A DNA stretch of 64,000 nucleotides from Kaistia algarum. GTDB lineage: Bacteria > Pseudomonadota > Alphaproteobacteria > Rhizobiales > Kaistiaceae. Positions 1 through 64,000 of the stretch are shown here, in pieces (positions within the stretch are counted from its first letter, which is position 1; each line of letters opens with the position of its first letter). A model generated the notes under the pieces. It saw only the letters and a list, made by a program, of their open reading frames with translations, was not told the origin of the DNA and searched no databases. The stretch covers positions 1,178,001-1,242,000 of the forward strand of contig NZ_JAPKNJ010000001.1 in NCBI RefSeq assembly GCF_026343945.1. The letters are read 5' to 3'. The translations under genes and the position numbers were made by a program.

Positions 1-173
1 CCGTTACGCTGTGCGATCCGCTCCGCCGACCGTGCGCCCTTGGCCGCACCGGTCCTGGTCTCGACCTCAAGTTCCATCAGCCGTTCGGCCGCAAAGCCGA
101 GCAGGTCGCGGATCAGATGGTCATCGCCGCTCTTCTCGATCAGATCGAGCAGTGCAATCCTCTCGTCGGTCAT
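1..173 (-). CDS. IS256-family transposase, N-terminal part, cut by window edge
   Basis: Only the first 57 codons of a leftward gene are present; it starts at the ATG at 173 and runs off the window. The N-terminus reads MTDERIALLDLIEKSGDDHL and continues with an RLMELEVETRTGAAKGARS segment. This is the characteristic start of IS256 (mutator-type) transposases, which cut and paste the element using a DDE catalytic core. That core would lie outside the window. The element abuts the truncated end of the neighbouring helicase gene, so it marks the visible left side of the defence island and may have caused the truncation. Whether the transposase is intact cannot be judged. Confidence 0.85.
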   Translation of the reverse strand, partial: MTDERIALLDLIEKSGDDHLIRDLLGFAAERLMELEVETRTGAAKGARSAERIAQRN

Positions 174-290
174 TGTCGTCTCCGAAATCAGGTTGTGTGT
201 CGCAACCCAACCCTACGTCGAAGACCGGCAATGACCACCAGTGCCATCCGCTCCTACACCACCTCCGGGGACGTCACCTTTTGGAAGTTT

Positions 291-319
291 GCTCGAGCCG
301 GTTCATGACCGGCTCGAGC
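291..319. repeat. Perfect 12-bp inverted repeat between IS256 gene and helicase
   Basis: Two perfect 12-base arms (GCTCGAGCCGGT and its complement) are separated by five bases. The structure lies just beyond the stop of the helicase frame at 328 and upstream of the IS256 transposase start. It could act as a transcription terminator for the leftward operon or be part of the IS junction. The exact IS end was not located; it probably lies between about 174 and 290. Confidence 0.5.
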
Positions 320-327
320 AAACCGAA

Positions 328-2115
328 TCAGCTCCTCAGCCGTTTTCCGTATATCGCCGACGTTTGCGAAAGCTGTTGCGCTGTTCGCCTTCCCTCGCCA
401 AGCCAGGTCTCAACGGCTTGGCGCACCGTGGCAGTCTCAGCGGCAACGTCCGCAAGGGATCTCACCTCAGGCGCAGGCCCGTCGAATACCGAGATGATGC
501 CGCGACGCTCGTCTTCTAGCCCATCTGTGTCGCGCAGCACGGTCGGCAGCAGCCTGTCCGCAGCACGTCGGATTTGCTGCGAGGTGCGGTAGCAGACCTT
601 GAGCGTATGCGAGCGGCCGCGTACGTCGACGCCGAGGCTCGCCCATGAAAAGGGATGCTGGAAAATACGCTGTCCGACGTCACCCGACAGGAACAGGGCA
701 TCCGCTGTCGAGGGCACGAGAGCAGCGAAGAACCGGAGCTCGGCCGGGGCGAGGTCCTGGGCTTCGTCGATAACGACATGGTCGAACGGCTTCTTCTCGC
801 GCTTGGCAAGAGCTTCGGCGAGGCCAGTGAAGACATCCGCCCAGGTCGTATAACGCTCGGCCACCAGCGCTTCACGCAGGGCCTGGAAAACCGGCCATAG
901 GCGTGCGCGCTGGTTGGGGCCGAGCCGGCTCTTTCGTCCCATGCGCTGGACGCTCGTATAGGCTTCGAGCGACATCAGGCCCCAGGCGTCGATGACGTTG
1001 GTCCATTCCGACAGCAGGAACCGCTCGGAGAAACCCTTCAGGCCAATGTTCGCTGCCGCCGCGCGCAGGCGTTCGCGCAACAGCCCGTCGCTCGCGATCC
1101 GAGGACGCGCGCCGTGCTCGAGCTGGAACATCTGCTCAGCGATGTCGTGGAAGGACGCCGTCGTGATCCGCGCCACGACGCCGCCGGTCTCCGGTGCCAG
1201 CACCAGCACCTTCTTCGCCAGAGCTGCCGCCAGCGGATCGGAGAAGCTGGCCAGCAGTACTCGCGCGTGCGGATTGTCCCGGGCCAGGCGCACCGCGCGA
1301 TGGATCGCCACGATGGTCTTGCCGGTACCCGCCGAACCGGCGACCCGCGCCGGGCCGGAGAACGAACGCTCGACCAGCGCGCGCTGCGAGGGATGCAGGA
1401 AGACGCCCCATTTCTCCCAGGGGAAGGCGAGGGCCTGTTCCAGCTCGTCCTGGTCGGCGATCGGCCTGATCCGCCTGAGCGCATCGGGATGCTTGAACGG
1501 ATCGGCGATGCTGGGCGTCAGCGCCGGGACCGCCAGCCTGCCGGTGGCGACATAGTCGAGCAGCGCCTCGGAGGCCTCGGTCGGGAGGTGGGCGGCCAGC
1601 GCGAAGAAGCCGTCTTCGCTTGCCGCGCGCACATCGGCGAGCCAGTCGGCCGGCACGCCGATCGACAGCAGGGCATCGTCGTCCAGCGAACCGAACAGCG
1701 CGGGCGCGGCGGGCGCCGACCGTTCGCCCTTGGCCGCCTCTGGAAAGACGAAGTCGAACGTCGCCGGCGGCGCCACGTCCTCGACGCGCTCGCGCACCTC
1801 GACGATCTGGATGGCGCCGGTGCGGGGATGCGCCTCGATGCGCCGCCGCTCCGCCCAGGCATAGGCCTCGTCATGATGGCCGACATAGGCAACCAGCAGG
1901 CCCTCGGCGGTTTTGTGGACGATCAGGCGGATGTCGCGATTGACTCGCGCCGACCAGAAATGGGGATCGCGGCTCCTGTCGATGCGATGCAGCTGCAGCC
2001 CGTTGCCGGAAGTGTCCATCTGCAGATCGAAGACACTCGCCTTCACCGCCTTCTGGTCGAGACCGGAGAGACGGCTGAACGAGGCGGTAAAGGTGTCAGC
2101 GATAAGGAAGATCAT
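328..2115 (-). CDS. ParE-like domain/UvrD-type helicase, C-terminally truncated
   Basis: This 595-residue protein begins with about 95 residues resembling the ParE/RelE fold (WSARVNRDIRLIVHK, then YVGHHDEAY), an arrangement known in a group of UvrD/REP helicases. A superfamily 1 helicase core follows: Walker A GSAGTGKT near residue 260 and Walker B VIDEAQD near residue 449. The frame stops soon after residue 580. The C-terminal motifs V and VI, with the usual R-x-LYVACTRA-type arginine finger, are absent. The last dozen residues look foreign, and a different minus frame stays open to about 254. It is the last gene of the leftward cluster, and its ATG overlaps the upstream stop (2112-2115). 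It is probably inactive or altered as a helicase, damaged by the nearby IS256 insertion or a frameshift. Confidence 0.75.
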   Translation of the reverse strand: MIFLIADTFTASFSRLSGLDQKAVKASVFDLQMDTSGNGLQLHRIDRSRDPHFWSARVNRDIRLIVHKTAEGLLVAYVGHHDEAYAWAERRRIEAHPRTGAIQIVEVRERVEDVAPPATFDFVFPEAAKGERSAPAAPALFGSLDDDALLSIGVPADWLADVRAASEDGFFALAAHLPTEASEALLDYVATGRLAVPALTPSIADPFKHPDALRRIRPIADQDELEQALAFPWEKWGVFLHPSQRALVERSFSGPARVAGSAGTGKTIVAIHRAVRLARDNPHARVLLASFSDPLAAALAKKVLVLAPETGGVVARITTASFHDIAEQMFQLEHGARPRIASDGLLRERLRAAAANIGLKGFSERFLLSEWTNVIDAWGLMSLEAYTSVQRMGRKSRLGPNQRARLWPVFQALREALVAERYTTWADVFTGLAEALAKREKKPFDHVVIDEAQDLAPAELRFFAALVPSTADALFLSGDVGQRIFQHPFSWASLGVDVRGRSHTLKVCYRTSQQIRRAADRLLPTVLRDTDGLEDERRGIISVFDGPAPEVRSLADVAAETATVRQAVETWLGEGRRTAQQLSQTSAIYGKRLRS

Positions 2116-2732
2116 TCGTCCAAATTCGCGAAATCGCTATGCTTAGTCGGACGAATTTCCCAATATGGCTTTTTGCCGGAGCCCTTCAATGGCTTGTCCC
2201 AGCCCTTTCCAGCACCTTCAAATTCCTTTCGGCTGCCCGCGTTAGTGTTAAGAAGAGGATAGCTTCCGTATTTCGACTGGAATTTATCCAGAAGCATATA
2301 CTCTATATGCTTATAGTATAAATCATCAGTAGATCCTTTGGGTTCTGTCAGATAGAAATCAAAATTTGCGCCAGCGACACTCATCATGAAATCGAACAGA
2401 CTATTATTAAAATAAGATTCAATACGGGAAGCAATGTTCCCCATGCCAATATAGATAATCTCGCTGCAGCCTTTTTCGTACGATATCGTGAATGGGTTTG
2501 ATATGCATATAACGTATACGCCTCGTCTAATTTCGGACAATTCGCGATTTGTGACACTCTCGAAATCGGCGGCGATATTTCTGATGACAATTTTTACCGC
2601 GCGCTTACGAATTTCTTTCTGAGTCGCCGGGGAATATTCCTCAAACATCGTGAGATCAAATCCCGCCTCGCGAACTGCGAGAGCCAAACTCTGGTTTCGA
2701 ATCTTCGAATACCACTCGACAGTAGTCGACAT
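2112..2732 (-). CDS. GIY-YIG nuclease-like protein
   Basis: This 206-residue protein shows a GVYVI segment near residue 91 and IIYIG near residue 112, matching the paired GIY and YIG strands of GIY-YIG endonucleases. SRIESY supplies the candidate catalytic arginine, HIEYMLL the metal-binding glutamate, and LLNTNAG the conserved asparagine. About 85 helical residues precede the domain and have no recognisable identity. The gene is clearly AT-richer than its neighbours, suggesting a separate origin. It sits between the Mod methyltransferase gene and the helicase, overlapping the helicase start by four bases, so it is translated as part of the cluster. Role in restriction or in DNA end processing is inferred from context only. 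Confidence 0.65.
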   Translation of the reverse strand: MSTTVEWYSKIRNQSLALAVREAGFDLTMFEEYSPATQKEIRKRAVKIVIRNIAADFESVTNRELSEIRRGVYVICISNPFTISYEKGCSEIIYIGMGNIASRIESYFNNSLFDFMMSVAGANFDFYLTEPKGSTDDLYYKHIEYMLLDKFQSKYGSYPLLNTNAGSRKEFEGAGKGWDKPLKGSGKKPYWEIRPTKHSDFANLDE

Positions 2733-2759
2733 TATCAGCGCCCCCTCAATAGTATTATT

Positions 2760-4694
2760 TTACACCCTGAACACCTTCATCACCTCATCCCCGAAGTGGT
2801 TGATGACCTTGACCGCTATGCGGCTGCTTTGCGGGCGCGCGAAGGGGCGCGACGTGTCGGAGTAGAGCGTCGCCCAGGCGTCTGCGTCAATCTCCGATTG
2901 CAGCGCCGTCTTCAGGCTCTTGTAGGGGTCGTTGTCGCCGAGGAAATAGGCGTGGCGGACGAAGAAGCTTTCCTCGTTGTAGTCGGTGTCGATGAACCAG
3001 GCGGCGATGCCCTTGGTGTCGTTCGAGCGGATGTCGCCAGTGTTGGGATCGAAGACATCGACGCCGTTCACCTTGACGCGGATCATCTCGCCGCCCTCGT
3101 CGAGGATGTCGACATCCGGCTCGCCGAAGACGACGAACATGTTGCCGCGGCCGGTGTTCTTGAGCTCGGCGGACATGTGCATGTCCGGATTGATGCGCGC
3201 CTTCAGGATGCGTAGGCTGCCGAGATTGCCGAGTTCGGATGAATGGGCGTCGAAATTGAAGGCGCAGGCGATCAGCACGTCGAAGCGGGCATCGACGGCC
3301 TCGCGCGCCGCCGCCACCAAATCCTGACGGCCGACCGTGCCATATTCCGGGCCGATCAGGATCGCCGCCCGCCGCTCGGGTCCATTCTCGCCCTCGAAGA
3401 AAGTGCCGCTGGCGCCGATGAAATTGCCAGGCCAGGGGACGAGGCTCTCGAAGGTAACGCGATCGCCCTTCTGCTGCTGCTTGACGCCTTCGGCCCGGAG
3501 ATAGTCGATTACGATGGTCGCAAAGTCCTGGTCCGCAAGGGCGGCATCGGACGCCGAACGCCGGCCCTCGGCAGCCTCGATCTCGTCGATCAGCTCTTCC
3601 TCGCTCGCCGGGAGAACGCGATGCGGTGACAGGCTTTCGACGGTAAACGGCCCAGCGACGCGGACGCGCGCATTGTCGACATAGGGCTTGTCGTAGAGAT
3701 ATTCGACATCGGCGCGCGCTGCGATCGAGGCGTCGATCTCCTTCTGCCGGGCGATGCGCGCCGCCCACCATTGAGCATGCGCCGCCTCGGCCTCCTGCGG
3801 CCAGGGGAAGCGCGGCTTTTCCGGCAGGGTTTCGAACGTGAACGACGGACCGAGATTATGCGCAATGATGGCGAGCGCACTGATCCGCTCGGCTTCCGGG
3901 CGCGAGGCATCGCGCGCGATGGCATGCGCCTTGGCGGAGCCGCTGTCCCACGGCTCGCCGCTGTCGCGCGGGATTTCCCATTCCTCCCAGGCCTTGTCCA
4001 TCGCCGTGTTGAGCTCGCCGCGCAGCGGCTCCAGCACCTGTTGCCACTTCTCCCAGATCTCGTCGATCAGCGGATTGTTGGCGATGGATTTCAGCGTGAC
4101 ATGCGGCACGCGCTCATAGACGAAGCCCTGGCGGAGGTCGCCGTAAACAGGCGTCTCGGCCGGAGGACGCTTCGTCAGCGCGGCCTCCTTGGCGCGGCCC
4201 TCGCGACTGTCGGCGAGCAGATACCAGGGATAGCGCGCCGCCATCAGCCTTGTCCGCGCCAGCGTCAGGGCGACGCGGCTGGTATCCATGGTAATCCAGC
4301 GCCGCCCCCATTGCTCCGCGACAGTGGCCGTGGTGCCGGAGCCGCAAGTCGGATCGAGCACGAGATCGCCGGGATCGGTGGCCATAACAATACATCGCTG
4401 AATTAGTTCGCGCGATGATTGGACCACATATACCTTTGGATCTGTTCGACTCTGGACAGCTCCGCTAATGTCCGCCCAATAGTTGTTAATTGGTATAGCC
4501 GGGAAATCATCAAGGAACCGGACATAGCGGATCGTGTCACGCATCGGGTCGAGCCGGGTCGCCTTGGTTAGCCGAGACATCCCGACTTCACCAGTCTTCC
4601 AATAATTGGATTTAGGCGTGAAGGTCCGTCCCTGGAATTTCACTGGAAATGAACCGGGTGGCCGTTGGCTCGTCATGTCTCCTTGAGCATACAC
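2760..4694 (-). CDS. Type III-like Mod methyltransferase, C-terminal portion after an in-frame stop
   Basis: These 644 residues carry methyltransferase motif I (DPTCGSGTT, near residues 112-120), the site that binds S-adenosylmethionine. The flanking sequences FPVKFQGRTFTP, YVRFLDDFPAIPINN and TMDTSRVALTLARTRLMAARYP are typical of large Type III-like site-specific adenine methyltransferases. It is in the same reading frame as the 4752-5822 gene and is separated from it only by the TGA at 4752-4754 plus 19 sense codons, which also match the family (for example YPDGQR). Both parts together span about 1,020 codons, the normal length of the full protein. As written, this half would need its own initiation at the ATG at 4694, or stop readthrough. 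Either the methyltransferase is inactive or its two halves associate. Confidence 0.8.
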   Translation of the reverse strand: MYAQGDMTSQRPPGSFPVKFQGRTFTPKSNYWKTGEVGMSRLTKATRLDPMRDTIRYVRFLDDFPAIPINNYWADISGAVQSRTDPKVYVVQSSRELIQRCIVMATDPGDLVLDPTCGSGTTATVAEQWGRRWITMDTSRVALTLARTRLMAARYPWYLLADSREGRAKEAALTKRPPAETPVYGDLRQGFVYERVPHVTLKSIANNPLIDEIWEKWQQVLEPLRGELNTAMDKAWEEWEIPRDSGEPWDSGSAKAHAIARDASRPEAERISALAIIAHNLGPSFTFETLPEKPRFPWPQEAEAAHAQWWAARIARQKEIDASIAARADVEYLYDKPYVDNARVRVAGPFTVESLSPHRVLPASEEELIDEIEAAEGRRSASDAALADQDFATIVIDYLRAEGVKQQQKGDRVTFESLVPWPGNFIGASGTFFEGENGPERRAAILIGPEYGTVGRQDLVAAAREAVDARFDVLIACAFNFDAHSSELGNLGSLRILKARINPDMHMSAELKNTGRGNMFVVFGEPDVDILDEGGEMIRVKVNGVDVFDPNTGDIRSNDTKGIAAWFIDTDYNEESFFVRHAYFLGDNDPYKSLKTALQSEIDADAWATLYSDTSRPFARPQSSRIAVKVINHFGDEVMKVFRV

Positions 4695-4751
4695 ACGGTA
4701 ATCGCCTGACGCTTCGGATAGAGAAACACGTTGCCCATCAGGATATTGCGC

Positions 4752-5822
4752 TCACCCGTACCCAGATGTACCGACCATATCCAACTTGTCGCGGTAGATA
4801 GGACGAAATTTCAACGAGTCCTTGTGGCGGGCATAGAAGAGCACTAGGTCCATCACACCGGCGATGTGCTCTGACGTGGCGCCGCTCGTCTTGGGGACAC
4901 CGATCTCCGAAACGCAGTTCTCCGCCCCAAACACCTCATCCATAACCGCCCTGATTCGATGGACGTTCTCGTCGCCGATCTGGACGAAGATCGAGCCACT
5001 CTCCGTCAAGAGGTCGCGCATGACGGTCAGCCGGTCGCGCAGATAGGTCAGGTAGGAGTGGATGCCGTCCTTCCAGGTGTCTCGAAACGCCTTCACCTGC
5101 TCCGGCTCGCGCGAAATATCGACCTGCTTGCCGTCCTTGACGTCGCGGGACTGGGTCGAGACCTGCCAGTTCGAGTTGAACTTGATGCCATAGGGCGGAT
5201 CGAAATAGATGCACTGCACCTTGCCCTTGAGGCTCTCGCGCTCGGAGAGGCTCGCCATCACCTGCAGGCTGTCGCCGAGGATCATGCGGTTCGACCAGTG
5301 GCCGTCATGCTTGTAGAAGCCGTCCTCGGCCCAATCCGTGGGGAAGCCGTTGAAATCGGCAAAGAGGTCCGGCGCGTCGGCCTCCGCCTCGCGCTTTGCG
5401 GCGGTGCGGCGCTTGAGATCGTCGAGGATCGCCTTGGGGTGGATCTTCTCCTGGATGTAGAGCGGCGGCACGTTGACGACGAGGTCGGTCCAGTCCTGCC
5501 GATCCTTGCCGCGCCAGACGAGCTGCGCATCCGAAAGCGTGAGCGAGCCGGTCTCGGCCAGCTCCTTCATCTGCGCCTCGGTGATGGTGATCCTGGCGCC
5601 GTTCCAGATCAGCTCCGGCTGCCGCGGCTCCTCCGCCGTGCGGGTTTCACCCTCCGCCAGAGGCCGAGCGCGCGCGTAATGCTTCGGCGGCAAAGGATGC
5701 GCATCCTCCTCGCGCCGAAAGAAGCTCTCCATCTCGGCGGTGGGAATATTCGTCCGGCTTGCCGCCTCGTGCTTGAGCACGTCGATGATACGGGAGGGCG
5801 GCTTTTTCGGCGTACGGGCCAT
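4752..5822 (-). CDS. Type III-like Mod methyltransferase, N-terminal portion ending at an in-frame TGA
   Basis: This 356-residue product carries motif IV, DPPYG, near residue 206 (CIYFDPPYGIKFNSNWQ), the catalytic motif of N6-adenine methyltransferases. It also has the SGSIFVQIGDENVH segment usual in Type III Mod subunits. Motif IV precedes motif I, as in the beta class. The frame ends at TGA 4752-4754 after TSGYG. Translation of the next codons continues directly into the C-terminal half, so a single substitution (for example a TGG tryptophan codon to TGA) explains the split. The start ATG overlaps the stop of the DUF3883 gene (5820-5824), giving translational coupling. The Res gene lies two genes upstream. 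Confidence 0.82.
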   Translation of the reverse strand: MARTPKKPPSRIIDVLKHEAASRTNIPTAEMESFFRREEDAHPLPPKHYARARPLAEGETRTAEEPRQPELIWNGARITITEAQMKELAETGSLTLSDAQLVWRGKDRQDWTDLVVNVPPLYIQEKIHPKAILDDLKRRTAAKREAEADAPDLFADFNGFPTDWAEDGFYKHDGHWSNRMILGDSLQVMASLSERESLKGKVQCIYFDPPYGIKFNSNWQVSTQSRDVKDGKQVDISREPEQVKAFRDTWKDGIHSYLTYLRDRLTVMRDLLTESGSIFVQIGDENVHRIRAVMDEVFGAENCVSEIGVPKTSGATSEHIAGVMDLVLFYARHKDSLKFRPIYRDKLDMVGTSGYG

Positions 5823-6805
5823 CAGGCGGCGACCTTCGGTTCGAAGATCGGTCGACCGATAAGGACGAGAGGTTCAAGATCGAATGTCCGATGAAACTCA
5901 TGGAGGTCGTAAACCGAGACGTGCGGCCGCTCACCGAGCGCATCCGTCACCATGGCGAGCCGCCATCCATCGTCGACTCGACGGATATACTCGTTCCTTG
6001 TCAGAAAAAGGCAGGCCGTCGCAAGCGACGTCCCTTTTACTTCGACGATGAGAAGGGAATCGTCTTTCGTAAACTCGTAGTCATATCCGCGATTGAGATG
6101 AGCAACGCGATTCGGCTTGTATCCAAGGCTCTCGTAGTGCTTCTTCACGGCAGTTTCGGCAGCGCATTCGACGGCCTTTCGGTGTTCGGTCGTCCCAAAG
6201 CCGGCAAGCGGATCCGGCCCATTCTCGGGGTCGGGGGCTCGCTCATCATCGGGACCAGAGATGGCGATGGGCCTGAGCGCCGCGATCCTTTGTTCAAGAA
6301 GTGCGAGAACGCGGGCTTTGTTGTCGTTCGCTTTCACGCCGGCCCCCGCGAGGAACGAGTATTTCCCCTGCTTCACGGAGGGATCCGAGAAGGGGTCGAT
6401 GCGCAAGTCCGGCGGCACGAAAAAGGCCCGCTTGCTCGTGATGCAATAAGACGAGTGCGGCTCGCCCTGCGCTTCCGCCACCGGGTTGGGCGACACCTCC
6501 CGTCCGATCAAGGTAGCATCCTCATACCAGCCCACAACGTGGATGCCCTTATGTTTGGGGTGCTTTGAAAGACAGACGACAGTCCAGCCGTCGCGATCGT
6601 CATGCGAAGGCGCATGACCCTCGCCCTGAGGGGGGACATAGCAATAGTATGTGCCGCTGGCATCTGGCATGAAATTGAACGCCTCGTGCCCGCGGCCTTC
6701 GTCTTCTTTGCCAATGTGCTGCTTGAGCCAACCAAAATTGCCGCCGACTGGCCCGCCTCGATAGTATTCAGACCAACCGAATTTGACCCATAGAATCTTG
6801 CTCAT
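5822..6805 (-). CDS. DUF3883 domain protein, probable nuclease-fold accessory of the restriction cluster
   Basis: The C-terminal third of this 327-residue protein (about residues 215-300) matches DUF3883. It has GYDYEF, then LLIVEVKGT, an acidic-x-lysine arrangement like PD-(D/E)xK nucleases, then RNEYIRRVDDGWRLAMVTD. The first 170 residues contain ILWVKFGW and GIHVVGWYEDATLIG and may form a modified-base reader-like fold; that is only a guess. The gene lies between res and mod with four-base overlaps on both sides (6802-6805 and 5820-5824), so it is an integral cistron of the cluster. DUF3883 proteins are common in defence islands. A role as an accessory specificity or nuclease subunit is inferred. 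Confidence 0.7.
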   Translation of the reverse strand: MSKILWVKFGWSEYYRGGPVGGNFGWLKQHIGKEDEGRGHEAFNFMPDASGTYYCYVPPQGEGHAPSHDDRDGWTVVCLSKHPKHKGIHVVGWYEDATLIGREVSPNPVAEAQGEPHSSYCITSKRAFFVPPDLRIDPFSDPSVKQGKYSFLAGAGVKANDNKARVLALLEQRIAALRPIAISGPDDERAPDPENGPDPLAGFGTTEHRKAVECAAETAVKKHYESLGYKPNRVAHLNRGYDYEFTKDDSLLIVEVKGTSLATACLFLTRNEYIRRVDDGWRLAMVTDALGERPHVSVYDLHEFHRTFDLEPLVLIGRPIFEPKVAA

Positions 6806-9800
6806 CTCGCGCGCCCCATCAACTTCTCAACCAGCACCGCGAAATCCTCTTCCATCATCGTCCAGTCGCGGAATTCGGCGAAGGCCCAGCGGCCGAAGCC
6901 GCCGAGGGCGTTGACGCCGGGGACCCAGAGATCGCGCGTCGTCTCCGCCTTGGCCTTGTCGGTCTCGTCCTTGATGCCCTTTACCTCGAGCACCAGGTTG
7001 ATTGGCTCCTCGCCGCCATCGTCGAGCCGGACGAGGAAGTCGGGCAGGTAGCGCCGGGTGATGCCGCCGTCGAGATAGGGGATCTCGAAGCCAAGCGCCT
7101 GGTTCTTGGCATAGGCGAGCACGCGCGGATGGCCTTCCAGCGTCAGCGCCAGTTGCTCCTCCCAACTCGAATCGAGCACGACATGGCTGATCTGGCTCTT
7201 CGGCGGCCGAGCTCCGGTCGCCCAGCACGGCTTCGACGTGATGAAGTTGACATGGCGCGTCGAGCCCTTGGGATTATAGGGGTCGAGCACGGCCAGCAGA
7301 CGCCCGCCGCCGGCACGCGTGCACGCGATGTCGATCTTCTCCGCGGCGCGCGCCAGCTGATCTTGATAGAGGATCGCGCCGACCGGCACGCCTTTTGTCA
7401 CGAGGTAGCCCTCGTCAAGCCAGCGCCGTGCGAGGCGCTGGATCTGCGGAAAGAGGTGCTGCTTCGGGAAGCCATCGTCGTCGCGAAAGCTGGTGTAGAG
7501 CAGGTGCTTGGCGAGGTTGAAGCTGATCTCCGAGGGCCTCAGCCGCTCCAGCACATCCGGCGTGATCGTGACGCCCGCGCCGACGATCCCCTCCATGACG
7601 ACGGATGTTGGGCCGATATCCTCGGGCGTGATCACAAGCCGGCTGTCCTCGGTGAAAACCGCGTCGAGCTTCTCGGACGGAAGGTCGCGCCGATAGCCGC
7701 TGACGCGCGGGAAGACGATCTCCAAGGCGGCGCGTTCCCTGATCGCGTGCACGCGCGTCACCGGCTTCGGCCTGGTCGGCTTGGCGACCTGCGGCGAGGA
7801 CGCGAAGTCGAAGGGGATGCCCATGATGTCGGCATATTCGACGTCGAACAGGCCGGTGGCGGGATTAAGGTCATAGGATTGACGGCGCAGGCCGCGACCG
7901 ACGACCTGTTCGCACAGAAGCTGGGTGCCGAAGGCGCGGACACCAAGGATATGCGTCACGGTGTTGGTGTCCCAGCCCTCGGTGAGCATCGACACCGAGA
8001 CAACGCAGCGGATCTGCTCGCCGAGTCTGCCAGGGCGGCCGACCGTGTTCATTACCTCGCGCAGCAATGCGCTCTCTCCGACCTCAGCTCCGATAGCGCC
8101 GGCGCCCGCGCGCGCCGCAACCTCGCGCTTGAACTGGTCGATCTCGGCGCCGGCGGCGTCGCGAAAGCCCTTATCGAGCGCATCGCCGGATTCGATCTGG
8201 CGCGAGTCGATCAAGAGCGTGCATGGACGCGGCAGCCGGCCGCCCTGGTCGTCATAGTTGCGAAACAGCTCCAGATGGCCGGCATGAAAGGCCGCCCGCT
8301 CGCCTTCCTCGGCATCGCCGCGCTCGAAGCCCGCGATCCATTCGAAGACCAGCCTGGAGATGGCGGTATTCTGGCAGACGACGATGAAGACCGGCGGCAC
8401 GGCGATACTGGCCCGCTCCCAGCGATCGAACTCGCCCTCATAATGGCTGTAGAGCGTTGTCAGGGCGGTCCTGAGCATGGGCGGCAGGTCGAATGCGCTG
8501 AGCTTGGCGGCGCCGGCCGCCGTCTTCGGTAGATCTTTGCCGATCTGCTTCCACAAGTCGCGATAGACGACAGTATCGGACCGCACGAGGTTGTCGCTGA
8601 CTGGGACGCGCGGAAGCTTGACGATGCCGCTCTCGATCGCGTCCATCAGGCTGAAATCGGACACGACCCATGGAAACAGCGTCCCTTCGTGATAGCCGGA
8701 GCCGCGCAGGAAAAAGGGGGTTGCAGAAAGGTCGTAGACCGCGCGCACGCCCTTGGACAGCTTGCGGTCCAGCGCCTCGATCCCGTTGATCCAGAGCCGT
8801 GCCGCCTCCTCGTTCTCCACCGCTTCCCGCTTGTCGTCGCCGGTCAGCGCGCCTTCGGCGTCGGCGCCCACCTTGTGCCGGTAGCAGTGATGAGCCTCGT
8901 CGTTGATGACGTTGACGCGGTCATAGTTGAGCAGCTTTTCGCAAGCCCGCTTCAGCATCTCCGCGTCGGTTTCCGTCGTCTTCAGCGGAACCGGATCGTT
9001 GCCTTGCAGGAAGCTGCTCGCGACCTTCGGCAGTGCCATCATCTCGCGGTGCTGGAAGGCATGGTAGTTGGTGATCACGATTTCCGCGCGACGGATGTCG
9101 GGCAGCATCTCTGGAGGCACGATCTCGCGTGTTTCGTAATAGTTATCGGGTTCGCTGGGCTGGAGCACGCGGAGCCGATCCTTGATCGTGATCCCGGGCG
9201 CGACGATCAGAAAGGCGCGAGAAAAATCCTTCGATTCCTTGCGGGCGGCATTGACGGCCTGCCATGCTATCAGCATGGCCATGACCGTCGTCTTGCCGCT
9301 GCCGGTGGCCATCTTCATGGCCAGACGAAAGAGCTCTGGATTGGCCTCCTGATTGTGCCTCTCGATCTGATCTAACAGGCCTTTTGTGGCCGCGCGCCTC
9401 GGCGCGACCTCGGTCAACCAAATGATCGTCTCGACGGCTTCGACCTGACAGAAGAACGGTTGTTGAGCCGACCAACCACTTGGTCTGCGCCAGTGCTCCA
9501 GCAGCCTCTGGGAAACGGAAGTGACGCCCCAGTCAATTGGATTGCGCAAGGTGCGCCACTGGTCAACATAGGCCCTGATCTCGTTGATCAGCGCGTTCTC
9601 GGTATAGGTCTCAAGATCGAGGGATGCCTGATTGGCCGACGCCCGCTTGCGCGATGCGGGAACGGGAACGATGAACCGGGAGGGGCGGCGCCCCTGGCGC
9701 GGCTCTCCCTCGAGCGGCTGACCGTTCTTGTCGAGTGGATGATGCAGGTCCGGCGCGCGGTAGGGCGAGTTCAGGATCGGCCGCTCATAGAAACTGTTCA

Positions 9801-9849
9801 ACCTCTTCCTGCCCCCCGACTGCCATATGCTATTCGAGGTCCCATTCAA
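6802..9849 (-). CDS. res: Type III-like restriction enzyme Res subunit (DEAD/DEAH helicase-nuclease)
   Basis: This 1,015-residue protein has superfamily 2 helicase motifs: Walker A MATGSGKTTVM near residue 182, DEAHH near residue 315, and MLTEGWDTN followed by CEQVVGRGLRR near residue 655. A C-terminal PD-(D/E)xK nuclease is seen as YLPDFLVR, then LVLEVKGIKDE, around residues 937-960. This is the layout of Type III restriction subunits, which translocate along DNA and cut when the site is unmethylated. It is the first gene of a five-gene leftward cluster. The frame starts with a TTG at 9849 and has no obvious ribosome site, so the true start may be somewhat downstream. Because the partner Mod is interrupted, an active Res would threaten the host unless the DUF3883 protein, or a split Mod, controls it. 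Confidence 0.85.
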   Translation of the reverse strand: MNGTSNSIWQSGGRKRLNSFYERPILNSPYRAPDLHHPLDKNGQPLEGEPRQGRRPSRFIVPVPASRKRASANQASLDLETYTENALINEIRAYVDQWRTLRNPIDWGVTSVSQRLLEHWRRPSGWSAQQPFFCQVEAVETIIWLTEVAPRRAATKGLLDQIERHNQEANPELFRLAMKMATGSGKTTVMAMLIAWQAVNAARKESKDFSRAFLIVAPGITIKDRLRVLQPSEPDNYYETREIVPPEMLPDIRRAEIVITNYHAFQHREMMALPKVASSFLQGNDPVPLKTTETDAEMLKRACEKLLNYDRVNVINDEAHHCYRHKVGADAEGALTGDDKREAVENEEAARLWINGIEALDRKLSKGVRAVYDLSATPFFLRGSGYHEGTLFPWVVSDFSLMDAIESGIVKLPRVPVSDNLVRSDTVVYRDLWKQIGKDLPKTAAGAAKLSAFDLPPMLRTALTTLYSHYEGEFDRWERASIAVPPVFIVVCQNTAISRLVFEWIAGFERGDAEEGERAAFHAGHLELFRNYDDQGGRLPRPCTLLIDSRQIESGDALDKGFRDAAGAEIDQFKREVAARAGAGAIGAEVGESALLREVMNTVGRPGRLGEQIRCVVSVSMLTEGWDTNTVTHILGVRAFGTQLLCEQVVGRGLRRQSYDLNPATGLFDVEYADIMGIPFDFASSPQVAKPTRPKPVTRVHAIRERAALEIVFPRVSGYRRDLPSEKLDAVFTEDSRLVITPEDIGPTSVVMEGIVGAGVTITPDVLERLRPSEISFNLAKHLLYTSFRDDDGFPKQHLFPQIQRLARRWLDEGYLVTKGVPVGAILYQDQLARAAEKIDIACTRAGGGRLLAVLDPYNPKGSTRHVNFITSKPCWATGARPPKSQISHVVLDSSWEEQLALTLEGHPRVLAYAKNQALGFEIPYLDGGITRRYLPDFLVRLDDGGEEPINLVLEVKGIKDETDKAKAETTRDLWVPGVNALGGFGRWAFAEFRDWTMMEEDFAVLVEKLMGRAR

Positions 9850-10206
9850 TATACGGCTGTCGTTCGGCGCGCAAAGTTGACCCCTCAGTTAGAGGGCTCC
9901 CCTGCGGGGAGACAGGATCAGGCTGCGGATTTGACTGTGAGCCCGGCATTTTGATCCTCGAACTGCTGCAGGCCGTGATTCCCGTCACGGCGATCGAAAG
10001 CGGAGGGTCGCTGCGCGCATGTCCCCAATTAGCTGGTTGATGCGCTCAGTTCTTGGCATCGCTCAACTTGAAGAGCAGCGCCCGCGCCGAATTTTCTGCT
10101 TGAGCGGGGGAACCTGAAACAGGAATGCGCCCTCCGACCGCTCGGTACAGCTTGCGGTTGGCCAGTTCGTAGCGATAGCTTTGTGTCTGGTAGTGGGGGC
10201 TTGTTT
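9850..10206. other. Divergent intergenic region between the restriction cluster and Zorya operon
   Basis: About 357 bases separate res (leftward) from zorA (rightward) and must carry both promoters. No convincing gene is seen. A hairpin with 6-bp arms CTCCCC/GGGGAG and a 3-base loop lies at 9897-9911. The run GTGGGGGCTTGTTT just before 10207 supplies the zorA ribosome site. No clear operator was recognised. Confidence 0.5.
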
Positions 10207-12177
10207 ATGGACTTAATCCAGCAGATCGGACGTATCGTTCGATCCATTGTGCTAAGCGGGGCCGCTTATCTCCGAGAGGACTATGCTCCCGGTCTCGTCA
10301 CTCTGGCCCTTGTCGCAGCGTTGCTCATCTGTTGCGCCTTGTTCTTGCGGGAGACGCGCGCACATGTAGCTGCCATGCGGAGGCTGAACCGGGCGATCCG
10401 CCAGTTCAATGACGGCGAGCAACTGAGCGCTCGGTTCGACGCGCTCCAGCGCGAGATCAACGGCTTTCGGTCCGCGTCGGGCCGAAAGATCGCCGCAGCC
10501 TGGAACGAATTTGCCGAAACACTCATCCTTCAAGACGAGGGTGGCCGACCGATCTATCACAATTCGGTTCGACCCTCCGCCTTCTTCAATCTGGAGGATC
10601 TAGGGTTCGGCGCCGGGTTCTGGCGGCATATGCCGGGCCTTTTCGTCTCGATCGGCCTGTTCCTGACCTTCCTCGGCCTCGTCTCTGCGCTCGATTCGAT
10701 GGCGAGTGGCAGTGGCGGCACCATCGGTGCCGAGCAGCTCAATGTGCTGCTGACCGTCGCGTCGGCCAAGTTCATCATGTCGCTCACGGGCTTGGCGTGC
10801 TCGATCGTCTTCACCATTGTGCTGCGGTTCGGCATCGGCAGAGCGGAAGATGTCGCCCACACGCTGTCCGCCGGGATTGAGGAGCGTCTATCCTTCCTGA
10901 GTCTCGAACGACTTGCGGCCGATCAGCTGGCCGCGGTCCGGGCGCAGCGCGAATTCATGCAGACGCTCGGCCATGAGCTGGTCGCCGAGCTCGGCCGCCC
11001 GCTGAAGGAGGAGATCCCGAGGGCCATCTCGTCCAGTATCGAAACGGCGATGCGGCCGCTGATTGACCAGGTCGGCAAGGCCGGTGCCGATGGGGTCGGC
11101 GCGATGGTGGACAGCCTCAGCGCCCGCTTCACGGACGATGTCGGCAAGGCGTTGAACGATGCCAGTCGCCATCTCGCCCAGGCCGGGGATCGAATTGCCG
11201 AGCTTTCGGCCCGCATGGATCAGAGTTCCGGGAAGGTCGGAGACGAGCTGAACATTGCGCTGACGCGCGTGTCAGAGGCCGTAGGGGGCATTCGCGACAC
11301 GCTCGGCGAGGCCGCCCGGGATACGGGCGGCACCTTTAATGCCGGGGCTGAAAAATTGCTCGGTGTGATGAACCAGACGCTGGAAGGCATCCGCGAAAAC
11401 ACATCGGCCGGCGCAGCGGCGATGAGCGCGGCGGCATCCGACCTCCGACAGGCCGGCGAGGGGTTTCGCCAGCAGCTTGAGCACGCAAGTAGGACAGGTG
11501 GGGAGGTCGCTCGTGGGCATATCGAGGCTGCGGGTCAAGAGCTTGGCCGCATCGCGAGCGAGGCCTCCGAAAAAGCGGCCTTCGAAATCCTCGGGCCGCT
11601 TGATGAGATTGCAAACAAGATGGCGGGCGTAGTGAATCAGGTCGCCGCGGCGAGCACAGATTTCCGTCTGCTCGCCGACGGAGTGAGATCCGGCGCGGAT
11701 GCCTCCGTGCTCGCGGCGACAACGTTCCGCGCCGCCTCCCAGGATCTCAGCACCGCCGCCGACCCCATCCGCTCCGCGATCGGCGGCATTCAGGCCTCGG
11801 TCTCGTCTCTCGCCGAGACCACGCAGAGCGTGGGAGCCTCCATCACTCGGTCGGCCGATTCGACCGCACGTTCGGCCGCCGACGCGCTGGCCGCCGCGCA
11901 GGCCGTGCTCGGCAGCGAGCAAAGGGCGATCGAGAACGCCCTCGCTGGCATCGGTGTAGCGCTGGATCGGTTGCGCGAGCAGGGCGCGCGCATTGACGAT
12001 ATCGACGGCAAGCTGGGACGCGCCTTCGAGATCTACACCCAGCAGGTGGCCGGCGCCGTGGACGGAATGCGGCACCATGTTCAGGAGCTGCAGCAGACAA
12101 TGCAGCCTGCGATCGACACGCTGAAATCGGTGGTCGAATCGGCCGAAGAGTTCATACCCCGATCGCGGGCTCGATAA
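10207..12177 (+). CDS. zorA: Zorya type I motor protein ZorA (MotA/TolQ/ExbB-like)
   Basis: Three hydrophobic segments are visible in the first 220 residues (LALVAALLICCALFL; FVSIGLFLTFLGLVSAL; AKFIMSLTGLACSIVFTI), matching the MotA/TolQ/ExbB proton-channel core. A roughly 430-residue alanine-rich helical tail follows, with regularly spaced polar residues. ZorA of known Zorya systems has just this combination: pentameric inner-membrane motor plus a long cytoplasmic coiled tail. I chose ATG 10207 (656 residues) over the upstream GTG at 10183 because a GGGGG ribosome site precedes it at a suitable distance. It is the first gene of zorABCD and its TAA overlaps the zorB ATG by one base. The system protects against phage. 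Confidence 0.9.
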   Translation: MDLIQQIGRIVRSIVLSGAAYLREDYAPGLVTLALVAALLICCALFLRETRAHVAAMRRLNRAIRQFNDGEQLSARFDALQREINGFRSASGRKIAAAWNEFAETLILQDEGGRPIYHNSVRPSAFFNLEDLGFGAGFWRHMPGLFVSIGLFLTFLGLVSALDSMASGSGGTIGAEQLNVLLTVASAKFIMSLTGLACSIVFTIVLRFGIGRAEDVAHTLSAGIEERLSFLSLERLAADQLAAVRAQREFMQTLGHELVAELGRPLKEEIPRAISSSIETAMRPLIDQVGKAGADGVGAMVDSLSARFTDDVGKALNDASRHLAQAGDRIAELSARMDQSSGKVGDELNIALTRVSEAVGGIRDTLGEAARDTGGTFNAGAEKLLGVMNQTLEGIRENTSAGAAAMSAAASDLRQAGEGFRQQLEHASRTGGEVARGHIEAAGQELGRIASEASEKAAFEILGPLDEIANKMAGVVNQVAAASTDFRLLADGVRSGADASVLAATTFRAASQDLSTAADPIRSAIGGIQASVSSLAETTQSVGASITRSADSTARSAADALAAAQAVLGSEQRAIENALAGIGVALDRLREQGARIDDIDGKLGRAFEIYTQQVAGAVDGMRHHVQELQQTMQPAIDTLKSVVESAEEFIPRSRAR

Positions 12178-13079
12178 TGCGCACCGCATTCCGCCGCCGC
12201 AGCCGTGAGGATGAAGAGGAGTCGGTCTTCGTCTCGATGACCGACATGACGGTTAGCTTTCTGTTCATCCTGATGATCATGCTGGCGTTCTTCGCCAGCC
12301 GGTTCGATCCGCGCGAAAGCGTGTCGCGCGTCGAGTATGACCAGGTGGTGGCGCAGCGCGACAAGGCTGCCGCCGAACTGACAGCGGCGCAGCATGAGAT
12401 CGAAGCACTCAAAGAAGAAATCGCCCGCCTGCTGGCGCAGATCGAAGCCAAGGATCCGCTTGAACAATATCTGGCGCAAACAGCTCTTGTAAGGAAGCGC
12501 ATCCTTGAGCAGCTGCGCGACCAACTGAAAATCGACTTTCCCGATCTGCAGGTGATGCTCAGCGAGGAGAATGACGCGCTGCGCTTCCAGGGCGACGGCC
12601 TATTCGAGAGTGGGCAGGCCGTGCTGCGCCCCGAGAAGCGCTCTATCGTCGAATCAATCGCATCGCGGCTTGAGCAGATCCTGCCCTGCTACACGCTCGG
12701 TCCGAGCGCCCACTGGGCGAATGACTGCAACGCCAATGCCGCAATCATCGAGGCGGTGCAGATCGAGGGCCACACAGATTCGACTGGCGATCCAAGGAGC
12801 AACCTGCAGCTCTCCACCAATCGCGCCAACGAGACCTTCGGCGCCATGATCGACCGCCAGCCGAACCTCGACAAACATCTGAACTTCCGCCAGCAGCCCG
12901 TGCTGTCGGTTGCGGGATACGGAGATATGCGGCCGATTGCAGGGAACGAGACCAAGACTGGCCGGGCAACCAACCGGCGCATTGACCTCCGGATCATCAT
13001 GTATACGCCGGCGGTTTCCAACGAGATCGTTCGGATCCGGGAGCGGCTCGGCGCCGACCCAGCGGAGACTTCTCCATGA
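12177..13079 (+). CDS. zorB: Zorya stator protein ZorB (MotB/OmpA-like)
   Basis: This 300-residue protein has one N-terminal membrane helix (TVSFLFILMIMLAFFASRF) preceded by the aspartate of TDMTVSF (about residue 23). That residue is the expected proton-carrying acid of MotB-like stators. A coiled segment follows (about 60-100), then a C-terminal OmpA/MotB peptidoglycan-binding domain with EGHTDSTGD near residue 198 and the RATNRRIDLRI segment near 270. In Zorya, ZorB forms a dimer in the ZorA pentamer and anchors the motor to the cell wall. It overlaps zorA by one base and zorC by four bases (ATGA). Confidence 0.92.
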   Translation: MRTAFRRRSREDEEESVFVSMTDMTVSFLFILMIMLAFFASRFDPRESVSRVEYDQVVAQRDKAAAELTAAQHEIEALKEEIARLLAQIEAKDPLEQYLAQTALVRKRILEQLRDQLKIDFPDLQVMLSEENDALRFQGDGLFESGQAVLRPEKRSIVESIASRLEQILPCYTLGPSAHWANDCNANAAIIEAVQIEGHTDSTGDPRSNLQLSTNRANETFGAMIDRQPNLDKHLNFRQQPVLSVAGYGDMRPIAGNETKTGRATNRRIDLRIIMYTPAVSNEIVRIRERLGADPAETSP

Positions 13080-14383
13080 GCCTGTCCGAGGTCCTGAGGC
13101 GGCACGCTCCCTATCAGCCACGGCCGCTGTCTGGGCTCGCGCCACTCGCTGCTGCGGCCGAACGTGTGTTGGCGCGCTGGCCGGATGCCGTGAAGGAGCC
13201 GCCGGAGAAGGACCGGGAGCGCCTCGTTCAAGAGATGCTCCGGCGGCTGGAGCAAGAAGACTGGCGAGACGTGCATACCTCGTTTGTCACCACTGCCGCG
13301 GTTGCACTATTCGACAACGAGCGCCGAGAGCGGCCGGATCTTGCCAAGCTACGACAGTTCTATCTCGACGAGATCATCGCCAACGACAGCGCGTCGTTCC
13401 GACGGGCGATGGTGGCAGTCTATATTGGCTCCTACGTGCCGCGCGCAGCCCATACGGTGGCGCTTGCCCGAAGCCTGAGCCGGGTGGCCGACGCGCTCGG
13501 CGGCCGCTGGAGCGTGCTGCTGCAAGCGGTGCCACGCCTTCTCGACGGTGTTTCAGCGCATGAACAGGTGAGCCAGCTGATGCTGTCGATGCCCCAGCCG
13601 TGGAGTAATTTGAAGTCCATCAACCTCAGGAGCCCTCACGCCCCTGGCCTAATGACGCACGCTCATCTGGCATTTGTGAAGGCCCTTGCACCAGATCTGG
13701 CGGAGCCCCCTGCCATCGACAAGCTGCTCAACTGGCTGAAACCAGAGGGCGCGCAGCCGAAGGCGGAGGGCGCGTCCGAGGCCATCTCCGCCCTCCTGAT
13801 GCCCTGGAGAACGTCCGATCCGCCTTCCGATCTACGGTCCGAGCTGACGACGCGAATCACCGGCCTTTACGGCGATCCGAGGACGCGAGGCAAGGAGGCG
13901 CCATGGAATGGCGTCGCGGACGACCTAGTGGAGCATCTCTCCCGATGGCTGACGGGTGAGAATATCCGGTTCTTCATGGACATCGTGTCTGACGTCGAGA
14001 CGAGTCACATGTGGACTCCACGCCGGCAGTTCTGGATGAAGCTCCATCAGGAGAGACGCATCACGAGCGCCTGGGTCGCGCTTAGCGACGAGGGCGCGCG
14101 TCTGGCCCGACAGCGGGCAGCAGGGCGACCGGGGTTGAAATTTGGACGGCAGATTGCCGGCGGCAGTCGAATTCGCACCTGCCTGCTGATCCTCAAGATA
14201 GGATCGAAGATCGTTGTCGAGGGGTCGCACAACTATAAGGTGCACGTCTTCGACGAGTCAGCAGCGGGAAGGCCCAAGCTCTATCAAGACGGATATGACT
14301 GCGAACTGATCAGATCGATCAGAGGCGCGCAGGCCAAGATGCACTTGGGAGACTGGCAGGGCTGGGTGCGGGAGAGGATTTAG
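13076..14383 (+). CDS. zorC: Zorya effector ZorC (EH-signature domain)
   Basis: The protein has 435 residues and is largely helical with no membrane segments. The C-terminal half has the EH-signature features, including RRQFWMKLHQERRITSAWV around residues 316-335, then a basic strand-rich end. Identification rests on that signature together with its fixed position between zorB and zorD. In characterised type I systems ZorC is a DNA-binding cytosolic component needed for phage protection together with ZorD. Its ATG overlaps the zorB stop by four bases, and zorD begins four bases after its stop. Confidence 0.85.
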   Translation: MSLSEVLRRHAPYQPRPLSGLAPLAAAAERVLARWPDAVKEPPEKDRERLVQEMLRRLEQEDWRDVHTSFVTTAAVALFDNERRERPDLAKLRQFYLDEIIANDSASFRRAMVAVYIGSYVPRAAHTVALARSLSRVADALGGRWSVLLQAVPRLLDGVSAHEQVSQLMLSMPQPWSNLKSINLRSPHAPGLMTHAHLAFVKALAPDLAEPPAIDKLLNWLKPEGAQPKAEGASEAISALLMPWRTSDPPSDLRSELTTRITGLYGDPRTRGKEAPWNGVADDLVEHLSRWLTGENIRFFMDIVSDVETSHMWTPRRQFWMKLHQERRITSAWVALSDEGARLARQRAAGRPGLKFGRQIAGGSRIRTCLLILKIGSKIVVEGSHNYKVHVFDESAAGRPKLYQDGYDCELIRSIRGAQAKMHLGDWQGWVRERI

Positions 14384-14387
14384 GCCG

Positions 14388-17300
14388 ATGGCACTTGAGC
14401 TTCACTACGACCCGGCGGGAATCACACTACGACTTCCGGCCGAACGGGGTGGGCTGCTCCACCTGCTCCGGAAGCCACCGGCACGAGACCTCCGACGATT
14501 GCCGGCGACTGAGCGCGACCTGATCGTTGCGATCGCGGATCTTCGAGAGCTCAGTGCCGATGATCCCGACAACATGTGCCTGTCCGACGACAACATCTGG
14601 ATATCCCACGAGGTTGCCTCGCAAGTTGATGCTTCGACTGCTGCGACTTTGAGCCTACCCAAGGCAGTCGACCTGACCTTCAGCACGGAGGTCGAGGGGA
14701 TAGTCGGCGCGAGCAATTTCAAGCTGGTGTATCGATGGAGCAAGGGCGGCCATCGCCAGTCGCCGCCACGCGTCGGAGCTATCCTCGAGACTGCTCAAGG
14801 GCCGCGGCTGATCCCCCATTGGATGCTGAAGGCGATCGAGGTTGCCGATGGAGCGAGTCCTCAGGCGGATGACGCAGCCGACTGGGAGGCGCTGGCACGC
14901 TTCCGGCAAGCGCTGGAGCCCGGCTTGCAGATGAGCCGAGGGGACAATGCCGCCCGCATGTCGATGACGGATTTTCTTTCGAGCCTGGAGGTTCGCCTGG
15001 CCGACGCGTTTTCCGTCTCGCCCAACGAGGATGCGACCGACTTTGAGGTGGTGCCATTCTCCCGCGAACGCCTACAGGAGGAGGATGCAGCGCGGGATGG
15101 TGAGATCGACGAGGCGCTTGGTGAACTGAGCGGCGACGCGTTGCGCATGTTTCAGCAACGGTTGCGCGATCGTGGGGCGCTCGCCGCCTATCGGCTCAAG
15201 CCAGGCAGCTACCTGATCGTGGATCGTGGTGCCATGCCGGCACTTCGAGTTATGGCGGAAAAGCAGCGCGGCTCGCGCGGTGAACGACGGGAGTTCATTT
15301 CAAATCCCCGCCCCGCAATAACGACCGCCATCGAGGGTGAACTTGAGCGCCGCGGCCTGCTCGACAACCTAGATGCTGCCAGCATCGAGGAATCGATCGA
15401 GGCAGCCGCTGGCCCGGTTCTGGTGGAGACGGCGCAGTTTTCAAGCCGGGTCGTCGGCCTGAAGATATTTGAGAAGGAGCCAGCGCCGCCCGGCACCAGT
15501 GGTGGCGGCACATGGATGCCCGAGGATTTCGGGCGGAAGCTGGGGGAATATCTGGCTGACTTGCCCAAGCCCGCACTCGAACAGCTCCGGGACGACGTGA
15601 CTGACGCGCTTGCCTCCGAGCAGGATGTAATCGTCCGCGACGGGATCGAAATTCCCGCGCGCCCGGAGACGCTCAGGACCATTGAAACCAGAATCGCTGC
15701 CACTGACCAGCAATCTGATCCGGAGGAAGATCCACTGCTCGGTGCAGCCGGGCCAGTCGTGCTCGACAGCAAGAGCAATTTGCGCGAGCTGCAGTGGTTT
15801 GCCGAACTGAAACCACGAAAGGTAGTTTCACGCAGCCCCCCTTCATTGGTGAGAACCCCGCTGAAGCCGCACCAGGTGGAGAGCTTCGAGTGGCAAGTCG
15901 CTGCCTGGGAGGCTGGACTGCCGGGCGTTCTCAACGCCGACGAGCAGGGCTTAGGAAAAACCCTGCAGACCATAACGTTCCTGACTTGGTTGCAGTCGAA
16001 CATGATCGAGGCCACCACACGAAGACCGTTGCTGGTCGTGGCGCCCACCTCGCTGCTGATCAACTGGGAGCAGGAGGTCGAGCGACACCTCGGCGATCCC
16101 GGTTTGGGCCACGTCATCCGCCTCTATGGCAGCGGCACCAGCTCGCGAAAGCGCATTGGGGAGGGCGGCAAGGACATCGACAGCGGCTCGGCCAAGCTTG
16201 ATCTCGGATTTCTGCACGAAGCGGTTGCGGAAGGACGTGCGCATCGCCTCTGGGTACTCACCACCTATACTACGCTCACGAACTACCAGCACTCTCTCGC
16301 GACCATTCCGTTTGCGGCGGCCGTCTACGACGAGATCCAGACCCTCAAGAACAATCGAAGCATGCGCTCGACCGCTGCGCGTGGCGTGAAGGCGGATTTT
16401 ACCATCGGTCTCACCGGCACCCCGATCGAGAACTCCGTGCTCGATATCTGGTCGATCATGGATCAAGTGGCGCCCGGCAGACTGGACACCGAAAGCAACT
16501 TCCTGGAGCGCTACCGCCGTCCAGACACAGCCAATATGGCTGACCTGCACACCCGCATCTTCAAGACTCAGGAGCGTGTTCCACCCACCGGGATCCGCCG
16601 GCTGAAGTCTCAGGTCGCGAAGGACCTGCCGGGCAAGAGCCGGCGGCTCTACCCCCGTGCTATGCCAAAGGCGCAGGAGTTGGCCTACGAGGATGCGCGA
16701 CTGAAGCTGGCCCAGGGCGGTCGGGGGGCCGCACTCAAAATGCTGCATCACATCCGTGCCGTCTCGGTCCATCCAGACCTGGAGGGCCGCCAACCCGACG
16801 GAGATTTCATCGGATCCTCAGCGCGATTGTCCGCATGCTTCGATTTGATAGGGCGCATACGCGACGCGGGAGAACGAGCGCTGGTGTTCATCGAGCACCG
16901 GCGGATGCAGTATCGATTCATCGAACTAGCCAAGGCTGAGTTCAGATTGAGCAGAATCGACCTGATTAATGGTGACACGCCGATCAAATCCCGGCAGGAA
17001 ATCGTCAACCGATTCCAGGCCCTTGAAAGGGAACCGGGCTTCGACCTGCTTGTGCTCGGTCCCAAGGCGGCAGGCACGGGCCTCACACTTACCGCGGCGA
17101 CGCACGTCATTCATCTTTCTCGATGGTGGAACCCAGCGGTCGAAGAGCAGTGCAACGACCGAGTGCATCGCATCGGTCAGACCAAACCGGTTACCGTACA
17201 CCTGCCGATGGCGATCCATAGCGGCTACCGCGAAAATTCCTTCGACTGTCTCCTCAATAGCCTGATGCAGAGGAAACGTAATCTGGCCGAATCCGCCCTT

Positions 17301-17480
17301 TGGCCGATGGGAGATACCGATGATGACTCCGATCAGCTTCAAAGGATGGTATCGGAGGGGGCCGACCAGTCACTAAGAGGAGGCGACGCAGTTCGGCTCG
17401 CAATCGAGGCGATGTTCCTGCGCGAGGAACTTGGCGCCCCAGACTGGAAATCGGACGGCTCGGTTCTGCTATTCGATTAA
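14388..17480 (+). CDS. zorD: Zorya effector ZorD (SNF2-type helicase/nuclease component)
   Basis: The C-terminal half of this 1,030-residue protein is an SNF2-family ATPase. Walker A is [11 protein letters not shown] near residue 525, motif II is YDEIQTLKN near residue 648 (DEIQ instead of the classic DEAH), motif III is [10 protein letters not shown], and motif VI reads [20 protein letters not shown] near residue 915. The N-terminal half is a large, poorly characterised region typical of ZorD. Known ZorD degrades or unwinds invading DNA in the cytosol after membrane sensing. It is the last gene of the Zorya operon. The frame is full length with no visible damage. An IS3-family remnant lies immediately downstream, with its stop inside the final codons of zorD. 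Confidence 0.9.
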
Positions 17481-17987
17481 AGGTGGCAAGATCAAATGGA
17501 TCGCGACTGACCTTGTCCCCGATGAGCCCTCGTTCATAACTGGACTCTGTTCTTTTTGGTCCGATCTGGACCGGGTTGCAAACTCGTTCGGGGTGAGGCC
17601 GCGCAGGCTCGTGTGCGGCCGGCGCTCGTTGTAGTCGATCCTCAATTCTTCGATGATGCGGCGTGCCGCTGCCATGCCGCAGAACAGGTGTTCGTTGAGG
17701 CACTCGTCCCGGAAGCGGCCGTTCAGGCTTTCGACGAAGCCGTTCTGGGTAGGATTCCCGGGCGCGATGTAGTGCCACTCGACGTGGTTGTCCTCCTGAC
17801 ACTGGAGGATCGACCGCGATGTCAGTTCGGTTCCGTTGTCGGAGACGATCATCAGCGGCCGTCCGCGCGCTTGGGCAATGGCGTCGAGTTCCCGCGCCAC
17901 CCGCGTGCCCGACAGCGACGTGTCGACGACGAGCGCCAGGCACTCGCGGGTGAAGTCGTCGATCACCACCAGGACGGAGTCCTGCAT
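17469..17987 (-). pseudogene. IS3-family transposase OrfB remnant (C-terminal part)
   Basis: About 150 residues of an IS3-family DDE integrase core remain. [20 protein letters not shown] is near the start, [17 protein letters not shown] carries the second aspartate, and [20 protein letters not shown] carries the catalytic glutamate; [19 protein letters not shown] closes the family signature. The N-terminal portion and OrfA are missing: homology stops near 17,987. The frame reads past the usual end into the last bases of zorD, so the element's own end was also lost. It is a relic of transposition in the island and is not expected to be active. Confidence 0.85.
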
Positions 17988-18875
17988 AAGCCGAGGGCAT
18001 TCCAGAGGGCAAGGTCACTGCCGGCCCTGGGAAACATACGATTCAAGAGAGAACAAACTCGTGGGTGATCATGATCCGCATCCCAGGTTGAACCCGGAAT
18101 ATCGTCGTCGTGACAAGGTCGCATCTGTCCACCCGTCATCTGACTGCGACCTCAATCCCAACCTGAACGAGCGCCCGCCGATCGTCTGCCGTCAACCGAG
18201 ATGTAAACCACCGAAACGACCTCCCTCGTATTCGAATACGAGCCGGTGCTTCCGAAAGGCTGACAAAAGGTTACGCTAAGTTGACAGCCGATAAAAAATC
18301 GATGCGGTGTAAACCATCTTGCCGCAGCTCAAAGACAAGCGCAGATGACGAGAAAACGGCAGTTCGACAGGCCACGCTGATGCGCACAGAGTAGCGACGC
18401 AGATTGTTCGTTCTCCGGTGGAATTTTCCGCAGGACTTGATTGCCCATGTCTAGAAGACCTCAGGCAAATTCTGGGTGAATAGCTATTAGGCTTCGCCGC
18501 GCCAGAGCGGCCAGGTTCATAGTCGCCGGTACGGGCGGCCTGATGCATCTGTCGGAAGAACTGAGACCGTGCCCCCCGGTGGTCGCCTGAGCGCGACGAC
18601 GGCACTCCATCAGGGTATTCGTATCCCCAAGATGCATGACGATGACGTCGCGTGGCGGCGCCACTGTCCGCCGACGGTGGCACTCGCATCCTCCTCGCTG
18701 CCTCAAGAGAATGGCGAACCTGGACCGGCCGCGCCAGACAAACCCAACCTTATAGCGTCGAGCAGGTCGAAACGCAGAAGAAATTCCGAAAGTATTCTTC
18801 AGACTTTCTGTGCGTTGCCGTCGGACCGCTCGCTATAGTGGGGTGTCGGATAGTCATGTTCGACGGAGCGCCGAG
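17988..18875. other. Gene-poor stretch between IS3 remnant and integrase end
   Basis: About 890 bases hold no frame with recognisable protein character; the open frames present are arginine- and serine-rich and look like chance frames. A perfect 18-bp palindrome, CTCGTATTCGAATACGAG, lies at 18225-18242. The stretch is probably degraded island DNA. Confidence 0.5.
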
Positions 18876-19070
18876 TTGGAGATCGAGGAAAAGCGGAAGC
18901 TGCAACGGCTCTATGCCGCGCGTGCAAAGATCGCGTGGCTCGTGATCGAGGATCGCGTCTATGCGCCGATCTTTGAAGCTCTCGAGCAGGACATCGCCGA
19001 ACTCGAGGTCGCCAATGATCCCATCGAGAGAGCGCGTCTGATCGCCCGATCTCAGAGGGCAAAGGCCTGA
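18876..19070 (+). CDS. Small helical protein beside the integrase, function unknown
   Basis: A TTG at 18876, preceded by GGAG at a suitable distance, opens a 64-residue frame. The protein is rich in charged helix formers (EEKRKLQRLYAARAKIAWLV and DIAELEVANDPIERARL), with the regular pattern of a real coiled or helical protein. Its end overlaps the convergent integrase by 19 bases. The frame extends further upstream to 18810, but those codons look non-coding. No family was recognised. A role as a recombination accessory is possible only by position. Confidence 0.45.
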   Translation: MEIEEKRKLQRLYAARAKIAWLVIEDRVYAPIFEALEQDIAELEVANDPIERARLIARSQRAKA

Positions 19071-20332
19071 ACGACACGCTCCAGATGTTCCAGCGTCGCG
19101 CCGCTGCCATATCGCTCGCGACCGAGACCGTGGCCGAACAGATCACGTCGGATACCGTCGTCGACTTTCGCGGCGATCATCCGATCCTCAAAGGAGTGCC
19201 TCAGCCCGTACAGGCTGTGCTCCGGCGTCTCGAGCAGTCCGTTCTCGTCGAGGAACTTGTTCACCGTCGCCGAAAGAGACGGACTGGCGCGGTATCGAGG
19301 GAACCCTTCCGGACATTCGCGGAAGGCCTCAAGGCTGACGCCGACCAGGGGGATGACGCGGCGGGCATTCCGGCTCTTCAGCTGCCTTCCTTCCGGCTCA
19401 ATGCTGATATGGGGAACTTTGGCGTCCAGCCGAATGTGGTGCGGCAAAAGCCCGGCGCCCTCGCTCGGCCGATACCCGGTATTGACCATGCCGAGCAGGA
19501 TACAGCGCGCCTCCTTATTGAGGCCTCGAAGGGCGCCCGGCTTCAGCAGGCGGCGGCGGATCCAGTCCGAAGAGAAGGGTGGCCGAACCCGGGCTTCACC
19601 CTCCTTGATCGCAAGATCCGATAGGGGCAGGACCAGTCGAAGCCGCTTCATGCGGTTGATAGTCTTCAGCGTATCACCGAGATGAACCAGATCCTTGTTG
19701 GCACTGTTCGGAGTTAGACCCTCATCCGTGATCTTGTCGAGCCACCACTGCCGAAAGTCCAACATGTCGTCCGGCGTGATCTCGTGGATCGGCTTGTCCC
19801 CAATCAGTCGAACGAAATTGGCGATCGCCTTCTTGCGGGGATTTTTCCAACGACGGAGCTGATCCTCGCTCTTGCCAAGCGTGCGGTCGGCGGCAAGCGT
19901 CCAGAACAATTCCAAGGCGCGCGTAACCGTGATCCCTGGCTCGTCGACGCCACCCAGAACGGCAGCCGCGGTTGGAGCATCGGGTTTGTCGCCGAGCACT
20001 GGAATCGCTTCGATGCGAGCCAGGCGCTCCTCCAGGGGCAATCTGGCCACCTCGCTCGCCCGCAGATACCGGAAGCCTCGAGCAGATGCGAGATCCCTGG
20101 CGGCAGCAAAGCGCTCCTCAGCATCTGCACTATCGCCAGCCAGTCGCGCCTCCCAGCCATCGACGAGATGCTGCCAGGCGATCGGAGCCTTGCTCCGGGC
20201 AACAGTCTCCGAATCCGTGTGCAGCGATATCCAAACTGTGGATCGAGGCTCGATGGCGGCATAACGCTTCGGCACACGCTTCCGGAGATGGAAGGTAGCG
20301 CCGCGCCGGATTGGAACTTCAGCCGCCACCAC
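19052..20332 (-). CDS. Tyrosine recombinase/integrase of the tRNA-Ser island
   Basis: This 426-residue site-specific recombinase has an N-terminal arm with HLRKRVPKRYA, as in DUF6538-type integrases, and a core-binding domain around residues 130-240. The catalytic residues are visible: arginine in NTGYRPSEGAGL (about 292), LRHSFEDR (about 377-384), histidine near 401 and the nucleophilic tyrosine of RERYGSG at about 408. The gene lies about 150 bases from the 3' end of tRNA-Ser(GGA), the usual place for an integrase whose attachment site is a tRNA 3' end. It appears intact, so the island could still be excisable if its other end survives. Confidence 0.9.
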   Translation of the reverse strand: MVAAEVPIRRGATFHLRKRVPKRYAAIEPRSTVWISLHTDSETVARSKAPIAWQHLVDGWEARLAGDSADAEERFAAARDLASARGFRYLRASEVARLPLEERLARIEAIPVLGDKPDAPTAAAVLGGVDEPGITVTRALELFWTLAADRTLGKSEDQLRRWKNPRKKAIANFVRLIGDKPIHEITPDDMLDFRQWWLDKITDEGLTPNSANKDLVHLGDTLKTINRMKRLRLVLPLSDLAIKEGEARVRPPFSSDWIRRRLLKPGALRGLNKEARCILLGMVNTGYRPSEGAGLLPHHIRLDAKVPHISIEPEGRQLKSRNARRVIPLVGVSLEAFRECPEGFPRYRASPSLSATVNKFLDENGLLETPEHSLYGLRHSFEDRMIAAKVDDGIRRDLFGHGLGRERYGSGATLEHLERVVQAFAL

Positions 20333-20485
20333 GTATCTCCCGCGCCACCGACACTGGGTCTGACATTAGCAAATTGTGCAGCAGAATGTGTAGCAAAGAT
20401 TGCGCCGCTAGGCTCGACAAGCTCGAGCCAAAAGCAGATTAACATGAATTTACAATTAGTTATCACGAAAGTGATCGGAGAAACC

Positions 20486-20575
20486 TGGCGGAGGGAGCGG
20501 GATTCGAACCCGCGATACGGTTTCCCGTATACACACTTTCCAGGCGTGCGCCTTCAACCACTCGGCCACCCCTCC
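20486..20575 (-). tRNA. tRNA-Ser (anticodon GGA)
   Basis: Read on the minus strand, the 90-base gene begins GGAGGGGTGGCCGAGTGG and ends with the complementary acceptor strand plus an encoded CCA. The anticodon loop is CTGGAAA, giving anticodon GGA. A long variable arm (GTATACGGGAAACCGTAT) identifies the serine class, and the T arm has the GGTTCGAATCC consensus. The 3' end faces the integrase gene and is the probable attachment site of the defence island, yet the tRNA is complete. A duplicated 3' fragment marking the far island end was not seen in this window. Confidence 0.96.
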
Positions 20576-20851
20576 GTCGTCCGGGCGCGTTAGCCCGGCT
20601 GTCGCGTTTCGCCGGCTTCGGGTCGCCTGCCGTACAGGCAGGGCGATCCGCAGCGAATTGCCGGTGGAGCCGGCAAGCGCGAACGAGCGTTGCGCTATCA
20701 CGAAGCGAGCGAACCATGCAAGGGCACGGGGGGATATGGATACGGCTTCCTGCCGAATGCGGCCAACTGTTCCCCAGCCGATTGCCGAAACGACCAAGTC
20801 ACCCTATCTGTAGGCCATCCTGAAAACGCTCATCGCGGTGCAAGGCATCTC

Positions 20852-21178
20852 ATGTTCCGCTTCCTCGTCCGTCTTGCCGGTCTCTTCGCCATTGCCGGCG
20901 CGGTGATCGCGCTGGTGGTGGACGGGACAAAATCAATCGCCGCCTCGACGCTTACGGTGACGCCGCTTGGCCAGGCCTGGTTCGCCTTCGATCCCTCCAG
21001 CCTTGCCGCCGCGCAGGCAGCGGTGGCTAGCCATGTCGAAGTCTATGTCGGCAGCTGGGTCTGGTATCCCCTGATCCAGTTCCTGCTAACACTGCCGGTC
21101 TGGCTGTTCTTCGGGGCGGTCGGTGCCCTTCTGGTTATTGCCGGCAAGCCGCTGCCGTTCCGCGCCGCCGTCGCCTGA
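20852..21178 (+). CDS. Small membrane protein, function unknown
   Basis: A 108-residue protein with two hydrophobic segments ([16 protein letters not shown] at the N-terminus and [22 protein letters not shown] at the C-terminus) separated by a roughly 55-residue loop. The shape is that of a common small inner-membrane protein of Alphaproteobacteria. I do not recognise a function. It lies on the chromosome side of the tRNA and 47 bases before msrA, so it may be co-transcribed with that gene. Confidence 0.65.
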
Positions 21179-21225
21179 TCACTGCAAATGCTTCTTTCCT
21201 CCGACCCCCAACGCGGAGACTAGCC

Positions 21226-21891
21226 ATGAACATTCTCGACCTCTTCGCCCGCAAGACCCGCATGCCCGCCCCTGGAGCCGCACTCCCCGGCCGGGCGACG
21301 CCGATTGTCGAGCCGGGCCTGCATTTCGTTCTCCATCGCGCCCTGGCCAGCCCCTATCCGGCCGGGCTGGAGACGGCTGTCTTCGGTCTCGGCTGCTTCT
21401 GGGGCGCCGAGCGGGCGTTCTGGACGCTGGACGGCGTCCATGTGACGGCGGTCGGCTATGCTGGCGGCGAAACGCCGAACCCGACCTATGAGGAAGTCTG
21501 CTCCGGCCTCACCGGCCACAACGAGGTCGTCCTTGTCGTGTTCGATCCGAAGCGGATCTCCTATGAGACGCTGGTGAAGCGCTTCTTCGAGAGTCACAAC
21601 CCGACTGAGGGCATGCGCCAGGGCAATGATGTCGGTACGCAATATCGCTCCGGGATCTATGTAAGCAGCGATGCGCAGCGGCTGGCGGCTGAACGCGTCC
21701 GCGATCTCTATGAGACCGAGCTTGCCAAGAGCGGCCTCGGCGCGATCACCACCGAGATCATCGAGCGGCCGAGCTTTTATTTCGCCGAGGCTTATCATCA
21801 GCAATACCTCGCGAAGAACCCGGCCGGCTATTGCGGCCTCGGCGGCACCGGCGTTGCCTGTCCGATCGGCACGGGCGTCGCCGCCGCGTGA
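21226..21891 (+). CDS. msrA: Peptide methionine sulfoxide reductase MsrA
   Basis: The 221-residue protein contains the MsrA active site [13 protein letters not shown] near residue 56. The cysteine attacks methionine-S-sulfoxide and is regenerated by thioredoxin. [18 protein letters not shown] and [22 protein letters not shown] follow, both hallmarks of the family. It repairs oxidised proteins in the cytoplasm. The stop overlaps the GTG start of the next gene by four bases, indicating a two-gene operon with the 2-oxoglutarate oxygenase. Confidence 0.95.
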
Positions 21892-22526
21892 GCGCAATCG
21901 TAAACGGTCCCGAACAGCGGGCGGATGCGATCGAGGCGGCTATTGGCCGCCTCGCTTCGGACGGCTATGCCGTCGCCGATAACCTTATCGGCGCGGCGCT
22001 GGCGGGCCGCCTGCTCGCGCGGCTAGCGAAACTCCAGTCGGAGGGCGCGCTCGCCACGGCCGGAGTTGGCCGCGAGGGCGGACGCCAGGTCGTCCACGCC
22101 ATCCGACAGGCTGCCATCCATTGGCTGAACGGCGAAGACGCGGCCGAGCGCGACCTGCTCGCGCTGGCCGAGACGATCCGCGTTGCGATCAACAGGCAGC
22201 TATTCCTCGGTCTGTTTCATTTCGAGTGCCACTTCATCGCCTACCCTGTCGGCGGCTTCTACAAGCGCCATCTCGACGCTCTCGCGGGGACGCGCAACCG
22301 CGTGGTCTCGTTCGTGACCTATCTCGATCCCGATTGGCTGCCCGAACATGGCGGCGCACTGCGGCTCTGGAATTCGCCGGAGGATGTCGAGCCGCCGGCG
22401 CTGGAGATAGTCCCGCGCGCCGGCCGGGTCGTCTTGATGCTGTCCGAGCATATCCCGCATGAGGTGCTGCCGGCCCATCGGCCGCGGCATGCCATTGCCG
22501 GCTGGTGGCGCGTCGCCTCGGGGTGA
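21888..22526 (+). CDS. 2-oxoglutarate/Fe(II) oxygenase, SM-20/prolyl hydroxylase-like
   Basis: This 212-residue protein starts at GTG 21888, overlapping msrA. The iron ligands are visible as HLDALAG (HxD, near residue 129) and a later histidine in [21 protein letters not shown], where the arginine is the probable 2-oxoglutarate ligand. GGFYKRHLD and [22 protein letters not shown] are typical of the prolyl-4-hydroxylase-like, SM-20-related subgroup. The substrate is unknown. Translational coupling to msrA hints at a role in oxidative stress or redox-linked protein modification, but this is inference. Confidence 0.8.
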
Positions 22527-22578
22527 AACCTCTGCCGCATTCCTGTTCCGCCTTCTCCCCTCCCCGCATGGAACCGTC

Positions 22579-23685
22579 ATGACCTCCGCTCTCTTCTCGC
22601 CGCTCGCCCTCGGCCCGGTGACCCTTTCGAACCGCATCGCGATCGCGCCCATGTGCATGTATTCCTCCGATGACGGCACGCCGTCAGACTGGCATATCCA
22701 GCACTGGTCGCAATTCGCCCTCTCCGGCGCGGCCATGATCACCTTCGAGGCGACGGGCGTCGAGCGGCGCGGCCGCATCACCCATGGTTGCCTCGGCCTC
22801 TATTCCGACGCGAACGAGGCAGCAATCGCCGCCAAGCTCGCCATCGCCCGTCGATGGGCATTGCCCAGCGCCGTGTTCGGCATCCAACTCGCCCATGCCG
22901 GCCGCAAGGCCTCGACACGGTTGCCCTGGATGGGCGGCGGATCGCTCGCTGCCGACGAGGATCCGTGGCCGACGATTGCGCCCTCCGCCATTCCGTTTGC
23001 TCCCGGCTGGCAGGTCCCTGAGGCGCTGGACGAGGCCGGCATCGAGGTCCTGATCGGACATTTCGTTTCGAGCGCCAAGCGGGCCGAACGCGCCGGGCTC
23101 GATTTCGTCGAGATCCATGGCGCGCATGGCTACCTGCTGCATGAATTCCTTTCGCCGATCTCCAACCGGCGCGAGGATCGCTATGGCGGCAGCCTCGAAA
23201 ACCGCATGCGCCTCATCGTCGAGGTGACCAGGGCCGTGCGCGCCGCCCTGCCGGAGACGATGTTCGTCGGCGTCCGCCTCTCGGCCAGCGAATGGACGGC
23301 CAGCGGCTTCGAGATCGACGAAGCCGTCGAGGTCGCCAGTGCCCTGAAGGAGGCCGGCGCCGTCTATATCTGCGCTTCCTCGGGCGGCAATGTTCACGAC
23401 GCCCATATCCCGCTGAAGCCGCTCTACCAGACGCATCTCGCCGAGGCGATCCAAAGCCGGGCCGGGATTTCAACCCGCGCCGTCGGGCTGATCACCAAGC
23501 CGACGGAAGCCGAGGCGATCGTCGCCGAGGGGCGCGCCGACATGGTGGCGCTCGCCCGCGCCATTCTCGCCGACCCGCGCTGGCCCTGGCGCGCCGCGGC
23601 CGAACTGGGCGCCCGGCTGCCCGTCGCCCTGCCCTATGAGCGCAGCCTGCCGACCATGCGGCACTGGGTGTCGCCGGCCGGCTGA
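22579..23685 (+). CDS. Old yellow enzyme family NADH:flavin oxidoreductase (YqjM/XenA-like)
   Basis: The 368-residue protein is an FMN-dependent ene-reductase. PMCMYSSDDGTPSDWH gives the YqjM-type cysteine near residue 24, QLAHAGRKAST the substrate-binding region, HGAHGYLLHEFLSPISNRR the FMN/substrate histidines, and EDRYGGSLENRMRL the family signature. Such enzymes reduce activated C=C bonds using NAD(P)H. I chose ATG 22579, because the open frame reaching back into the preceding gene has no family similarity. It ends five bases before the convergent mepA stop. Confidence 0.93.
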   Translation: MTSALFSPLALGPVTLSNRIAIAPMCMYSSDDGTPSDWHIQHWSQFALSGAAMITFEATGVERRGRITHGCLGLYSDANEAAIAAKLAIARRWALPSAVFGIQLAHAGRKASTRLPWMGGGSLAADEDPWPTIAPSAIPFAPGWQVPEALDEAGIEVLIGHFVSSAKRAERAGLDFVEIHGAHGYLLHEFLSPISNRREDRYGGSLENRMRLIVEVTRAVRAALPETMFVGVRLSASEWTASGFEIDEAVEVASALKEAGAVYICASSGGNVHDAHIPLKPLYQTHLAEAIQSRAGISTRAVGLITKPTEAEAIVAEGRADMVALARAILADPRWPWRAAAELGARLPVALPYERSLPTMRHWVSPAG

Positions 23686-23689
23686 GGCC

Positions 23690-24715
23690 TCAATAGAGCG
23701 TGCCGTTCGGCCTCTGCGGCGGAACGGCCGCATCGACCGGATTTTCGGTCGCATCGTCCGCGGATGTATCGGCCGCCTGAACCGGCGCCGACCGGGGCGC
23801 GGAAATGGCGAGCGTCGGCTGCGGCTTGATGCCGGGCGGGGCGCCGAGCAGCACCTCGCGGCAGGCGGCCGGAAGGTCGGTCAGCATCAGCGGGCGCGGC
23901 TTGACGGCCGGCTTGGTCGGCTTCGTCGGCTTGACGGGCTTGGGCGGCTGCAGCCATGCATCAAGCTCGGCGCCGCAGCCATCGCCGGCAGGCGGCGCCT
24001 TTTGCGGCACGCAGCTCGCCATATCGGCCGGGCAATCGAGGCGGACGTGGAAATGATAGGTATGGCCCCACCAGGGCCGCACCTTGCCGAGCCAGGCGCG
24101 ATCGGCGCCGGCGCTGACACAGAGCTGCTTCTTGATGGCCGGATTGACGAAGATGCGCGCCACATGCGGGTCGAGCGCCGCGCGCCGGATCAGCCTGAAC
24201 TGGCCGCTCGTCCAGCCGGCTGCGTTGATCGTCCGCGCCTTCTCGTTGACCATGTTGACCGGTGCCATCGTCTCGCGCTCGTCGGCTGAGAGCAGGCGCT
24301 TCGGCATCGGCGTCAGCCAGATGTCGACATCGAGGCCGATCTGGTGGCTGGCATGGCCGGTCAGCGCCGGGCCGCCGCGCGGCTGGCCCATGTCGCCGAC
24401 GAGGAGGCCGGGCCAGCTGTCGAGCTTCTTCGACTTCGCCGCGAGATCCTCAGTGAAGGCGACGAGTTCCGGCGTACCCCAATTGCGGTTGCGCGACAGG
24501 CGCATCGCCTGCCAGTCGGGGCCGCTCACCGGCAGCGCCACGGCACCGGCGAGGCAGCCCTTGGCATAGGAGCCGATCGAGCGGGCCTCCAGCGGGATCG
24601 GCGTGTTCATCTGCGAGAACAGGATCTTGGCCGGGGTCGTGTCGATTGGGTCGGCCAGAGCCGGGCCGACAAACGAAAATCCAAGCAGCAAGGTTCCGAT
24701 CCGCCGCGCGATCAT
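23690..24715 (-). CDS. mepA: Penicillin-insensitive murein endopeptidase MepA
   Basis: A LAS-type zinc peptidase that cuts D-Ala-mDAP cross-links in peptidoglycan. The metal and catalytic signatures are visible: GHASHQIGLDVDIWL, then MVNEKARTINAAGW, and GHTYHFHVRLDCP. The ATG at 24715 gives a short signal peptide (MIARRIGTLLLGFSF...ALA) and has a GAGG ribosome site; upstream ATGs at 24724-24733 and 24820 are also in frame. The C-terminal 100 residues are proline/lysine-rich (PPKPVKPTKPTKP) and extend beyond the usual enzyme length. The protein is periplasmic. Confidence 0.92.
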   Translation of the reverse strand: MIARRIGTLLLGFSFVGPALADPIDTTPAKILFSQMNTPIPLEARSIGSYAKGCLAGAVALPVSGPDWQAMRLSRNRNWGTPELVAFTEDLAAKSKKLDSWPGLLVGDMGQPRGGPALTGHASHQIGLDVDIWLTPMPKRLLSADERETMAPVNMVNEKARTINAAGWTSGQFRLIRRAALDPHVARIFVNPAIKKQLCVSAGADRAWLGKVRPWWGHTYHFHVRLDCPADMASCVPQKAPPAGDGCGAELDAWLQPPKPVKPTKPTKPAVKPRPLMLTDLPAACREVLLGAPPGIKPQPTLAISAPRSAPVQAADTSADDATENPVDAAVPPQRPNGTLY

Positions 24716-25027
24716 GCCTGTCATCCTCATCATCCCGGCCCGCCGGGCATCATCGCGCATTCGCGTTAACGATTCATTCGTCATCTGCACGCGCCTCACA
24801 TGCGGACGATTTTTGCGCATAGCGCGGAGATCGGCGCCATCGTCGGAACGATATTACGTTATTGTGACATTTTCTAGCAATCCATCCTCAAACGGGCGTC
24901 AATTCCGCGATTGCCGGGTTTCCGGCGGCGCGATAAAAAGGGGACTGACATCCGAAGGATCGGGCACGGCGTTCGCTGCCGCCCGCCTTCCGGACCCGCT
25001 ATAAGCGACTTGGCAAGGAGTTCGATC

Positions 25028-25666
25028 ATGGCACTCAATCTTGGCGACATCGTCCCGGATTTCGAAGCCGACACCACCGAAGGCAAGATCAAATTCCATG
25101 AATGGCTCGGCAACGGCTGGGGCGTGCTGTTCTCGCATCCGAAGAACTTCACCCCGGTCTGCACCACCGAGCTCGGCGAGGTCGCCAAGCTGAAGCCCGA
25201 GTTCGACAAGCGCGGCGTCAAGGTGATCGGCCTTTCGGTCGACCAGCTTTCGAACCATGGCGCCTGGGTCGCCGACATCAAGGACGCGACCGGCTCGACG
25301 CTGAACTTCCCGCTGATCGCCGACCATGACAAGAAGGTCGCCGATCTCTATGGCATGATCCATCCCAACGCCTCCGACACGGCGACGGTCCGCTCGGTCT
25401 TCGTCATCGGCCCGGACAAGAAGCTCAAGCTATCGCTGACCTACCCGGCCTCGACGGGGCGCAATTTCGACGAGATCCTGCGCGTCATCGACAGCCTGCA
25501 GCTCACCGCCAAATTCTCGGTCGCGACGCCGGTCAACTGGACGAAGGGCGACGACGTGATCATCGTCCCCTCCGTCTCCGACGAGGCGGCCAAGGAGAAG
25601 TTCCCCGGCGGCTGGAAGACCGTGAAGCCCTATCTGCGCGTCGTGCCCCAGCCGAAAACCAACTGA
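25028..25666 (+). CDS. 1-Cys peroxiredoxin (Prx6-type)
   Basis: This 212-residue peroxidase has the active site FSHPKNFTPVCTTELGE with the peroxidatic cysteine near residue 45. A C-terminal domain, VATPVNWTKGDDVIIVPSVS, is characteristic of the Prx6 subfamily. No second resolving cysteine is seen, consistent with a 1-Cys mechanism. It reduces hydrogen peroxide and organic peroxides. An AAGGAG ribosome site precedes ATG 25028, and a strong terminator follows the gene at 25691. Confidence 0.95.
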   Translation: MALNLGDIVPDFEADTTEGKIKFHEWLGNGWGVLFSHPKNFTPVCTTELGEVAKLKPEFDKRGVKVIGLSVDQLSNHGAWVADIKDATGSTLNFPLIADHDKKVADLYGMIHPNASDTATVRSVFVIGPDKKLKLSLTYPASTGRNFDEILRVIDSLQLTAKFSVATPVNWTKGDDVIIVPSVSDEAAKEKFPGGWKTVKPYLRVVPQPKTN

Positions 25667-25690
25667 GCCTTTCCGAGCTCCCTGATTTCG

Positions 25691-25718
25691 AAGGGCAGGC
25701 CTCGTGTCTGCCCTTTTT
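25691..25718 (+). terminator. Rho-independent terminator of the peroxiredoxin gene
   Basis: A perfect 8-bp stem (AAGGGCAG with CTGCCCTT) has a 9-base loop and runs into TTTTTGTTT, 25 bases after the stop codon. Confidence 0.9.
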
Positions 25719-25751
25719 GTTTGGCGGCGGCGATGCGGCGCGCGCCTTCTT

Positions 25752-25803
25752 GAACCCTCCCCTTGCCGGAGGGTCGAAAACGCATCGCGTTTTCGGGGAG
25801 GGG
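25752..25803. repeat. Palindromic repeat, divergent copy of the 26498/27196 family
   Basis: The layout AACCCTCCCC...GGAGGGTCGAAAACGC...GCGTTTTCGGGGAGGGG matches the half-unit of the repeats at 26498 and 27196, with the outer arms changed from CCCGCCCC to CCCTCCCC. An AGCTTCGGC...GCCGAAGC palindrome follows, as it does inside the complete units. Confidence 0.7.
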
Positions 25804-25852
25804 CTAGCTTCGGCAAAGCCGAAGCGTGCTTCTCTTCCCGACAAAGCAAGCC

Positions 25853-25975
25853 CTCACCCCCAACCCTCTCCCGCAAGCGGTAGAGGGAGTCCGGTCTGCG
25901 CGCTTCATCAAGCTCCCGGCTGATCGTCAGCGCCCCCTCGCCCGCGACGCGGGAGAGGGCCGGGGTGAGGGCCTT
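25853..25975. repeat. Inverted pair of CCCTCACCCC...CTCTCCCGC repeats
   Basis: The left arm (about 25853-25890) contains CCCTCACCCCCAACCCTC and a short hairpin CTCTCCCGCAAGCGGTAGAG. The right arm (about 25930-25975) is its near-exact inverse, GCGGGAGAGGGCCGGGGTG. This type of palindromic intergenic repeat is common in Rhizobiales genomes. Confidence 0.65.
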
Positions 25976-26035
25976 GCTTTCAAGACGCACCACAGCCCCA
26001 GCCCGAAAATCCCCGCCGGCTTGTCGCCGCCAGGG

Positions 26036-26303
26036 TGAACCGAAGAGGTCGCGCGGGGCGGCCGGAGGCCCGCGCGCGGGCGGCGCGCCGGCGATGAATT
26101 TCGAGTGGGTTGCCCGAGCCGCCCGTGACGGGCAGCCGGCGCCCCGCGCCGACAGGTTTTCCAACCGGTACCGACGGACCGTGGGTGTTTCGGTGCTGGG
26201 TCACCCGGCGGCAATTCCCACGCCCGGATCCTCCTTACGGAAAGGCGGACGCCCGCCACTGGCCCGCGTGTACGGACCCGGCGCATCGGAGTTCCGGCCG
26301 CCA
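26036..26303. other. GC-rich intergenic block with several small hairpins; nature unknown
   Basis: No gene is supported here: frames are open on both strands simply because the composition is extremely GC-rich. Several compact hairpins occur in sequence, including GCCCG-TGA-CGGGC at 26121-26133 and GGTT-TTCC-AACC at 26155-26166. It could be a structured RNA or part of a multicopy intergenic element. Nothing in the sequence decides between these. Confidence 0.35.
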
Positions 26304-26497
26304 TGATGGCTGAGGTTCGTTACACCCCGCCTTCACAGCCCGCCGAGCCCCGCCCGCAAACGGAACGACCGGTTCGCCCTCTTCGATAGGCGGGGATGAA
26401 GGGAGTATGCGCCCGGTGGGAGGGGGCGGGGATAGATTCTTTTGATTGAGTTGCGACACCAATAGGTTACGCTCCCCGACATCACGGTCTCCGCTTG

Positions 26498-26690
26498 AAC
26501 CCGCCCCTGGAGGGCGGGTCAAAACCGCGTCAGCGGTTTTGGGGCGGGGGCTGAGGCGGACGAGCCGGTCTCAGGCCTCAACGACCAGCAACGCATCCAG
26601 CCTGCCAGCCAAGAACGCTTCGGCAGTCGCCGAAGCTACCCCCGCCCCGAAAGTGCTGCGCACTTTCGACCCGCCCTCCAGGGGCGGGTT
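26498..26690. repeat. Compound palindromic repeat unit, left copy flanking the DUF559 gene
   Basis: The unit opens with AACCCGCCCCTGGAGGGCGG, then a GGTTTT-centred hairpin and GGGGCGGGGGCTGAGG. It has a 60-base spacer, GCCAAGAACGCTTCGGC, and closes with the same palindrome inverted (CCGCCCTCCAGGGGCGGGTT). The right copy at 27196-27393 has the same order and orientation. Confidence 0.85.
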
Positions 26691-26772
26691 ACGCGCCGTG
26701 CGTCGTTGCGGAGCGGCGGGTTGCGGATACAAAGCCCTATGGCACACTTCGAGGTTGAACAAGGTGTGCACC

Positions 26773-27147
26773 ATGCCAGGCCATCCAGCCGATCCGCGCC
26801 TGCGTGGTTTCGCCCGATCCATGCGAAAGAAAATGACGGAGCCCGAGTTTCGGCTCTGGTCGGAGATTCGCGACCAGAAACTCGAAGGACTGAAATTCCG
26901 TCGTCAGGTTCCGATCGGCCCGTTCATCGTGGATTTCTTCTGTCCCGCGCATCGCGTGATCGTGGAAATCGACGGCGGCCAGCATTTCGAGGACGAGACC
27001 ATCGCCGCCGACCTCCGCCGTACCGCATGGCTACAAACCCAGGGCTACCGCGTTCTGCGCTTCACCAACGTTGATGTGGTAAGCAATCTGGAGGGTGTGT
27101 GCCGCGTGATCGTCGAAACCGTGGCGCTGGGTCCAGGCTCCGCGTGA
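26773..27147 (+). CDS. DUF559 protein, Vsr-like endonuclease fold
   Basis: The 124-residue protein has the DUF559 signature: MTEPEFRLWSEIRDQKLEGLKFRRQ, then IVDFFCPAHRVIVEIDGGQH, then RRTAWLQTQGYRVLRF. The aspartate of VDFF and acidic VEIDG resemble the active site of the very-short-patch-repair/PD-(D/E)xK nuclease group. Substrate and partners are unknown. The start ATG 26773 lies in GTGCACCATG with no strong ribosome site. Frames reaching further upstream run through repeat DNA and were rejected. The gene is bracketed by two direct copies of a compound palindromic repeat, which suggests they move or spread together. Confidence 0.85.
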   Translation: MPGHPADPRLRGFARSMRKKMTEPEFRLWSEIRDQKLEGLKFRRQVPIGPFIVDFFCPAHRVIVEIDGGQHFEDETIAADLRRTAWLQTQGYRVLRFTNVDVVSNLEGVCRVIVETVALGPGSA

Positions 27148-27195
27148 AGAGACGATCCTTAGCCAAGCCGAGGCGCCCGACACAGTCTCCCCCTT

Positions 27196-27393
27196 AACCC
27201 GCCCCTGGAGGGCGGGTCGAAAACGCCTCGGCGTTTTCGGGGCGGGGGCTGAGGCCGATGGGCCGGTCTCGGACCGCAACAGCAATCCCCACACCGCACC
27301 CAACCAGCCGGCCAAGAACGCTTCGGCAAGCGCCGAAGCTACCCCCGCCCCGAAAGTGCTCCGCACTTTCGACCCGCCCTCCAGGGGCGGGTT
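27196..27393. repeat. Compound palindromic repeat unit, right copy flanking the DUF559 gene
   Basis: Nearly the same sequence and internal order as 26498-26690: AACCCGCCCCTGGAGGGCGG, then an AAAACGCC...GGCGTTTT hairpin, GGGGCGGGGGCTGAGG, a variable spacer, GGCCAAGAACGCTTCGGC and the inverted closing palindrome. Both copies also share flanking bases (GGCGCCGTGCGTTG-like after the unit). Confidence 0.85.
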
Positions 27394-27495
27394 AGGCGCC
27401 GTGCGTTGTTTGAAGGCACTCTACAACGCAAGGCGGGAAAGCGCAGACAGGCCTGCCACCCCCAAAGCCGCAGCACCCGGCACAGTCTCCTCTTT

Positions 27496-27546
27496 AACCC
27501 GCCCCTGGAGGGCGGATCGAAAACGCCCTTGTGTTTTCGGGGCGGG
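27496..27546. repeat. Half-copy of the compound palindromic repeat
   Basis: Only the opening palindrome is present (AACCCGCCCCTGGAGGGCGG, then AAAACGCC...GTGTTTTCGGGGCGGG). It is preceded by GGCACAGTCTCCTCTTT, which closely matches the bases before the unit at 27196. It ends 56 bases before the OLD nuclease stop codon. Confidence 0.8.
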
Positions 27547-27602
27547 TGCGAGCTGACACCGGGCGGATGCCGCCGCCGTCCCCGTTCCACGGAGACGGCG
27601 CA

Positions 27603-29405
27603 TTACGCGTCGGCTGCGGCGGCACGCTCAAGCTGATCGATCGAGGTCCAAGGCACGATACCAGCCGGCGATTCATTTGTTTCGAATAAAAGGAAATCGA
27701 GGGCTTCCTTGACCCGCTGTCGTGCGGACTGGTCCCGGCGAATGAGCATCACAGTTTTGAACGGTTTGTCGCTCGACTCAGACGTGCCGAACATCGCATG
27801 TTCGAAGTCTATCACACTGGCTGCAAGACGAACTCTTGTAGGATCAGGGGCTGCGTTAGCCGCCGCTAGGATTGCCTGATTGGCAGTCCAAGCGCTGTTG
27901 GCACTGCCATCTTGGTTGGTCGGCCGGTCCGTATCGTGGAGCACCGAATAAGGTGCACCGAAATGATTCAGTATCTTCATGAGTATCGGAATGATGTATT
28001 TTCCCCGCGCGCGCACCACAAAGACGTTGCGATAACGCGCCGGCTCCTGGTCGGCTAGCTCCCGGAAAGCAGAGAACTCTGTATCACCCTCGACCACGAT
28101 CGTGCGGCCGCCGAAGAAAAGCTCAGCCACGTAAGGATCCCATCGGTTCAAGAGCTTTAGTAGTTCTTTGTCGTTTTCACTGAGCTTTACCCTATCCGGC
28201 CGAAAGACGGTTGTGCCAGCGATTGCGCCTCCTTCGTTGCGCTCAACTCGAACGATCGTCGTGTTGTCGCGCGAAACGTCGATGAACGGCGGCGCGTGCG
28301 TCGTCACGATGACCTGCCAGCCGGTCTTGCTGCCGGCTAGATCATAGAGCACACGGCACGCATCGCGAATGGCTGCTGGATGCAGGCAGATCTCTGGCTC
28401 ATCTAGCAGCAGCACATGTGGGCGACGCGGTTCGACTGTCTCTTCTTCGCCTGCAACTTTCTCCGACTTCTCGACTTTCTTCCCCTTCTTTTGCTCGGGC
28501 TGTCTCTCCGCGGCGAGTTTTAGCGCGGACCAGAGCAGTGTCCGGCGCGCTCCGCTACCCTGTTTGTCGAGCGGCGCCATGTGTCCGCCATCGAGGCCCA
28601 TACGGATTATCGGCTTCGTGCCGAATAGATTTATCGATTTGTCGGTAATTTGTTCAGAACGGGTGTCAAGCTGAACTTTAAAACCAACAAAAATATCACC
28701 TATGTAATCTGATAGGGATTTCTGGATCTCGTCAATATCGTCCTTACTCTGCTCGGCTATCTCCTTTTGGAGCAGCCGTATTTGTTCAGACAGCTTTTCA
28801 ATGCTGGACACCTCATCGCCGTTCGCTCGCGTAGCGCGTTCGGTAAGAATCTCCTGCAATAGCTTTGTGATTTTGTCGCCTTGTTCGTCGGGACTTGCAA
28901 AAGCATCGACCCGATGAGGGATAGGCCGTCGACTATTGGCCACGCCTGGCGCGCCCCATGGAACGCGATCATCCCAATCGTCGGCTCCGGAACGGTGTCC
29001 CTGACGCTTGGGGTCTTTGCCCGGCTCCTCCCACCGCCAACGCTCGCGAATGTATTGTTTCCCGGTTCCCTCCTCTACATGAAGCCATTGGGCGGCCGGC
29101 AGATCATCCCAAATATAGGTTTGGAGTTCGATCTCCGGCAACTGATCGGAATCGAGACGCTCCCCGGGAAAATCTTCGAGCTTAAGTCTCCCCTCGGTGC
29201 TGCCATGCAGCATCACAACTTCGTAGGCACGAAGAATGGTACTCTTCCCAGCATTGTTCGGACCTACGAGAACGACGATATCGTCGAGATCGATGCTCAC
29301 GGGATCCGGCCCGATGCACCGGAAATTCCGTATGATCAATCGCTTCAATTTCGCTTTGGTAAGAGGAAAACTTGCGTCTTCTAGCTTCGCAGTAGATTTG
29401 GCCAT
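27603..29405 (-). CDS. OLD-family ATP-dependent nuclease (AAA ATPase + TOPRIM)
   Basis: This 600-residue protein has an N-terminal ABC/SMC-like ATPase: RLIIRNFRCIG and Walker A VGPNNAGKST near residue 50, then Walker B VLLLDEPEICLHP near residue 337. A C-terminal TOPRIM domain (TIVVEGDTEFSAF near residue 440) follows, with the later acidic stretch SVLHDTDRP. This is the layout of Overcoming-Lysogenization-Defect proteins, DNA nucleases used in phage defence. A long coiled region is inserted around residues 190-235. I chose ATG 29405 because GGGGG precedes it at a good distance, rather than the codon 13 residues upstream. It stands alone, downstream of lepA on the same strand, with no GajB- or reverse-transcriptase-like partner beside it. 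Confidence 0.88.
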   Translation of the reverse strand: MAKSTAKLEDASFPLTKAKLKRLIIRNFRCIGPDPVSIDLDDIVVLVGPNNAGKSTILRAYEVVMLHGSTEGRLKLEDFPGERLDSDQLPEIELQTYIWDDLPAAQWLHVEEGTGKQYIRERWRWEEPGKDPKRQGHRSGADDWDDRVPWGAPGVANSRRPIPHRVDAFASPDEQGDKITKLLQEILTERATRANGDEVSSIEKLSEQIRLLQKEIAEQSKDDIDEIQKSLSDYIGDIFVGFKVQLDTRSEQITDKSINLFGTKPIIRMGLDGGHMAPLDKQGSGARRTLLWSALKLAAERQPEQKKGKKVEKSEKVAGEEETVEPRRPHVLLLDEPEICLHPAAIRDACRVLYDLAGSKTGWQVIVTTHAPPFIDVSRDNTTIVRVERNEGGAIAGTTVFRPDRVKLSENDKELLKLLNRWDPYVAELFFGGRTIVVEGDTEFSAFRELADQEPARYRNVFVVRARGKYIIPILMKILNHFGAPYSVLHDTDRPTNQDGSANSAWTANQAILAAANAAPDPTRVRLAASVIDFEHAMFGTSESSDKPFKTVMLIRRDQSARQRVKEALDFLLFETNESPAGIVPWTSIDQLERAAAADA

Positions 29406-29609
29406 GCATCCCCCTTTTTTGCTACAGCTAGATTGCCGCAACATTTGGGGAACTTCAACTCAAAGTAGGCGTTTGGCTCGACAGAGCGATTTAACCGAAC
29501 GACACGATCTCCTGAACGGGGATAAGCATCCTGTGGCCATCGCACTAATAGACGCTGCGATCGTCGGCTTGGCGTCGACCGAAGACAAGCGAGCAGAAGC
29601 TCTCCCCCC

Positions 29610-31415
<1,806 letters not shown>

Positions 31416-31539
31416 GGCGCGCTCCATAGCATCACGCCATCGCCCCGCAAAGCGCCGAAAGCGGGCTTATCCGGCCAATTGACAGCGGCAAGCCGGCGGG
31501 GCGATAGGAACTCAGGCAAAAGAGACGGGCGCGAGGACC

Positions 31540-32100
31540 ATGCCGGAAGAAGCTTCGTACCGGGCAAGTGAACCGGGCGCCCGGATAAGGCGTCTTTCCG
31601 CCGCGGAGGCTGAAGGCGCGCTGGCTGAACTCGGCGCGCTGCTGACCGACGCGGTGGCGGGCGGCGCCTCGGTGAATTTCATGGCCGGCTTCGCGGCGCA
31701 CGAGGCCGAGACGTTCTGGCGCGGCCAGATCCCGCTCATCGCCGAGGGGCGGCGCATCCTGATCGTCGCGGAATCGGACGGACGGATCGTCGGCACGGTG
31801 GTCGTGACCTTCGCCCCGCAGCCCAACCAGCCGCATCGGGCCGATATCGGCAAGATGCTGGTGCATTCGAGCGCCAGGCGGCGCGGCCTCGGGCGGACGC
31901 TCCTGGCAGCGGCCGAGGCCGCGGCAACTGAATCCGGACGGACGCTGCTCGTGCTCGATACCGAGACGGACAGCGCCGGCCACCAGCTCTACGCCGCCTG
32001 CGGCTGGACGGAGGTCGGCACGATACCGGGCTATGCCCTGACGCCGGACGGCCGCCCGTCGGGCGCCACGATTTTCTACAAGGCGATCGGAAAGGCCTGA
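31540..32100 (+). CDS. GNAT-family N-acetyltransferase
   Basis: A 186-residue acetyltransferase of the GNAT fold. The acetyl-CoA loop is visible as SSARRRGLGRTLL near residue 110, after the strand RADIGKMLVHS. The later stretch HQLYAACGWTEVGTIPGYAL is the usual C-terminal part. The acceptor substrate is unknown. A GAGGA ribosome site precedes ATG 31540. The stop lies three bases before the next acetyltransferase gene, so the two form an operon. Confidence 0.88.
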   Translation: MPEEASYRASEPGARIRRLSAAEAEGALAELGALLTDAVAGGASVNFMAGFAAHEAETFWRGQIPLIAEGRRILIVAESDGRIVGTVVVTFAPQPNQPHRADIGKMLVHSSARRRGLGRTLLAAAEAAATESGRTLLVLDTETDSAGHQLYAACGWTEVGTIPGYALTPDGRPSGATIFYKAIGKA

Positions 32101-32103
32101 GCC

Positions 32104-32595
32104 ATGCAGATCCGTGAGGCGCGCGAGGCGGACCTTCCCACCATCCTCGCCATCTATAATGACGCCGTCGCCAACACGACGGCGATCTGGAACGACGATA
32201 AAGTCGATCTGGGCAACCGCAAGGCCTGGTTCGAGGCTCGCAGCCGGCAGGGCTTCCCGGTGCTGGTCGCGGAGGCGGAGGGCGCCGTCCTCGGTTATGC
32301 CTCCTATGGCGATTTCCGCCCCTTCCAGGGCTATCGCTTCACGGTCGAGAACTCGATCTATGTCGCGGCCGCGGCGCGTGGCCAGGGTGCCGGCAAGGCG
32401 CTGCTGGCGGCGCTGATCGATCATGCCACGGCCGCGGGCAAGCACGTGATGGTCGCCGGCATCACCGCTGACAACGCGGTCTCGATCCGCCTGCATGAAC
32501 GCCAGGGCTTCAAGGAGACGGCGCGCATGCCGGAGCTCGGCTTCAAGTTCGGCCGCCGGCTCGATCTCGTCTTCCTGCAGAGGCGCCTCGGCTGA
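32104..32595 (+). CDS. Phosphinothricin/methionine-derivative N-acetyltransferase-like GNAT protein
   Basis: The 163-residue sequence fits the Pat/MddA subgroup: IREAREADLPTILAIYNDAVANTTAIW at the N-terminus, GYASYGDFRPFQGYRFTVENSIYV in the middle, the RGQGAGKALL coenzyme A loop, and HERQGFKETARMPELGFKFGR at the end. Members acetylate the amino group of phosphinothricin, methionine sulfoximine or methionine sulfone. The physiological substrate here is not defined. It is translated directly after the preceding acetyltransferase. Confidence 0.88.
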   Translation: MQIREAREADLPTILAIYNDAVANTTAIWNDDKVDLGNRKAWFEARSRQGFPVLVAEAEGAVLGYASYGDFRPFQGYRFTVENSIYVAAAARGQGAGKALLAALIDHATAAGKHVMVAGITADNAVSIRLHERQGFKETARMPELGFKFGRRLDLVFLQRRLG

Positions 32596-32692
32596 CCGTC
32601 CCCTGTCCACCAATGGCGGCTGTGCCTCCCGCGTGGTAGCCTCGGCTCGTCACCACCGGATGGCACGGCTTTCCGGCGCTCGGGAGTTCCCC

Positions 32693-32881
32693 ATGACCAC
32701 CCTGCCAAAGCTCTCCCTCCTCGCGGCCTCCTTCCTGCTTATGGCTGCGCCCGCCATGGCCGAGGAGATGAACAATCTCAAGCAGGACGACCTCGAACAG
32801 ATCGAGCGGGAGCAAGCCAAGGCGCCTGCCAGCGCTCCAGCCGAGACCGCCCCGGCCGCGCCGCCGGCGACCAATCAATAG
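32693..32881 (+). CDS. Small secreted protein, function unknown
   Basis: Starts at ATG 32693 after GGGAG. The 62-residue product has a clear signal peptide ending AAPAMA, then a short acidic helix (NNLKQDDLEQIEREQAK) and an alanine/proline tail. It is predicted to be periplasmic or secreted. No family was recognised. Confidence 0.65.
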   Translation: MTTLPKLSLLAASFLLMAAPAMAEEMNNLKQDDLEQIEREQAKAPASAPAETAPAAPPATNQ

Positions 32882-32962
32882 CCGGATGCCGCGCCGGACC
32901 GGGCGAGCCACCGGCACGGTTCGGCGCTTGACCTTGGCCACAGGCAACGCCATCTCACCCTC

Positions 32963-33298
32963 ATGCAGCGCGCTTTCCGCTTCCTCACGGCCTGTCTTAT
33001 TTTCCTGTCCCTGGCGATCGCCGGTACTGTGCCGGCCATGGGGATGCCGAGCCATGAAGGCATGCAAGGCTGTCCGCATGCGTTGACCGGCGGCGCGATG
33101 CATGGCGCGGTGCCGGATCGCCCGGCGATGCCCATTCAGATTGCGGTCTGCTGCCTCCTCCTTCCGGCGGCGAGCCAGAGCGGCGAGATCGCGCTGCGTC
33201 TGCCGGACGGCAACCGGACCCGCCTGCCGCGCCCGGCTTCGGACCGCCTGCCGATCGGCGCCGCGCCCGGTCCCGAGCTGCCGCCTCCCCGCGCCTGA
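32963..33298 (+). CDS. Small membrane or exported Met/His-containing protein
   Basis: This 111-residue protein has a signal-like hydrophobic start (FLTACLIFLSLAIAGTVPA), then MGMPSHEGMQGCPHALTGGAMHG, a Met/His/Cys cluster typical of proteins that meet copper in the periplasm. A second hydrophobic segment follows (IQIAVCCLLLPAA). It lies 87 bases before the DUF305 gene and probably acts with it. The function is inferred from composition and position only. Confidence 0.55.
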   Translation: MQRAFRFLTACLIFLSLAIAGTVPAMGMPSHEGMQGCPHALTGGAMHGAVPDRPAMPIQIAVCCLLLPAASQSGEIALRLPDGNRTRLPRPASDRLPIGAAPGPELPPPRA

Positions 33299-33385
33299 CA
33301 TTCTCCAGGTTGCGCAAGGCCGACCGCGCGCGGGCCGCGGCGGCCGAAGGCTCATGCCCGCTCTGCGAATATTCGAGATAGTGAC

Positions 33386-33772
33386 ATGAAGAAATGGATC
33401 CGACTGGCAGCTCTCGCGGCTGTCTTCACGACGCCGCTCGCGCTGGCGAGCGCCGAAGGCATGGATCACGGCAAGATGCCGATGCAGGGGATGTCTTCCG
33501 ACGAAAGCCCCTCGACGAAGGCGTTTCGCGAGGCCGACCAGACCATGATGCAGGGGATGATGATCCCCTATAGTGGCAATGCCGATGTCGATTTCGTGCG
33601 CGGCATGATCCCGCATCATCAGGGCGCGATCGACATGGCCAAGGTCGAGCTCGAATACGGCAAGGATCCGGAAATCCGCAAGCTCGCCGAGGCGGTGATA
33701 AAGGCCCAGGAGGGCGAGATCACCTTCATGAAGGCCTGGCTGGCGAAGAACGGCGGCGACGCCGGCAAATAG
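33386..33772 (+). CDS. DUF305 family periplasmic metal-binding protein (CopM-like)
   Basis: The 128-residue protein has an N-terminal signal ([21 protein letters not shown]) and a methionine-rich stretch ([13 protein letters not shown]). The DUF305 core carries the [16 protein letters not shown] signature near residue 75 and a second motif, [14 protein letters not shown]. Related proteins bind copper or silver ions in the periplasm. The preceding Met/His-rich gene supports a metal-handling role. A perfect hairpin follows at 33795. Confidence 0.88.
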
Positions 33773-33794
33773 AACCGCCGCGTTCCGGCAAGAC

Positions 33795-33824
33795 CCGTGC
33801 GGCGAGGCTCGTTTCGCCGCACGG
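33795..33824 (+). terminator. Strong hairpin after the DUF305 gene
   Basis: A perfect 11-bp stem (CCGTGCGGCGA with TCGCCGCACGG) and an 8-base loop lie 23 bases past the stop codon, followed by only three T residues. It is probably a terminator. Confidence 0.65.
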
Positions 33825-33940
33825 TTTCGCGCTTCGATGCTGCAATCAGGATCGTTGACACTGGAGGCGGCGCGATGTTCCCTGTCCGCCAAGGGCGGCG
33901 AAGCGCCATTCCGGCGCTGGGCATCGGAGGACATCGCACC

Positions 33941-34705
33941 ATGACGCTTTCACTACGGCTAGCGCTCGCCGGCGCCGGACTGGCCCTCGGCCTCCTTGCT
34001 GCCGGCTCTGCCTCGGCCGCCACATCTCCGGCCATGCAGTCCTGCTCCGACCAATGGGCGCAATTGAAGGCCGACGACAAGGTCCCGGCCGGGCAGACCT
34101 GGTCGAAGTTCTGGAGCCAGTGCGCCAAGGACTACGCCGCGGCCCATCCCGCCGATGCCGCCGCCGCTGCCGACAAGACCGCGCCGCCGCCCGCCGAGCC
34201 CCCGCCAGCCAAGACCAAGGCGGCTGCGAAGCCGGCAACGGCCCCCGCGCCCGCCGACGACATGGCCGCCACGAGCGGCAAGGGCAAGTCGCCAGCCATG
34301 GCTGCCTGTTCGGATGAATGGGCCAAGCTGAAGGCCGATGGCAAGGTTCCGGCCGGCCAGACCTGGCCGAAATTCTGGAGCCAGTGCGCCAAGGACTATG
34401 CCGCCGCCCATCCGGATGAGGCGACGCCTCCGAAGGCCAAGGCAGCGAAGGCAACCAAGGCGGATGACGAGGATCTCGGCGCGCCGCTGCCCGATCCGGA
34501 AGTCGCTGCCAAGGTCGACCCGAACAAGCCGGCCGTTACCGGCAAGCGTGAACCGACACCGGGCCAGAAGGCTGCTTGGGCGCGCATGCGCTCCTGCGGT
34601 GCCGAATGGCAGGCCGCCAAGAAGGCGGGCACGCTGGCAACCGGCGCCAAGTGGCCGCAATATTGGAGCGACTGCAACAAGCGTCTGAAGGCCAAGGGCC
34701 AGTAG
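33941..34705 (+). CDS. Secreted protein with three Cys/Trp repeats, function unknown
   Basis: ATG 33941 follows GGAGG and opens a 254-residue protein with a signal peptide (LALAGAGLALGLLAAGSASA). Three repeats share the pattern C-(S/G)-x-(E/Q)-W-x-x-x-K...G-x-x-W...Y/FW-S-x-C, for example CSDEWAKLKADGKVPAGQTW. The first two are almost identical (ending FWSQCAKDYAAAHP); the third is diverged. The repeats are joined by alanine/proline/lysine linkers. Each has two cysteines, so disulphides in the periplasm are likely. Frames reaching back to 33797 are not favoured. I do not recognise a function. Confidence 0.75.
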   Translation: MTLSLRLALAGAGLALGLLAAGSASAATSPAMQSCSDQWAQLKADDKVPAGQTWSKFWSQCAKDYAAAHPADAAAAADKTAPPPAEPPPAKTKAAAKPATAPAPADDMAATSGKGKSPAMAACSDEWAKLKADGKVPAGQTWPKFWSQCAKDYAAAHPDEATPPKAKAAKATKADDEDLGAPLPDPEVAAKVDPNKPAVTGKREPTPGQKAAWARMRSCGAEWQAAKKAGTLATGAKWPQYWSDCNKRLKAKGQ

Positions 34706-34726
34706 CGGTCCAGAAGGAGAACGACC

Positions 34727-35089
34727 ATGGGTATGTTCGACGGATTGCTGAATAGCGTGCTGCAGGGACTGGGCGGAAAGGATGGCGATCCGAGTTCGCT
34801 CGGCCAGACGCTGAATAACGCGCTCGCCAAGACGGAGTTCGGTAGCCTGCAGGGCGTGCTCGATCACCTGCAAACCTCCGGGCTCGGGGCGCAGGTCGCT
34901 TCCTGGCTCGGCAATGGCAGCAATCTGCCGATCGATGTCGAGCAGATCCGGGGCGCGCTGGGCAATGCGGAACTGCAGAAGCTCGCGACGCAGTTCGGCA
35001 TCCCGCTGGACCAGATCTCGGGTATGCTGGCGCAATATCTGCCCGACGCGGTCGACAAGCTGAGCCCCAACGGCAAGCTGACGACCTGA
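34727..35089 (+). CDS. DUF937/YidB-like protein
   Basis: The 120-residue protein shows the YidB/DUF937 pattern: MGMFDGLLNSVLQGLGG at the start, HLQTSGLGAQVASWLGNGSNLPI in the middle, and LATQFGIPLDQISGMLAQYLP at the end. Its role is not established. An AAGGAG ribosome site precedes ATG 34727. It lies 21 bases after the triple-repeat gene and may be co-transcribed with it. Confidence 0.85.
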   Translation: MGMFDGLLNSVLQGLGGKDGDPSSLGQTLNNALAKTEFGSLQGVLDHLQTSGLGAQVASWLGNGSNLPIDVEQIRGALGNAELQKLATQFGIPLDQISGMLAQYLPDAVDKLSPNGKLTT

Positions 35090-35118
35090 GGCGCGCTTCT
35101 GGCGAGGTATTCGGCCGC

Positions 35119-35136
35119 GCCCGGCGAAAGCCGGGC
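35119..35136. terminator. GAAA-loop hairpin after the DUF937 gene
   Basis: A perfect 7-bp stem (GCCCGGC with GCCGGGC) is capped by GAAA, 30 bases past the stop codon. There is no T-run, so termination is only possible. Confidence 0.4.
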
Positions 35137-35207
35137 CGGCGGGGGTGCGCATCCGGCTCCAACCTGATAGAGCCAGCCGCGACCTCATCCATGCCTGAGA
35201 GACGCAA

Positions 35208-36152
35208 TTGCCCCAACCCGCCCCCGCCGACACACTGCTCACCGTCCGCGATATCCTCCGCTATGCGGTGAGCCGTTTCAACGCCGCTGGCCTTGCGTTC
35301 GGCCATGGCGCATCGACCGCCTTCGACGAGGCGGCCTATCTGGTGCTCGAAGGGCTGAAGCTGCCGATCGACCAGCTCGAGCCCTATCTGGACGCGCGAT
35401 TGCTGCCGGAAGAGCGCGCGCATCTTGTCGCGCTGATCGAGGCGCGAGTCACCACCCGCAAGCCCCTCGCCTATCTCCTGAAGCGCGCCTACCAGCTCGG
35501 CATACCGTTCTATGTCGATGAGCGGGTGATCGTTCCGCGCTCCTATATCGGCGAGATCCTCTATTCCGACCTCTTTGGCGGGGACGAGTTCTCGCTAGTC
35601 GAGGATACGGATTCGATCGAGACGGTGCTGGACCTTTGCACCGGCTCCGGCGCCATTGCCATCCTGGCGTCCGGTGTCTTCGAAAATGCCGAGATCGACG
35701 CGATCGACCTGTCGCCGGACGCGCTCGACGTCGCGCGCATCAATGTGGGCGACAAGGGTCTTGGCGGGCGGATCGAGCTCTATGAGGGCGATCTGTTCGC
35801 GCCGATCGAGGAGAAGCGCTACGATCTGATCCTCACCAACCCGCCCTATGTCGACGGGATCGCGATGGACGAACTGCCGGAGGAATACCGGCATGAGCCG
35901 GCCATGGCGCTCGGCTCCGGCCTGGACGGGCTCGACATCGTCCGCCGCATCCTCGCCGCGGCGCCGGATCATCTGAACCCTGGCGGCGGCCTCCTGTGCG
36001 AGATCGGCACGGGCCGCGAGATCCTCGAGGCGGAGTTTCCGGCCCTCGATTTCCTCTGGCTCGATACGGAGGAGAGCGAGGGCGAAGTGTTCTGGCTCTC
36101 CGCCGAGGCGCTCGGCGTCGAGGATTCGAGCATGATCGGCCCGGTCGAATAG
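35208..36152 (+). CDS. prmB: PrmB-type N5-glutamine methyltransferase (ribosomal protein L3)
   Basis: A 314-residue class I methyltransferase. S-adenosylmethionine binding is shown by DLCTGSGAIAIL near residue 142, and the glutamine-methylating motif by ILTNPPYVDG near residue 208. The N-terminal helical domain (YAVSRFNAAGLAFGHG; YLLKRAYQLGIPFYVDERVIVPRSYI) is that of PrmB rather than PrmC. It methylates a glutamine of ribosomal protein L3. The frame starts at TTG 35208. Confidence 0.9.
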   Translation: MPQPAPADTLLTVRDILRYAVSRFNAAGLAFGHGASTAFDEAAYLVLEGLKLPIDQLEPYLDARLLPEERAHLVALIEARVTTRKPLAYLLKRAYQLGIPFYVDERVIVPRSYIGEILYSDLFGGDEFSLVEDTDSIETVLDLCTGSGAIAILASGVFENAEIDAIDLSPDALDVARINVGDKGLGGRIELYEGDLFAPIEEKRYDLILTNPPYVDGIAMDELPEEYRHEPAMALGSGLDGLDIVRRILAAAPDHLNPGGGLLCEIGTGREILEAEFPALDFLWLDTEESEGEVFWLSAEALGVEDSSMIGPVE

Positions 36153-36213
36153 CAGCGGGAGGAAGAGCGCCTGCCCGTTCCTGCCTGACGGCAGCCCGGG
36201 CTTGGCGCTGCCG

Positions 36214-36990
36214 TCAGCGCGACCCGCGTTCCCAGTTGAGCGCCGTGATGCGCGGGTCGGAGGCGAAAGCGGCGCGGGGGAATTCCAGCGCCTGACGCGG
36301 GAACTCGCACAGCGCCTGGACGCCGGACGCGCTCAATCGCATGCGCCAGGTCTGGCGCTCGGTCGGCGCCGGGCGGGCGAAGGCCTGGCAGAACAGGAGC
36401 GCCAGGTTGGCGCCTCCGGCCGGATCTCGAACCGAGCGATATCGGATCGCATCCGCACCCGCCTCGCGCGCCGCATCGGCCAAGGCCTGGCAGCCGGCAT
36501 AGCGGGTCGGGTCCGTCCAGATCGCTTCATCGGCCGACAGCGGTGCAATCGTCAGATCGAGCAGGCGATCCGTCGCGACAGCTACGGCGAAAGCCGTATA
36601 TTCGGCCGCGTCGGAGGGCCATGGCGTCGCCGGCGATTCCGCGAAGAACAGGACACGGTAGAACGCCATCTCGGCAACGGCGGTCGCGGCGGTCTCGGCT
36701 GCGTAATAGACGCCGTGGGTCCGGCCGGCCCGGCGGAAGCGGGATCCGTGCGGATAGGGCGCGCCATAGCGGAAGGGCGTCGCCAGCAGAAAATCGAGAT
36801 GACGGCACTCCGGCGGGATCGCCGGCTTGGTGTCCTCGATCAGATCCTCGAGGATCGCCTGCTCGGCAAGCGTATCGGTCAGCTTCAGCGTCGAGACGCG
36901 GTGCTGCGCCTCGACCAGGCGCCAGCACGAACCGTCAAATCGCCGGAACTCAGACGAGAGCGCGACGCGCGTCCAGATAGGCGATGACAT
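36214..36990 (-). CDS. RES-domain toxin (NAD-degrading type)
   Basis: The 258-residue protein carries the RES domain: FRYGAPYPHGSRFRR, then GVYYAAETAATAVAEMAFYR, then ADAIRYRSVRDPAGGANLALL. These supply the arginine, glutamate and serine for which the family is named. Characterised members deplete NAD+ in the cell. ATG 36990 is preferred over the TTG at 36996 because it gives the usual family start MSSPIW. The gene overlaps the end of the antitoxin gene by 41 bases in another frame, so the pair is translationally linked. It forms a type II toxin-antitoxin pair with that gene. Confidence 0.9.
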   Translation of the reverse strand: MSSPIWTRVALSSEFRRFDGSCWRLVEAQHRVSTLKLTDTLAEQAILEDLIEDTKPAIPPECRHLDFLLATPFRYGAPYPHGSRFRRAGRTHGVYYAAETAATAVAEMAFYRVLFFAESPATPWPSDAAEYTAFAVAVATDRLLDLTIAPLSADEAIWTDPTRYAGCQALADAAREAGADAIRYRSVRDPAGGANLALLFCQAFARPAPTERQTWRMRLSASGVQALCEFPRQALEFPRAAFASDPRITALNWERGSR

Positions 36991-37336
36991 CGACAAGTCC
37001 GATCACGCTCTGAATCTTTTCGATCGGCCGGGCGGCCAGCGCCAGATTGGGTTGGGTGAGCCACGCCGCCGCCACGGCATCGTCGCCGCCCACGATCGCA
37101 TCCAGCGAGCGGAATAGCCGTGTGAACAGCACCGCGAGTTCGAACGGCTTGGTGCCCGGCTCCAGCGCGAATTCAGCGCGCTTCATCCGCGATATCGTCG
37201 CCTCGCTGACACCGATGATCGTGGCGAGGATACGCGCCGTGACGCGGAGCCGATCGGCGGCGCGGATGGCGGCCTTGGTTAAGACCAGCCCGGCCTCAGG
37301 TGCGGCGGCCGGAATGGAGGATGTCGAAATCCGCAT
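36950..37336 (-). CDS. Xre/MbcA/ParS-family antitoxin of the RES toxin
   Basis: This 128-residue protein has a helix-turn-helix (RLRVTARILATIIGVSEATISRM, about residues 29-52) and a C-terminal MbcA/ParS toxin-binding domain. The latter is seen as LFRSLDAIVGGDDAVAAAWL, then NLALAARPIEKIQSVIGLVDVIAYLDAR, where the NxAL...P segment is characteristic. It neutralises the RES toxin and is expected to repress its own promoter. A perfect 10-bp inverted repeat flanks the TATAAT box immediately upstream. Confidence 0.9.
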   Translation of the reverse strand: MRISTSSIPAAAPEAGLVLTKAAIRAADRLRVTARILATIIGVSEATISRMKRAEFALEPGTKPFELAVLFTRLFRSLDAIVGGDDAVAAAWLTQPNLALAARPIEKIQSVIGLVDVIAYLDARRALV

Positions 37337-37342
37337 AACGCC

Positions 37343-37390
37343 TCTCTTTCCATAGATATATTATACAATATTTCTTCCTGTGGAAAGAGA
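37343..37390 (-). promoter_or_regulatory. Toxin-antitoxin promoter between a perfect inverted repeat
   Basis: Arms TCTCTTTCCA (37343-37352) and TGGAAAGAGA (37381-37390) are exact inverse complements, 28 bases apart. Between them the leftward strand has a consensus TATAAT (37360-37365) in an AT-rich block. The right arm covers the -35 position and the left arm the expected transcript start, seven to sixteen bases before the antitoxin ATG. This is a good candidate operator pair for autorepression by the Xre antitoxin. Confidence 0.75.
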
Positions 37391-37540
37391 TAAGTAGACA
37401 TGCACGGAAGGCAAGCCGATTGTTCACAGCGGTTGGCTGCCCCGTCTTGATCACGCGCCGCTCTGCCCTCATCTGAAGCATTCCCGAATACTGCCGATTT
37501 GTGGTATGAGGCGGCCAAATTGGCCTATCGGCGCCACGAT

Positions 37541-38785
37541 ATGGACGCCCCCGGCCCTTATCCGGATACATTGATGACCGCACCGCTCACCACGGCACCG
37601 CCCGCCGCCCGATCGCCGCATTCCGAAAAGCCCTCGCTGATCGGCCTTTCGCGCGAGGGCATTGGTGCGGAGCTGGCTCGCATCGGCGTCGAGCGCAAGC
37701 AGATTCGCATGCGCACGTCGCAGCTCTGGAACTGGATGTATGCGCGCGGCGTCACCGATTTTGGCGACATGCTCAACGTCTCGAAGGATATGCGCGCGAC
37801 GCTTTCCAGCGCCTTCACGCTGAAGCGTCCCGAGATCGTCACCGAGCAGGTGTCCGAGGACGGGACGCGCAAATGGCTGATGCGCTTTCCCCCGCGCGGC
37901 GCCGGCCGCCCGGTCGAGATCGAGACGGTCTATATTCCCGAGATCGGCCGCGGCACGCTTTGCGTCTCCTCCCAGGTCGGCTGCACGCTGACCTGCTCCT
38001 TCTGCCATACCGGCACGCAGAAGCTGGTGCGCAATTTGACGGCCGAGGAGATCGTCGGCCAGATCCTCGTCGCCCGCGACCGGCTCGGCGATTTCCCCGA
38101 CACGTCGACGCCGGTCGGCACATCCGTTCCCAGCGAAGGCCGCCTCGTCTCGAACGTCGTCATGATGGGCATGGGCGAGCCGCTCTATAATTTCGACAAC
38201 GTCAAGGAGGCGCTGCTGATCGCCTCCGACGGCGAGGGCCTGTCGCTGTCGAAGCGACGCATCACGCTGTCGACCTCGGGCGTCGTGCCCGAGATCCCGC
38301 GCGCCGGCGCCGAAATCGGCTCGATGCTGGCGATCTCGCTGCATGCCGTGCGCGACGATCTGCGCGACATGCTCGTGCCGCTCAACAAGAAATACCCGAT
38401 CGCCGAACTGCTGGAAGCCTGTCGCAACTATCCCGGCCTCTCCAACGCCCGCCGCATCACCTTCGAATATGTGATGCTGAAGGACGTCAATGACAGTCCG
38501 GCCGATGCGCGCGAACTCGTTCGCCTGCTCAAGGGTATCCCGGCCAAGATCAATTTGATCCCGTTCAATCCCTGGCCGGGCGTCAACTACCAGTGCTCGG
38601 ACTGGGAGACGATCGAGACCTTCTCCGACATCGTCAACCGCGCCGGCTATGCCTCGCCGATCCGCACGCCGCGTGGGCGCGATATCCTCGCCGCCTGTGG
38701 GCAATTGAAGAGCGAGAGCGAGCGAATGCGCGCCCGCGAGCGCCTGGCGCTCGAGGCGATGATGGCCGGCGACGCGGACGAGTAG
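37541..38785 (+). CDS. rlmN: Dual-specificity RNA methyltransferase RlmN
   Basis: A radical S-adenosylmethionine enzyme that methylates C2 of A2503 in 23S rRNA and A37 in some tRNAs. The iron-sulphur motif [11 protein letters not shown] is near residue 150. [36 protein letters not shown] and [15 protein letters not shown] are all typical. The resolving cysteine lies in ILAACGQL near the end. Length is 414 residues from ATG 37541. Starts at 37574 (ATG) and 37499 (TTG) are also possible, and none has a strong ribosome site. Confidence 0.95.
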
Positions 38786-38788
38786 CCG

Positions 38789-39211
38789 ATGCGCGCCTTC
38801 CTGCGCATCCTGTTCCTGATCCCGATCGGCTTCATGGCGGCGATCGCGACGGCGATCTTCGTCTATCTCGCCGCCTTCGGCTTTCGCGAACAGGATCTAT
38901 GGGGCGGCCCCGGCCACTTCATTCCGATCATCGTCGAGCCAGTGATGATCCTGATCGCCGGCATCGCGCAAACCGCCGCCCTGCCCTTCCTCGCCGGCAT
39001 CGTGCTCTCGGAAATCCTCGCCATCCGCTCAGTGATCGCCTGGATGATCTTCGGCGGCGGGATCGGACTCGGTGTCCACCTCTTCGCCTTTCCAGGCAAC
39101 ACGGAATTCCTGCCGCCGCTCGCAGCCGGGCTCGCCGCCGGCTTCGCCTATTGGCTGGTAGCGGGGCACGGCGCGGGCGTGAACCGCCCTATTTCGTCTG
39201 CGCCAGAATGA
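38789..39211 (+). CDS. Four-helix inner-membrane protein, function unknown
   Basis: The 140-residue protein has four hydrophobic helices, beginning ILFLIPIGFMAAIATAIFVY and ending LAAGLAAGFAYWLVAG. It starts four bases after the rlmN stop and is probably co-transcribed. Its end overlaps the convergent LysE-type gene by 23 bases. No family function is recognised. Confidence 0.75.
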   Translation: MRAFLRILFLIPIGFMAAIATAIFVYLAAFGFREQDLWGGPGHFIPIIVEPVMILIAGIAQTAALPFLAGIVLSEILAIRSVIAWMIFGGGIGLGVHLFAFPGNTEFLPPLAAGLAAGFAYWLVAGHGAGVNRPISSAPE

Positions 39212-39839
39212 GCCGCACCGCGAAGCCGCCGAGCACCGTGGCGAACAGATAATCGACGGCCCGCGTCGCCTTGGGCGAGCGCTTCAGGAAATCCGCGATC
39301 GAGCCGGCGAAGTAGATCATCGGCAGGCTCATGGGGATCGAGACCGCCACGAAGAGCAGGCCGAGGAACATCAGCTTGCCGCTCGCATGCGGATCGCCCG
39401 GCAGGACGAATTGCGGCAGGAAGGTCACGAAGAAGACGATGATCTTCGGGTTGAGCAGATTGACCGTCAGCCCGTGCAGGAAGACCCGGTAAAGCGGCGC
39501 GGCCGTACGATTGCCGCCCAGCGTCAGGGCCGAGCCGTGGCGGATCGCCTGATAGGCGAGATAGGCCAGATAGGCCGCGCCGACGACTTTGAGGACCGTG
39601 AACGCCGTGACCGAGGCGGCGAGCAGCGCGGCGAGGCCGATCGCGACCAGCACGGTGTGGATGACCAGCCCGAGGGAATTGCCCAGCATGGCCGCGACGC
39701 CGGCCATGCGCGACTGGCTGACCGCCTTGCCGAGGAACAGCGTCATGTCCGGTCCGGGCGTCAGGATCAGAGCCACCACCGCCAGGATATAGGCGAGCAG
39801 AACGGGTGCGGCGGGAACGAAGTTCATCATGATCGGCAT
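39189..39839 (-). CDS. LysE/RhtB-family amino acid exporter
   Basis: This 216-residue membrane protein has about six hydrophobic segments and the family signatures LTPGPDMTLFLGKAVSQSR near residue 28, GAAYLAYLAYQAIR, and FLHGLTVNLLNPKIIVFFVTFLPQF near residue 125. Members export amino acids or related metabolites. The substrate is unknown. Starts at 39839, 39830 or 39827 are close together. A much longer frame continuing upstream is a GC-driven artefact. Confidence 0.88.
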   Translation of the reverse strand: MPIMMNFVPAAPVLLAYILAVVALILTPGPDMTLFLGKAVSQSRMAGVAAMLGNSLGLVIHTVLVAIGLAALLAASVTAFTVLKVVGAAYLAYLAYQAIRHGSALTLGGNRTAAPLYRVFLHGLTVNLLNPKIIVFFVTFLPQFVLPGDPHASGKLMFLGLLFVAVSIPMSLPMIYFAGSIADFLKRSPKATRAVDYLFATVLGGFAVRLILAQTK

Positions 39840-39950
39840 CCACGAAGAGATGCGAGATCTATAGCACGAAGCCAGCCATCGCCAATTGCGATGCATTCGG
39901 GTTCTCCGCTCCCGCGTTGATGCTATGCTGCGCCTGCACAAGGCCCTTCC

Positions 39951-41042
39951 ATGTCCCTCTCCCGCTTTTTCCCGCCGATCGGCCTCTGGCCGCGCCCCCT
40001 CCAATGGGTCGGCCTCGTCGCCGGCTCGGTCGGGCTCGCGGCCCTGCTTTTTGCCGCCGGCCTGCCCGCGGCGCTGTTGCTGGGGCCGATGGCCGCTGGG
40101 ATCGCGGCCGGTGTCGGCGGCGCGACCATCCGCGTTCCTGATCCGCTGGCGATCGCCGCACAGGCGATCGTCGCCATGCTGATCGCCTCGGCGATCACGC
40201 CCGGCATCGTCGGGACCTTTCTCTCCGACTGGCCGCTGTTCATCGCCATCGTCGCCACCACCATCATCGCCTCGAGCTCCCTCGGCTATGTCATGAGCCG
40301 GCGCCGCATCCTGCCGGGGACGACGGCGGTCTGGGGCTCCTCGCCCGGCGCCGCCTCGGCGATGGTGCTGATGGCCGAGGCTTTCGGCGCCGATGCGCGG
40401 CTCGTCGCGCTGATGCAATATCTGCGCGTCGTCATGGTCGCCGGCTCCGCTTCGATCCTGGCCGGCTTCTTCGTCGACCTCTCCGGCGCGCCGCGTCCCG
40501 AGACCGTCTGGTTCCCACCGATCGACGCAGCCGCCTTCGGCGGTACGGTCGCGGTAGCCGTCATCGGGACGCTCATCGGCCGGGTCTCGCGCATTCCGTC
40601 CGGCACCATGCTGGTGCCGATGGTGGTGGGCGCCGCGCTGCATGCGACCGGAACGCTGGCGATCCAATTGCCGGAATGGCTGCTCTCGATCGGCTATGCG
40701 CTGATCGGCTGGCGCATCGGTCTCGGCTTCACCCACGCGATCGTGCGCCATGCCGCCCGGATCCTGCCGCATCTCATTCTCTCGATCGCCGTGCTGATCG
40801 CCTTTTGCGGCGGCCTTGCCCTGCTGCTCGTTCATCTTCTCGGCGTCGATCCGCTCACCGCCTATCTGGCAACCAGCCCCGGAGGAATGGATTCGATCGC
40901 GATCATCGCCGCCGCGACGCCCGTCGACATTTCCTTCGTCATGGCGCTGCAGGTCGTGCGCTTCTTCCTGATCGTGCTGCTCGGCCCGTCGATCGCCGGC
41001 TTTATCGCGCGCCGCATCCATGCGAGCGAACATAGCCACTAG
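39951..41042 (+). CDS. AbrB-family (duplicated) membrane transporter
   Basis: The 363-residue protein is almost entirely membrane segments, arranged as two similar halves. AALLLGPMAAGIAAG lies near residue 40, with PGTTAVWGSSPGAASAMVLMAEAFGADARLVALMQYLR in the first half and ATSPGGMDSIAIIAAATPVDISFVMALQVVRFFLI in the second. These PG-rich repeats are typical of the AbrB regulator-like permease family, often named ammonia monooxygenase in error. The transported compound is unknown. Confidence 0.85.
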   Translation: MSLSRFFPPIGLWPRPLQWVGLVAGSVGLAALLFAAGLPAALLLGPMAAGIAAGVGGATIRVPDPLAIAAQAIVAMLIASAITPGIVGTFLSDWPLFIAIVATTIIASSSLGYVMSRRRILPGTTAVWGSSPGAASAMVLMAEAFGADARLVALMQYLRVVMVAGSASILAGFFVDLSGAPRPETVWFPPIDAAAFGGTVAVAVIGTLIGRVSRIPSGTMLVPMVVGAALHATGTLAIQLPEWLLSIGYALIGWRIGLGFTHAIVRHAARILPHLILSIAVLIAFCGGLALLLVHLLGVDPLTAYLATSPGGMDSIAIIAAATPVDISFVMALQVVRFFLIVLLGPSIAGFIARRIHASEHSH

Positions 41043-41138
41043 CGACGCGGCCTCACCTCGCGACAAATTCGTTCGCCAAGACGCGGCATTGGTGGTTAGG
41101 TCGATGCGCCCACGCCGTATCAACTCGGGAGGAGTGAG

Positions 41139-41951
41139 ATGATGGGTGCTGTTTACGCAAACCGGGTGGCCCGCGTCCTGCGCCGCGCCGTCGGCGCCCT
41201 CGTGGTGCCCGTCCTCGGGCTCGCTTTGGCCGGCCCGGTTCATGCTGCCGACGACGCTTCGGCGATCGTCAAAGCGATGTCCGACTATGTCGCGAGCCAG
41301 AAGACGATCGCGATGACCTTCGACACCTCGATCGAGGTCGTGACGCCTGAGATCGAGAAGATCCGGTTCGCGTCCTCGGGATCGCTGGATCTCAACCGGC
41401 CGAACCAGTTCCGCGCCCACCGCGTCGGCGGCTATGCCGATGTCGAGGCGGTGAGCGACGGCAAGCTGTTCACCTTGCTCGGCCGCAATCTGAACCGCTA
41501 TGCCCAATTGCCCATTGAGGGCGGCACGATCGACGATATCGTCGCGGGACTGCGGCAGGCGGGAGCGGAACTGCCAGCGGCCGACCTCATCTCCTCCAAT
41601 GCCTATGACGCGCTGATGGGCGGCGTGATCGATGGCCGGCATATAGGACGCGGCGTGATCGACGGTGTCGAGTGCGAGCATCTCGCCTTCCGCACGCTCG
41701 ACACCGACTGGCAGCTCTGGGTCGAAATCGGGGAGCATCCAATCCCCCGCCAATTCGTCATCACCAGCAAGGCCGTCGCCGCCGCGCCGGAATATACGAT
41801 CCGCATCAAGAGCTGGAACACGGCGCCGAACTTTGCCGCCGATGCCTTCGCCTTCACCGCGCCAAAGGGCGCCGAGAAGGTCGATTTCGCCGCGCTGGGC
41901 GAAATGGACGAGGTCCCGCCGAGTGCCGCCGCGAAGGGAGATTTGAAATGA
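41139..41951 (+). CDS. DUF2092 exported protein
   Basis: The 270-residue protein has a signal peptide (VVPVLGLALAGPVHA) and a body typical of DUF2092, an LolA/LolB-like lipoprotein-carrier fold: IVKAMSDYVASQKTIAMTFD, GSLDLNRPNQFRAHRVGG, GVIDGVECEHLAFRT and DWQLWVEIGEHPIPRQFVI. It probably acts in the periplasm on a hydrophobic ligand, but the role is not established. GGAGGAG precedes ATG 41139. The stop overlaps the next start by four bases. Confidence 0.85.
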   Translation: MMGAVYANRVARVLRRAVGALVVPVLGLALAGPVHAADDASAIVKAMSDYVASQKTIAMTFDTSIEVVTPEIEKIRFASSGSLDLNRPNQFRAHRVGGYADVEAVSDGKLFTLLGRNLNRYAQLPIEGGTIDDIVAGLRQAGAELPAADLISSNAYDALMGGVIDGRHIGRGVIDGVECEHLAFRTLDTDWQLWVEIGEHPIPRQFVITSKAVAAAPEYTIRIKSWNTAPNFAADAFAFTAPKGAEKVDFAALGEMDEVPPSAAAKGDLK

Positions 41952-42259
41952 CCCTGAAGCTTTCCCGCATCGCCGCGCTCGGGCTTGGCCTGCTGACCGG
42001 CCTCGCCGTGCTTCCCGTCGATTGGGCTGCGCTCCGTTCCGGCTCGCTGATGCCCCAGGCCGAGGCTGTCGTTGGCCGGCCGCTGACGCCGATGAGCTAT
42101 GCCGGCGTTGCCCGCCGGACGCCCTATTATCACCCGGCGCCGGTCGTGGTCGTCCCGCCGCCCGTCGTGGTGCGACCACCCGTGGTGGTCGTCGCGCCGC
42201 GTCCCGGCTGCTATCAGGTCGTCAATGCCTATGGGCAGCTGACCTGGCGTTGTCCCTGA
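41948..42259 (+). CDS. Small exported proline/valine-rich protein
   Basis: This 103-residue protein, translationally coupled to the DUF2092 gene, has a signal-type start (ALGLGLLTGLAVLPVDWAAL). The middle is low-complexity VVVVPPPVVVRPPVVVV, and a short C-terminal cap with two cysteines (GCYQVVNAYGQLTWRC) ends it. Its fixed coupling suggests that it partners the DUF2092 protein at the cell surface. The function is unknown. Confidence 0.75.
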   Translation: MTLKLSRIAALGLGLLTGLAVLPVDWAALRSGSLMPQAEAVVGRPLTPMSYAGVARRTPYYHPAPVVVVPPPVVVRPPVVVVAPRPGCYQVVNAYGQLTWRCP

Positions 42260-42277
42260 CGGTCGCGAGACCGGGCT

Positions 42278-42556
42278 TCATTGCTGCTGGCTCATCGCCT
42301 CGTCGCGATAGCCTTCATTCTGCCGGATACCGACGGTTCCGTTGGGCGCGACCGTTATCACGACATGGGCGCCGGGCATCAGCCCATAGAGCAATACAGG
42401 CTTGCTGACGCGATAGGTCTTGCCCGTCGTCAGAGTGACATCGCCGGTGCCGGGGTTCGCCCTGGTGACTGTCCCCGGATAGCTCTGCTGCGCCATGGCC
42501 GGGCCGGCGCCCAGTAGCGCCGCACCCAAGGTTGTGATGATAACCGCGTTGCGCAT
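42278..42556 (-). CDS. DUF1344-like small periplasmic protein
   Basis: ATG 42556 follows GGGAGGAG and gives a 92-residue product. A signal peptide ends AGPAMA, and the body follows the DUF1344 pattern: GTVTRANPGTGDVTLTTGKTY, then LMPGAHVVITVAPNGTV. No enzymatic residues are apparent, and the role is not known. Confidence 0.75.
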   Translation of the reverse strand: MRNAVIITTLGAALLGAGPAMAQQSYPGTVTRANPGTGDVTLTTGKTYRVSKPVLLYGLMPGAHVVITVAPNGTVGIRQNEGYRDEAMSQQQ

Positions 42557-42712
42557 GTCTCCTCCCACCGCCTGCGCAGGAGCCGAGAAAGGCCGGCCCC
42601 AGCGTTAAAGCCGAAATGGCGTGGGGAAGACGCAAGTCAAGCGGCGTGCCGGGGAGCCGGTGCACGGAGCGGCACCAGCTTCAAAGCAAGGCGGACGGGT
42701 GCCACCGCCGCG

Positions 42713-43453
42713 TCAGGCGGTGAGAGCCTTGGGGGTGACGGCGTCCTGTTGAAGGATCGCCTCATCCGCGCCAAAGAAAGGCTCGAACAGCATACGCCGC
42801 TCGAACAAGGTCGAGCGGAAGGATGGATAGCGGTGGAGCACCTTGTTGCGCGCCGCCTTGAAATCCAGCGTCATCAGGCTGAGCGGCTTGATCAGCGGCG
42901 GATAGGGGCGCGGCTCGCAGACGAGTTCGCAGCCGAAGACCCGCCGGTAGAACGCCTGATGCTCGGTCCGCACGCTGGCGAGGATCACATCGGCATCGAA
43001 ATGCTCTGCCGCCATCCAGGCGATACGGGTCGTCAGATAGGGCATCAAGCCAGGATAGGCATTCGAGAACGCTTCGTCCGTCGCGTGGCGCGTCGGATCG
43101 ATCAGGACCTTGCCGGCGTCGAGCATCGGCCCGACAACGTCGAGAAAGGGCGCGCGATCCGGTCCATCGGGCTGATCGGCCGTCATCACGCTGATGCGGA
43201 TGGTGGCGGCGATGCGGCCATCCAGATGCAACGCGACCACCATTGTATTGTCTAGATCATCGTATTGATCGCTGAGTCGCCTGGAAAAACTCGGCACAAC
43301 AGCCTTTTCGCGCTCATACGCCTCGTAACGCAGACGAAACACCGCGTCTCGATCCGCCTCCGTTACTGCAACCCGGTAGTCTACCTTCTCCAGAACATTG
43401 AACAAACGCTCGGAGAAGCTCGGCGCCGAGGGCGCCAACGCCGCAACAGACAT
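42713..43453 (-). CDS. FeeM-like N-acyl amino acid synthase/GNAT acyltransferase
   Basis: The 246-residue protein has the FeeM catalytic core: VFRLRYEAYEREKAVVPSF near residue 44, QYDDLDNTMVVALHLDGRIAATIRISVM near residue 65, and LASVRTEHQAFYRRVFGCELV near residue 165. FeeM-type enzymes join an acyl group from acyl carrier protein to an amino acid, and resemble acyl-homoserine-lactone synthases. ATG 43453 with GGAGA upstream is preferred over 43507. No acyl carrier or regulator gene adjoins it, so the product cannot be inferred. It may make an acyl signal or surfactant. Confidence 0.75.
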   Translation of the reverse strand: MSVAALAPSAPSFSERLFNVLEKVDYRVAVTEADRDAVFRLRYEAYEREKAVVPSFSRRLSDQYDDLDNTMVVALHLDGRIAATIRISVMTADQPDGPDRAPFLDVVGPMLDAGKVLIDPTRHATDEAFSNAYPGLMPYLTTRIAWMAAEHFDADVILASVRTEHQAFYRRVFGCELVCEPRPYPPLIKPLSLMTLDFKAARNKVLHRYPSFRSTLFERRMLFEPFFGADEAILQQDAVTPKALTA

Positions 43454-43646
43454 GCTGGTCTCCAAATGGGGGTGGCCATCAGGCCCCATTGCAAACAAGC
43501 TTAACAAATCGTTAACAGCCGGAACAGGCAGGCGGACCCACTGCCGGCTTCAATGGCAGCCTTTTCATAGTTTACTTTTTATTAAGGTTAATTTGCGGCG
43601 CAGCAGAATGGCAACCGCGCTGCTGCGGCGCGAAAGGACGTCGACT

Positions 43647-44324
43647 CTAGTCGCCGACGCTCATCGCCAGAATGCGGCTGAGCTCCGTCAGATTTCGTCC
43701 CGTTTCGGCCAACCACGCATTGAACGCTGCCTGGACGAGCGCGAAGTCGCGCTTGCCACCGGGAGCGCGCTCAACGACGCCCTCGCGGATCAGCGCCGTG
43801 ACGACGTCGGGCGACAGCGCGAAGGCCGGCTTGCCGATCATGCGCAGGAACCAGATGCCCGAATCTCCGCCGAGATGGCTGCCTCGGCGCTTCAGGACGT
43901 CGAGCAGGCCGACGTAATCGCCATCCGGCCAATCCGCGAAGAAACGGGCGGCGCTGCCATGCTCGCGCGCGAGATCGAGAAGAAAGGCGGCATTGGCCTG
44001 CACGCTGCGGATCTTGGCGCCATTGCGGACGATGTCGGCATTGCGCAGAAGCGCATCGAAATTCTCATCCGACAGGAAGGCGCAAGCGGCCGGATCAAAG
44101 CCGCGGAACGCCGCTTCAAACGCCGGCCATTTCGCGTCGATCACCTTGGAGGAGAAGCCGGCATTGAAGACGCGCCGGGTCATGGCCGCGAGGATACGGG
44201 CGTCCGCCATGGCCGCGATCTCGGCTGGCGATTTCACCGGGGTCCCGGCGAGGAGCGCTTCGAGCCGTTCCAGCCCGCCTTTCCGCTCCGCCGCACGCGC
44301 CAGGATCTCGCCGAAATCGCGCAT
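43647..44324 (-). CDS. DNA-3-methyladenine glycosylase I family protein (Tag-like)
   Basis: The 225-residue protein belongs to the Tag-like helix-hairpin-helix glycosylases: MTRRVFNAGFSSKVIDAKWPAFEAAF near residue 49 contains the base-recognition region, and ILRNADIVRNGAKIRSVQANAAFLL follows. It removes alkylated adenine from DNA. It is more divergent than E. coli Tag and lacks an obvious cysteine/histidine zinc site, so the base specificity may differ. It follows the GntR regulator by 23 bases and may be transcribed with it. Confidence 0.8.
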   Translation of the reverse strand: MRDFGEILARAAERKGGLERLEALLAGTPVKSPAEIAAMADARILAAMTRRVFNAGFSSKVIDAKWPAFEAAFRGFDPAACAFLSDENFDALLRNADIVRNGAKIRSVQANAAFLLDLAREHGSAARFFADWPDGDYVGLLDVLKRRGSHLGGDSGIWFLRMIGKPAFALSPDVVTALIREGVVERAPGGKRDFALVQAAFNAWLAETGRNLTELSRILAMSVGD

Positions 44325-44347
44325 CTCGAACTCCCGTCGGCCGCTCG

Positions 44348-45100
44348 TCAGCGATCCGTCAGCACCATGCCCGCCGCCGCGTCGCGGGCGATATAGCTCT
44401 GGATCTGGCGGACGATCTGCGCGGCGTGGGCAGCCGCCAGCTGATCGGCGCGCTCCGCGTCCCCGGCCTCGATCGCCGCCACCATCGCCCCGTGCTCGTC
44501 GACATATTGGCGCGGCAGATGATCGTCGAAGGAGGAATAATAGAGCCGCAGCAGGCGGCGGCCCTCGTCGAGCAGGCGGGTGAAGAGGGTCGTGAAATAG
44601 GGATTGCCGCCCGCTTCGGCGATGGCAACGTGGAACTCGCGATTGACCTCGATCATGGTCAGCGCATCGCCCCGCTCGACCGCATCGGCATAGGCATCGG
44701 CGAGCGTCTTGATCCGCGACAGCTCGCCGGCGCCGCGATGCACCGCCGCCGAGCGGGTCGTGACGCGATACATCAGCGTCAGCGCCTCGAAATAAACCGG
44801 CAGGCGGATGAAATCGATCGGCGAGACGATGGTGTTGCGGTTCGGCAGCGTCGTCACCAGCCCCTCGGCGGCAAGGCGAACCATGGCCTCGCGCACCGGC
44901 GTGCGCGACATGTCGAATTCCGCGGCGAGGCTCACCTCGTCAAGCGGACTGCCCGGCGCCAGCGACAGATCGAGGATCGAGCGGCGGAGCTTCTCATAGA
45001 CGGTCTGGGCGCCGTGGCCGCGGACGCGCTTGCCGCCGTCCTCAGCGGGACCTTCCGCCTCGTCCGCGCCGCGCCGCCGCGTTTCCGTCCCGACGTCCAT
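44348..45100 (-). CDS. GntR-family regulator (FadR/FCD type)
   Basis: A 250-residue transcription factor. The winged helix-turn-helix domain is VYEKLRRSILDLSLAPGSPLDEVSLAAEFDMSRTPVREAM (about residues 34-75). The all-helical FCD effector domain follows, with the metal/ligand-binding histidines seen in NREFHVAIAEAG and in DEHGAMVAAIEAGD. It lies at the end of the sugar ABC operon, after the Gfo/Idh/MocA gene, and probably responds to an acidic sugar or intermediate of that pathway. Confidence 0.9.
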   Translation of the reverse strand: MDVGTETRRRGADEAEGPAEDGGKRVRGHGAQTVYEKLRRSILDLSLAPGSPLDEVSLAAEFDMSRTPVREAMVRLAAEGLVTTLPNRNTIVSPIDFIRLPVYFEALTLMYRVTTRSAAVHRGAGELSRIKTLADAYADAVERGDALTMIEVNREFHVAIAEAGGNPYFTTLFTRLLDEGRRLLRLYYSSFDDHLPRQYVDEHGAMVAAIEAGDAERADQLAAAHAAQIVRQIQSYIARDAAAGMVLTDR

Positions 45101-45178
45101 GCCAAGGCCCCGCTGCCGATCATTCCTGCCGGAGCACTCTACCGAGGGGGCCGGGCGATCACAATCGGCGCGGGCGGG

Positions 45179-46318
45179 TCAGATCCCGGTTAGGCGGGCA
45201 GCCTCGACCTCGCCGAGTGCTTCGGGACGCTCGACGGGATCGTCGATGGCGAGCGTCGCGCCGCCTTCGGTGGCCGAGCGCAGCATCGCCTCCATCACCG
45301 CGAGACCATGGAGGCCGACTTCGCCATTGGCCCGGTGCTGACGGCCGGTCTCGATCGCATCAGCCATGTCGGCGAGGCCGAGGCCCCGGTAGTTGGCAAC
45401 TTCGCCGGCGAAGGTCGGGTAGTTGAGGCCGCCATAGACCATGGCTTCGGTGCCAACGGCCGCGAAGGGCTGGTCGCGCCGGGCGAGGAGTACATCGCCG
45501 CCGAACCAATTCGGATCGGGCACACGCAGCGAGCCTTCCGTGCCATGCAGTTCGAGCGGCGGCTGGCCGTGCTGCCAGACATCCCAGCTCGCGAGGAAGC
45601 TCACCTGCGCGCCGCTCGCGAACTGAAGCAGCGCCTGGACGCTGGTCAGCGTCTCGACCCGAATGGTGTTGCCGCGAAAAGGCGAATCCGGCGCCGTCAC
45701 GATGCGCTCGGCATTGCCGATCCGGCCGATGGCCGCGACCGTTGCTACGGGTCCGAGCAGCGTGATCAGCGTCGCCACATAATAGGGTCCCATGTCGAGC
45801 ACGGGACCGGCGCCGGGCTTGAAGAAGAAGTCCGGGTTTGGATGCCACATCTCCATGCCATGCGACAGGATCGCGGCGGTGCCCATGACGATATCGCCGA
45901 TGGCGCCCTCGTCGATCAGGCGCCGCGCCGTCTGCACGCCAGCGCCCAGAACGGTATCCGGCGCCGCGCCGACGCGAAGGCCCTTGGCCTTCGCCGTCTC
46001 CAGGATCAGCCGGCCTTCCGCGGTCGTCGTGGCGAGCGGCTTCTCGGTATAGACGTGCTTACCATTGGCGAGTGCGGCGAGCGCGACCTCGGCATGGGCG
46101 GCGGGAACCGTAAGGTTCAGCACGATGTCGATGTCGTCACCAGCCAGCAGATCGGCGACCGAGCGCGCCGCGATGCCGTGCTTCTCGGCCTTCGCCTTCG
46201 CCGCCTCAGGGTTCAGATCGGCGCAGGCGACGAAGCGGATCGCCGGAAAGCGGGCCGCATTGGAAAGATAGATTTCGGAAATATTGCCGCAGCCGATCAG
46301 GCCGACGCGCTGGGTCAT
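45179..46318 (-). CDS. Gfo/Idh/MocA-family oxidoreductase (sugar operon)
   Basis: A 379-residue NAD(P)-dependent dehydrogenase. The nucleotide-binding loop is GLIGCGNISEIY near residue 6 and the catalytic-lysine motif is YTEKPLATT near residue 92. PGAGPVLDMGPYYVATLI follows in the substrate domain, containing the D-x-G-x-Y/H pattern of the family. It oxidises or reduces a sugar or cyclitol. Its place in an ABC uptake operon with an epimerase suggests that it catalyses the first oxidation step of the imported sugar. Confidence 0.9.
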   Translation of the reverse strand: MTQRVGLIGCGNISEIYLSNAARFPAIRFVACADLNPEAAKAKAEKHGIAARSVADLLAGDDIDIVLNLTVPAAHAEVALAALANGKHVYTEKPLATTTAEGRLILETAKAKGLRVGAAPDTVLGAGVQTARRLIDEGAIGDIVMGTAAILSHGMEMWHPNPDFFFKPGAGPVLDMGPYYVATLITLLGPVATVAAIGRIGNAERIVTAPDSPFRGNTIRVETLTSVQALLQFASGAQVSFLASWDVWQHGQPPLELHGTEGSLRVPDPNWFGGDVLLARRDQPFAAVGTEAMVYGGLNYPTFAGEVANYRGLGLADMADAIETGRQHRANGEVGLHGLAVMEAMLRSATEGGATLAIDDPVERPEALGEVEAARLTGI

Positions 46319-46341
46319 GGAAAGGCTCCGGAGAGTTGAGA

Positions 46342-47436
46342 TCAGAGACGGGTGCCGTCCGCTGCGAACAGCGAGGCGCGGGCGATGTCGAGGGCCGGGG
46401 ACAGGACCGTGCCCGGCGCGATGCGGACATCGCTCATGATGCGGATGGAGAAGGTCGTGCCGGCATGCTCGGCCCAGATCACCGTATCGGCGCCCATCGG
46501 CTCGACAACGGAAACCGTCGCCGCGATCGTCTGGCGATCCAGCGCAGCGGCGAGTTCGACATGCTCCGGCCGGAAGCCCAGCGTCGCAGGACCCGCCACC
46601 GGCGCGGCGCCGAAGGGGTAGGCGGCGAGGTCCAGCCGCCAGTCGCCGGCCACGAAGTGCGGCCCGCCCTCGGTCTCGATCGCGCCGTCGACGAAGTTCA
46701 TCGCCGGGGCGCCGATGAAGCCGGCGACGAAGCGGTTGACCGGGCGGTGATAGATCTCGGAGGGCGAGGCCAGCTGCTGAATGACGCCGTCCCTCATCAC
46801 GGCGATCCGGTCGGCGAGCGTCAGCGCCTCGACCTGATCATGCGTCACATAGATCATGGTGTTGCCGAGCTGCTGGTGCAGCTTCTTGATCTCGACGCGC
46901 AGTTCGTTGCGGAGCTTGGCGTCGAGATTGGAGAGCGGCTCGTCGAACAGGAAGACGTCGACATCGCGCACCAAAGCCCGGCCGATGGCGACGCGCTGGC
47001 GCTGGCCGCCGGAAAGTTCTGAGGGGCGGCGCTTCAGCAGCGGGCCGAGATGCAGCAGCGCCGCCGCCTTGGCGACGCGCGTCTCGATCTCGGCCTTGGG
47101 CAGGCCGGCGACGCGGAGGCCGAAGGAGAGGTTTCGCTCGACGCTCATGCGCGGATAGAGCGCGTAGGACTGGAACACCATGCCGATGCCGCGCTGGCTC
47201 GGCTCGGCCCAGGTGACGTTCTGGCCCGATATCCATATCTCGCCATCGGCGATGTCGATCAGGCCGGCGATGGCGTTGAGCAGCGTAGACTTGCCGCAGC
47301 CGGACGGGCCGAGCAGCACCAGGAATTCGCCCGACGCGATATCGAGCGAGAGGCGCTCGATCACCGTCGCGCCGCCATAGGCGATGTCGAGTTCGCGGAC
47401 CGATACGGCGGGATCCGGGATCGTTGCGACGGCCAT
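46342..47436 (-). CDS. Sugar ABC transporter ATP-binding protein (UgpC/MsmK family)
   Basis: This 364-residue ATPase has Walker A GPSGCGKSTLL near residue 38, signature LSGGQRQRVAIGRAL near residue 134, Walker B VFLFDEPLSNLDAKLR and the switch histidine of YVTHDQVEAL. A C-terminal TOBE-type regulatory domain continues to the end. It energises the two permeases encoded just upstream; 3 bases separate it from the preceding gene. The family serves binding-protein-dependent sugar uptake. Confidence 0.94.
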   Translation of the reverse strand: MAVATIPDPAVSVRELDIAYGGATVIERLSLDIASGEFLVLLGPSGCGKSTLLNAIAGLIDIADGEIWISGQNVTWAEPSQRGIGMVFQSYALYPRMSVERNLSFGLRVAGLPKAEIETRVAKAAALLHLGPLLKRRPSELSGGQRQRVAIGRALVRDVDVFLFDEPLSNLDAKLRNELRVEIKKLHQQLGNTMIYVTHDQVEALTLADRIAVMRDGVIQQLASPSEIYHRPVNRFVAGFIGAPAMNFVDGAIETEGGPHFVAGDWRLDLAAYPFGAAPVAGPATLGFRPEHVELAAALDRQTIAATVSVVEPMGADTVIWAEHAGTTFSIRIMSDVRIAPGTVLSPALDIARASLFAADGTRL

Positions 47437-47439
47437 GGA

Positions 47440-48327
47440 TTATCCTTTCACGGCGCCGGCGGCTATGCCGCGCACGAACCAGCGTCCCGAGACGAAATAG
47501 ATGACGAGCGGGACAAGGGCGGCGAGCAGGGTCGCGGCCATGTTGACGTTGTAGAAGCGCTCGCCCGTCGTCGTGTTGACAATGTTGTTGAGCTGGACGG
47601 TCATCGGCAGATTGTCGCGGCCGGCGAAGATCAGGCCGAACAGGAAGTCGTTCCAGATGCCCGTCGTCTGGAAAATCGAGGCCACGACGATCATCGGCGT
47701 CGACATCGGCAGGATCACCTCGAGGAAGATCCGCCAGAAGCCGGCACCATCGACCCGCGCCGCCTTGAACAGCTCCACGGGAATCGCGGCGTAGTAATTG
47801 CGGAACAGCAGCGTCACCAGTGGCAGGCCGAACAGCACATGCACCAGCACGACGCCAGCGAGCGAATCCGCGATTCCGATCGCCGCGAAGCCGCGCACCA
47901 GCGGATAGATGAAAATCTGGAACGGCAGGAAGGCGCCCAGCATCAACAGGCCAAAGACCAGCTTCGCACCGGCCGGGCGCCAGAAGGACAGGGCATAGCC
48001 GTTGATCGCGCCGACGATCACCGAAATGGCGACAGAGAGGACCGTGATCTTGACCGAGTTCCAGAAACCGGCGCCGATGCCGTTGCAGGTGAGGCCCGTG
48101 CAGGCGCCGGACCAAGCCGTGACCCAGGCCGAGAGATCGAAATGGGCGGGAAGCGCGAAGATGCGTCCGAGCCGGATCTCGTCCATCGTCTTCAGCGACG
48201 TCACGACCATCACATAGGCCGGCAGCAGAAAGAACGCGGCCGAAACGGCGAGGAAGGCGTAGAGCCCGGCGCGCCCGGCAGTCACGCCCTCCGGCTTCGG
48301 CCCGCGTGGATGCGGCATGGCAGCCAT
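47440..48327 (-). CDS. Sugar ABC transporter permease (MalG type)
   Basis: A 295-residue inner-membrane protein with six membrane segments and the EAA loop YYAAIPVELFKAARVDGAGFWRIFLEVILP near residue 200, which contacts the ATPase. It is of the CUT1/MalG class. The ATG at 48327 overlaps the stop of the other permease gene. Longer upstream frames lie inside that gene and were not used. Confidence 0.92.
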   Translation of the reverse strand: MAAMPHPRGPKPEGVTAGRAGLYAFLAVSAAFFLLPAYVMVVTSLKTMDEIRLGRIFALPAHFDLSAWVTAWSGACTGLTCNGIGAGFWNSVKITVLSVAISVIVGAINGYALSFWRPAGAKLVFGLLMLGAFLPFQIFIYPLVRGFAAIGIADSLAGVVLVHVLFGLPLVTLLFRNYYAAIPVELFKAARVDGAGFWRIFLEVILPMSTPMIVVASIFQTTGIWNDFLFGLIFAGRDNLPMTVQLNNIVNTTTGERFYNVNMAATLLAALVPLVIYFVSGRWFVRGIAAGAVKG

Positions 48328-49292
48328 CAGACCCCTCCTCTCGCCCGGCGGGCGCGCATCGACTGCGCATAGGCATAGGGCGCCAGGATCGCGAGCACGG
48401 TGATCAGCATGATGGTCGAGGCGGCGGTGGCGAGGCCGAGATTCTGGCGGCCGAAAAGATTGTCCATGATGAATTTCGCCGGCACCTCGGACGAGGAGCC
48501 GGGGCCGCCATTGGTCAGCGCCACGACGAGGTCGTAGGTCTTGACGACTCCCATCGCGAGCAGGGTCACGGCGGTGGCCAGTGCCGGGCCGAGCTGCGGC
48601 AGGACGATCGAGGCATAGATGCGCCAGGTCGGGATGCCGTCGACGCGGGCAGCCCGCCATATCTCGCCGTCGACGCCGCGAAGCCCGGCGAGCATCAGCA
48701 CCATGACGAGTCCCGACGCCTGCCAGAGCCCGGCGAGCACGACGGCATAGATGGCGAGGTCGCGGTTCACGATCCAGTCGAAGGTGAAGCTGGTCCAGCC
48801 GAGGGATCGCATCGTTGTCTGGATGCCGAGTTCGGGGTTCATCAGCCATTGCCAGACAAGGCCGGTGACGATGAAGGACATGGCATAGGGATAGAGAAAC
48901 ACGGTTCGAAACGCATTCTCGAAGCGGATCTTCCTGTCGAGCGCGATGGCGAGCAGCGTTCCGACCACGATGCAGCCGGCGATGAACAGCACGCCGAAGA
49001 TGACGAGGTTCTGCAGCGAGATGAGCCAGCGCGTGGTGGCGAAGAGCTTCCGGTACTGCTCGAAACCGACATAGGTCGAGGATGGGAGCATGCGCGAATT
49101 GGTGACGGAGAGTTGCACCGACCAGAGCATGGTGCCGACATAGACGACGAGGACAACGATCCAGGTCGGCACCAGGGTCGCAAAGGCGACCGCCGCGCGG
49201 AGGCGCCTGGGTCGGCCAGCGCCTCGCCCCTTCGCGGGCGAGGCCGGGTCGCGGCTGGGCAAGAGGCGGGCGGCGTCCTGCCCGGCAGCCAC
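48327..49292 (-). CDS. Sugar ABC transporter permease (MalF type)
   Basis: The 321-residue protein has an N-terminal cytoplasmic tail and six hydrophobic segments. The coupling loop GVDGEIWRAARVDGIPTWRIYASIVLPQL is near residue 210, followed by VVALTNGGPGSSSEV, a hallmark of CUT1 MalF-type permeases. It pairs with the MalG-type permease immediately downstream, with overlapping stop and start codons, to form the membrane channel for the imported sugar. Confidence 0.92.
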   Translation of the reverse strand: MAAGQDAARLLPSRDPASPAKGRGAGRPRRLRAAVAFATLVPTWIVVLVVYVGTMLWSVQLSVTNSRMLPSSTYVGFEQYRKLFATTRWLISLQNLVIFGVLFIAGCIVVGTLLAIALDRKIRFENAFRTVFLYPYAMSFIVTGLVWQWLMNPELGIQTTMRSLGWTSFTFDWIVNRDLAIYAVVLAGLWQASGLVMVLMLAGLRGVDGEIWRAARVDGIPTWRIYASIVLPQLGPALATAVTLLAMGVVKTYDLVVALTNGGPGSSSEVPAKFIMDNLFGRQNLGLATAASTIMLITVLAILAPYAYAQSMRARRARGGV

Positions 49293-49296
49293 GGGA

Positions 49297-50529
49297 TCAG
49301 CCCTCGGTGACCGCGGCGGTGAATTTCTCCACCACCTCGTCGCCGCTCATGGCGGGGTTGGCCCAGAACTCGCCGATCAGGTCGGTGACGGCGCCGACCT
49401 TGGCCGGGGTGATGATGATCGCGTGCTCCGGCGCGACCTTGCCAGCGGCGAGCAGCGCCACACCCTTCTGCGCGCAGGCGTCGAGGCTGGAAGTGTCGAC
49501 ATCCTTGCGGACCGGGAACGAGCCCTTCTTCTTGGCGAACTCGACCTGGATCTTCGGATCCATGATCACCTCGGCAAGCAGCGCCTGCGCCTTGTCCTGC
49601 TCGGCCTTGCCGGTCTTCGGGAATGCCATGGCATCGCCGATGATGACCATGCCGTCCGATCCCGGCGCCAGCGCGCAGCCATAGTCGGTGCCGAGCGTCT
49701 TGCCGGCATTGATGAACTCGCCCTTGGCCCAGTCGCCCATGAACTGGACGCCGGCCTTGCCGGAGATGACCATGGCCGTGGCGTCGTTCCAGTTGCGGCC
49801 CGGCGAGGACGCGTCGACATAGTCCCGCATCTTGCCGAAGATCTCGACCGTCTTCTTGAAACCGTCCGACTTGAGGGTCGCCTCGTCGCCGGCATAGACC
49901 TTGCCGAAACCCTCGACGCCGACCTGCGACAGCAGAATCGCGTTGAAGACCTTCACTTCCTGCCAGGCCTGGCCACCCCAGGCGATCGGCACGAGGCCCG
50001 CCGCCTTGATCTTGTCCATGTCAGCGAAGAACTCGTCCCAGCTCGCCGGTTCGGCGGCGATGCCGACCTTGTCGAAGACGGGCTTCGAATAGAACATCCA
50101 GCTCTCGCCATGCATGGAGATCGGCGCGAGATAGATATGGCCGTCATAGCCGAGCGTCGCATAGAGATTGGCGGGAACCGCGTCCGGCCATTTGCCTGCC
50201 GTCGCCACCGCGTCGACATTGTTGAGCAGGCCCTGCTCCATCAATTCGCGCTGGTCGAGGCCGAAGATGACGCTGCGGGCGGTGGGCGGATTGCCGGAAA
50301 GGATGCGGCTCGTATAGGCGGCATTGGCGCTCTCGAAGCCGGCGATCGAGGCGTCGGACCATTCACCGCCGCGCGCGTTGAACTCGTCGATAATGACCTT
50401 GACCGCGGCGGCTTCGCCGCCCGAGGTCCAGGAATGCATCACTTCGGCCGGCAGCTTGTCGTCGGCATGAACCGAGGACACGATCAGCAGCGCGGAACAG
50501 CAAAGAAGGGCTTTCGTCAGTCTCGTCAT
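49297..50529 (-). CDS. Sugar-binding protein of ABC transporter (family 1)
   Basis: The 410-residue periplasmic protein has a signal peptide (LLCCSALLIVSSVHA). The mature protein has the family 1 pattern: EVMHSWTSGGEAAAVKVIIDEFNARGG, the central WDEFFADMDKIKAAGLVPIAWGGQAW, and GKAGVQFMGDWAKGEF. It delivers a sugar to the permeases encoded next in the operon. The overall sequence resembles glucose/mannose-type binding proteins, but specificity cannot be fixed from the sequence. It lies between the epimerase and the MalF-type permease. Confidence 0.92.
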   Translation of the reverse strand: MTRLTKALLCCSALLIVSSVHADDKLPAEVMHSWTSGGEAAAVKVIIDEFNARGGEWSDASIAGFESANAAYTSRILSGNPPTARSVIFGLDQRELMEQGLLNNVDAVATAGKWPDAVPANLYATLGYDGHIYLAPISMHGESWMFYSKPVFDKVGIAAEPASWDEFFADMDKIKAAGLVPIAWGGQAWQEVKVFNAILLSQVGVEGFGKVYAGDEATLKSDGFKKTVEIFGKMRDYVDASSPGRNWNDATAMVISGKAGVQFMGDWAKGEFINAGKTLGTDYGCALAPGSDGMVIIGDAMAFPKTGKAEQDKAQALLAEVIMDPKIQVEFAKKKGSFPVRKDVDTSSLDACAQKGVALLAAGKVAPEHAIIITPAKVGAVTDLIGEFWANPAMSGDEVVEKFTAAVTEG

Positions 50530-50608
50530 GAATTCACCTCTGCAAGGATGGGGCCCTCTTGCGGGGCCTTGCTGAAGGAGGCGGCGGAGGCGCCGCCTCC
50601 GGATGGGA

Positions 50609-51562
50609 TCAGATGTAGGTCGGCGCCAACGCCGTACGGATGAATTTAAGGCCGTCGGCGATGTCGGCGATCGGATCGGGGGCCGCGTCGAGCTCGAGAA
50701 TCGCCCAGCCTTCATACTGCGTGTCGCGCAGCAGCTTCACGAAAGCGTGCCAATCGACGCGGCCAATGCCGAAGCCACAGAAATAGGGCCTGTGGCGCTC
50801 GTGGATCTTCTCGTCGATCGGCGTATCCGCCGGCATCGGCCCGATCGCATCCTTCCAGTGCGCGATGACCATGCGCTCGCGATGGCGCTCGATCACCTTG
50901 AGCGGATCGGCGCCGGCAACGATCAGATGGGCGGTATCCGGGCAGAAATGGACATAGGCCGGGTCGGTCAGCAGCATAAACAGATCGACGTCGCGACTCG
51001 AACAGAACATCGAATGCGCCTCGGTATGGAGCGCCAGCTTGATGCCGTGCTTCGCCGTCAGCGCGCCGAGGCGGTTCAGGAAATCAGCGAGTTCCGTCGC
51101 AGCCTTCCAATCAACGAACTGGACGGGCTCGGCGCCCGGCGTCTGGCGCATCGGCAGGCCGATGACCATCGCCTCGCCGCCGCAGGCCTTGATGAAGGCG
51201 GCATAGTCGCCGGCGCTCGCCAGGATCTTCGCCTGCACGGCGGGATCAGCGATCGAGGCGCCATGCTCCAACTCGGCAAAGAAGCCCGAGGCGAGCGACA
51301 GGCCGCGCTTCGAAAGCTCGGCGGCGAAGGCCTCGACGGAACCATAGGTCTTCACCGCATCGCGCCAGTTGAACGGCGAGAAGGTCGGCTCGACGCCGGT
51401 AACGCCCGATGCCTGGATTGCGTCGAGGATCTTGTCCCAGAACGCGCGCGGCTCGGCCTTCGCATGAGCGATGATCGCGTCATAGCTGTCGACGCCCCAG
51501 AAATCGGGGTGGAAAAACGTCACCAGATCCACGCCGAATTTCAGCTTCTTTGCCTCGACCAT
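50609..51562 (-). CDS. Sugar phosphate isomerase/epimerase (AP endonuclease 2 fold)
   Basis: This 317-residue TIM-barrel enzyme of the xylose-isomerase-like superfamily shows KLALHTEAHSMFCSS with metal-binding histidine and glutamate, YVHFCPDTAHL, MVIAHWKDAI, and the terminal GWAILELDAA. Divalent-metal-dependent isomerases or epimerases of sugars and inositols have this pattern. ATG 51562 follows GGAAGAG and is preferred over the ATG at 51574 and the farther one at 51604. It is the first gene of the leftward sugar operon, directly downstream of the LacI-type operators. Confidence 0.88.
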   Translation of the reverse strand: MVEAKKLKFGVDLVTFFHPDFWGVDSYDAIIAHAKAEPRAFWDKILDAIQASGVTGVEPTFSPFNWRDAVKTYGSVEAFAAELSKRGLSLASGFFAELEHGASIADPAVQAKILASAGDYAAFIKACGGEAMVIGLPMRQTPGAEPVQFVDWKAATELADFLNRLGALTAKHGIKLALHTEAHSMFCSSRDVDLFMLLTDPAYVHFCPDTAHLIVAGADPLKVIERHRERMVIAHWKDAIGPMPADTPIDEKIHERHRPYFCGFGIGRVDWHAFVKLLRDTQYEGWAILELDAAPDPIADIADGLKFIRTALAPTYI

Positions 51563-51653
51563 CGTCTCTTCCATCCATGCAGGCGGCGCCCGCGCAGCGG
51601 ACATCCGCGATCCGGCCTCGGCTGGATCATTTAAAAATCAATGCGTTATGGGT

Positions 51654-51669
51654 TGGCAATCGATTGCCA
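51654..51669. promoter_or_regulatory. LacI-type operator, copy 1
   Basis: TGGCAATCGATTGCCA is a perfect 16-bp palindrome with the central CG typical of LacI-family sites. It lies 92 bases before the epimerase start and matches copy 2 exactly. Confidence 0.9.
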
Positions 51670-51711
51670 TGCACCTAGATTAGCCGAGTCCGGAAAATGT
51701 GCAACGGGTTT

Positions 51712-51727
51712 TGGCAATCGATTGCCA
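51712..51727. promoter_or_regulatory. LacI-type operator, copy 2
   Basis: The same TGGCAATCGATTGCCA, 58 bases from copy 1 centre to centre and 52 bases before the LacI gene start. The pair could be bridged by a LacI tetramer, or could separately control the two divergent promoters. Confidence 0.9.
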
Positions 51728-51779
51728 GAAAATTCCGATATCGGTTTCGGCGAGCCGCCGAATCGCGTGGAATGGGGTC

Positions 51780-52850
51780 ATGAAGAAGAGAACGGCAGGA
51801 ACGCATGAGGGCGCCGGCCCGTTGATGAGCGACGTCGCCCGCCTCGCCGGCGTCGCCGTCTCGACGGTGAGCCGCGCGCTCGCCAATCCGGGCAGGGTCA
51901 ATGAGGAAACGCGCCAGCGCATTGCGGCGGCGGCCGAGCAGCTCGGCTACACCCCCAACGCCGCGGCGCGGAATTTGCGCGTCGGCCGATCCGACATCGT
52001 CATGGTCGTGCTGCCCGGCCCGCTGTTCTATGGCGCCTCGCAGACCGTCTCCGAGGTCCTGGAGGGCGTCGACACCGAACTGACGAGGGCCGGATTCCAT
52101 CTTCTCATCGCCAATCTCGATCGCGACGAGGAAACGGAACGGCACATTCTCGACCTCGCTTTCGGCGGCACGATACGGGGCGCGATCATTCTCGCCTCCG
52201 AACTCCCGCGCCACGGCAACCGCACGCTCTCGGACGCCGGCATCCCGATCGTCTCGGTGCTGCTCGATCTGACCGGCAAGGGCGTGCCCAGCGTCGTGAC
52301 GAACGAGCGAGAGGCGATGCGCGAGGCGACGCACCGGCTTATCGCGACTGGCCATCGCCACTTTTATTACGTGGCCGGGCCGATCGGCAATTTCCACGAT
52401 GTCGAGCGCTATGGCGGTCTGGTGGAGGCGCTGGACGAGGCGGGCCTCGGCGAGGCTGCCGTCCGGCGCTTCGGGCAGTCCTATGAATTCCGCGAAGGCT
52501 TCGCCTGCGGCAGCGCCGCCGCGGCGGAATTTCTCGGCCTCGACGAACGTCCTACCGCCGTGGTCTGCTGCAGCGACGACATCGCCATCGCCTTCATGCA
52601 CACGATCCGGCGGGCAGGCGTCGCCGTGCCCGACGAGGTTTCGGTGATGGGTTTCGACGGCGCGGCGGTCGGCGAATTCTGCGGTCCCGGCCTTGCTACC
52701 ATCCGCCAGCCCACGGTCGGCATGGGCGCGACGGCCGCGCAGGGGCTGCTGAAGGCCATAGCCGGCGAGGCCGCGCTCGCCGAGCGCACCGTGCTCGCCA
52801 GCGAATGGCTGGAACGCGGCAGCACGGCGCCGGCGCCTATGCCCCGCTGA
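51780..52850 (+). CDS. LacI-family transcriptional regulator of the sugar operon
   Basis: This 356-residue repressor has an N-terminal LacI helix-turn-helix (SDVARLAGVAVSTVSRALANPGRV, about residues 16-40) with the hinge RNLRVGRSDIVMVV. A periplasmic-binding-protein-like effector domain follows, for example VVCCSDDIAIAFMHTIRRAGVAVPDEVSVMGFD. ATG 51780 was chosen because the upstream frame would run through the operator at 51712. It is divergent from the sugar operon and almost certainly binds the two identical palindromes between them. Confidence 0.93.
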   Translation: MKKRTAGTHEGAGPLMSDVARLAGVAVSTVSRALANPGRVNEETRQRIAAAAEQLGYTPNAAARNLRVGRSDIVMVVLPGPLFYGASQTVSEVLEGVDTELTRAGFHLLIANLDRDEETERHILDLAFGGTIRGAIILASELPRHGNRTLSDAGIPIVSVLLDLTGKGVPSVVTNEREAMREATHRLIATGHRHFYYVAGPIGNFHDVERYGGLVEALDEAGLGEAAVRRFGQSYEFREGFACGSAAAAEFLGLDERPTAVVCCSDDIAIAFMHTIRRAGVAVPDEVSVMGFDGAAVGEFCGPGLATIRQPTVGMGATAAQGLLKAIAGEAALAERTVLASEWLERGSTAPAPMPR

Positions 52851-53643
52851 CGGGCACCCGATCGAGGAAATCCACCAGCGCTGCGTCAAAGGCCGCGCGC
52901 TGCTCGATGGGTGCCATGTGGCCCGCTTCCTCGATCACAACGAGATCGGAGCCCGCAACTCGGGCCTGCAGGTCCCGCAGCGTCGCAACCGAGGCGAAGG
53001 GATCGCTGTCGGCAGCAATGAAACGGACGGGCACGCGCGTCCGGTCGAGGACCGGCCGATAGTCGGTGCCGTAGCTGGACCGGAAGGCGCGGACAAGCGC
53101 TGCCTGATCCATAGCCGCACGCCAGTGGATGAAGCGCTCTACCTCAGCAGGATGAGACGCCGCCCAGTCCGGATGCCAGATCGCCGCCGCCTGCTCGCCC
53201 GCGAAAGCTAGCGGACCCAGACCTTCGGCACGCGCCAGCATCGCCTCGGTGCCGACCTCGCCTGCGGCCGTCGAATGGACGCCGCAGCAGGCGATGACCG
53301 CTCCCGCGATCCGCTCCGGAACGCGGCCCAGCATCGCGGCCGCGATGATGCCGCCCAGCGAAAAGCCGGCCATTGCGAAACGCTCCACGCCGAGCGCGTC
53401 CAGGACGGCGATCATATCCTGCGCATAGAGGTCGATCGAATAGGGTGCCTCCGGCTTCTCGGTCAGCCCCATGCCCCGCAGGTCGGGCGCGATGACACGC
53501 CAACCGAGATCGGCCAGAGTCTCGATCTGACCGATCCACAGCGTATGGTCCCAACCAAGGCCATGGACCAGCAGGACAGGCGGGCCGTCAGCCGGCCCCG
53601 CTAGAGCGACGTGATGCTCGATGCCATTGGCGCCTATCGACAT
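52837..53643 (-). CDS. Alpha/beta hydrolase (3-oxoadipate enol-lactonase-like)
   Basis: The 268-residue protein has the alpha/beta hydrolase fold: VLLVHGLGWDHTLW with the oxyanion-hole HG, APDLRGMGLTEKP, nucleophile elbow AGFSLGG near residue 94, the DSDPFASV acid region, and catalytic histidine in EEAGHMAPIEQ. The substrate is not known. ATG 53643 is preferred since a palindromic regulatory box lies in the longer N-terminal extension. It is divergent from the NitT/TauT-type transport operon and probably shares its control. Its last 14 bases overlap the end of the convergent lacI gene. Confidence 0.88.
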   Translation of the reverse strand: MSIGANGIEHHVALAGPADGPPVLLVHGLGWDHTLWIGQIETLADLGWRVIAPDLRGMGLTEKPEAPYSIDLYAQDMIAVLDALGVERFAMAGFSLGGIIAAAMLGRVPERIAGAVIACCGVHSTAAGEVGTEAMLARAEGLGPLAFAGEQAAAIWHPDWAASHPAEVERFIHWRAAMDQAALVRAFRSSYGTDYRPVLDRTRVPVRFIAADSDPFASVATLRDLQARVAGSDLVVIEEAGHMAPIEQRAAFDAALVDFLDRVPVSGA

Positions 53644-53687
53644 GATGATTCTGCCCAGAAAAGAGACATCTGCCGACTTTTCCAACA

Positions 53688-53707
53688 TTGCCGATAATTG
53701 TCGGCAA
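53688..53707. promoter_or_regulatory. Candidate operator between hydrolase and transporter genes
   Basis: TTGCCGATAATTGTCGGCAA pairs at nine of ten positions as a palindrome. It lies 45 bases before the hydrolase start and 104 bases before the binding-protein gene. It shares the TTGTCG core with sites at 61829 and 62626 near the GntR gene, so it may bind that regulator. Confidence 0.6.
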
Positions 53708-53811
53708 AACGTCATTTTGTAGAAAGTCCGCTTTCGGCGCGTTTCTTTTGGCACAGAGATTGCTGTCTTGGCCAGTAGTCACTTCCAGAAGGGACGCCAG
53801 AAAGGCTCGCC

Positions 53812-54882
53812 ATGACCGAAAAGAAACTGCCCTTTGTCGCGAACACTGCCTCGCTTGCCATGCCCGCGCTCAACCGCCGTTCGCTTCTGAAGGCCGGCGG
53901 CGGCCTGCTGGCTGGCGTCTTCGTCGCGCCCGGCGCCATGTCGCTCGGGGCCAAGAGGGCCTATGCGGCCGACGCCTTCGTGCATCAGCTTGGCTGGATC
54001 AAGTCGATCCAGTTCGGCGGCCATTTCGCCGCGATCGACCAGGGCTATTTCGCCGCCGAAGGCATCGACGCCGAATTCCTCGCCGGCGGCCCCGGCACGG
54101 ACGGCACGGCCGTCGTCGTGAGCGGCCAGGCGATGACCTCCGACAGCGACGTCGAGGGCGTAATCCGCACCCGCATCAGCGGCGTGCCGGTCAAGGCCTT
54201 CGCCGCGATCATGCAGAAGGCGCCGGGCGCGATCATGTCGCTCGCCTCCAAGCCGATCAAGACTCTGGCCGATTTCCCCGGCAAGACGATCGCCCTGCCG
54301 AATGCCACGCGTCCGCAGATGGACGTGCTGATGAAGGCGGCCGGTCTCGACCCGTCCTCGGTCAACTATGTGCCCGTCGGCACGGATCCGGGCATGCTCG
54401 CGGCCGGCCAGGTCGACGGCTATTATGGCTGGGCCACCAACCAGGGCGTGATGCTGAAGACGCGCGGCGTCGACATCGAGGTCGCCTATATGAACGACCT
54501 CGGCCTGCCGGGCTATGCCGGCGTGCTCTACGCTACCGACGAGTCGATCGACACCAAGGCCGATCTGATCACTCGCTGGCTCAAGGCCGAGATCAAGGGC
54601 TGGCAGTGGTTCCTCGACAATCCCGACGCCATGGCCAAGCTCATGGTCGACAAATATGGCCAGCGCGGCCTCGATCTGAAGGCACAGACGGTGGAAGCCG
54701 GCGTCTACAAGGACTTCATCCCGGTCGGCGACGCGGCGACGCATGGCCTCCTGTGGATCGAGCCCTCCGTGTTCCAGCAGGGCATCGAGTTCTCGATCAA
54801 GGCCGGCGATCTGAAGGAAGGCCAGGTCAAGGTCGAGGACGTGGTCACGCAGAAGCTGATCGCCGCCGCCCACGGGAAGTGA
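53812..54882 (+). CDS. ABC transporter substrate-binding protein (NMT1/SsuA-like, Tat signal)
   Basis: This 356-residue protein has a twin-arginine signal, NRRSLLKAGGGLLAGVFVAP, near residues 22-41, and so is folded before export. The mature part follows the NMT1/THI5/SsuA pattern: LGWIKSIQFGGHFAAIDQGYFAAEGID, then LADFPGKTIALPNATRPQMDVLMKAAGLD, then VDGYYGWATNQGVML. Family members bind sulfonates, pyrimidine precursors, nitrate or similar small compounds. It opens the importer operon; a repeat-containing gap of 290 bases precedes the ATPase gene. Confidence 0.9.
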   Translation: MTEKKLPFVANTASLAMPALNRRSLLKAGGGLLAGVFVAPGAMSLGAKRAYAADAFVHQLGWIKSIQFGGHFAAIDQGYFAAEGIDAEFLAGGPGTDGTAVVVSGQAMTSDSDVEGVIRTRISGVPVKAFAAIMQKAPGAIMSLASKPIKTLADFPGKTIALPNATRPQMDVLMKAAGLDPSSVNYVPVGTDPGMLAAGQVDGYYGWATNQGVMLKTRGVDIEVAYMNDLGLPGYAGVLYATDESIDTKADLITRWLKAEIKGWQWFLDNPDAMAKLMVDKYGQRGLDLKAQTVEAGVYKDFIPVGDAATHGLLWIEPSVFQQGIEFSIKAGDLKEGQVKVEDVVTQKLIAAAHGK

Positions 54883-54951
54883 TGCGTTAGGAGCCTCCCA
54901 TTGAGGATTCCTCTGCAAAGCGTCGAGGTGCTGCCGTCGCTCCATGCTCCG

Positions 54952-55048
54952 CCGTCATCCCGTGCCTGACACGGGATCCATTCAGCCGAGGCACAAAACA
55001 TCTGAACGCTTCAGGCTGCATGGATCCCGGCTTTCGTCGGGATGACGG
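54952..55048. repeat. Large inverted repeat of the GTCATCCCG...GGGATCCAT type
   Basis: The left arm (54952-54981, CCGTCATCCCG...CGGGATCCAT) and right arm (55020-55048, ATGGATCCCGG...CGGGATGACGG) are near-exact inverse copies, and each is itself partly palindromic. It lies between the binding-protein and ATPase genes of one operon. It could lower downstream expression or stabilise upstream mRNA, as known palindromic intergenic repeats do. Confidence 0.8.
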
Positions 55049-55172
55049 AGGACTGGACGAGGGTTGGAGGCTCTGTCCCGACGGGGCAGGCCTCCTCTTG
55101 CTGATGAATCCCTTTGCGGGAGGATTCAGCGGATTAAGGACCGCCGACGGTCATCCGGAGTAATGTTGAGCC

Positions 55173-55964
55173 ATGACCGCCATCGTCCTCGACCATGTCA
55201 CCAAGGATTTCGAGATCGACCGCAAGTCGGTCCGGGCGATCGACGACATTTCGCTGACTTTTCCCTCGGGCAGCTTCTCGGCTCTGATCGGGCCGTCGGG
55301 CTGCGGCAAGTCCACGCTGCTGCGGCTCGTCGCCGACATATTGGCGCCGACGAGCGGCGCGATCACGATCGGTGGCAAGCCGCCCGGCGAGGCGCGTCTG
55401 AAGCATGAGATCGGCTTCGTCTTCCAGGATGCGAGCCTGCTGCCCTGGCGCAGCGTGCTCGATAACATTTCCCTGCCGCTGGAGATCGCCGGCGGACCGA
55501 TCGGCGATGGGCCACGCCCGGAGAATCTGATCCGCCTCGTCGGCCTCTCCGGCTTTGAAAATGCCAAGCCGGCTCAGCTTTCCGGCGGCATGCAGCAGCG
55601 CGTCTCGATCGCCCGCGCCTTGACGCTGCGGCCCAAGGTGCTGCTGCTCGACGAACCCTTCGGCGCGCTCGACGAGATCACGCGCCAGCGTATGAATATG
55701 GAGCTCCTGCGCATCTGGGAGGAGACCGGCACGACGGCGATCCTCGTCACGCACACGATCGGCGAGGCCGTGTTCATGGCCGATCAGGTTCACGTGCTCG
55801 CCGCCCATCCCGGCCGTCTGGTAACGACCATCGATGTCGATCTGCCGCGCCCGCGCCATCTCGCCATGCTGCAGACGTCTGCCTTCAACCGGCTCGAAAA
55901 TGCGGTGCGCGCAGCACTGTTCGGCGATGAATTGAGGGACGCGCCAGAGGCCGCCGATGTCTGA
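55173..55964 (+). CDS. ABC transporter ATP-binding protein (NitT/TauT/SsuB family)
   Basis: The 263-residue ATPase has Walker A GPSGCGKSTLLRL near residue 38, the signature LSGGMQQRVSIARAL near residue 137, Walker B VLLLDEPFGALDEITR, and the switch histidine of LVTHTIGEAVFMAD. It powers the two permeases encoded next, with which its end overlaps by eight bases. Confidence 0.94.
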   Translation: MTAIVLDHVTKDFEIDRKSVRAIDDISLTFPSGSFSALIGPSGCGKSTLLRLVADILAPTSGAITIGGKPPGEARLKHEIGFVFQDASLLPWRSVLDNISLPLEIAGGPIGDGPRPENLIRLVGLSGFENAKPAQLSGGMQQRVSIARALTLRPKVLLLDEPFGALDEITRQRMNMELLRIWEETGTTAILVTHTIGEAVFMADQVHVLAAHPGRLVTTIDVDLPRPRHLAMLQTSAFNRLENAVRAALFGDELRDAPEAADV

Positions 55965-56769
55965 GGGCGCGGCGCTGACCGGCAGCACACGGCCGGGCCG
56001 CAGCGTCTCGGCGATCGCGGCGCCGGCGGCGATCATCGTCGGGCTCATTCTGGTCTGGCAGATCGTCAAGATGGCCGGCTTCCTGCCGATCACCGTGCCG
56101 GCGCCGTCCGAGATCGCCGAGGCGTTCACGCGCTCCTGGTCCGACCTCTTCTACCACATGGTGCCAACTGTGCTCTCGGCGGCGCTCGGCTTCTTGCTCG
56201 CTACGGCGATCGCGCTGACGCTCGGCGCCATCGCGGTTTCGTGGCGGCGATCCGAGACGACGATCCTGAAGCTCGCCATCGTCGTCGATTCGATACCGCT
56301 GATCGCGCTCACGCCGATCCTGATGGTCTGGGTCGGCAACGGCCTTGCTTCGCGCATCGTCATCGCGACGATCGCGGCGCTGTTTCCGCTTATCGTCGGG
56401 GTCGTGCAGGGCTTCAAGGCAATCGATCGCAATGTCGCCGAATTGTTTCACATCCTCGCCGCCTCCCGCTGGCAGCGACTCTGGAAGCTCTCCTTCCCTT
56501 CCGCCCTTCCCTATCTTTTTTCGGCGTTGAAGATCGCGGCGCCGCTCTCGGTGCTCGGCGCGCTGATCGCCGAATGGGTCAGCGCCGATCGCGGCCTTGG
56601 CATCATGATGACCTATGCTCTGTTCTCCTTCGACGTGCCGCTCGCCTGGCTGACCATCGTCGCCGTCTGCCTCGTCGCCACGACCGCCTATGGGCTGGTC
56701 GCGCTGGCCGAGCGGATCGTCATCGGAGGCAGGCAGGCTCCGATCGGCGGAGGGGCGGCCCATGGCTGA
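55957..56769 (+). CDS. ABC transporter permease 1 (NitT/TauT family)
   Basis: A 270-residue membrane protein with about six segments. The BPD-type coupling loop is visible as FKAIDRNVAELFHILAASRWQRLWKLSFPSALPYLFSALKIAAP near residue 150. The pattern PLIALTPILMVWVGNG is typical of the SsuC/TauC family. It overlaps the ATPase gene by eight bases and the second permease gene by eight bases. Confidence 0.92.
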   Translation: MSEGAALTGSTRPGRSVSAIAAPAAIIVGLILVWQIVKMAGFLPITVPAPSEIAEAFTRSWSDLFYHMVPTVLSAALGFLLATAIALTLGAIAVSWRRSETTILKLAIVVDSIPLIALTPILMVWVGNGLASRIVIATIAALFPLIVGVVQGFKAIDRNVAELFHILAASRWQRLWKLSFPSALPYLFSALKIAAPLSVLGALIAEWVSADRGLGIMMTYALFSFDVPLAWLTIVAVCLVATTAYGLVALAERIVIGGRQAPIGGGAAHG

Positions 56770-57544
56770 GATCGCGCTCGCCGAGGCCCGGCCCGCCGCC
56801 CGCGCCTTCCGTTCGGCGCTCGGTCCCCTCCTGTTCGCCGCGATATTGATCGGCCTCTGGAAGCTTGCGGTGATGGCGTTTTCCGTGCCGCCCTACATCA
56901 TGCCGCCACCCGAGGCAGCGCTATCCGCCTTCGAGGCCAATGCCGGCAAGATCGGCCTTGCCGTCTTCTTCACGCTGCGGAACGCCGCCGCCGGCCTCGC
57001 CGTCGCCTTCGTCATCGCCATCGGCCTCGCCGCGCTCTTCGTTGCCTCGGACAAGGCGACCCATGCCGTGCTGCCGATCGTCATCGGCCTCCGCACCGCG
57101 CCGGTGCTCGCCATCGCGCCGATCCTGATCATGGTGTTCGGGCGCGGCATCGGCACGGCGATCGCGGTCGTCGTCATCGTCTCGTTCTTCCCGATCATGG
57201 TGAACGCCATGAAGGGCTTCTCCTCGACGCGGAAGAATGCGCTGGAACTGATGCATGTGCTGGGTGCCAGCGCTTCCAAGACCTTCCTCAAGGTGCGCTT
57301 CCCCTTTGCCCTGCCCTTCATCTTCGCCGGGCTCCGCAGCGCGGCGACCAGCGCCATTCTCTCGGCCATGCTCGCCGAATGGCTCTCCGGCGCGCCGGGG
57401 CTTGGCACGCTGATCCTCGATGCCGCGTCCTATCGCAAGAACGACCTGCTCTGGGCCGCCGTGGTGGTCTCGATGCTGCTCGCCTTTCTCATCTTCTCGG
57501 CGACCACGGCCGTCGAGAAGCGCTTCACCGCTTGGCGCAACTAG
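56762..57544 (+). CDS. ABC transporter permease 2 (NitT/TauT family)
   Basis: This 260-residue protein resembles the preceding permease and pairs with it as a heterodimer. It has APVLAIAPILIMVFGRG near residue 118, then MKGFSSTRKNALELMHVLGASASKTFLKVRFPFALPFIFAGLR (coupling loop near residue 152) and MLAEWLSGAPGLGTLILDA. ATG 56762 lies inside the end of the first permease gene. Two distinct permeases with one ATPase is a common layout for importers of pyrimidine- or hydantoin-like compounds in Alphaproteobacteria. Confidence 0.9.
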   Translation: MAEIALAEARPAARAFRSALGPLLFAAILIGLWKLAVMAFSVPPYIMPPPEAALSAFEANAGKIGLAVFFTLRNAAAGLAVAFVIAIGLAALFVASDKATHAVLPIVIGLRTAPVLAIAPILIMVFGRGIGTAIAVVVIVSFFPIMVNAMKGFSSTRKNALELMHVLGASASKTFLKVRFPFALPFIFAGLRSAATSAILSAMLAEWLSGAPGLGTLILDAASYRKNDLLWAAVVVSMLLAFLIFSATTAVEKRFTAWRN

Positions 57545-57555
57545 AGAACAACATC

Positions 57556-58344
57556 ATGTCCCTGCCGCTTGAAGGCCGCGCCATCCTCGTCACCGGCCCA
57601 GCCAAGGGCATGGGCGGAGCGATCACCCGCGCCATCGCGGCGGCCGGTGGCGATCTCGTGCTGATCGGCCGCGACATGGCGCCGATCGAGGCGATCGCTG
57701 GGGAAATCCGCGAGCTCGGGCGGCAGGCGCTGGCCCTGCGCACCGACGTTACGAACGAAGCCGACGTGCTGGCCGCCGTAGCCGAAGCCTCGAAAACATT
57801 CGGACCAAGTCTCTACGGCGCGGTCAATGTCGCCGGGGTCACCGGGCCGACCGGCAAGAAGCTCTGGGAGCACACGACCGCGGATTTCCGCGAGCTCTTC
57901 GACGTCAATGTGCTCGGCACCTTCCTCGTCATGAAGGCGATGCTGCCGGAACTGATCGCGCGTAAAATGGGCGCGATCGTCAATATCGGCGGCACTTTCG
58001 GCTTCAAGGGCGTGCGCAACGCCTCGCTCTACGGCGCCACCAAATGGACGCTGCGCGGCCTCACCAAATCGGCGGCGCTGGAGGCTGGAGCCGCAGGCGT
58101 GCGCGTCAACATGGTCTCGCCCGGCGGCGTCGAGGGTCCGCGCCTGACGCGCCAGCTCGGCGAGGAAGCGGCGCTGGAAGGTATTTCCTACGAGGAGCGG
58201 GTCGCGCGCTTCGCCGCGACATCGGCGCTCGGCCGCATGAGCACCGCGGAGGACATAGCGGGCGCAGTCCTGTTCCTACTCTCCGATGCGGCCCGCAACA
58301 TCACCGGCCAGGACATGCTGGTCGATGGCGGCACGATCGTATGA
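57556..58344 (+). CDS. Short-chain dehydrogenase/reductase (SDR)
   Basis: This 262-residue classical SDR has the cofactor motif TGPAKGMGGAI near residue 13, NVAGVTGP for the adenine-ring region, and the catalytic YGATKWTLRGL tyrosine-lysine pair near residue 156. The C-terminal FLLSDAARNITGQDMLVDGGTIV is standard. It is translated 11 bases after the second permease, so it belongs to the importer operon and likely oxidises or reduces the imported compound or its product. The substrate is unknown. Confidence 0.92.
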   Translation: MSLPLEGRAILVTGPAKGMGGAITRAIAAAGGDLVLIGRDMAPIEAIAGEIRELGRQALALRTDVTNEADVLAAVAEASKTFGPSLYGAVNVAGVTGPTGKKLWEHTTADFRELFDVNVLGTFLVMKAMLPELIARKMGAIVNIGGTFGFKGVRNASLYGATKWTLRGLTKSAALEAGAAGVRVNMVSPGGVEGPRLTRQLGEEAALEGISYEERVARFAATSALGRMSTAEDIAGAVLFLLSDAARNITGQDMLVDGGTIV

Positions 58345-58384
58345 CGGCGTTTCGTTCCTTCCGACCGAAGCGTCACTCACGCTG

Positions 58385-59257
58385 CTACAGTCGATACAGG
58401 TTCCGTGCAGTCTGGTGGAAGAGCGCTCGCTGCCCATCCGCAGAGAGATCGGCAACCGCTGCGCGAAACGTCTGATAAGCGTCTGCGAAGGGCACGGTCC
58501 GGTCGTGGACCGGAAAGTCGCTGGCGAAGGTCAGCCTGTCGACACCGAACCATTCCACAAGCGACAGGATCGGCTCCGCCAGCGCCGCGTTCGTCCAGCC
58601 GGGCATCCGGCAATGTAGGGCCGAGATCTTCACCGCGATATTGGGCAGGGCCGACGCGCGGCGCATGGCATCTCGCCAGAGCGCCGTTCCTTCCGTTGTC
58701 GAGAAATCCGGGCTTCCGGCGTGCTCGATGATGAATGGAAGATCCGGAATGGCAGCGGCAAGCGCCAGCGCCCCGTCCATCTGCCAGGGCTCCAGCATCA
58801 GGTCGAACGAAAGACCGCGGCGCGCCAGTTCACGCAAACCGGCGGCGAAGGCCGGGCGTTGCAGCAGGTCGGGGTGGCGCGCGAAGCTCGAATGGCCCGG
58901 ACGCACAGCAACGATATCGCGGATGCCGCGCAAGGTCTGTGCGGCGTCCTGGAGGCGGTCCAGACGTTCCGGGAGGTCGGATGCGTCGAGCGGTGCATGG
59001 GCGATGATCGCTGTCGCCAGCCGGGGTTCGGCGGCATGCAGCGCGGCCGCGGCCTTCGCCTCGGCCAAAGGATCGCTCGCGCAGGCCTCGATCCAGACGG
59101 TCGCGACCACATCGTTCGGGGCGGCGGCTGCGAAATAGTCATCCGCCATGAAGGGGCACGCCAGGGCCGGTTCGGCAGCAAGCCATGGATATTTTGCCGG
59201 CGCATCACTCCACAAATGATGGTGCGCATCGACGACCGGGCCGTCATAGCGCGCCAT
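58385..59257 (-). CDS. Amidohydrolase 2 family metal-dependent hydrolase (lactonase-like)
   Basis: This 290-residue TIM-barrel hydrolase has the metal motif VDAHHHLWSD near residue 10, PFIIEHAGSP carrying a third histidine, and the catalytic aspartate in FASDFPVHDRTVPF. Sugar lactone and dicarboxylate hydrolases of the amidohydrolase 2 family follow this pattern. ATG 59257 begins one base after the preceding stop, so the gene is coupled to the Gfo/Idh/MocA gene. A dehydrogenase followed by a lactone hydrolase is a recurrent pair in sugar oxidation. Confidence 0.88.
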   Translation of the reverse strand: MARYDGPVVDAHHHLWSDAPAKYPWLAAEPALACPFMADDYFAAAAPNDVVATVWIEACASDPLAEAKAAAALHAAEPRLATAIIAHAPLDASDLPERLDRLQDAAQTLRGIRDIVAVRPGHSSFARHPDLLQRPAFAAGLRELARRGLSFDLMLEPWQMDGALALAAAIPDLPFIIEHAGSPDFSTTEGTALWRDAMRRASALPNIAVKISALHCRMPGWTNAALAEPILSLVEWFGVDRLTFASDFPVHDRTVPFADAYQTFRAAVADLSADGQRALFHQTARNLYRL

Positions 59258-59258
59258 C

Positions 59259-60305
59259 TCAGCCGTCCAGCCGGACCGGCAGGCCGCTCGCGAGCGACGC
59301 CTCGGCGGCGACGGTGAGGCGCACGGCGCGCTCGGCGTCGTCGAGGCCGACGATCGGTTCGCCACCGTCGCGGATCAGTCGCAGGAAGGCGGCGACCTCT
59401 TCGGCGAGCGCGCCGGTGACACGGCCGTTCAGGACCGGCTGGTGGCGGAGGCCGGCGGCGCGGAACCCTGCAGCCTCGTCGATGGCGATGAGCTGCTGGC
59501 CGCGCAGGCTCATATCGTTGGAAACCATGCCGGCCGAGCCGAACACGTCGAGCCTATTGTTGCCGGCGGGCGACCAGGAAGCCGGCGTCGCGAAGACGCC
59601 ATAGGAAGCCGGCAGCGTCCAGCCGCTCTCGACGAGGCCGATCGCGCCGTCGGCGAAACGGATCGTCGTCATCACATGATCGTCGAGGCCGGTCTCCTCG
59701 AAGATTCGGCCTCGTCCCGCCGCCGCATAGATCTCAACGACCGGCACGGGATGGATCCAGGCGACGAGGTCGAAATCATGCACGCCGAGGATGCGCAGCG
59801 TGGTGGAAAGCCCCTTGAAGCGCGGCGTATCGGCGGCGACGAACTGCCGCCGCGCCGCGATCGTCACGACGCGCCCGCAGATGCCCTCCGCCACCGCCGC
59901 CTTCAACTGTGCCGCGCCGATCTCGAAGCGTTCGACATGGCCGGCCATGACCGGGACACCGGCGGCCTTCGCCGTCGCGCGGATTTCGGCGATACCGGCG
60001 AGATCGGGCGCGAGCGGCTTCTCGATGAGCATCGGCACGCCGGCAGCGGCGGCGAGTCGCGCATGCTCCGCATGGACGGTCTCGGGACTGGCGATGATCA
60101 CGCCGTCGAGCGGCAGATCGGCGAACATGGCGGCGGCATCGGAAAACGCGGCGCCGCCGAAGCGGGCCGCCAGATCCCGGCCCCGCGTGACATCGACATC
60201 GCAAATGGCGGCGAGTTCCGCGTCGGCACTTTCCGCGAGAATGCGCGCGTGGAAGGCGCCGATCGCGCCCGCCCCGATCAGCCCGATCCGCAGGCGCGCG
60301 CTCAT
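59259..60305 (-). CDS. Gfo/Idh/MocA-family oxidoreductase
   Basis: This 348-residue NAD(P)-dependent dehydrogenase shows GLIGAGAIGAFHARIL near residue 7, LIEKPLAPD with the catalytic lysine near residue 95, and the domain-closing LRILGVHDFDLVAWIHP with the G-x-H-x-x-D motif near residue 175. It is similar in class to, but not a copy of, the enzyme at 45179-46318. Upstream by 19 bases is the cyclic amidohydrolase gene. Downstream is the coupled amidohydrolase. Substrate unknown, perhaps myo-inositol-like or an open-chain polyol. Confidence 0.9.
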   Translation of the reverse strand: MSARLRIGLIGAGAIGAFHARILAESADAELAAICDVDVTRGRDLAARFGGAAFSDAAAMFADLPLDGVIIASPETVHAEHARLAAAAGVPMLIEKPLAPDLAGIAEIRATAKAAGVPVMAGHVERFEIGAAQLKAAVAEGICGRVVTIAARRQFVAADTPRFKGLSTTLRILGVHDFDLVAWIHPVPVVEIYAAAGRGRIFEETGLDDHVMTTIRFADGAIGLVESGWTLPASYGVFATPASWSPAGNNRLDVFGSAGMVSNDMSLRGQQLIAIDEAAGFRAAGLRHQPVLNGRVTGALAEEVAAFLRLIRDGGEPIVGLDDAERAVRLTVAAEASLASGLPVRLDG

Positions 60306-60324
60306 CGGCTTCGGCCCGATCGCA

Positions 60325-61785
60325 TCAGCCCCATGGCCGCTGGTCGGGATCGAGGATCGCCTTCATCGTCGTGTTGAGGTTGCGCGGCGCCGGCGATGCC
60401 ATGTTCGGCCGCACAAGCTGGCCCCAGCCCTTCTCTGCGACGATCTCGCCGTCCTTCGCCACCATGCGGCCGCGCACGAAGGTCATGATGGGAACGCCCT
60501 TCACTTCCCTGCCCTCATAGGCTGAAACCTTGCCGCGCGAATGCAGCGCTTTGGCGGAAAGCGTCGCCTGCTTGTTCAGATCGACCACGGCAAGATCGGC
60601 ATCGGCGCCGACGCGGATCACGCCCTTGCGGCCATAGAGCCCGAAGGCGCGGGCCGGCGCGGCGGATGTGATCGTCGCGACGCGCTCCAGCGACAGCCGG
60701 CGATCCGCAACTGCGGTCAGCATCAAGGGCACCAGCGTCTCGACGCCGGGGAAGCCGCAGGCGAGATCCCAGATGTTGGAACCGTATTTCTCGTCGATCG
60801 CATGCGGCGCGTGGTCGGTCGCGATCATGTCGATCGTGCCGTCGGCAAGCGCTGCCCAGAGTGGCGCCTGCTGCGCCGCCTCGCGGATCGGCGGGTTCAT
60901 ACGCAGAACCTCGCCGCCGAGCTCCAGCATCATTTCGGCCGAGAGATAGAGATATTGCGGCAGCGTCTCGACGGTAAGGTCGACGCCCCGCTCCTTCCAG
61001 AAATGGATGAAGGGCAGCGAGCGGGCCGAGCTCTCATGCACGATATGGATGCGCGCGCCGGTCCATTCGGCGAAGGTGCAGGCGCGGTTGAGGGCCTCGA
61101 CCGCAACCACGTCAGTGCGGGCCGCCAGATGCGCCAGCACGTCATTGCGCCCGGCCGCCTTCAGCTTGTTCTGCCGCCAGAACAGGATCGGCGAGTTCTC
61201 GGCATGGATCGAGCAGCGCAGCCCAAGTTCGGCGAGGATCTCGAAGCCTTCCAGCACCGCGCCGTCGGAAGGACATGGCAGATCGCCGGTCGTATTGCCG
61301 AGAAAGAGCTTGAAGCCGATGGCGCCGGCTTTCGCGAGCTCTTCCAAATTGCCCAGATTGTGCTCGCCCAAAAGGCCGTAGAGGCCGAAATCGACAACCG
61401 ATTTCGATTTCGCCGCGCCGAGCTTCAGCTGGAAACTCTCAAGGCTATCGGTCGGCGGCACGGTGTTGGGCATGTCGAAGACGGTCGTGACGCCGCCCAC
61501 GGCCGCCGCGGCGCTTCCCGTCGCCCAGTCTTCCTTCCGCGGCATGCCGGGCTCGCGGAAATGGACATGGACGTCGATCGCACCCGGCAGGACATGCAGC
61601 CCGGCCAGCGAGATCCGCTCTCGAGCCGGTGGCATCAGCCGGTCTTCGCCGATCGCGACGATATGGCCACGATCCACCGCGATGGAGGCTTCGATCACAC
61701 CGTCTTCGTTGACGATTCGGCCGCCAGACAGCACCATGTCGACAGGCTGGAGTTGCAACTCGGCGGAGCGCACGGGAACTTGCAT
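60325..61785 (-). CDS. Cyclic amidohydrolase (dihydroorotase/allantoinase/hydantoinase family)
   Basis: This 486-residue protein has the zinc-binding HVHFREPGMPRKEDWATGS near residue 73, the lysine of IGFKLFLGNTTGD in the position carboxylated in many members, SIHAENSP, IHIVHESSAR, and the catalytic aspartate of MIATDHAPHAIDEKYG. Allantoinases and dihydropyrimidinases have the same motifs, so the ring opened (allantoin, hydantoin, dihydropyrimidine or other) is undecided. The start at 61785 or 61737 is uncertain. Promoter boxes matching TTGTCG lie upstream, next to the divergent GntR gene. Confidence 0.87.
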   Translation of the reverse strand: MQVPVRSAELQLQPVDMVLSGGRIVNEDGVIEASIAVDRGHIVAIGEDRLMPPARERISLAGLHVLPGAIDVHVHFREPGMPRKEDWATGSAAAAVGGVTTVFDMPNTVPPTDSLESFQLKLGAAKSKSVVDFGLYGLLGEHNLGNLEELAKAGAIGFKLFLGNTTGDLPCPSDGAVLEGFEILAELGLRCSIHAENSPILFWRQNKLKAAGRNDVLAHLAARTDVVAVEALNRACTFAEWTGARIHIVHESSARSLPFIHFWKERGVDLTVETLPQYLYLSAEMMLELGGEVLRMNPPIREAAQQAPLWAALADGTIDMIATDHAPHAIDEKYGSNIWDLACGFPGVETLVPLMLTAVADRRLSLERVATITSAAPARAFGLYGRKGVIRVGADADLAVVDLNKQATLSAKALHSRGKVSAYEGREVKGVPIMTFVRGRMVAKDGEIVAEKGWGQLVRPNMASPAPRNLNTTMKAILDPDQRPWG

Positions 61786-61828
61786 CAGGATTCTCGGTGG
61801 TCGGGTTGGATGAAATCCTAGCAGCAAC

Positions 61829-61872
61829 TCGACATTATCGACAACCCATCGGGAAATCCCCGTATTGTCGAT
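61829..61872. promoter_or_regulatory. Paired TTGTCG boxes between hydrolase and GntR gene
   Basis: TCGACATTATCGACAA (61829-61844) is an imperfect palindrome and TATTGTCGAT (61863-61872) a second box, in the divergent region between the cyclic amidohydrolase and its GntR regulator. Both share the TTGTCG core with sites at 53688 and 62626. Confidence 0.5.
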
Positions 61873-61923
61873 TCTCCACAGATTCAGGTGAAGCGGCTGA
61901 AATGCCGCGCGAAAGGAAGGGCC

Positions 61924-62616
61924 ATGGGGGAAGCGATTCCGGCACGCGAGGCCGAGGAAGCCGTATCGGCCGACGCATTCCGCCTGCTCCGGGCGGATAT
62001 CATCTCGGGCGCGCTGCAGGCCGGCTCGCGGCTGCGCTTCATCGAGCTTCAGGCGCGCTACGGCATCGGGACCAGCCCGCTGCGCGAGGCGCTCTCGCGG
62101 CTCGCCGCCGACCGGCTGGTGTTGCAGGAGATCAATCGGGGCTTTCGCGTCCCGCCGATCTCGCTGGCGGATTTCGAGGACATTGCCAGGCTGCGGATCG
62201 AACTGGAAAGCCAGGCCATCGAGGCGGCGGTGCGCGCCGGAGACGAGGCCTGGGAGGAGGGAATCGTCCTCGCCCATCATCGCCTGCGCCGGCTCGGGCG
62301 CCAGGAAGCCGCGCCAGAAGAGGACGCCGTGCCGGAGGAATGGGAGCTTCGCCACCGCGCCTTCCACAATGCGCTGATCGCCGCCTGCGGCTCGCCCTGG
62401 ACGCTGCATTTCTGCGCCGTGCTGCATGACCAGTTCGACCGATACCGCCGCCTCGCCGGCCGCGATCCGGTCGCGCAGGTTCATCTCGCCCAGCAGCATG
62501 AGGAGCTGCTCGACGCGGCGATCGTCCGCGATGCAGCCCGCGCTGGCCGGGTTCTAGCCGATCATATCGACGGGACGCGGCGGGCCGTCGTCGAGCGGTT
62601 GAAGCGGATTGAATAG
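61924..62616 (+). CDS. GntR-family regulator of the cyclic-amide cluster (FCD type)
   Basis: The 230-residue regulator has a winged helix-turn-helix domain (LLRADIISGALQAGSRLRFIELQARYGIGTSPLREALSRL, about residues 20-60) and an FCD-like helical effector domain with ELRHRAFHNALIAACG and the later HLAQQHEELLDAAIVRDA. It is divergent from the cyclic amidohydrolase and precedes the pyroglutamyl-peptidase homologue. AAGGAAGGGCC upstream of ATG 61924 is the ribosome site. Its probable targets are the recurring TTGTCG boxes. Confidence 0.9.
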   Translation: MGEAIPAREAEEAVSADAFRLLRADIISGALQAGSRLRFIELQARYGIGTSPLREALSRLAADRLVLQEINRGFRVPPISLADFEDIARLRIELESQAIEAAVRAGDEAWEEGIVLAHHRLRRLGRQEAAPEEDAVPEEWELRHRAFHNALIAACGSPWTLHFCAVLHDQFDRYRRLAGRDPVAQVHLAQQHEELLDAAIVRDAARAGRVLADHIDGTRRAVVERLKRIE

Positions 62617-62625
62617 CCCCTCTGA

Positions 62626-62654
62626 ATTGTCGTCAATTTTGATGATTGTCGAAT
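62626..62654. promoter_or_regulatory. Two ATTGTCG boxes after the GntR gene
   Basis: ATTGTCGTCAAT (62626-62637) and ATTGTCGAAT (62645-62654) are spaced 19 bases apart, about 200 bases before the pyroglutamyl-peptidase-like gene. The box pattern matches the sites in the other two promoter regions of the cluster. Confidence 0.5.
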
Positions 62655-62836
62655 ATTTGGAATCATGTTGACGATTTGCGCAAATTGACGGTTTTTTGCG
62701 CATCGTTCTAGGCCGAACCGCTGTACTCTCCTCGTACTGCGCGCTGGCATGGCTCTTGCCAATTGTCCGTGCAAAAGGGAGCGAGAGAGATGGCAAGGCG
62801 GGCGATCGGGACCGGGGACGAACGGAGACCGCTGCC

Positions 62837-63562
62837 ATGAGCGGCCCCATCGGCCTCGTCACCGGTTCAAAGCCCTTTGCCGGCCTGCCGACCAATCCGG
62901 CCGAGATCGTGCTGCCCTTCATCGACGGCATGGTCGTGGACGGCATCACTATCGTGGCGAAGGCGACGCCGGTGAGCCGCAACGGCTTGCCCTCGCATCT
63001 GCCGGCGCTGGTCGAGCAATATCGGCCGGCCTTCGTGCTGGCGCTGGGCCTGGCGCTTGGCGCGCCGACGGTCCGGGCCGAGACGATCGCGGTCAATGCC
63101 TGCCATTTCGCCGTCCCTGACAATGAGGGCGTGCGGCCGCTCGGCGGCGAGCCGATCCACGCCGACGGGCCGGCGGCGCGCATCGCCACCTGGGATGCGG
63201 AGGCGATCGTCGAGGCGATCCTTGCCGAGGACATTCCGGCGAAGACTTCATTTCATGCCGGCACGCATCTCTGCAATCTGACGCTCTACACCTATCTCGG
63301 CGCGCTGGACGCGATCGGTCTCAAGGGCCCCTGCGGCTTCCTTCACCTGCCCTATTTGCCCGAGCAGGTGGTGTGGATGATGCGCCATCGCGGCAAGGAG
63401 CCGGGCAGCGCCCATAGCGGCACGCTCGAACTTCCCTCCATGGGCCTTGAGACGCAGATCCGCGCCGTCAAGGCGACGCTGCATGCCCTGACGCGGCAGG
63501 CTCATGCCGCCGGCACCGCCAATCCTTCACCACCTCTCAAGACGGAGGAAGCCCTTCCATGA
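62837..63562 (+). CDS. Pyroglutamyl peptidase I homologue (family C15)
   Basis: This 241-residue protein follows the C15 cysteine peptidase layout. Its start GLVTGSKPFAGLPTNPAE matches the family's N-terminus. The catalytic glutamate is in ETIAVN (about residue 85), the cysteine in HAGTHLCNLTLYTYL (about 147), and the histidine in GFLHLPYLPEQ (about 170). Classical members remove N-terminal pyroglutamate. Its company, namely a cyclic amidohydrolase, a dioxygenase and a small-molecule importer, suggests that it may instead act on a free cyclic amide. The stop overlaps the following start by four bases. ATG 62837 follows GGAGA. Confidence 0.87.
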   Translation: MSGPIGLVTGSKPFAGLPTNPAEIVLPFIDGMVVDGITIVAKATPVSRNGLPSHLPALVEQYRPAFVLALGLALGAPTVRAETIAVNACHFAVPDNEGVRPLGGEPIHADGPAARIATWDAEAIVEAILAEDIPAKTSFHAGTHLCNLTLYTYLGALDAIGLKGPCGFLHLPYLPEQVVWMMRHRGKEPGSAHSGTLELPSMGLETQIRAVKATLHALTRQAHAAGTANPSPPLKTEEALP

Positions 63563-64000
63563 CCCTCGCCGAACTGCCCAAGGCCTATGAAAAGGCCAAG
63601 ACCGTCGACGTTGCCGACATTCCGGTCATTGATTTCGCCCCCTATCTCCACGGCACGGAGGCCGAGAAGGCCGCCGTGGCCGCGAAGATCGGCAAGGCCT
63701 GCGAGGAGGTTGGCTTCTTCTATCTCGCGGGTCACGGTGTGCCGCAGGAGCTGATCGACGCCACTTTCGGCGTCTCCAAGGACTTCTACGCCCAGCCCTT
63801 CGACGGGCGCATGAAATCGGCCGCGACGCTGGAGCATTGGCGCGGCTATGTGCCGTCCAAGCTTGAGGCCGAGGGCGGCACGGTCGGCGGCGCGATCGAG
63901 ACCTATCGCTTCATGCTCGACCTGGCCAAGGACGATCCCGATGTCCTCGCCGGCAAGCCGCTGCATTTGCCAAACCGCTGGCCGGAGGGCGTGACGGACT
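63559..64000 (+). CDS. Isopenicillin N synthase-like 2-oxoglutarate/Fe(II) dioxygenase, truncated by window end
   Basis: The first 147 residues of a nonhaem iron oxygenase are present: VADIPVIDFAPYLHG near residue 18, and ACEEVGFFYLAGHGVPQELIDATF, the DIOX_N signature of the isopenicillin N synthase family, near residue 48. The iron ligands would lie beyond the window. Translation is coupled to the pyroglutamyl-peptidase-like gene by an ATGA overlap, so both likely act on one substrate. Similar proteins hydroxylate small molecules. Whether it is intact is unknown. Confidence 0.88.
   Translation, partial: MTLAELPKAYEKAKTVDVADIPVIDFAPYLHGTEAEKAAVAAKIGKACEEVGFFYLAGHGVPQELIDATFGVSKDFYAQPFDGRMKSAATLEHWRGYVPSKLEAEGGTVGGAIETYRFMLDLAKDDPDVLAGKPLHLPNRWPEGVTD

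Follow-up and report, generated by a model that had tools for sequence, protein, structure and literature searches.

The locus consists of four open reading frames in series on the + strand, zorA-zorB-zorC-zorD, which together occupy positions 10207–17480 of the window, i.e. the whole 64,000-nucleotide stretch of DNA analysed here (C1:1178001–1242000, from a genome of 5.26 Mb in 10 contigs). The first, zorA, runs from an ATG at 10207 to a stop at 12177 and encodes a 656-residue MotA/ExbB-like motor subunit with a long helical cytoplasmic tail; an alternative in-frame GTG at 10183 would add eight residues. It is followed on the same strand by zorB (12177–13079, 300 aa), which encodes a MotB/OmpA-like stator with a membrane aspartate, Asp23, and a peptidoglycan-binding domain, and by zorC (13076–14383, 435 aa), which encodes an EH-signature protein. 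The last gene, zorD (14388–17480, + strand, 1030 aa), encodes a SNF2-family helicase/translocase that carries no recognised Mrr nuclease domain. The zorA and zorB genes overlap by one base and zorB and zorC by four, while a gap of four bases separates zorC from zorD. A check of the open reading frames reproduced the positions, gene order, overlaps and gap given by an earlier sequence-only reading of this DNA, and the undamaged frames that it described are indeed open, with no internal stop in any of the four genes. No sigma-70-like promoter was seen between 9800 and 10300, where 0.1 would be expected by chance; host promoters may differ, and the absence is weak evidence.

Among PADLOC profiles, type I Zorya models are the best match for all four proteins. 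ZorA matches ZorA1 (PDLC00600) with 826 bits over residues 1–654 (E = 6.5e-249), and ZorB and ZorC match ZorB1 (PDLC00612, 398 bits, E = 5.8e-120) and ZorC1 (PDLC00619, 568 bits, E = 3.5e-171) over nearly their full length. ZorD matches ZorD1 (PDLC00629) with 1254 bits over residues 1–1026 (E = 0). In Pfam, ZorC matches EH_Signature (PF15611) with 163 bits against a cut-off of 27.5 (E = 1.4e-47), ZorD matches SNF2 (E = 1e-39) and, likewise above cut-off, Helicase_C, and ZorB matches OmpA (E = 7.4e-12). The NCBIfam Zorya models all score below their curated cut-offs (ZorA1 46 bits against 750, ZorA_1 156 against 190, ZorB1 29 against 400 and ZorD 264 against 1500), and none of them matches ZorC. 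Pfam returns no MotA match for ZorA at E <= 0.01; the MotA-like label is used because of the PADLOC model, the NCBIfam Zorya models (below cut-off) and the solved ZorA 8qyk.

Comparison with proteins of known structure gives the same assignments. By sequence, ZorA matches 8qyk (E = 1.1e-8), the best match of ZorB is 8vvn_B from Shewanella, and ZorD matches the solved ZorD 8qy7 in an alignment that extends to residue 1065 of 1080. For ZorC, neither a single-sequence nor a profile search of PDB sequences found anything credible, the best profile match being an unrelated glycosyltransferase (E = 0.026). Folds were compared using AlphaFold models built from 7 ZorC and 8 ZorD sequences (mean pLDDT 80.7 and 75.8, respectively). 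At E <= 0.001 the predicted ZorC fold has a single match in the PDB, the entry 8r68, which bears the title ZorC (E = 1.2e-5, TM 0.46–0.50, 13% identity). For the predicted ZorD fold, 8qy7, titled ZorD, ranks first (E = 1.3e-45, 1067 columns, 22% identity) and leads the next by about nineteen orders of magnitude. The ZorD model has a pTM of 0.46 and a TM of 0.42–0.48 to 8qy7, and its domain arrangement is therefore uncertain. Profiles and folds together place the third protein in the ZorC/EH-signature family and the fourth with ZorD, its N-terminal half included; these were the two assignments on which the sequence-only reading had staked its case. Its descriptions of ZorA as MotA-like, ZorB as MotB/OmpA-like and ZorD as SNF2-type also agree with these matches.

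Several other classifications were considered and rejected. Zorya type II, in which the HNH nuclease ZorE replaces ZorC and ZorD, does not fit: both of these proteins are found here, and the PADLOC matches shown for ten proteins include no ZorE model. The type III proteins ZorF (DUF3348) and ZorG (DUF2894) are likewise unmatched among ten proteins at a Pfam E <= 0.01. The helicase might also have been a DISARM or Dpd protein, but the models for DpdE (211 bits) and DrmD (65 bits) score far below the 1254 bits of ZorD1.

Judged from hydropathy alone, ZorA has membrane segments at 24–52, 141–167 and approximately 180–211, and ZorB has a single segment at 16–45. The ZorA tail, taken from position 231 to the C-terminus, comprises 426 residues, compared with about 460 in the Zorya type I system of Shewanella sp. 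ANA-3 (8vvn). At 0.15 nm per residue it would form a rod roughly 60 nm long. Among 17 relatives the tail measures 418–472 residues in 12 and 249, 250 and 297 in three, and is unreadable in two (L025 and L039). The operons with the shorter tails (L045, L046 and L047; about 250, 250 and 297 residues) are otherwise type I. Thr154 of ZorA aligns with a threonine of the solved ZorA, and is kept in all 16 sequences that have the position, two others having a gap there.

The aspartate that was expected in the ZorB membrane segment is found at position 23. On sequence grounds it is the counterpart of Asp24 of described type I systems, a residue that PMC11890865 reports as required for defence. This membrane aspartate is shared with the type I systems of Shewanella sp. 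ANA-3 and Serratia marcescens ATCC 274 described there, and the same paper lists His186, Leu199, Arg203, Arg254 and Arg259 as residues of the ZorB peptidoglycan site. The corresponding residues here are His199, Leu212, Arg216, Arg267 and Arg272, which stand at a constant offset of 13 from those given for S. marcescens ATCC 274, a correspondence drawn from spacing and identity with the Serratia sequence itself unaligned. All five, together with Asp23, are kept in 14 of 14 aligned ZorB sequences, a set that includes the window and leaves out L023, L047, L048 and L049.

In an alignment of ZorC from the window and all 17 related loci, His423 is invariant (18 of 18) and Glu382 is replaced only once, by aspartate (17 of 18). 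These two residues are likely to be the EH signature, and are linked to residues tested in E. coli. A C-terminal extension of approximately 260–300 residues with a proline-rich start is found on ZorC in three contigs from a viral collection (L050 1–2226, L051 1–2226 and L052 5908–8001); the extensions of L050 and L052 have no Pfam match at E <= 0.1.

ZorD is also conserved at positions of presumed importance. Lys524 (Walker), Asp648, Glu649 and Gln651 (motif II) and Arg928 are kept in all 17 sequences of an alignment that includes the window and omits L049. The sequence-only reading had pointed to DEIQ in place of the classic DEAH in motif II. The motif is present as described, but it is no peculiarity of this protein: DEIQ occurs in 17 of 18 aligned ZorD sequences, window included, with DEVQ in the remaining one, and the solved 8qy7 has DEAQ.

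PMC11890865, citing earlier work, attributes an Mrr-like nuclease domain to ZorD. No Mrr_cat match was found in the ZorD of the window at E <= 0.01, whereas some distant relatives do have the domain. It stands at the C-terminus in two of 17 aligned ZorD proteins (L047 and L048), and a third case occurs in a viral contig (L056). The solved 8qy7 has 15 residues after the helicase, too few to hold such a domain at that end either. Because the domain is rare among aligned ZorD proteins and has no room in 8qy7, it is treated here as an optional addition that does not define the family.

The order A-B-C-D on one strand is kept in all 17 related loci; these were picked by a ZorC or ZorD match, so their completeness is biased for those two genes. 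Contig ends truncate zorA in three loci (L039, L042 and L047), and in one (L025) the gene appears interrupted. The latter belongs to a Zorya system of the same genus (G011; zorA at 8012–9496 of L025), in which the zorA match extends beyond the open frame. With the genome of the window included, ZorC is matched in two of the 14 genus genomes, four of 28 in the family and 11 of 385 in the class (several of these matches are weak); two of the 11 class genomes were retrieved. Among 397 genomes from the order, drawn from a larger group, 25 have a ZorD match at E <= 1e-60, the window's own genome again included. Thirteen of these were retrieved besides that genome; the other 11, some of which may encode SNF2 helicases of another kind, match at 35–40% or, where only part of the protein aligns, at 36% or 45%. 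The distribution of Zorya type I across these relatives is patchy.

One named relative, Ruegeria atlantica, came from a scan of contigs, and plasmids gave two matches in Zymomonas and a weak one in Azospirillum. All three genera are alphaproteobacteria, so the host of the operon is probably one as well. With the ZorD profile, 29 loci were found in viral contigs. Ten of these were viewed: four have all four genes, two start at zorC and four have the helicase only. Searches of viral contigs with ZorC, by single sequence or by profile, led nowhere.

The Zymomonas mobilis plasmids (NC_013356 and NC_015715) carry Zorya type I, and their annotation uses generic names only. Together with the matches of ZorB to many OmpA/MotB families in NCBIfam, this might suggest a MotAB/ExbBD-like ion-driven motor with some role other than defence that happens to adjoin an unrelated SNF2 helicase. 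The constant company of all four genes in the 17 loci, with the selection bias noted above, and the matches of the predicted ZorC and ZorD folds to solved Zorya proteins make such a motor highly improbable, and argue for a Zorya system.

To the left of the operon, on the opposite strand, a cassette at 331–9849 encodes a BPTD_3080-family restriction enzyme (1221 bits, NCBIfam), a NOV_C protein, a UvrD-like helicase and a type III-like methylase, whose gene is split in two. The restriction gene (6802–9849, − strand) is an open frame. The methylase gene (2760–5822, − strand) has an in-frame stop between open pieces at 2760–4694 and 4752–5822. A conserved split into two genes is ruled out, as the methylase is a single open frame in two other genomes (G011, locus L029, and G224, locus L040). 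The stop may reflect a sequencing error or an inactive restriction enzyme, and it is also possible that the pieces are functional. Three other genomes also have the UvrD-like helicase close to Zorya I. It is accompanied by both the methylase and the restriction enzyme in G011 (L025/L029) and by the methylase in G224 (L040, where the stretch ends), and stands without either in G023 (L024/L030). Zorya I and the restriction-modification/UvrD cassette may travel together.

Further out, left of the window, a region at 35–12838 of L003 encodes a subtilase-like protease, a caspase-like protein, a protein whose start resembles TIR (recognised by eye) and one of 1438 residues with a partial match to the candidate defence model PDC-S60. 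These are possibly further defence genes.

On the right, the remnant of an IS3-family transposase (17469–17987, − strand) overlaps the last bases of zorD from the opposite strand. It covers positions 235–368 of 369 in the NCBIfam model and scores 126 bits against a cut-off of 160. Truncation of zorD by this remnant is ruled out, as the C-terminus of the protein ends where those of its relatives do. An integrase-like gene follows (19052–20332, − strand; Pfam DUF6538, with Phage_integrase just below cut-off), and possibly belongs to an island that carries the operon. Beside it is a tRNA-Ser (GGA) gene (20486–20575, − strand, ARAGORN). In another genome of the set (G012) an integrase of 72% identity lies beside the same tRNA-Ser. 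This tRNA is present in all 14 genomes of the genus and the DNA past its 3' end is unlike between genomes, so the site looks like an insertion hotspot. Within up to 1500 bases past the 3' end, the window and G012 are the only pair that shares sequence (blastn E <= 1e-10, with only 297 bases available in G008). No left attachment site was found within 40 kb upstream, nor a second attachment site anywhere in the genome when a 24-base stretch from the end of the tRNA was compared with up to two mismatches allowed; we therefore infer, rather than observe, integration at this site and the outer limit of the island. On the far side of the tRNA, a gene at 27603–29444 (− strand) encodes an OLD-family ATPase-Toprim protein (PADLOC Old, 281 bits), next to GC-rich repeats of approximately 50–119 bases at 25753–27580, present in several copies with inverted arms.

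The nearest relative found (L023, genome G027) is from the same family and shows 67–71% identity. The operon order of the window recurs in such relatives and on the Z. mobilis plasmids, with other neighbouring genes, and the DEIQ motif is found in L023 and L034. Against L023, pN/pS is 0.39 for zorA, 0.37 for zorB, 0.35 for zorC and 0.31 for zorD, at a dS of about 1.0–1.6; these values come from one relative and average over a long divergence, so that a recent loss could escape detection. Such selection supports function over the span of the divergence as opposed to present-day activity.

The IS3 remnant abutting zorD and the stop in the adjoining methylase gene would also suit an operon whose genes are intact but which its host does not express or which has no activity there, carried along in an island that is decaying. 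The four open frames, the pN/pS values of 0.31–0.39 (subject to the same limit) and the retention of key residues speak against this, and we consider it improbable. That the operon is functional we infer from these same features: open frames, kept residues and one pairwise selection test. Overall, the locus appears to be a complete Zorya type I system that probably works against phage, a reading to which we assign a probability of roughly 0.93. It is a good new example of a known defence and no new kind of system.

The published model of Zorya type I (PMC11890865 and PMC12904381) proposes that a motor in the membrane detects phage attack and summons proteins that destroy DNA. Each step given here beyond gene identity is taken from that published model. 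By analogy with published Zorya systems, ZorA and ZorB would assemble at a ratio of 5:2 into an ion-driven motor of the inner membrane. A phage that disturbs the envelope would cause ZorB to engage peptidoglycan, and ions flowing past Asp23 of ZorB would turn or reshape the long ZorA tail. The tail would then recruit ZorC and ZorD, the latter acting as a SNF2-type DNA motor, and these two would bind and destroy incoming DNA near its entry site, or damage host DNA. As the ZorD of the window has no recognised nuclease domain, the cutting step is left without an assigned domain. In this branch of the family ZorD could be a DNA motor without nuclease activity and, if ZorC has none either, the system might by itself only block or unwind incoming DNA and leave cutting to others, possibly neighbours such as the restriction enzyme and the UvrD-like helicase. 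This version is unlikely; if true, Zorya I would act by recruiting a DNA motor and not as a nuclease.

Compared with the solved Zorya type I proteins 8qyk (ZorA), 8qyd (ZorB), 8r68 (ZorC) and 8qy7 (ZorD), the E. coli set of Hu et al. 2025, the system described here matches in all four components, in the folds of ZorC and ZorD and in the helicase core. Identity in the fold comparisons is low, at 13% (ZorC) and 22% (ZorD), and motif II differs. The operon adds a well-supported member to a branch of Zorya type I that resembles the solved systems only distantly and lies outside the reach of NCBI's curated Zorya names. Comparison between branches indicates that the helicase core, Glu382 and His423 are kept and that the Mrr domain is optional, and so makes the question of which component cuts DNA testable.
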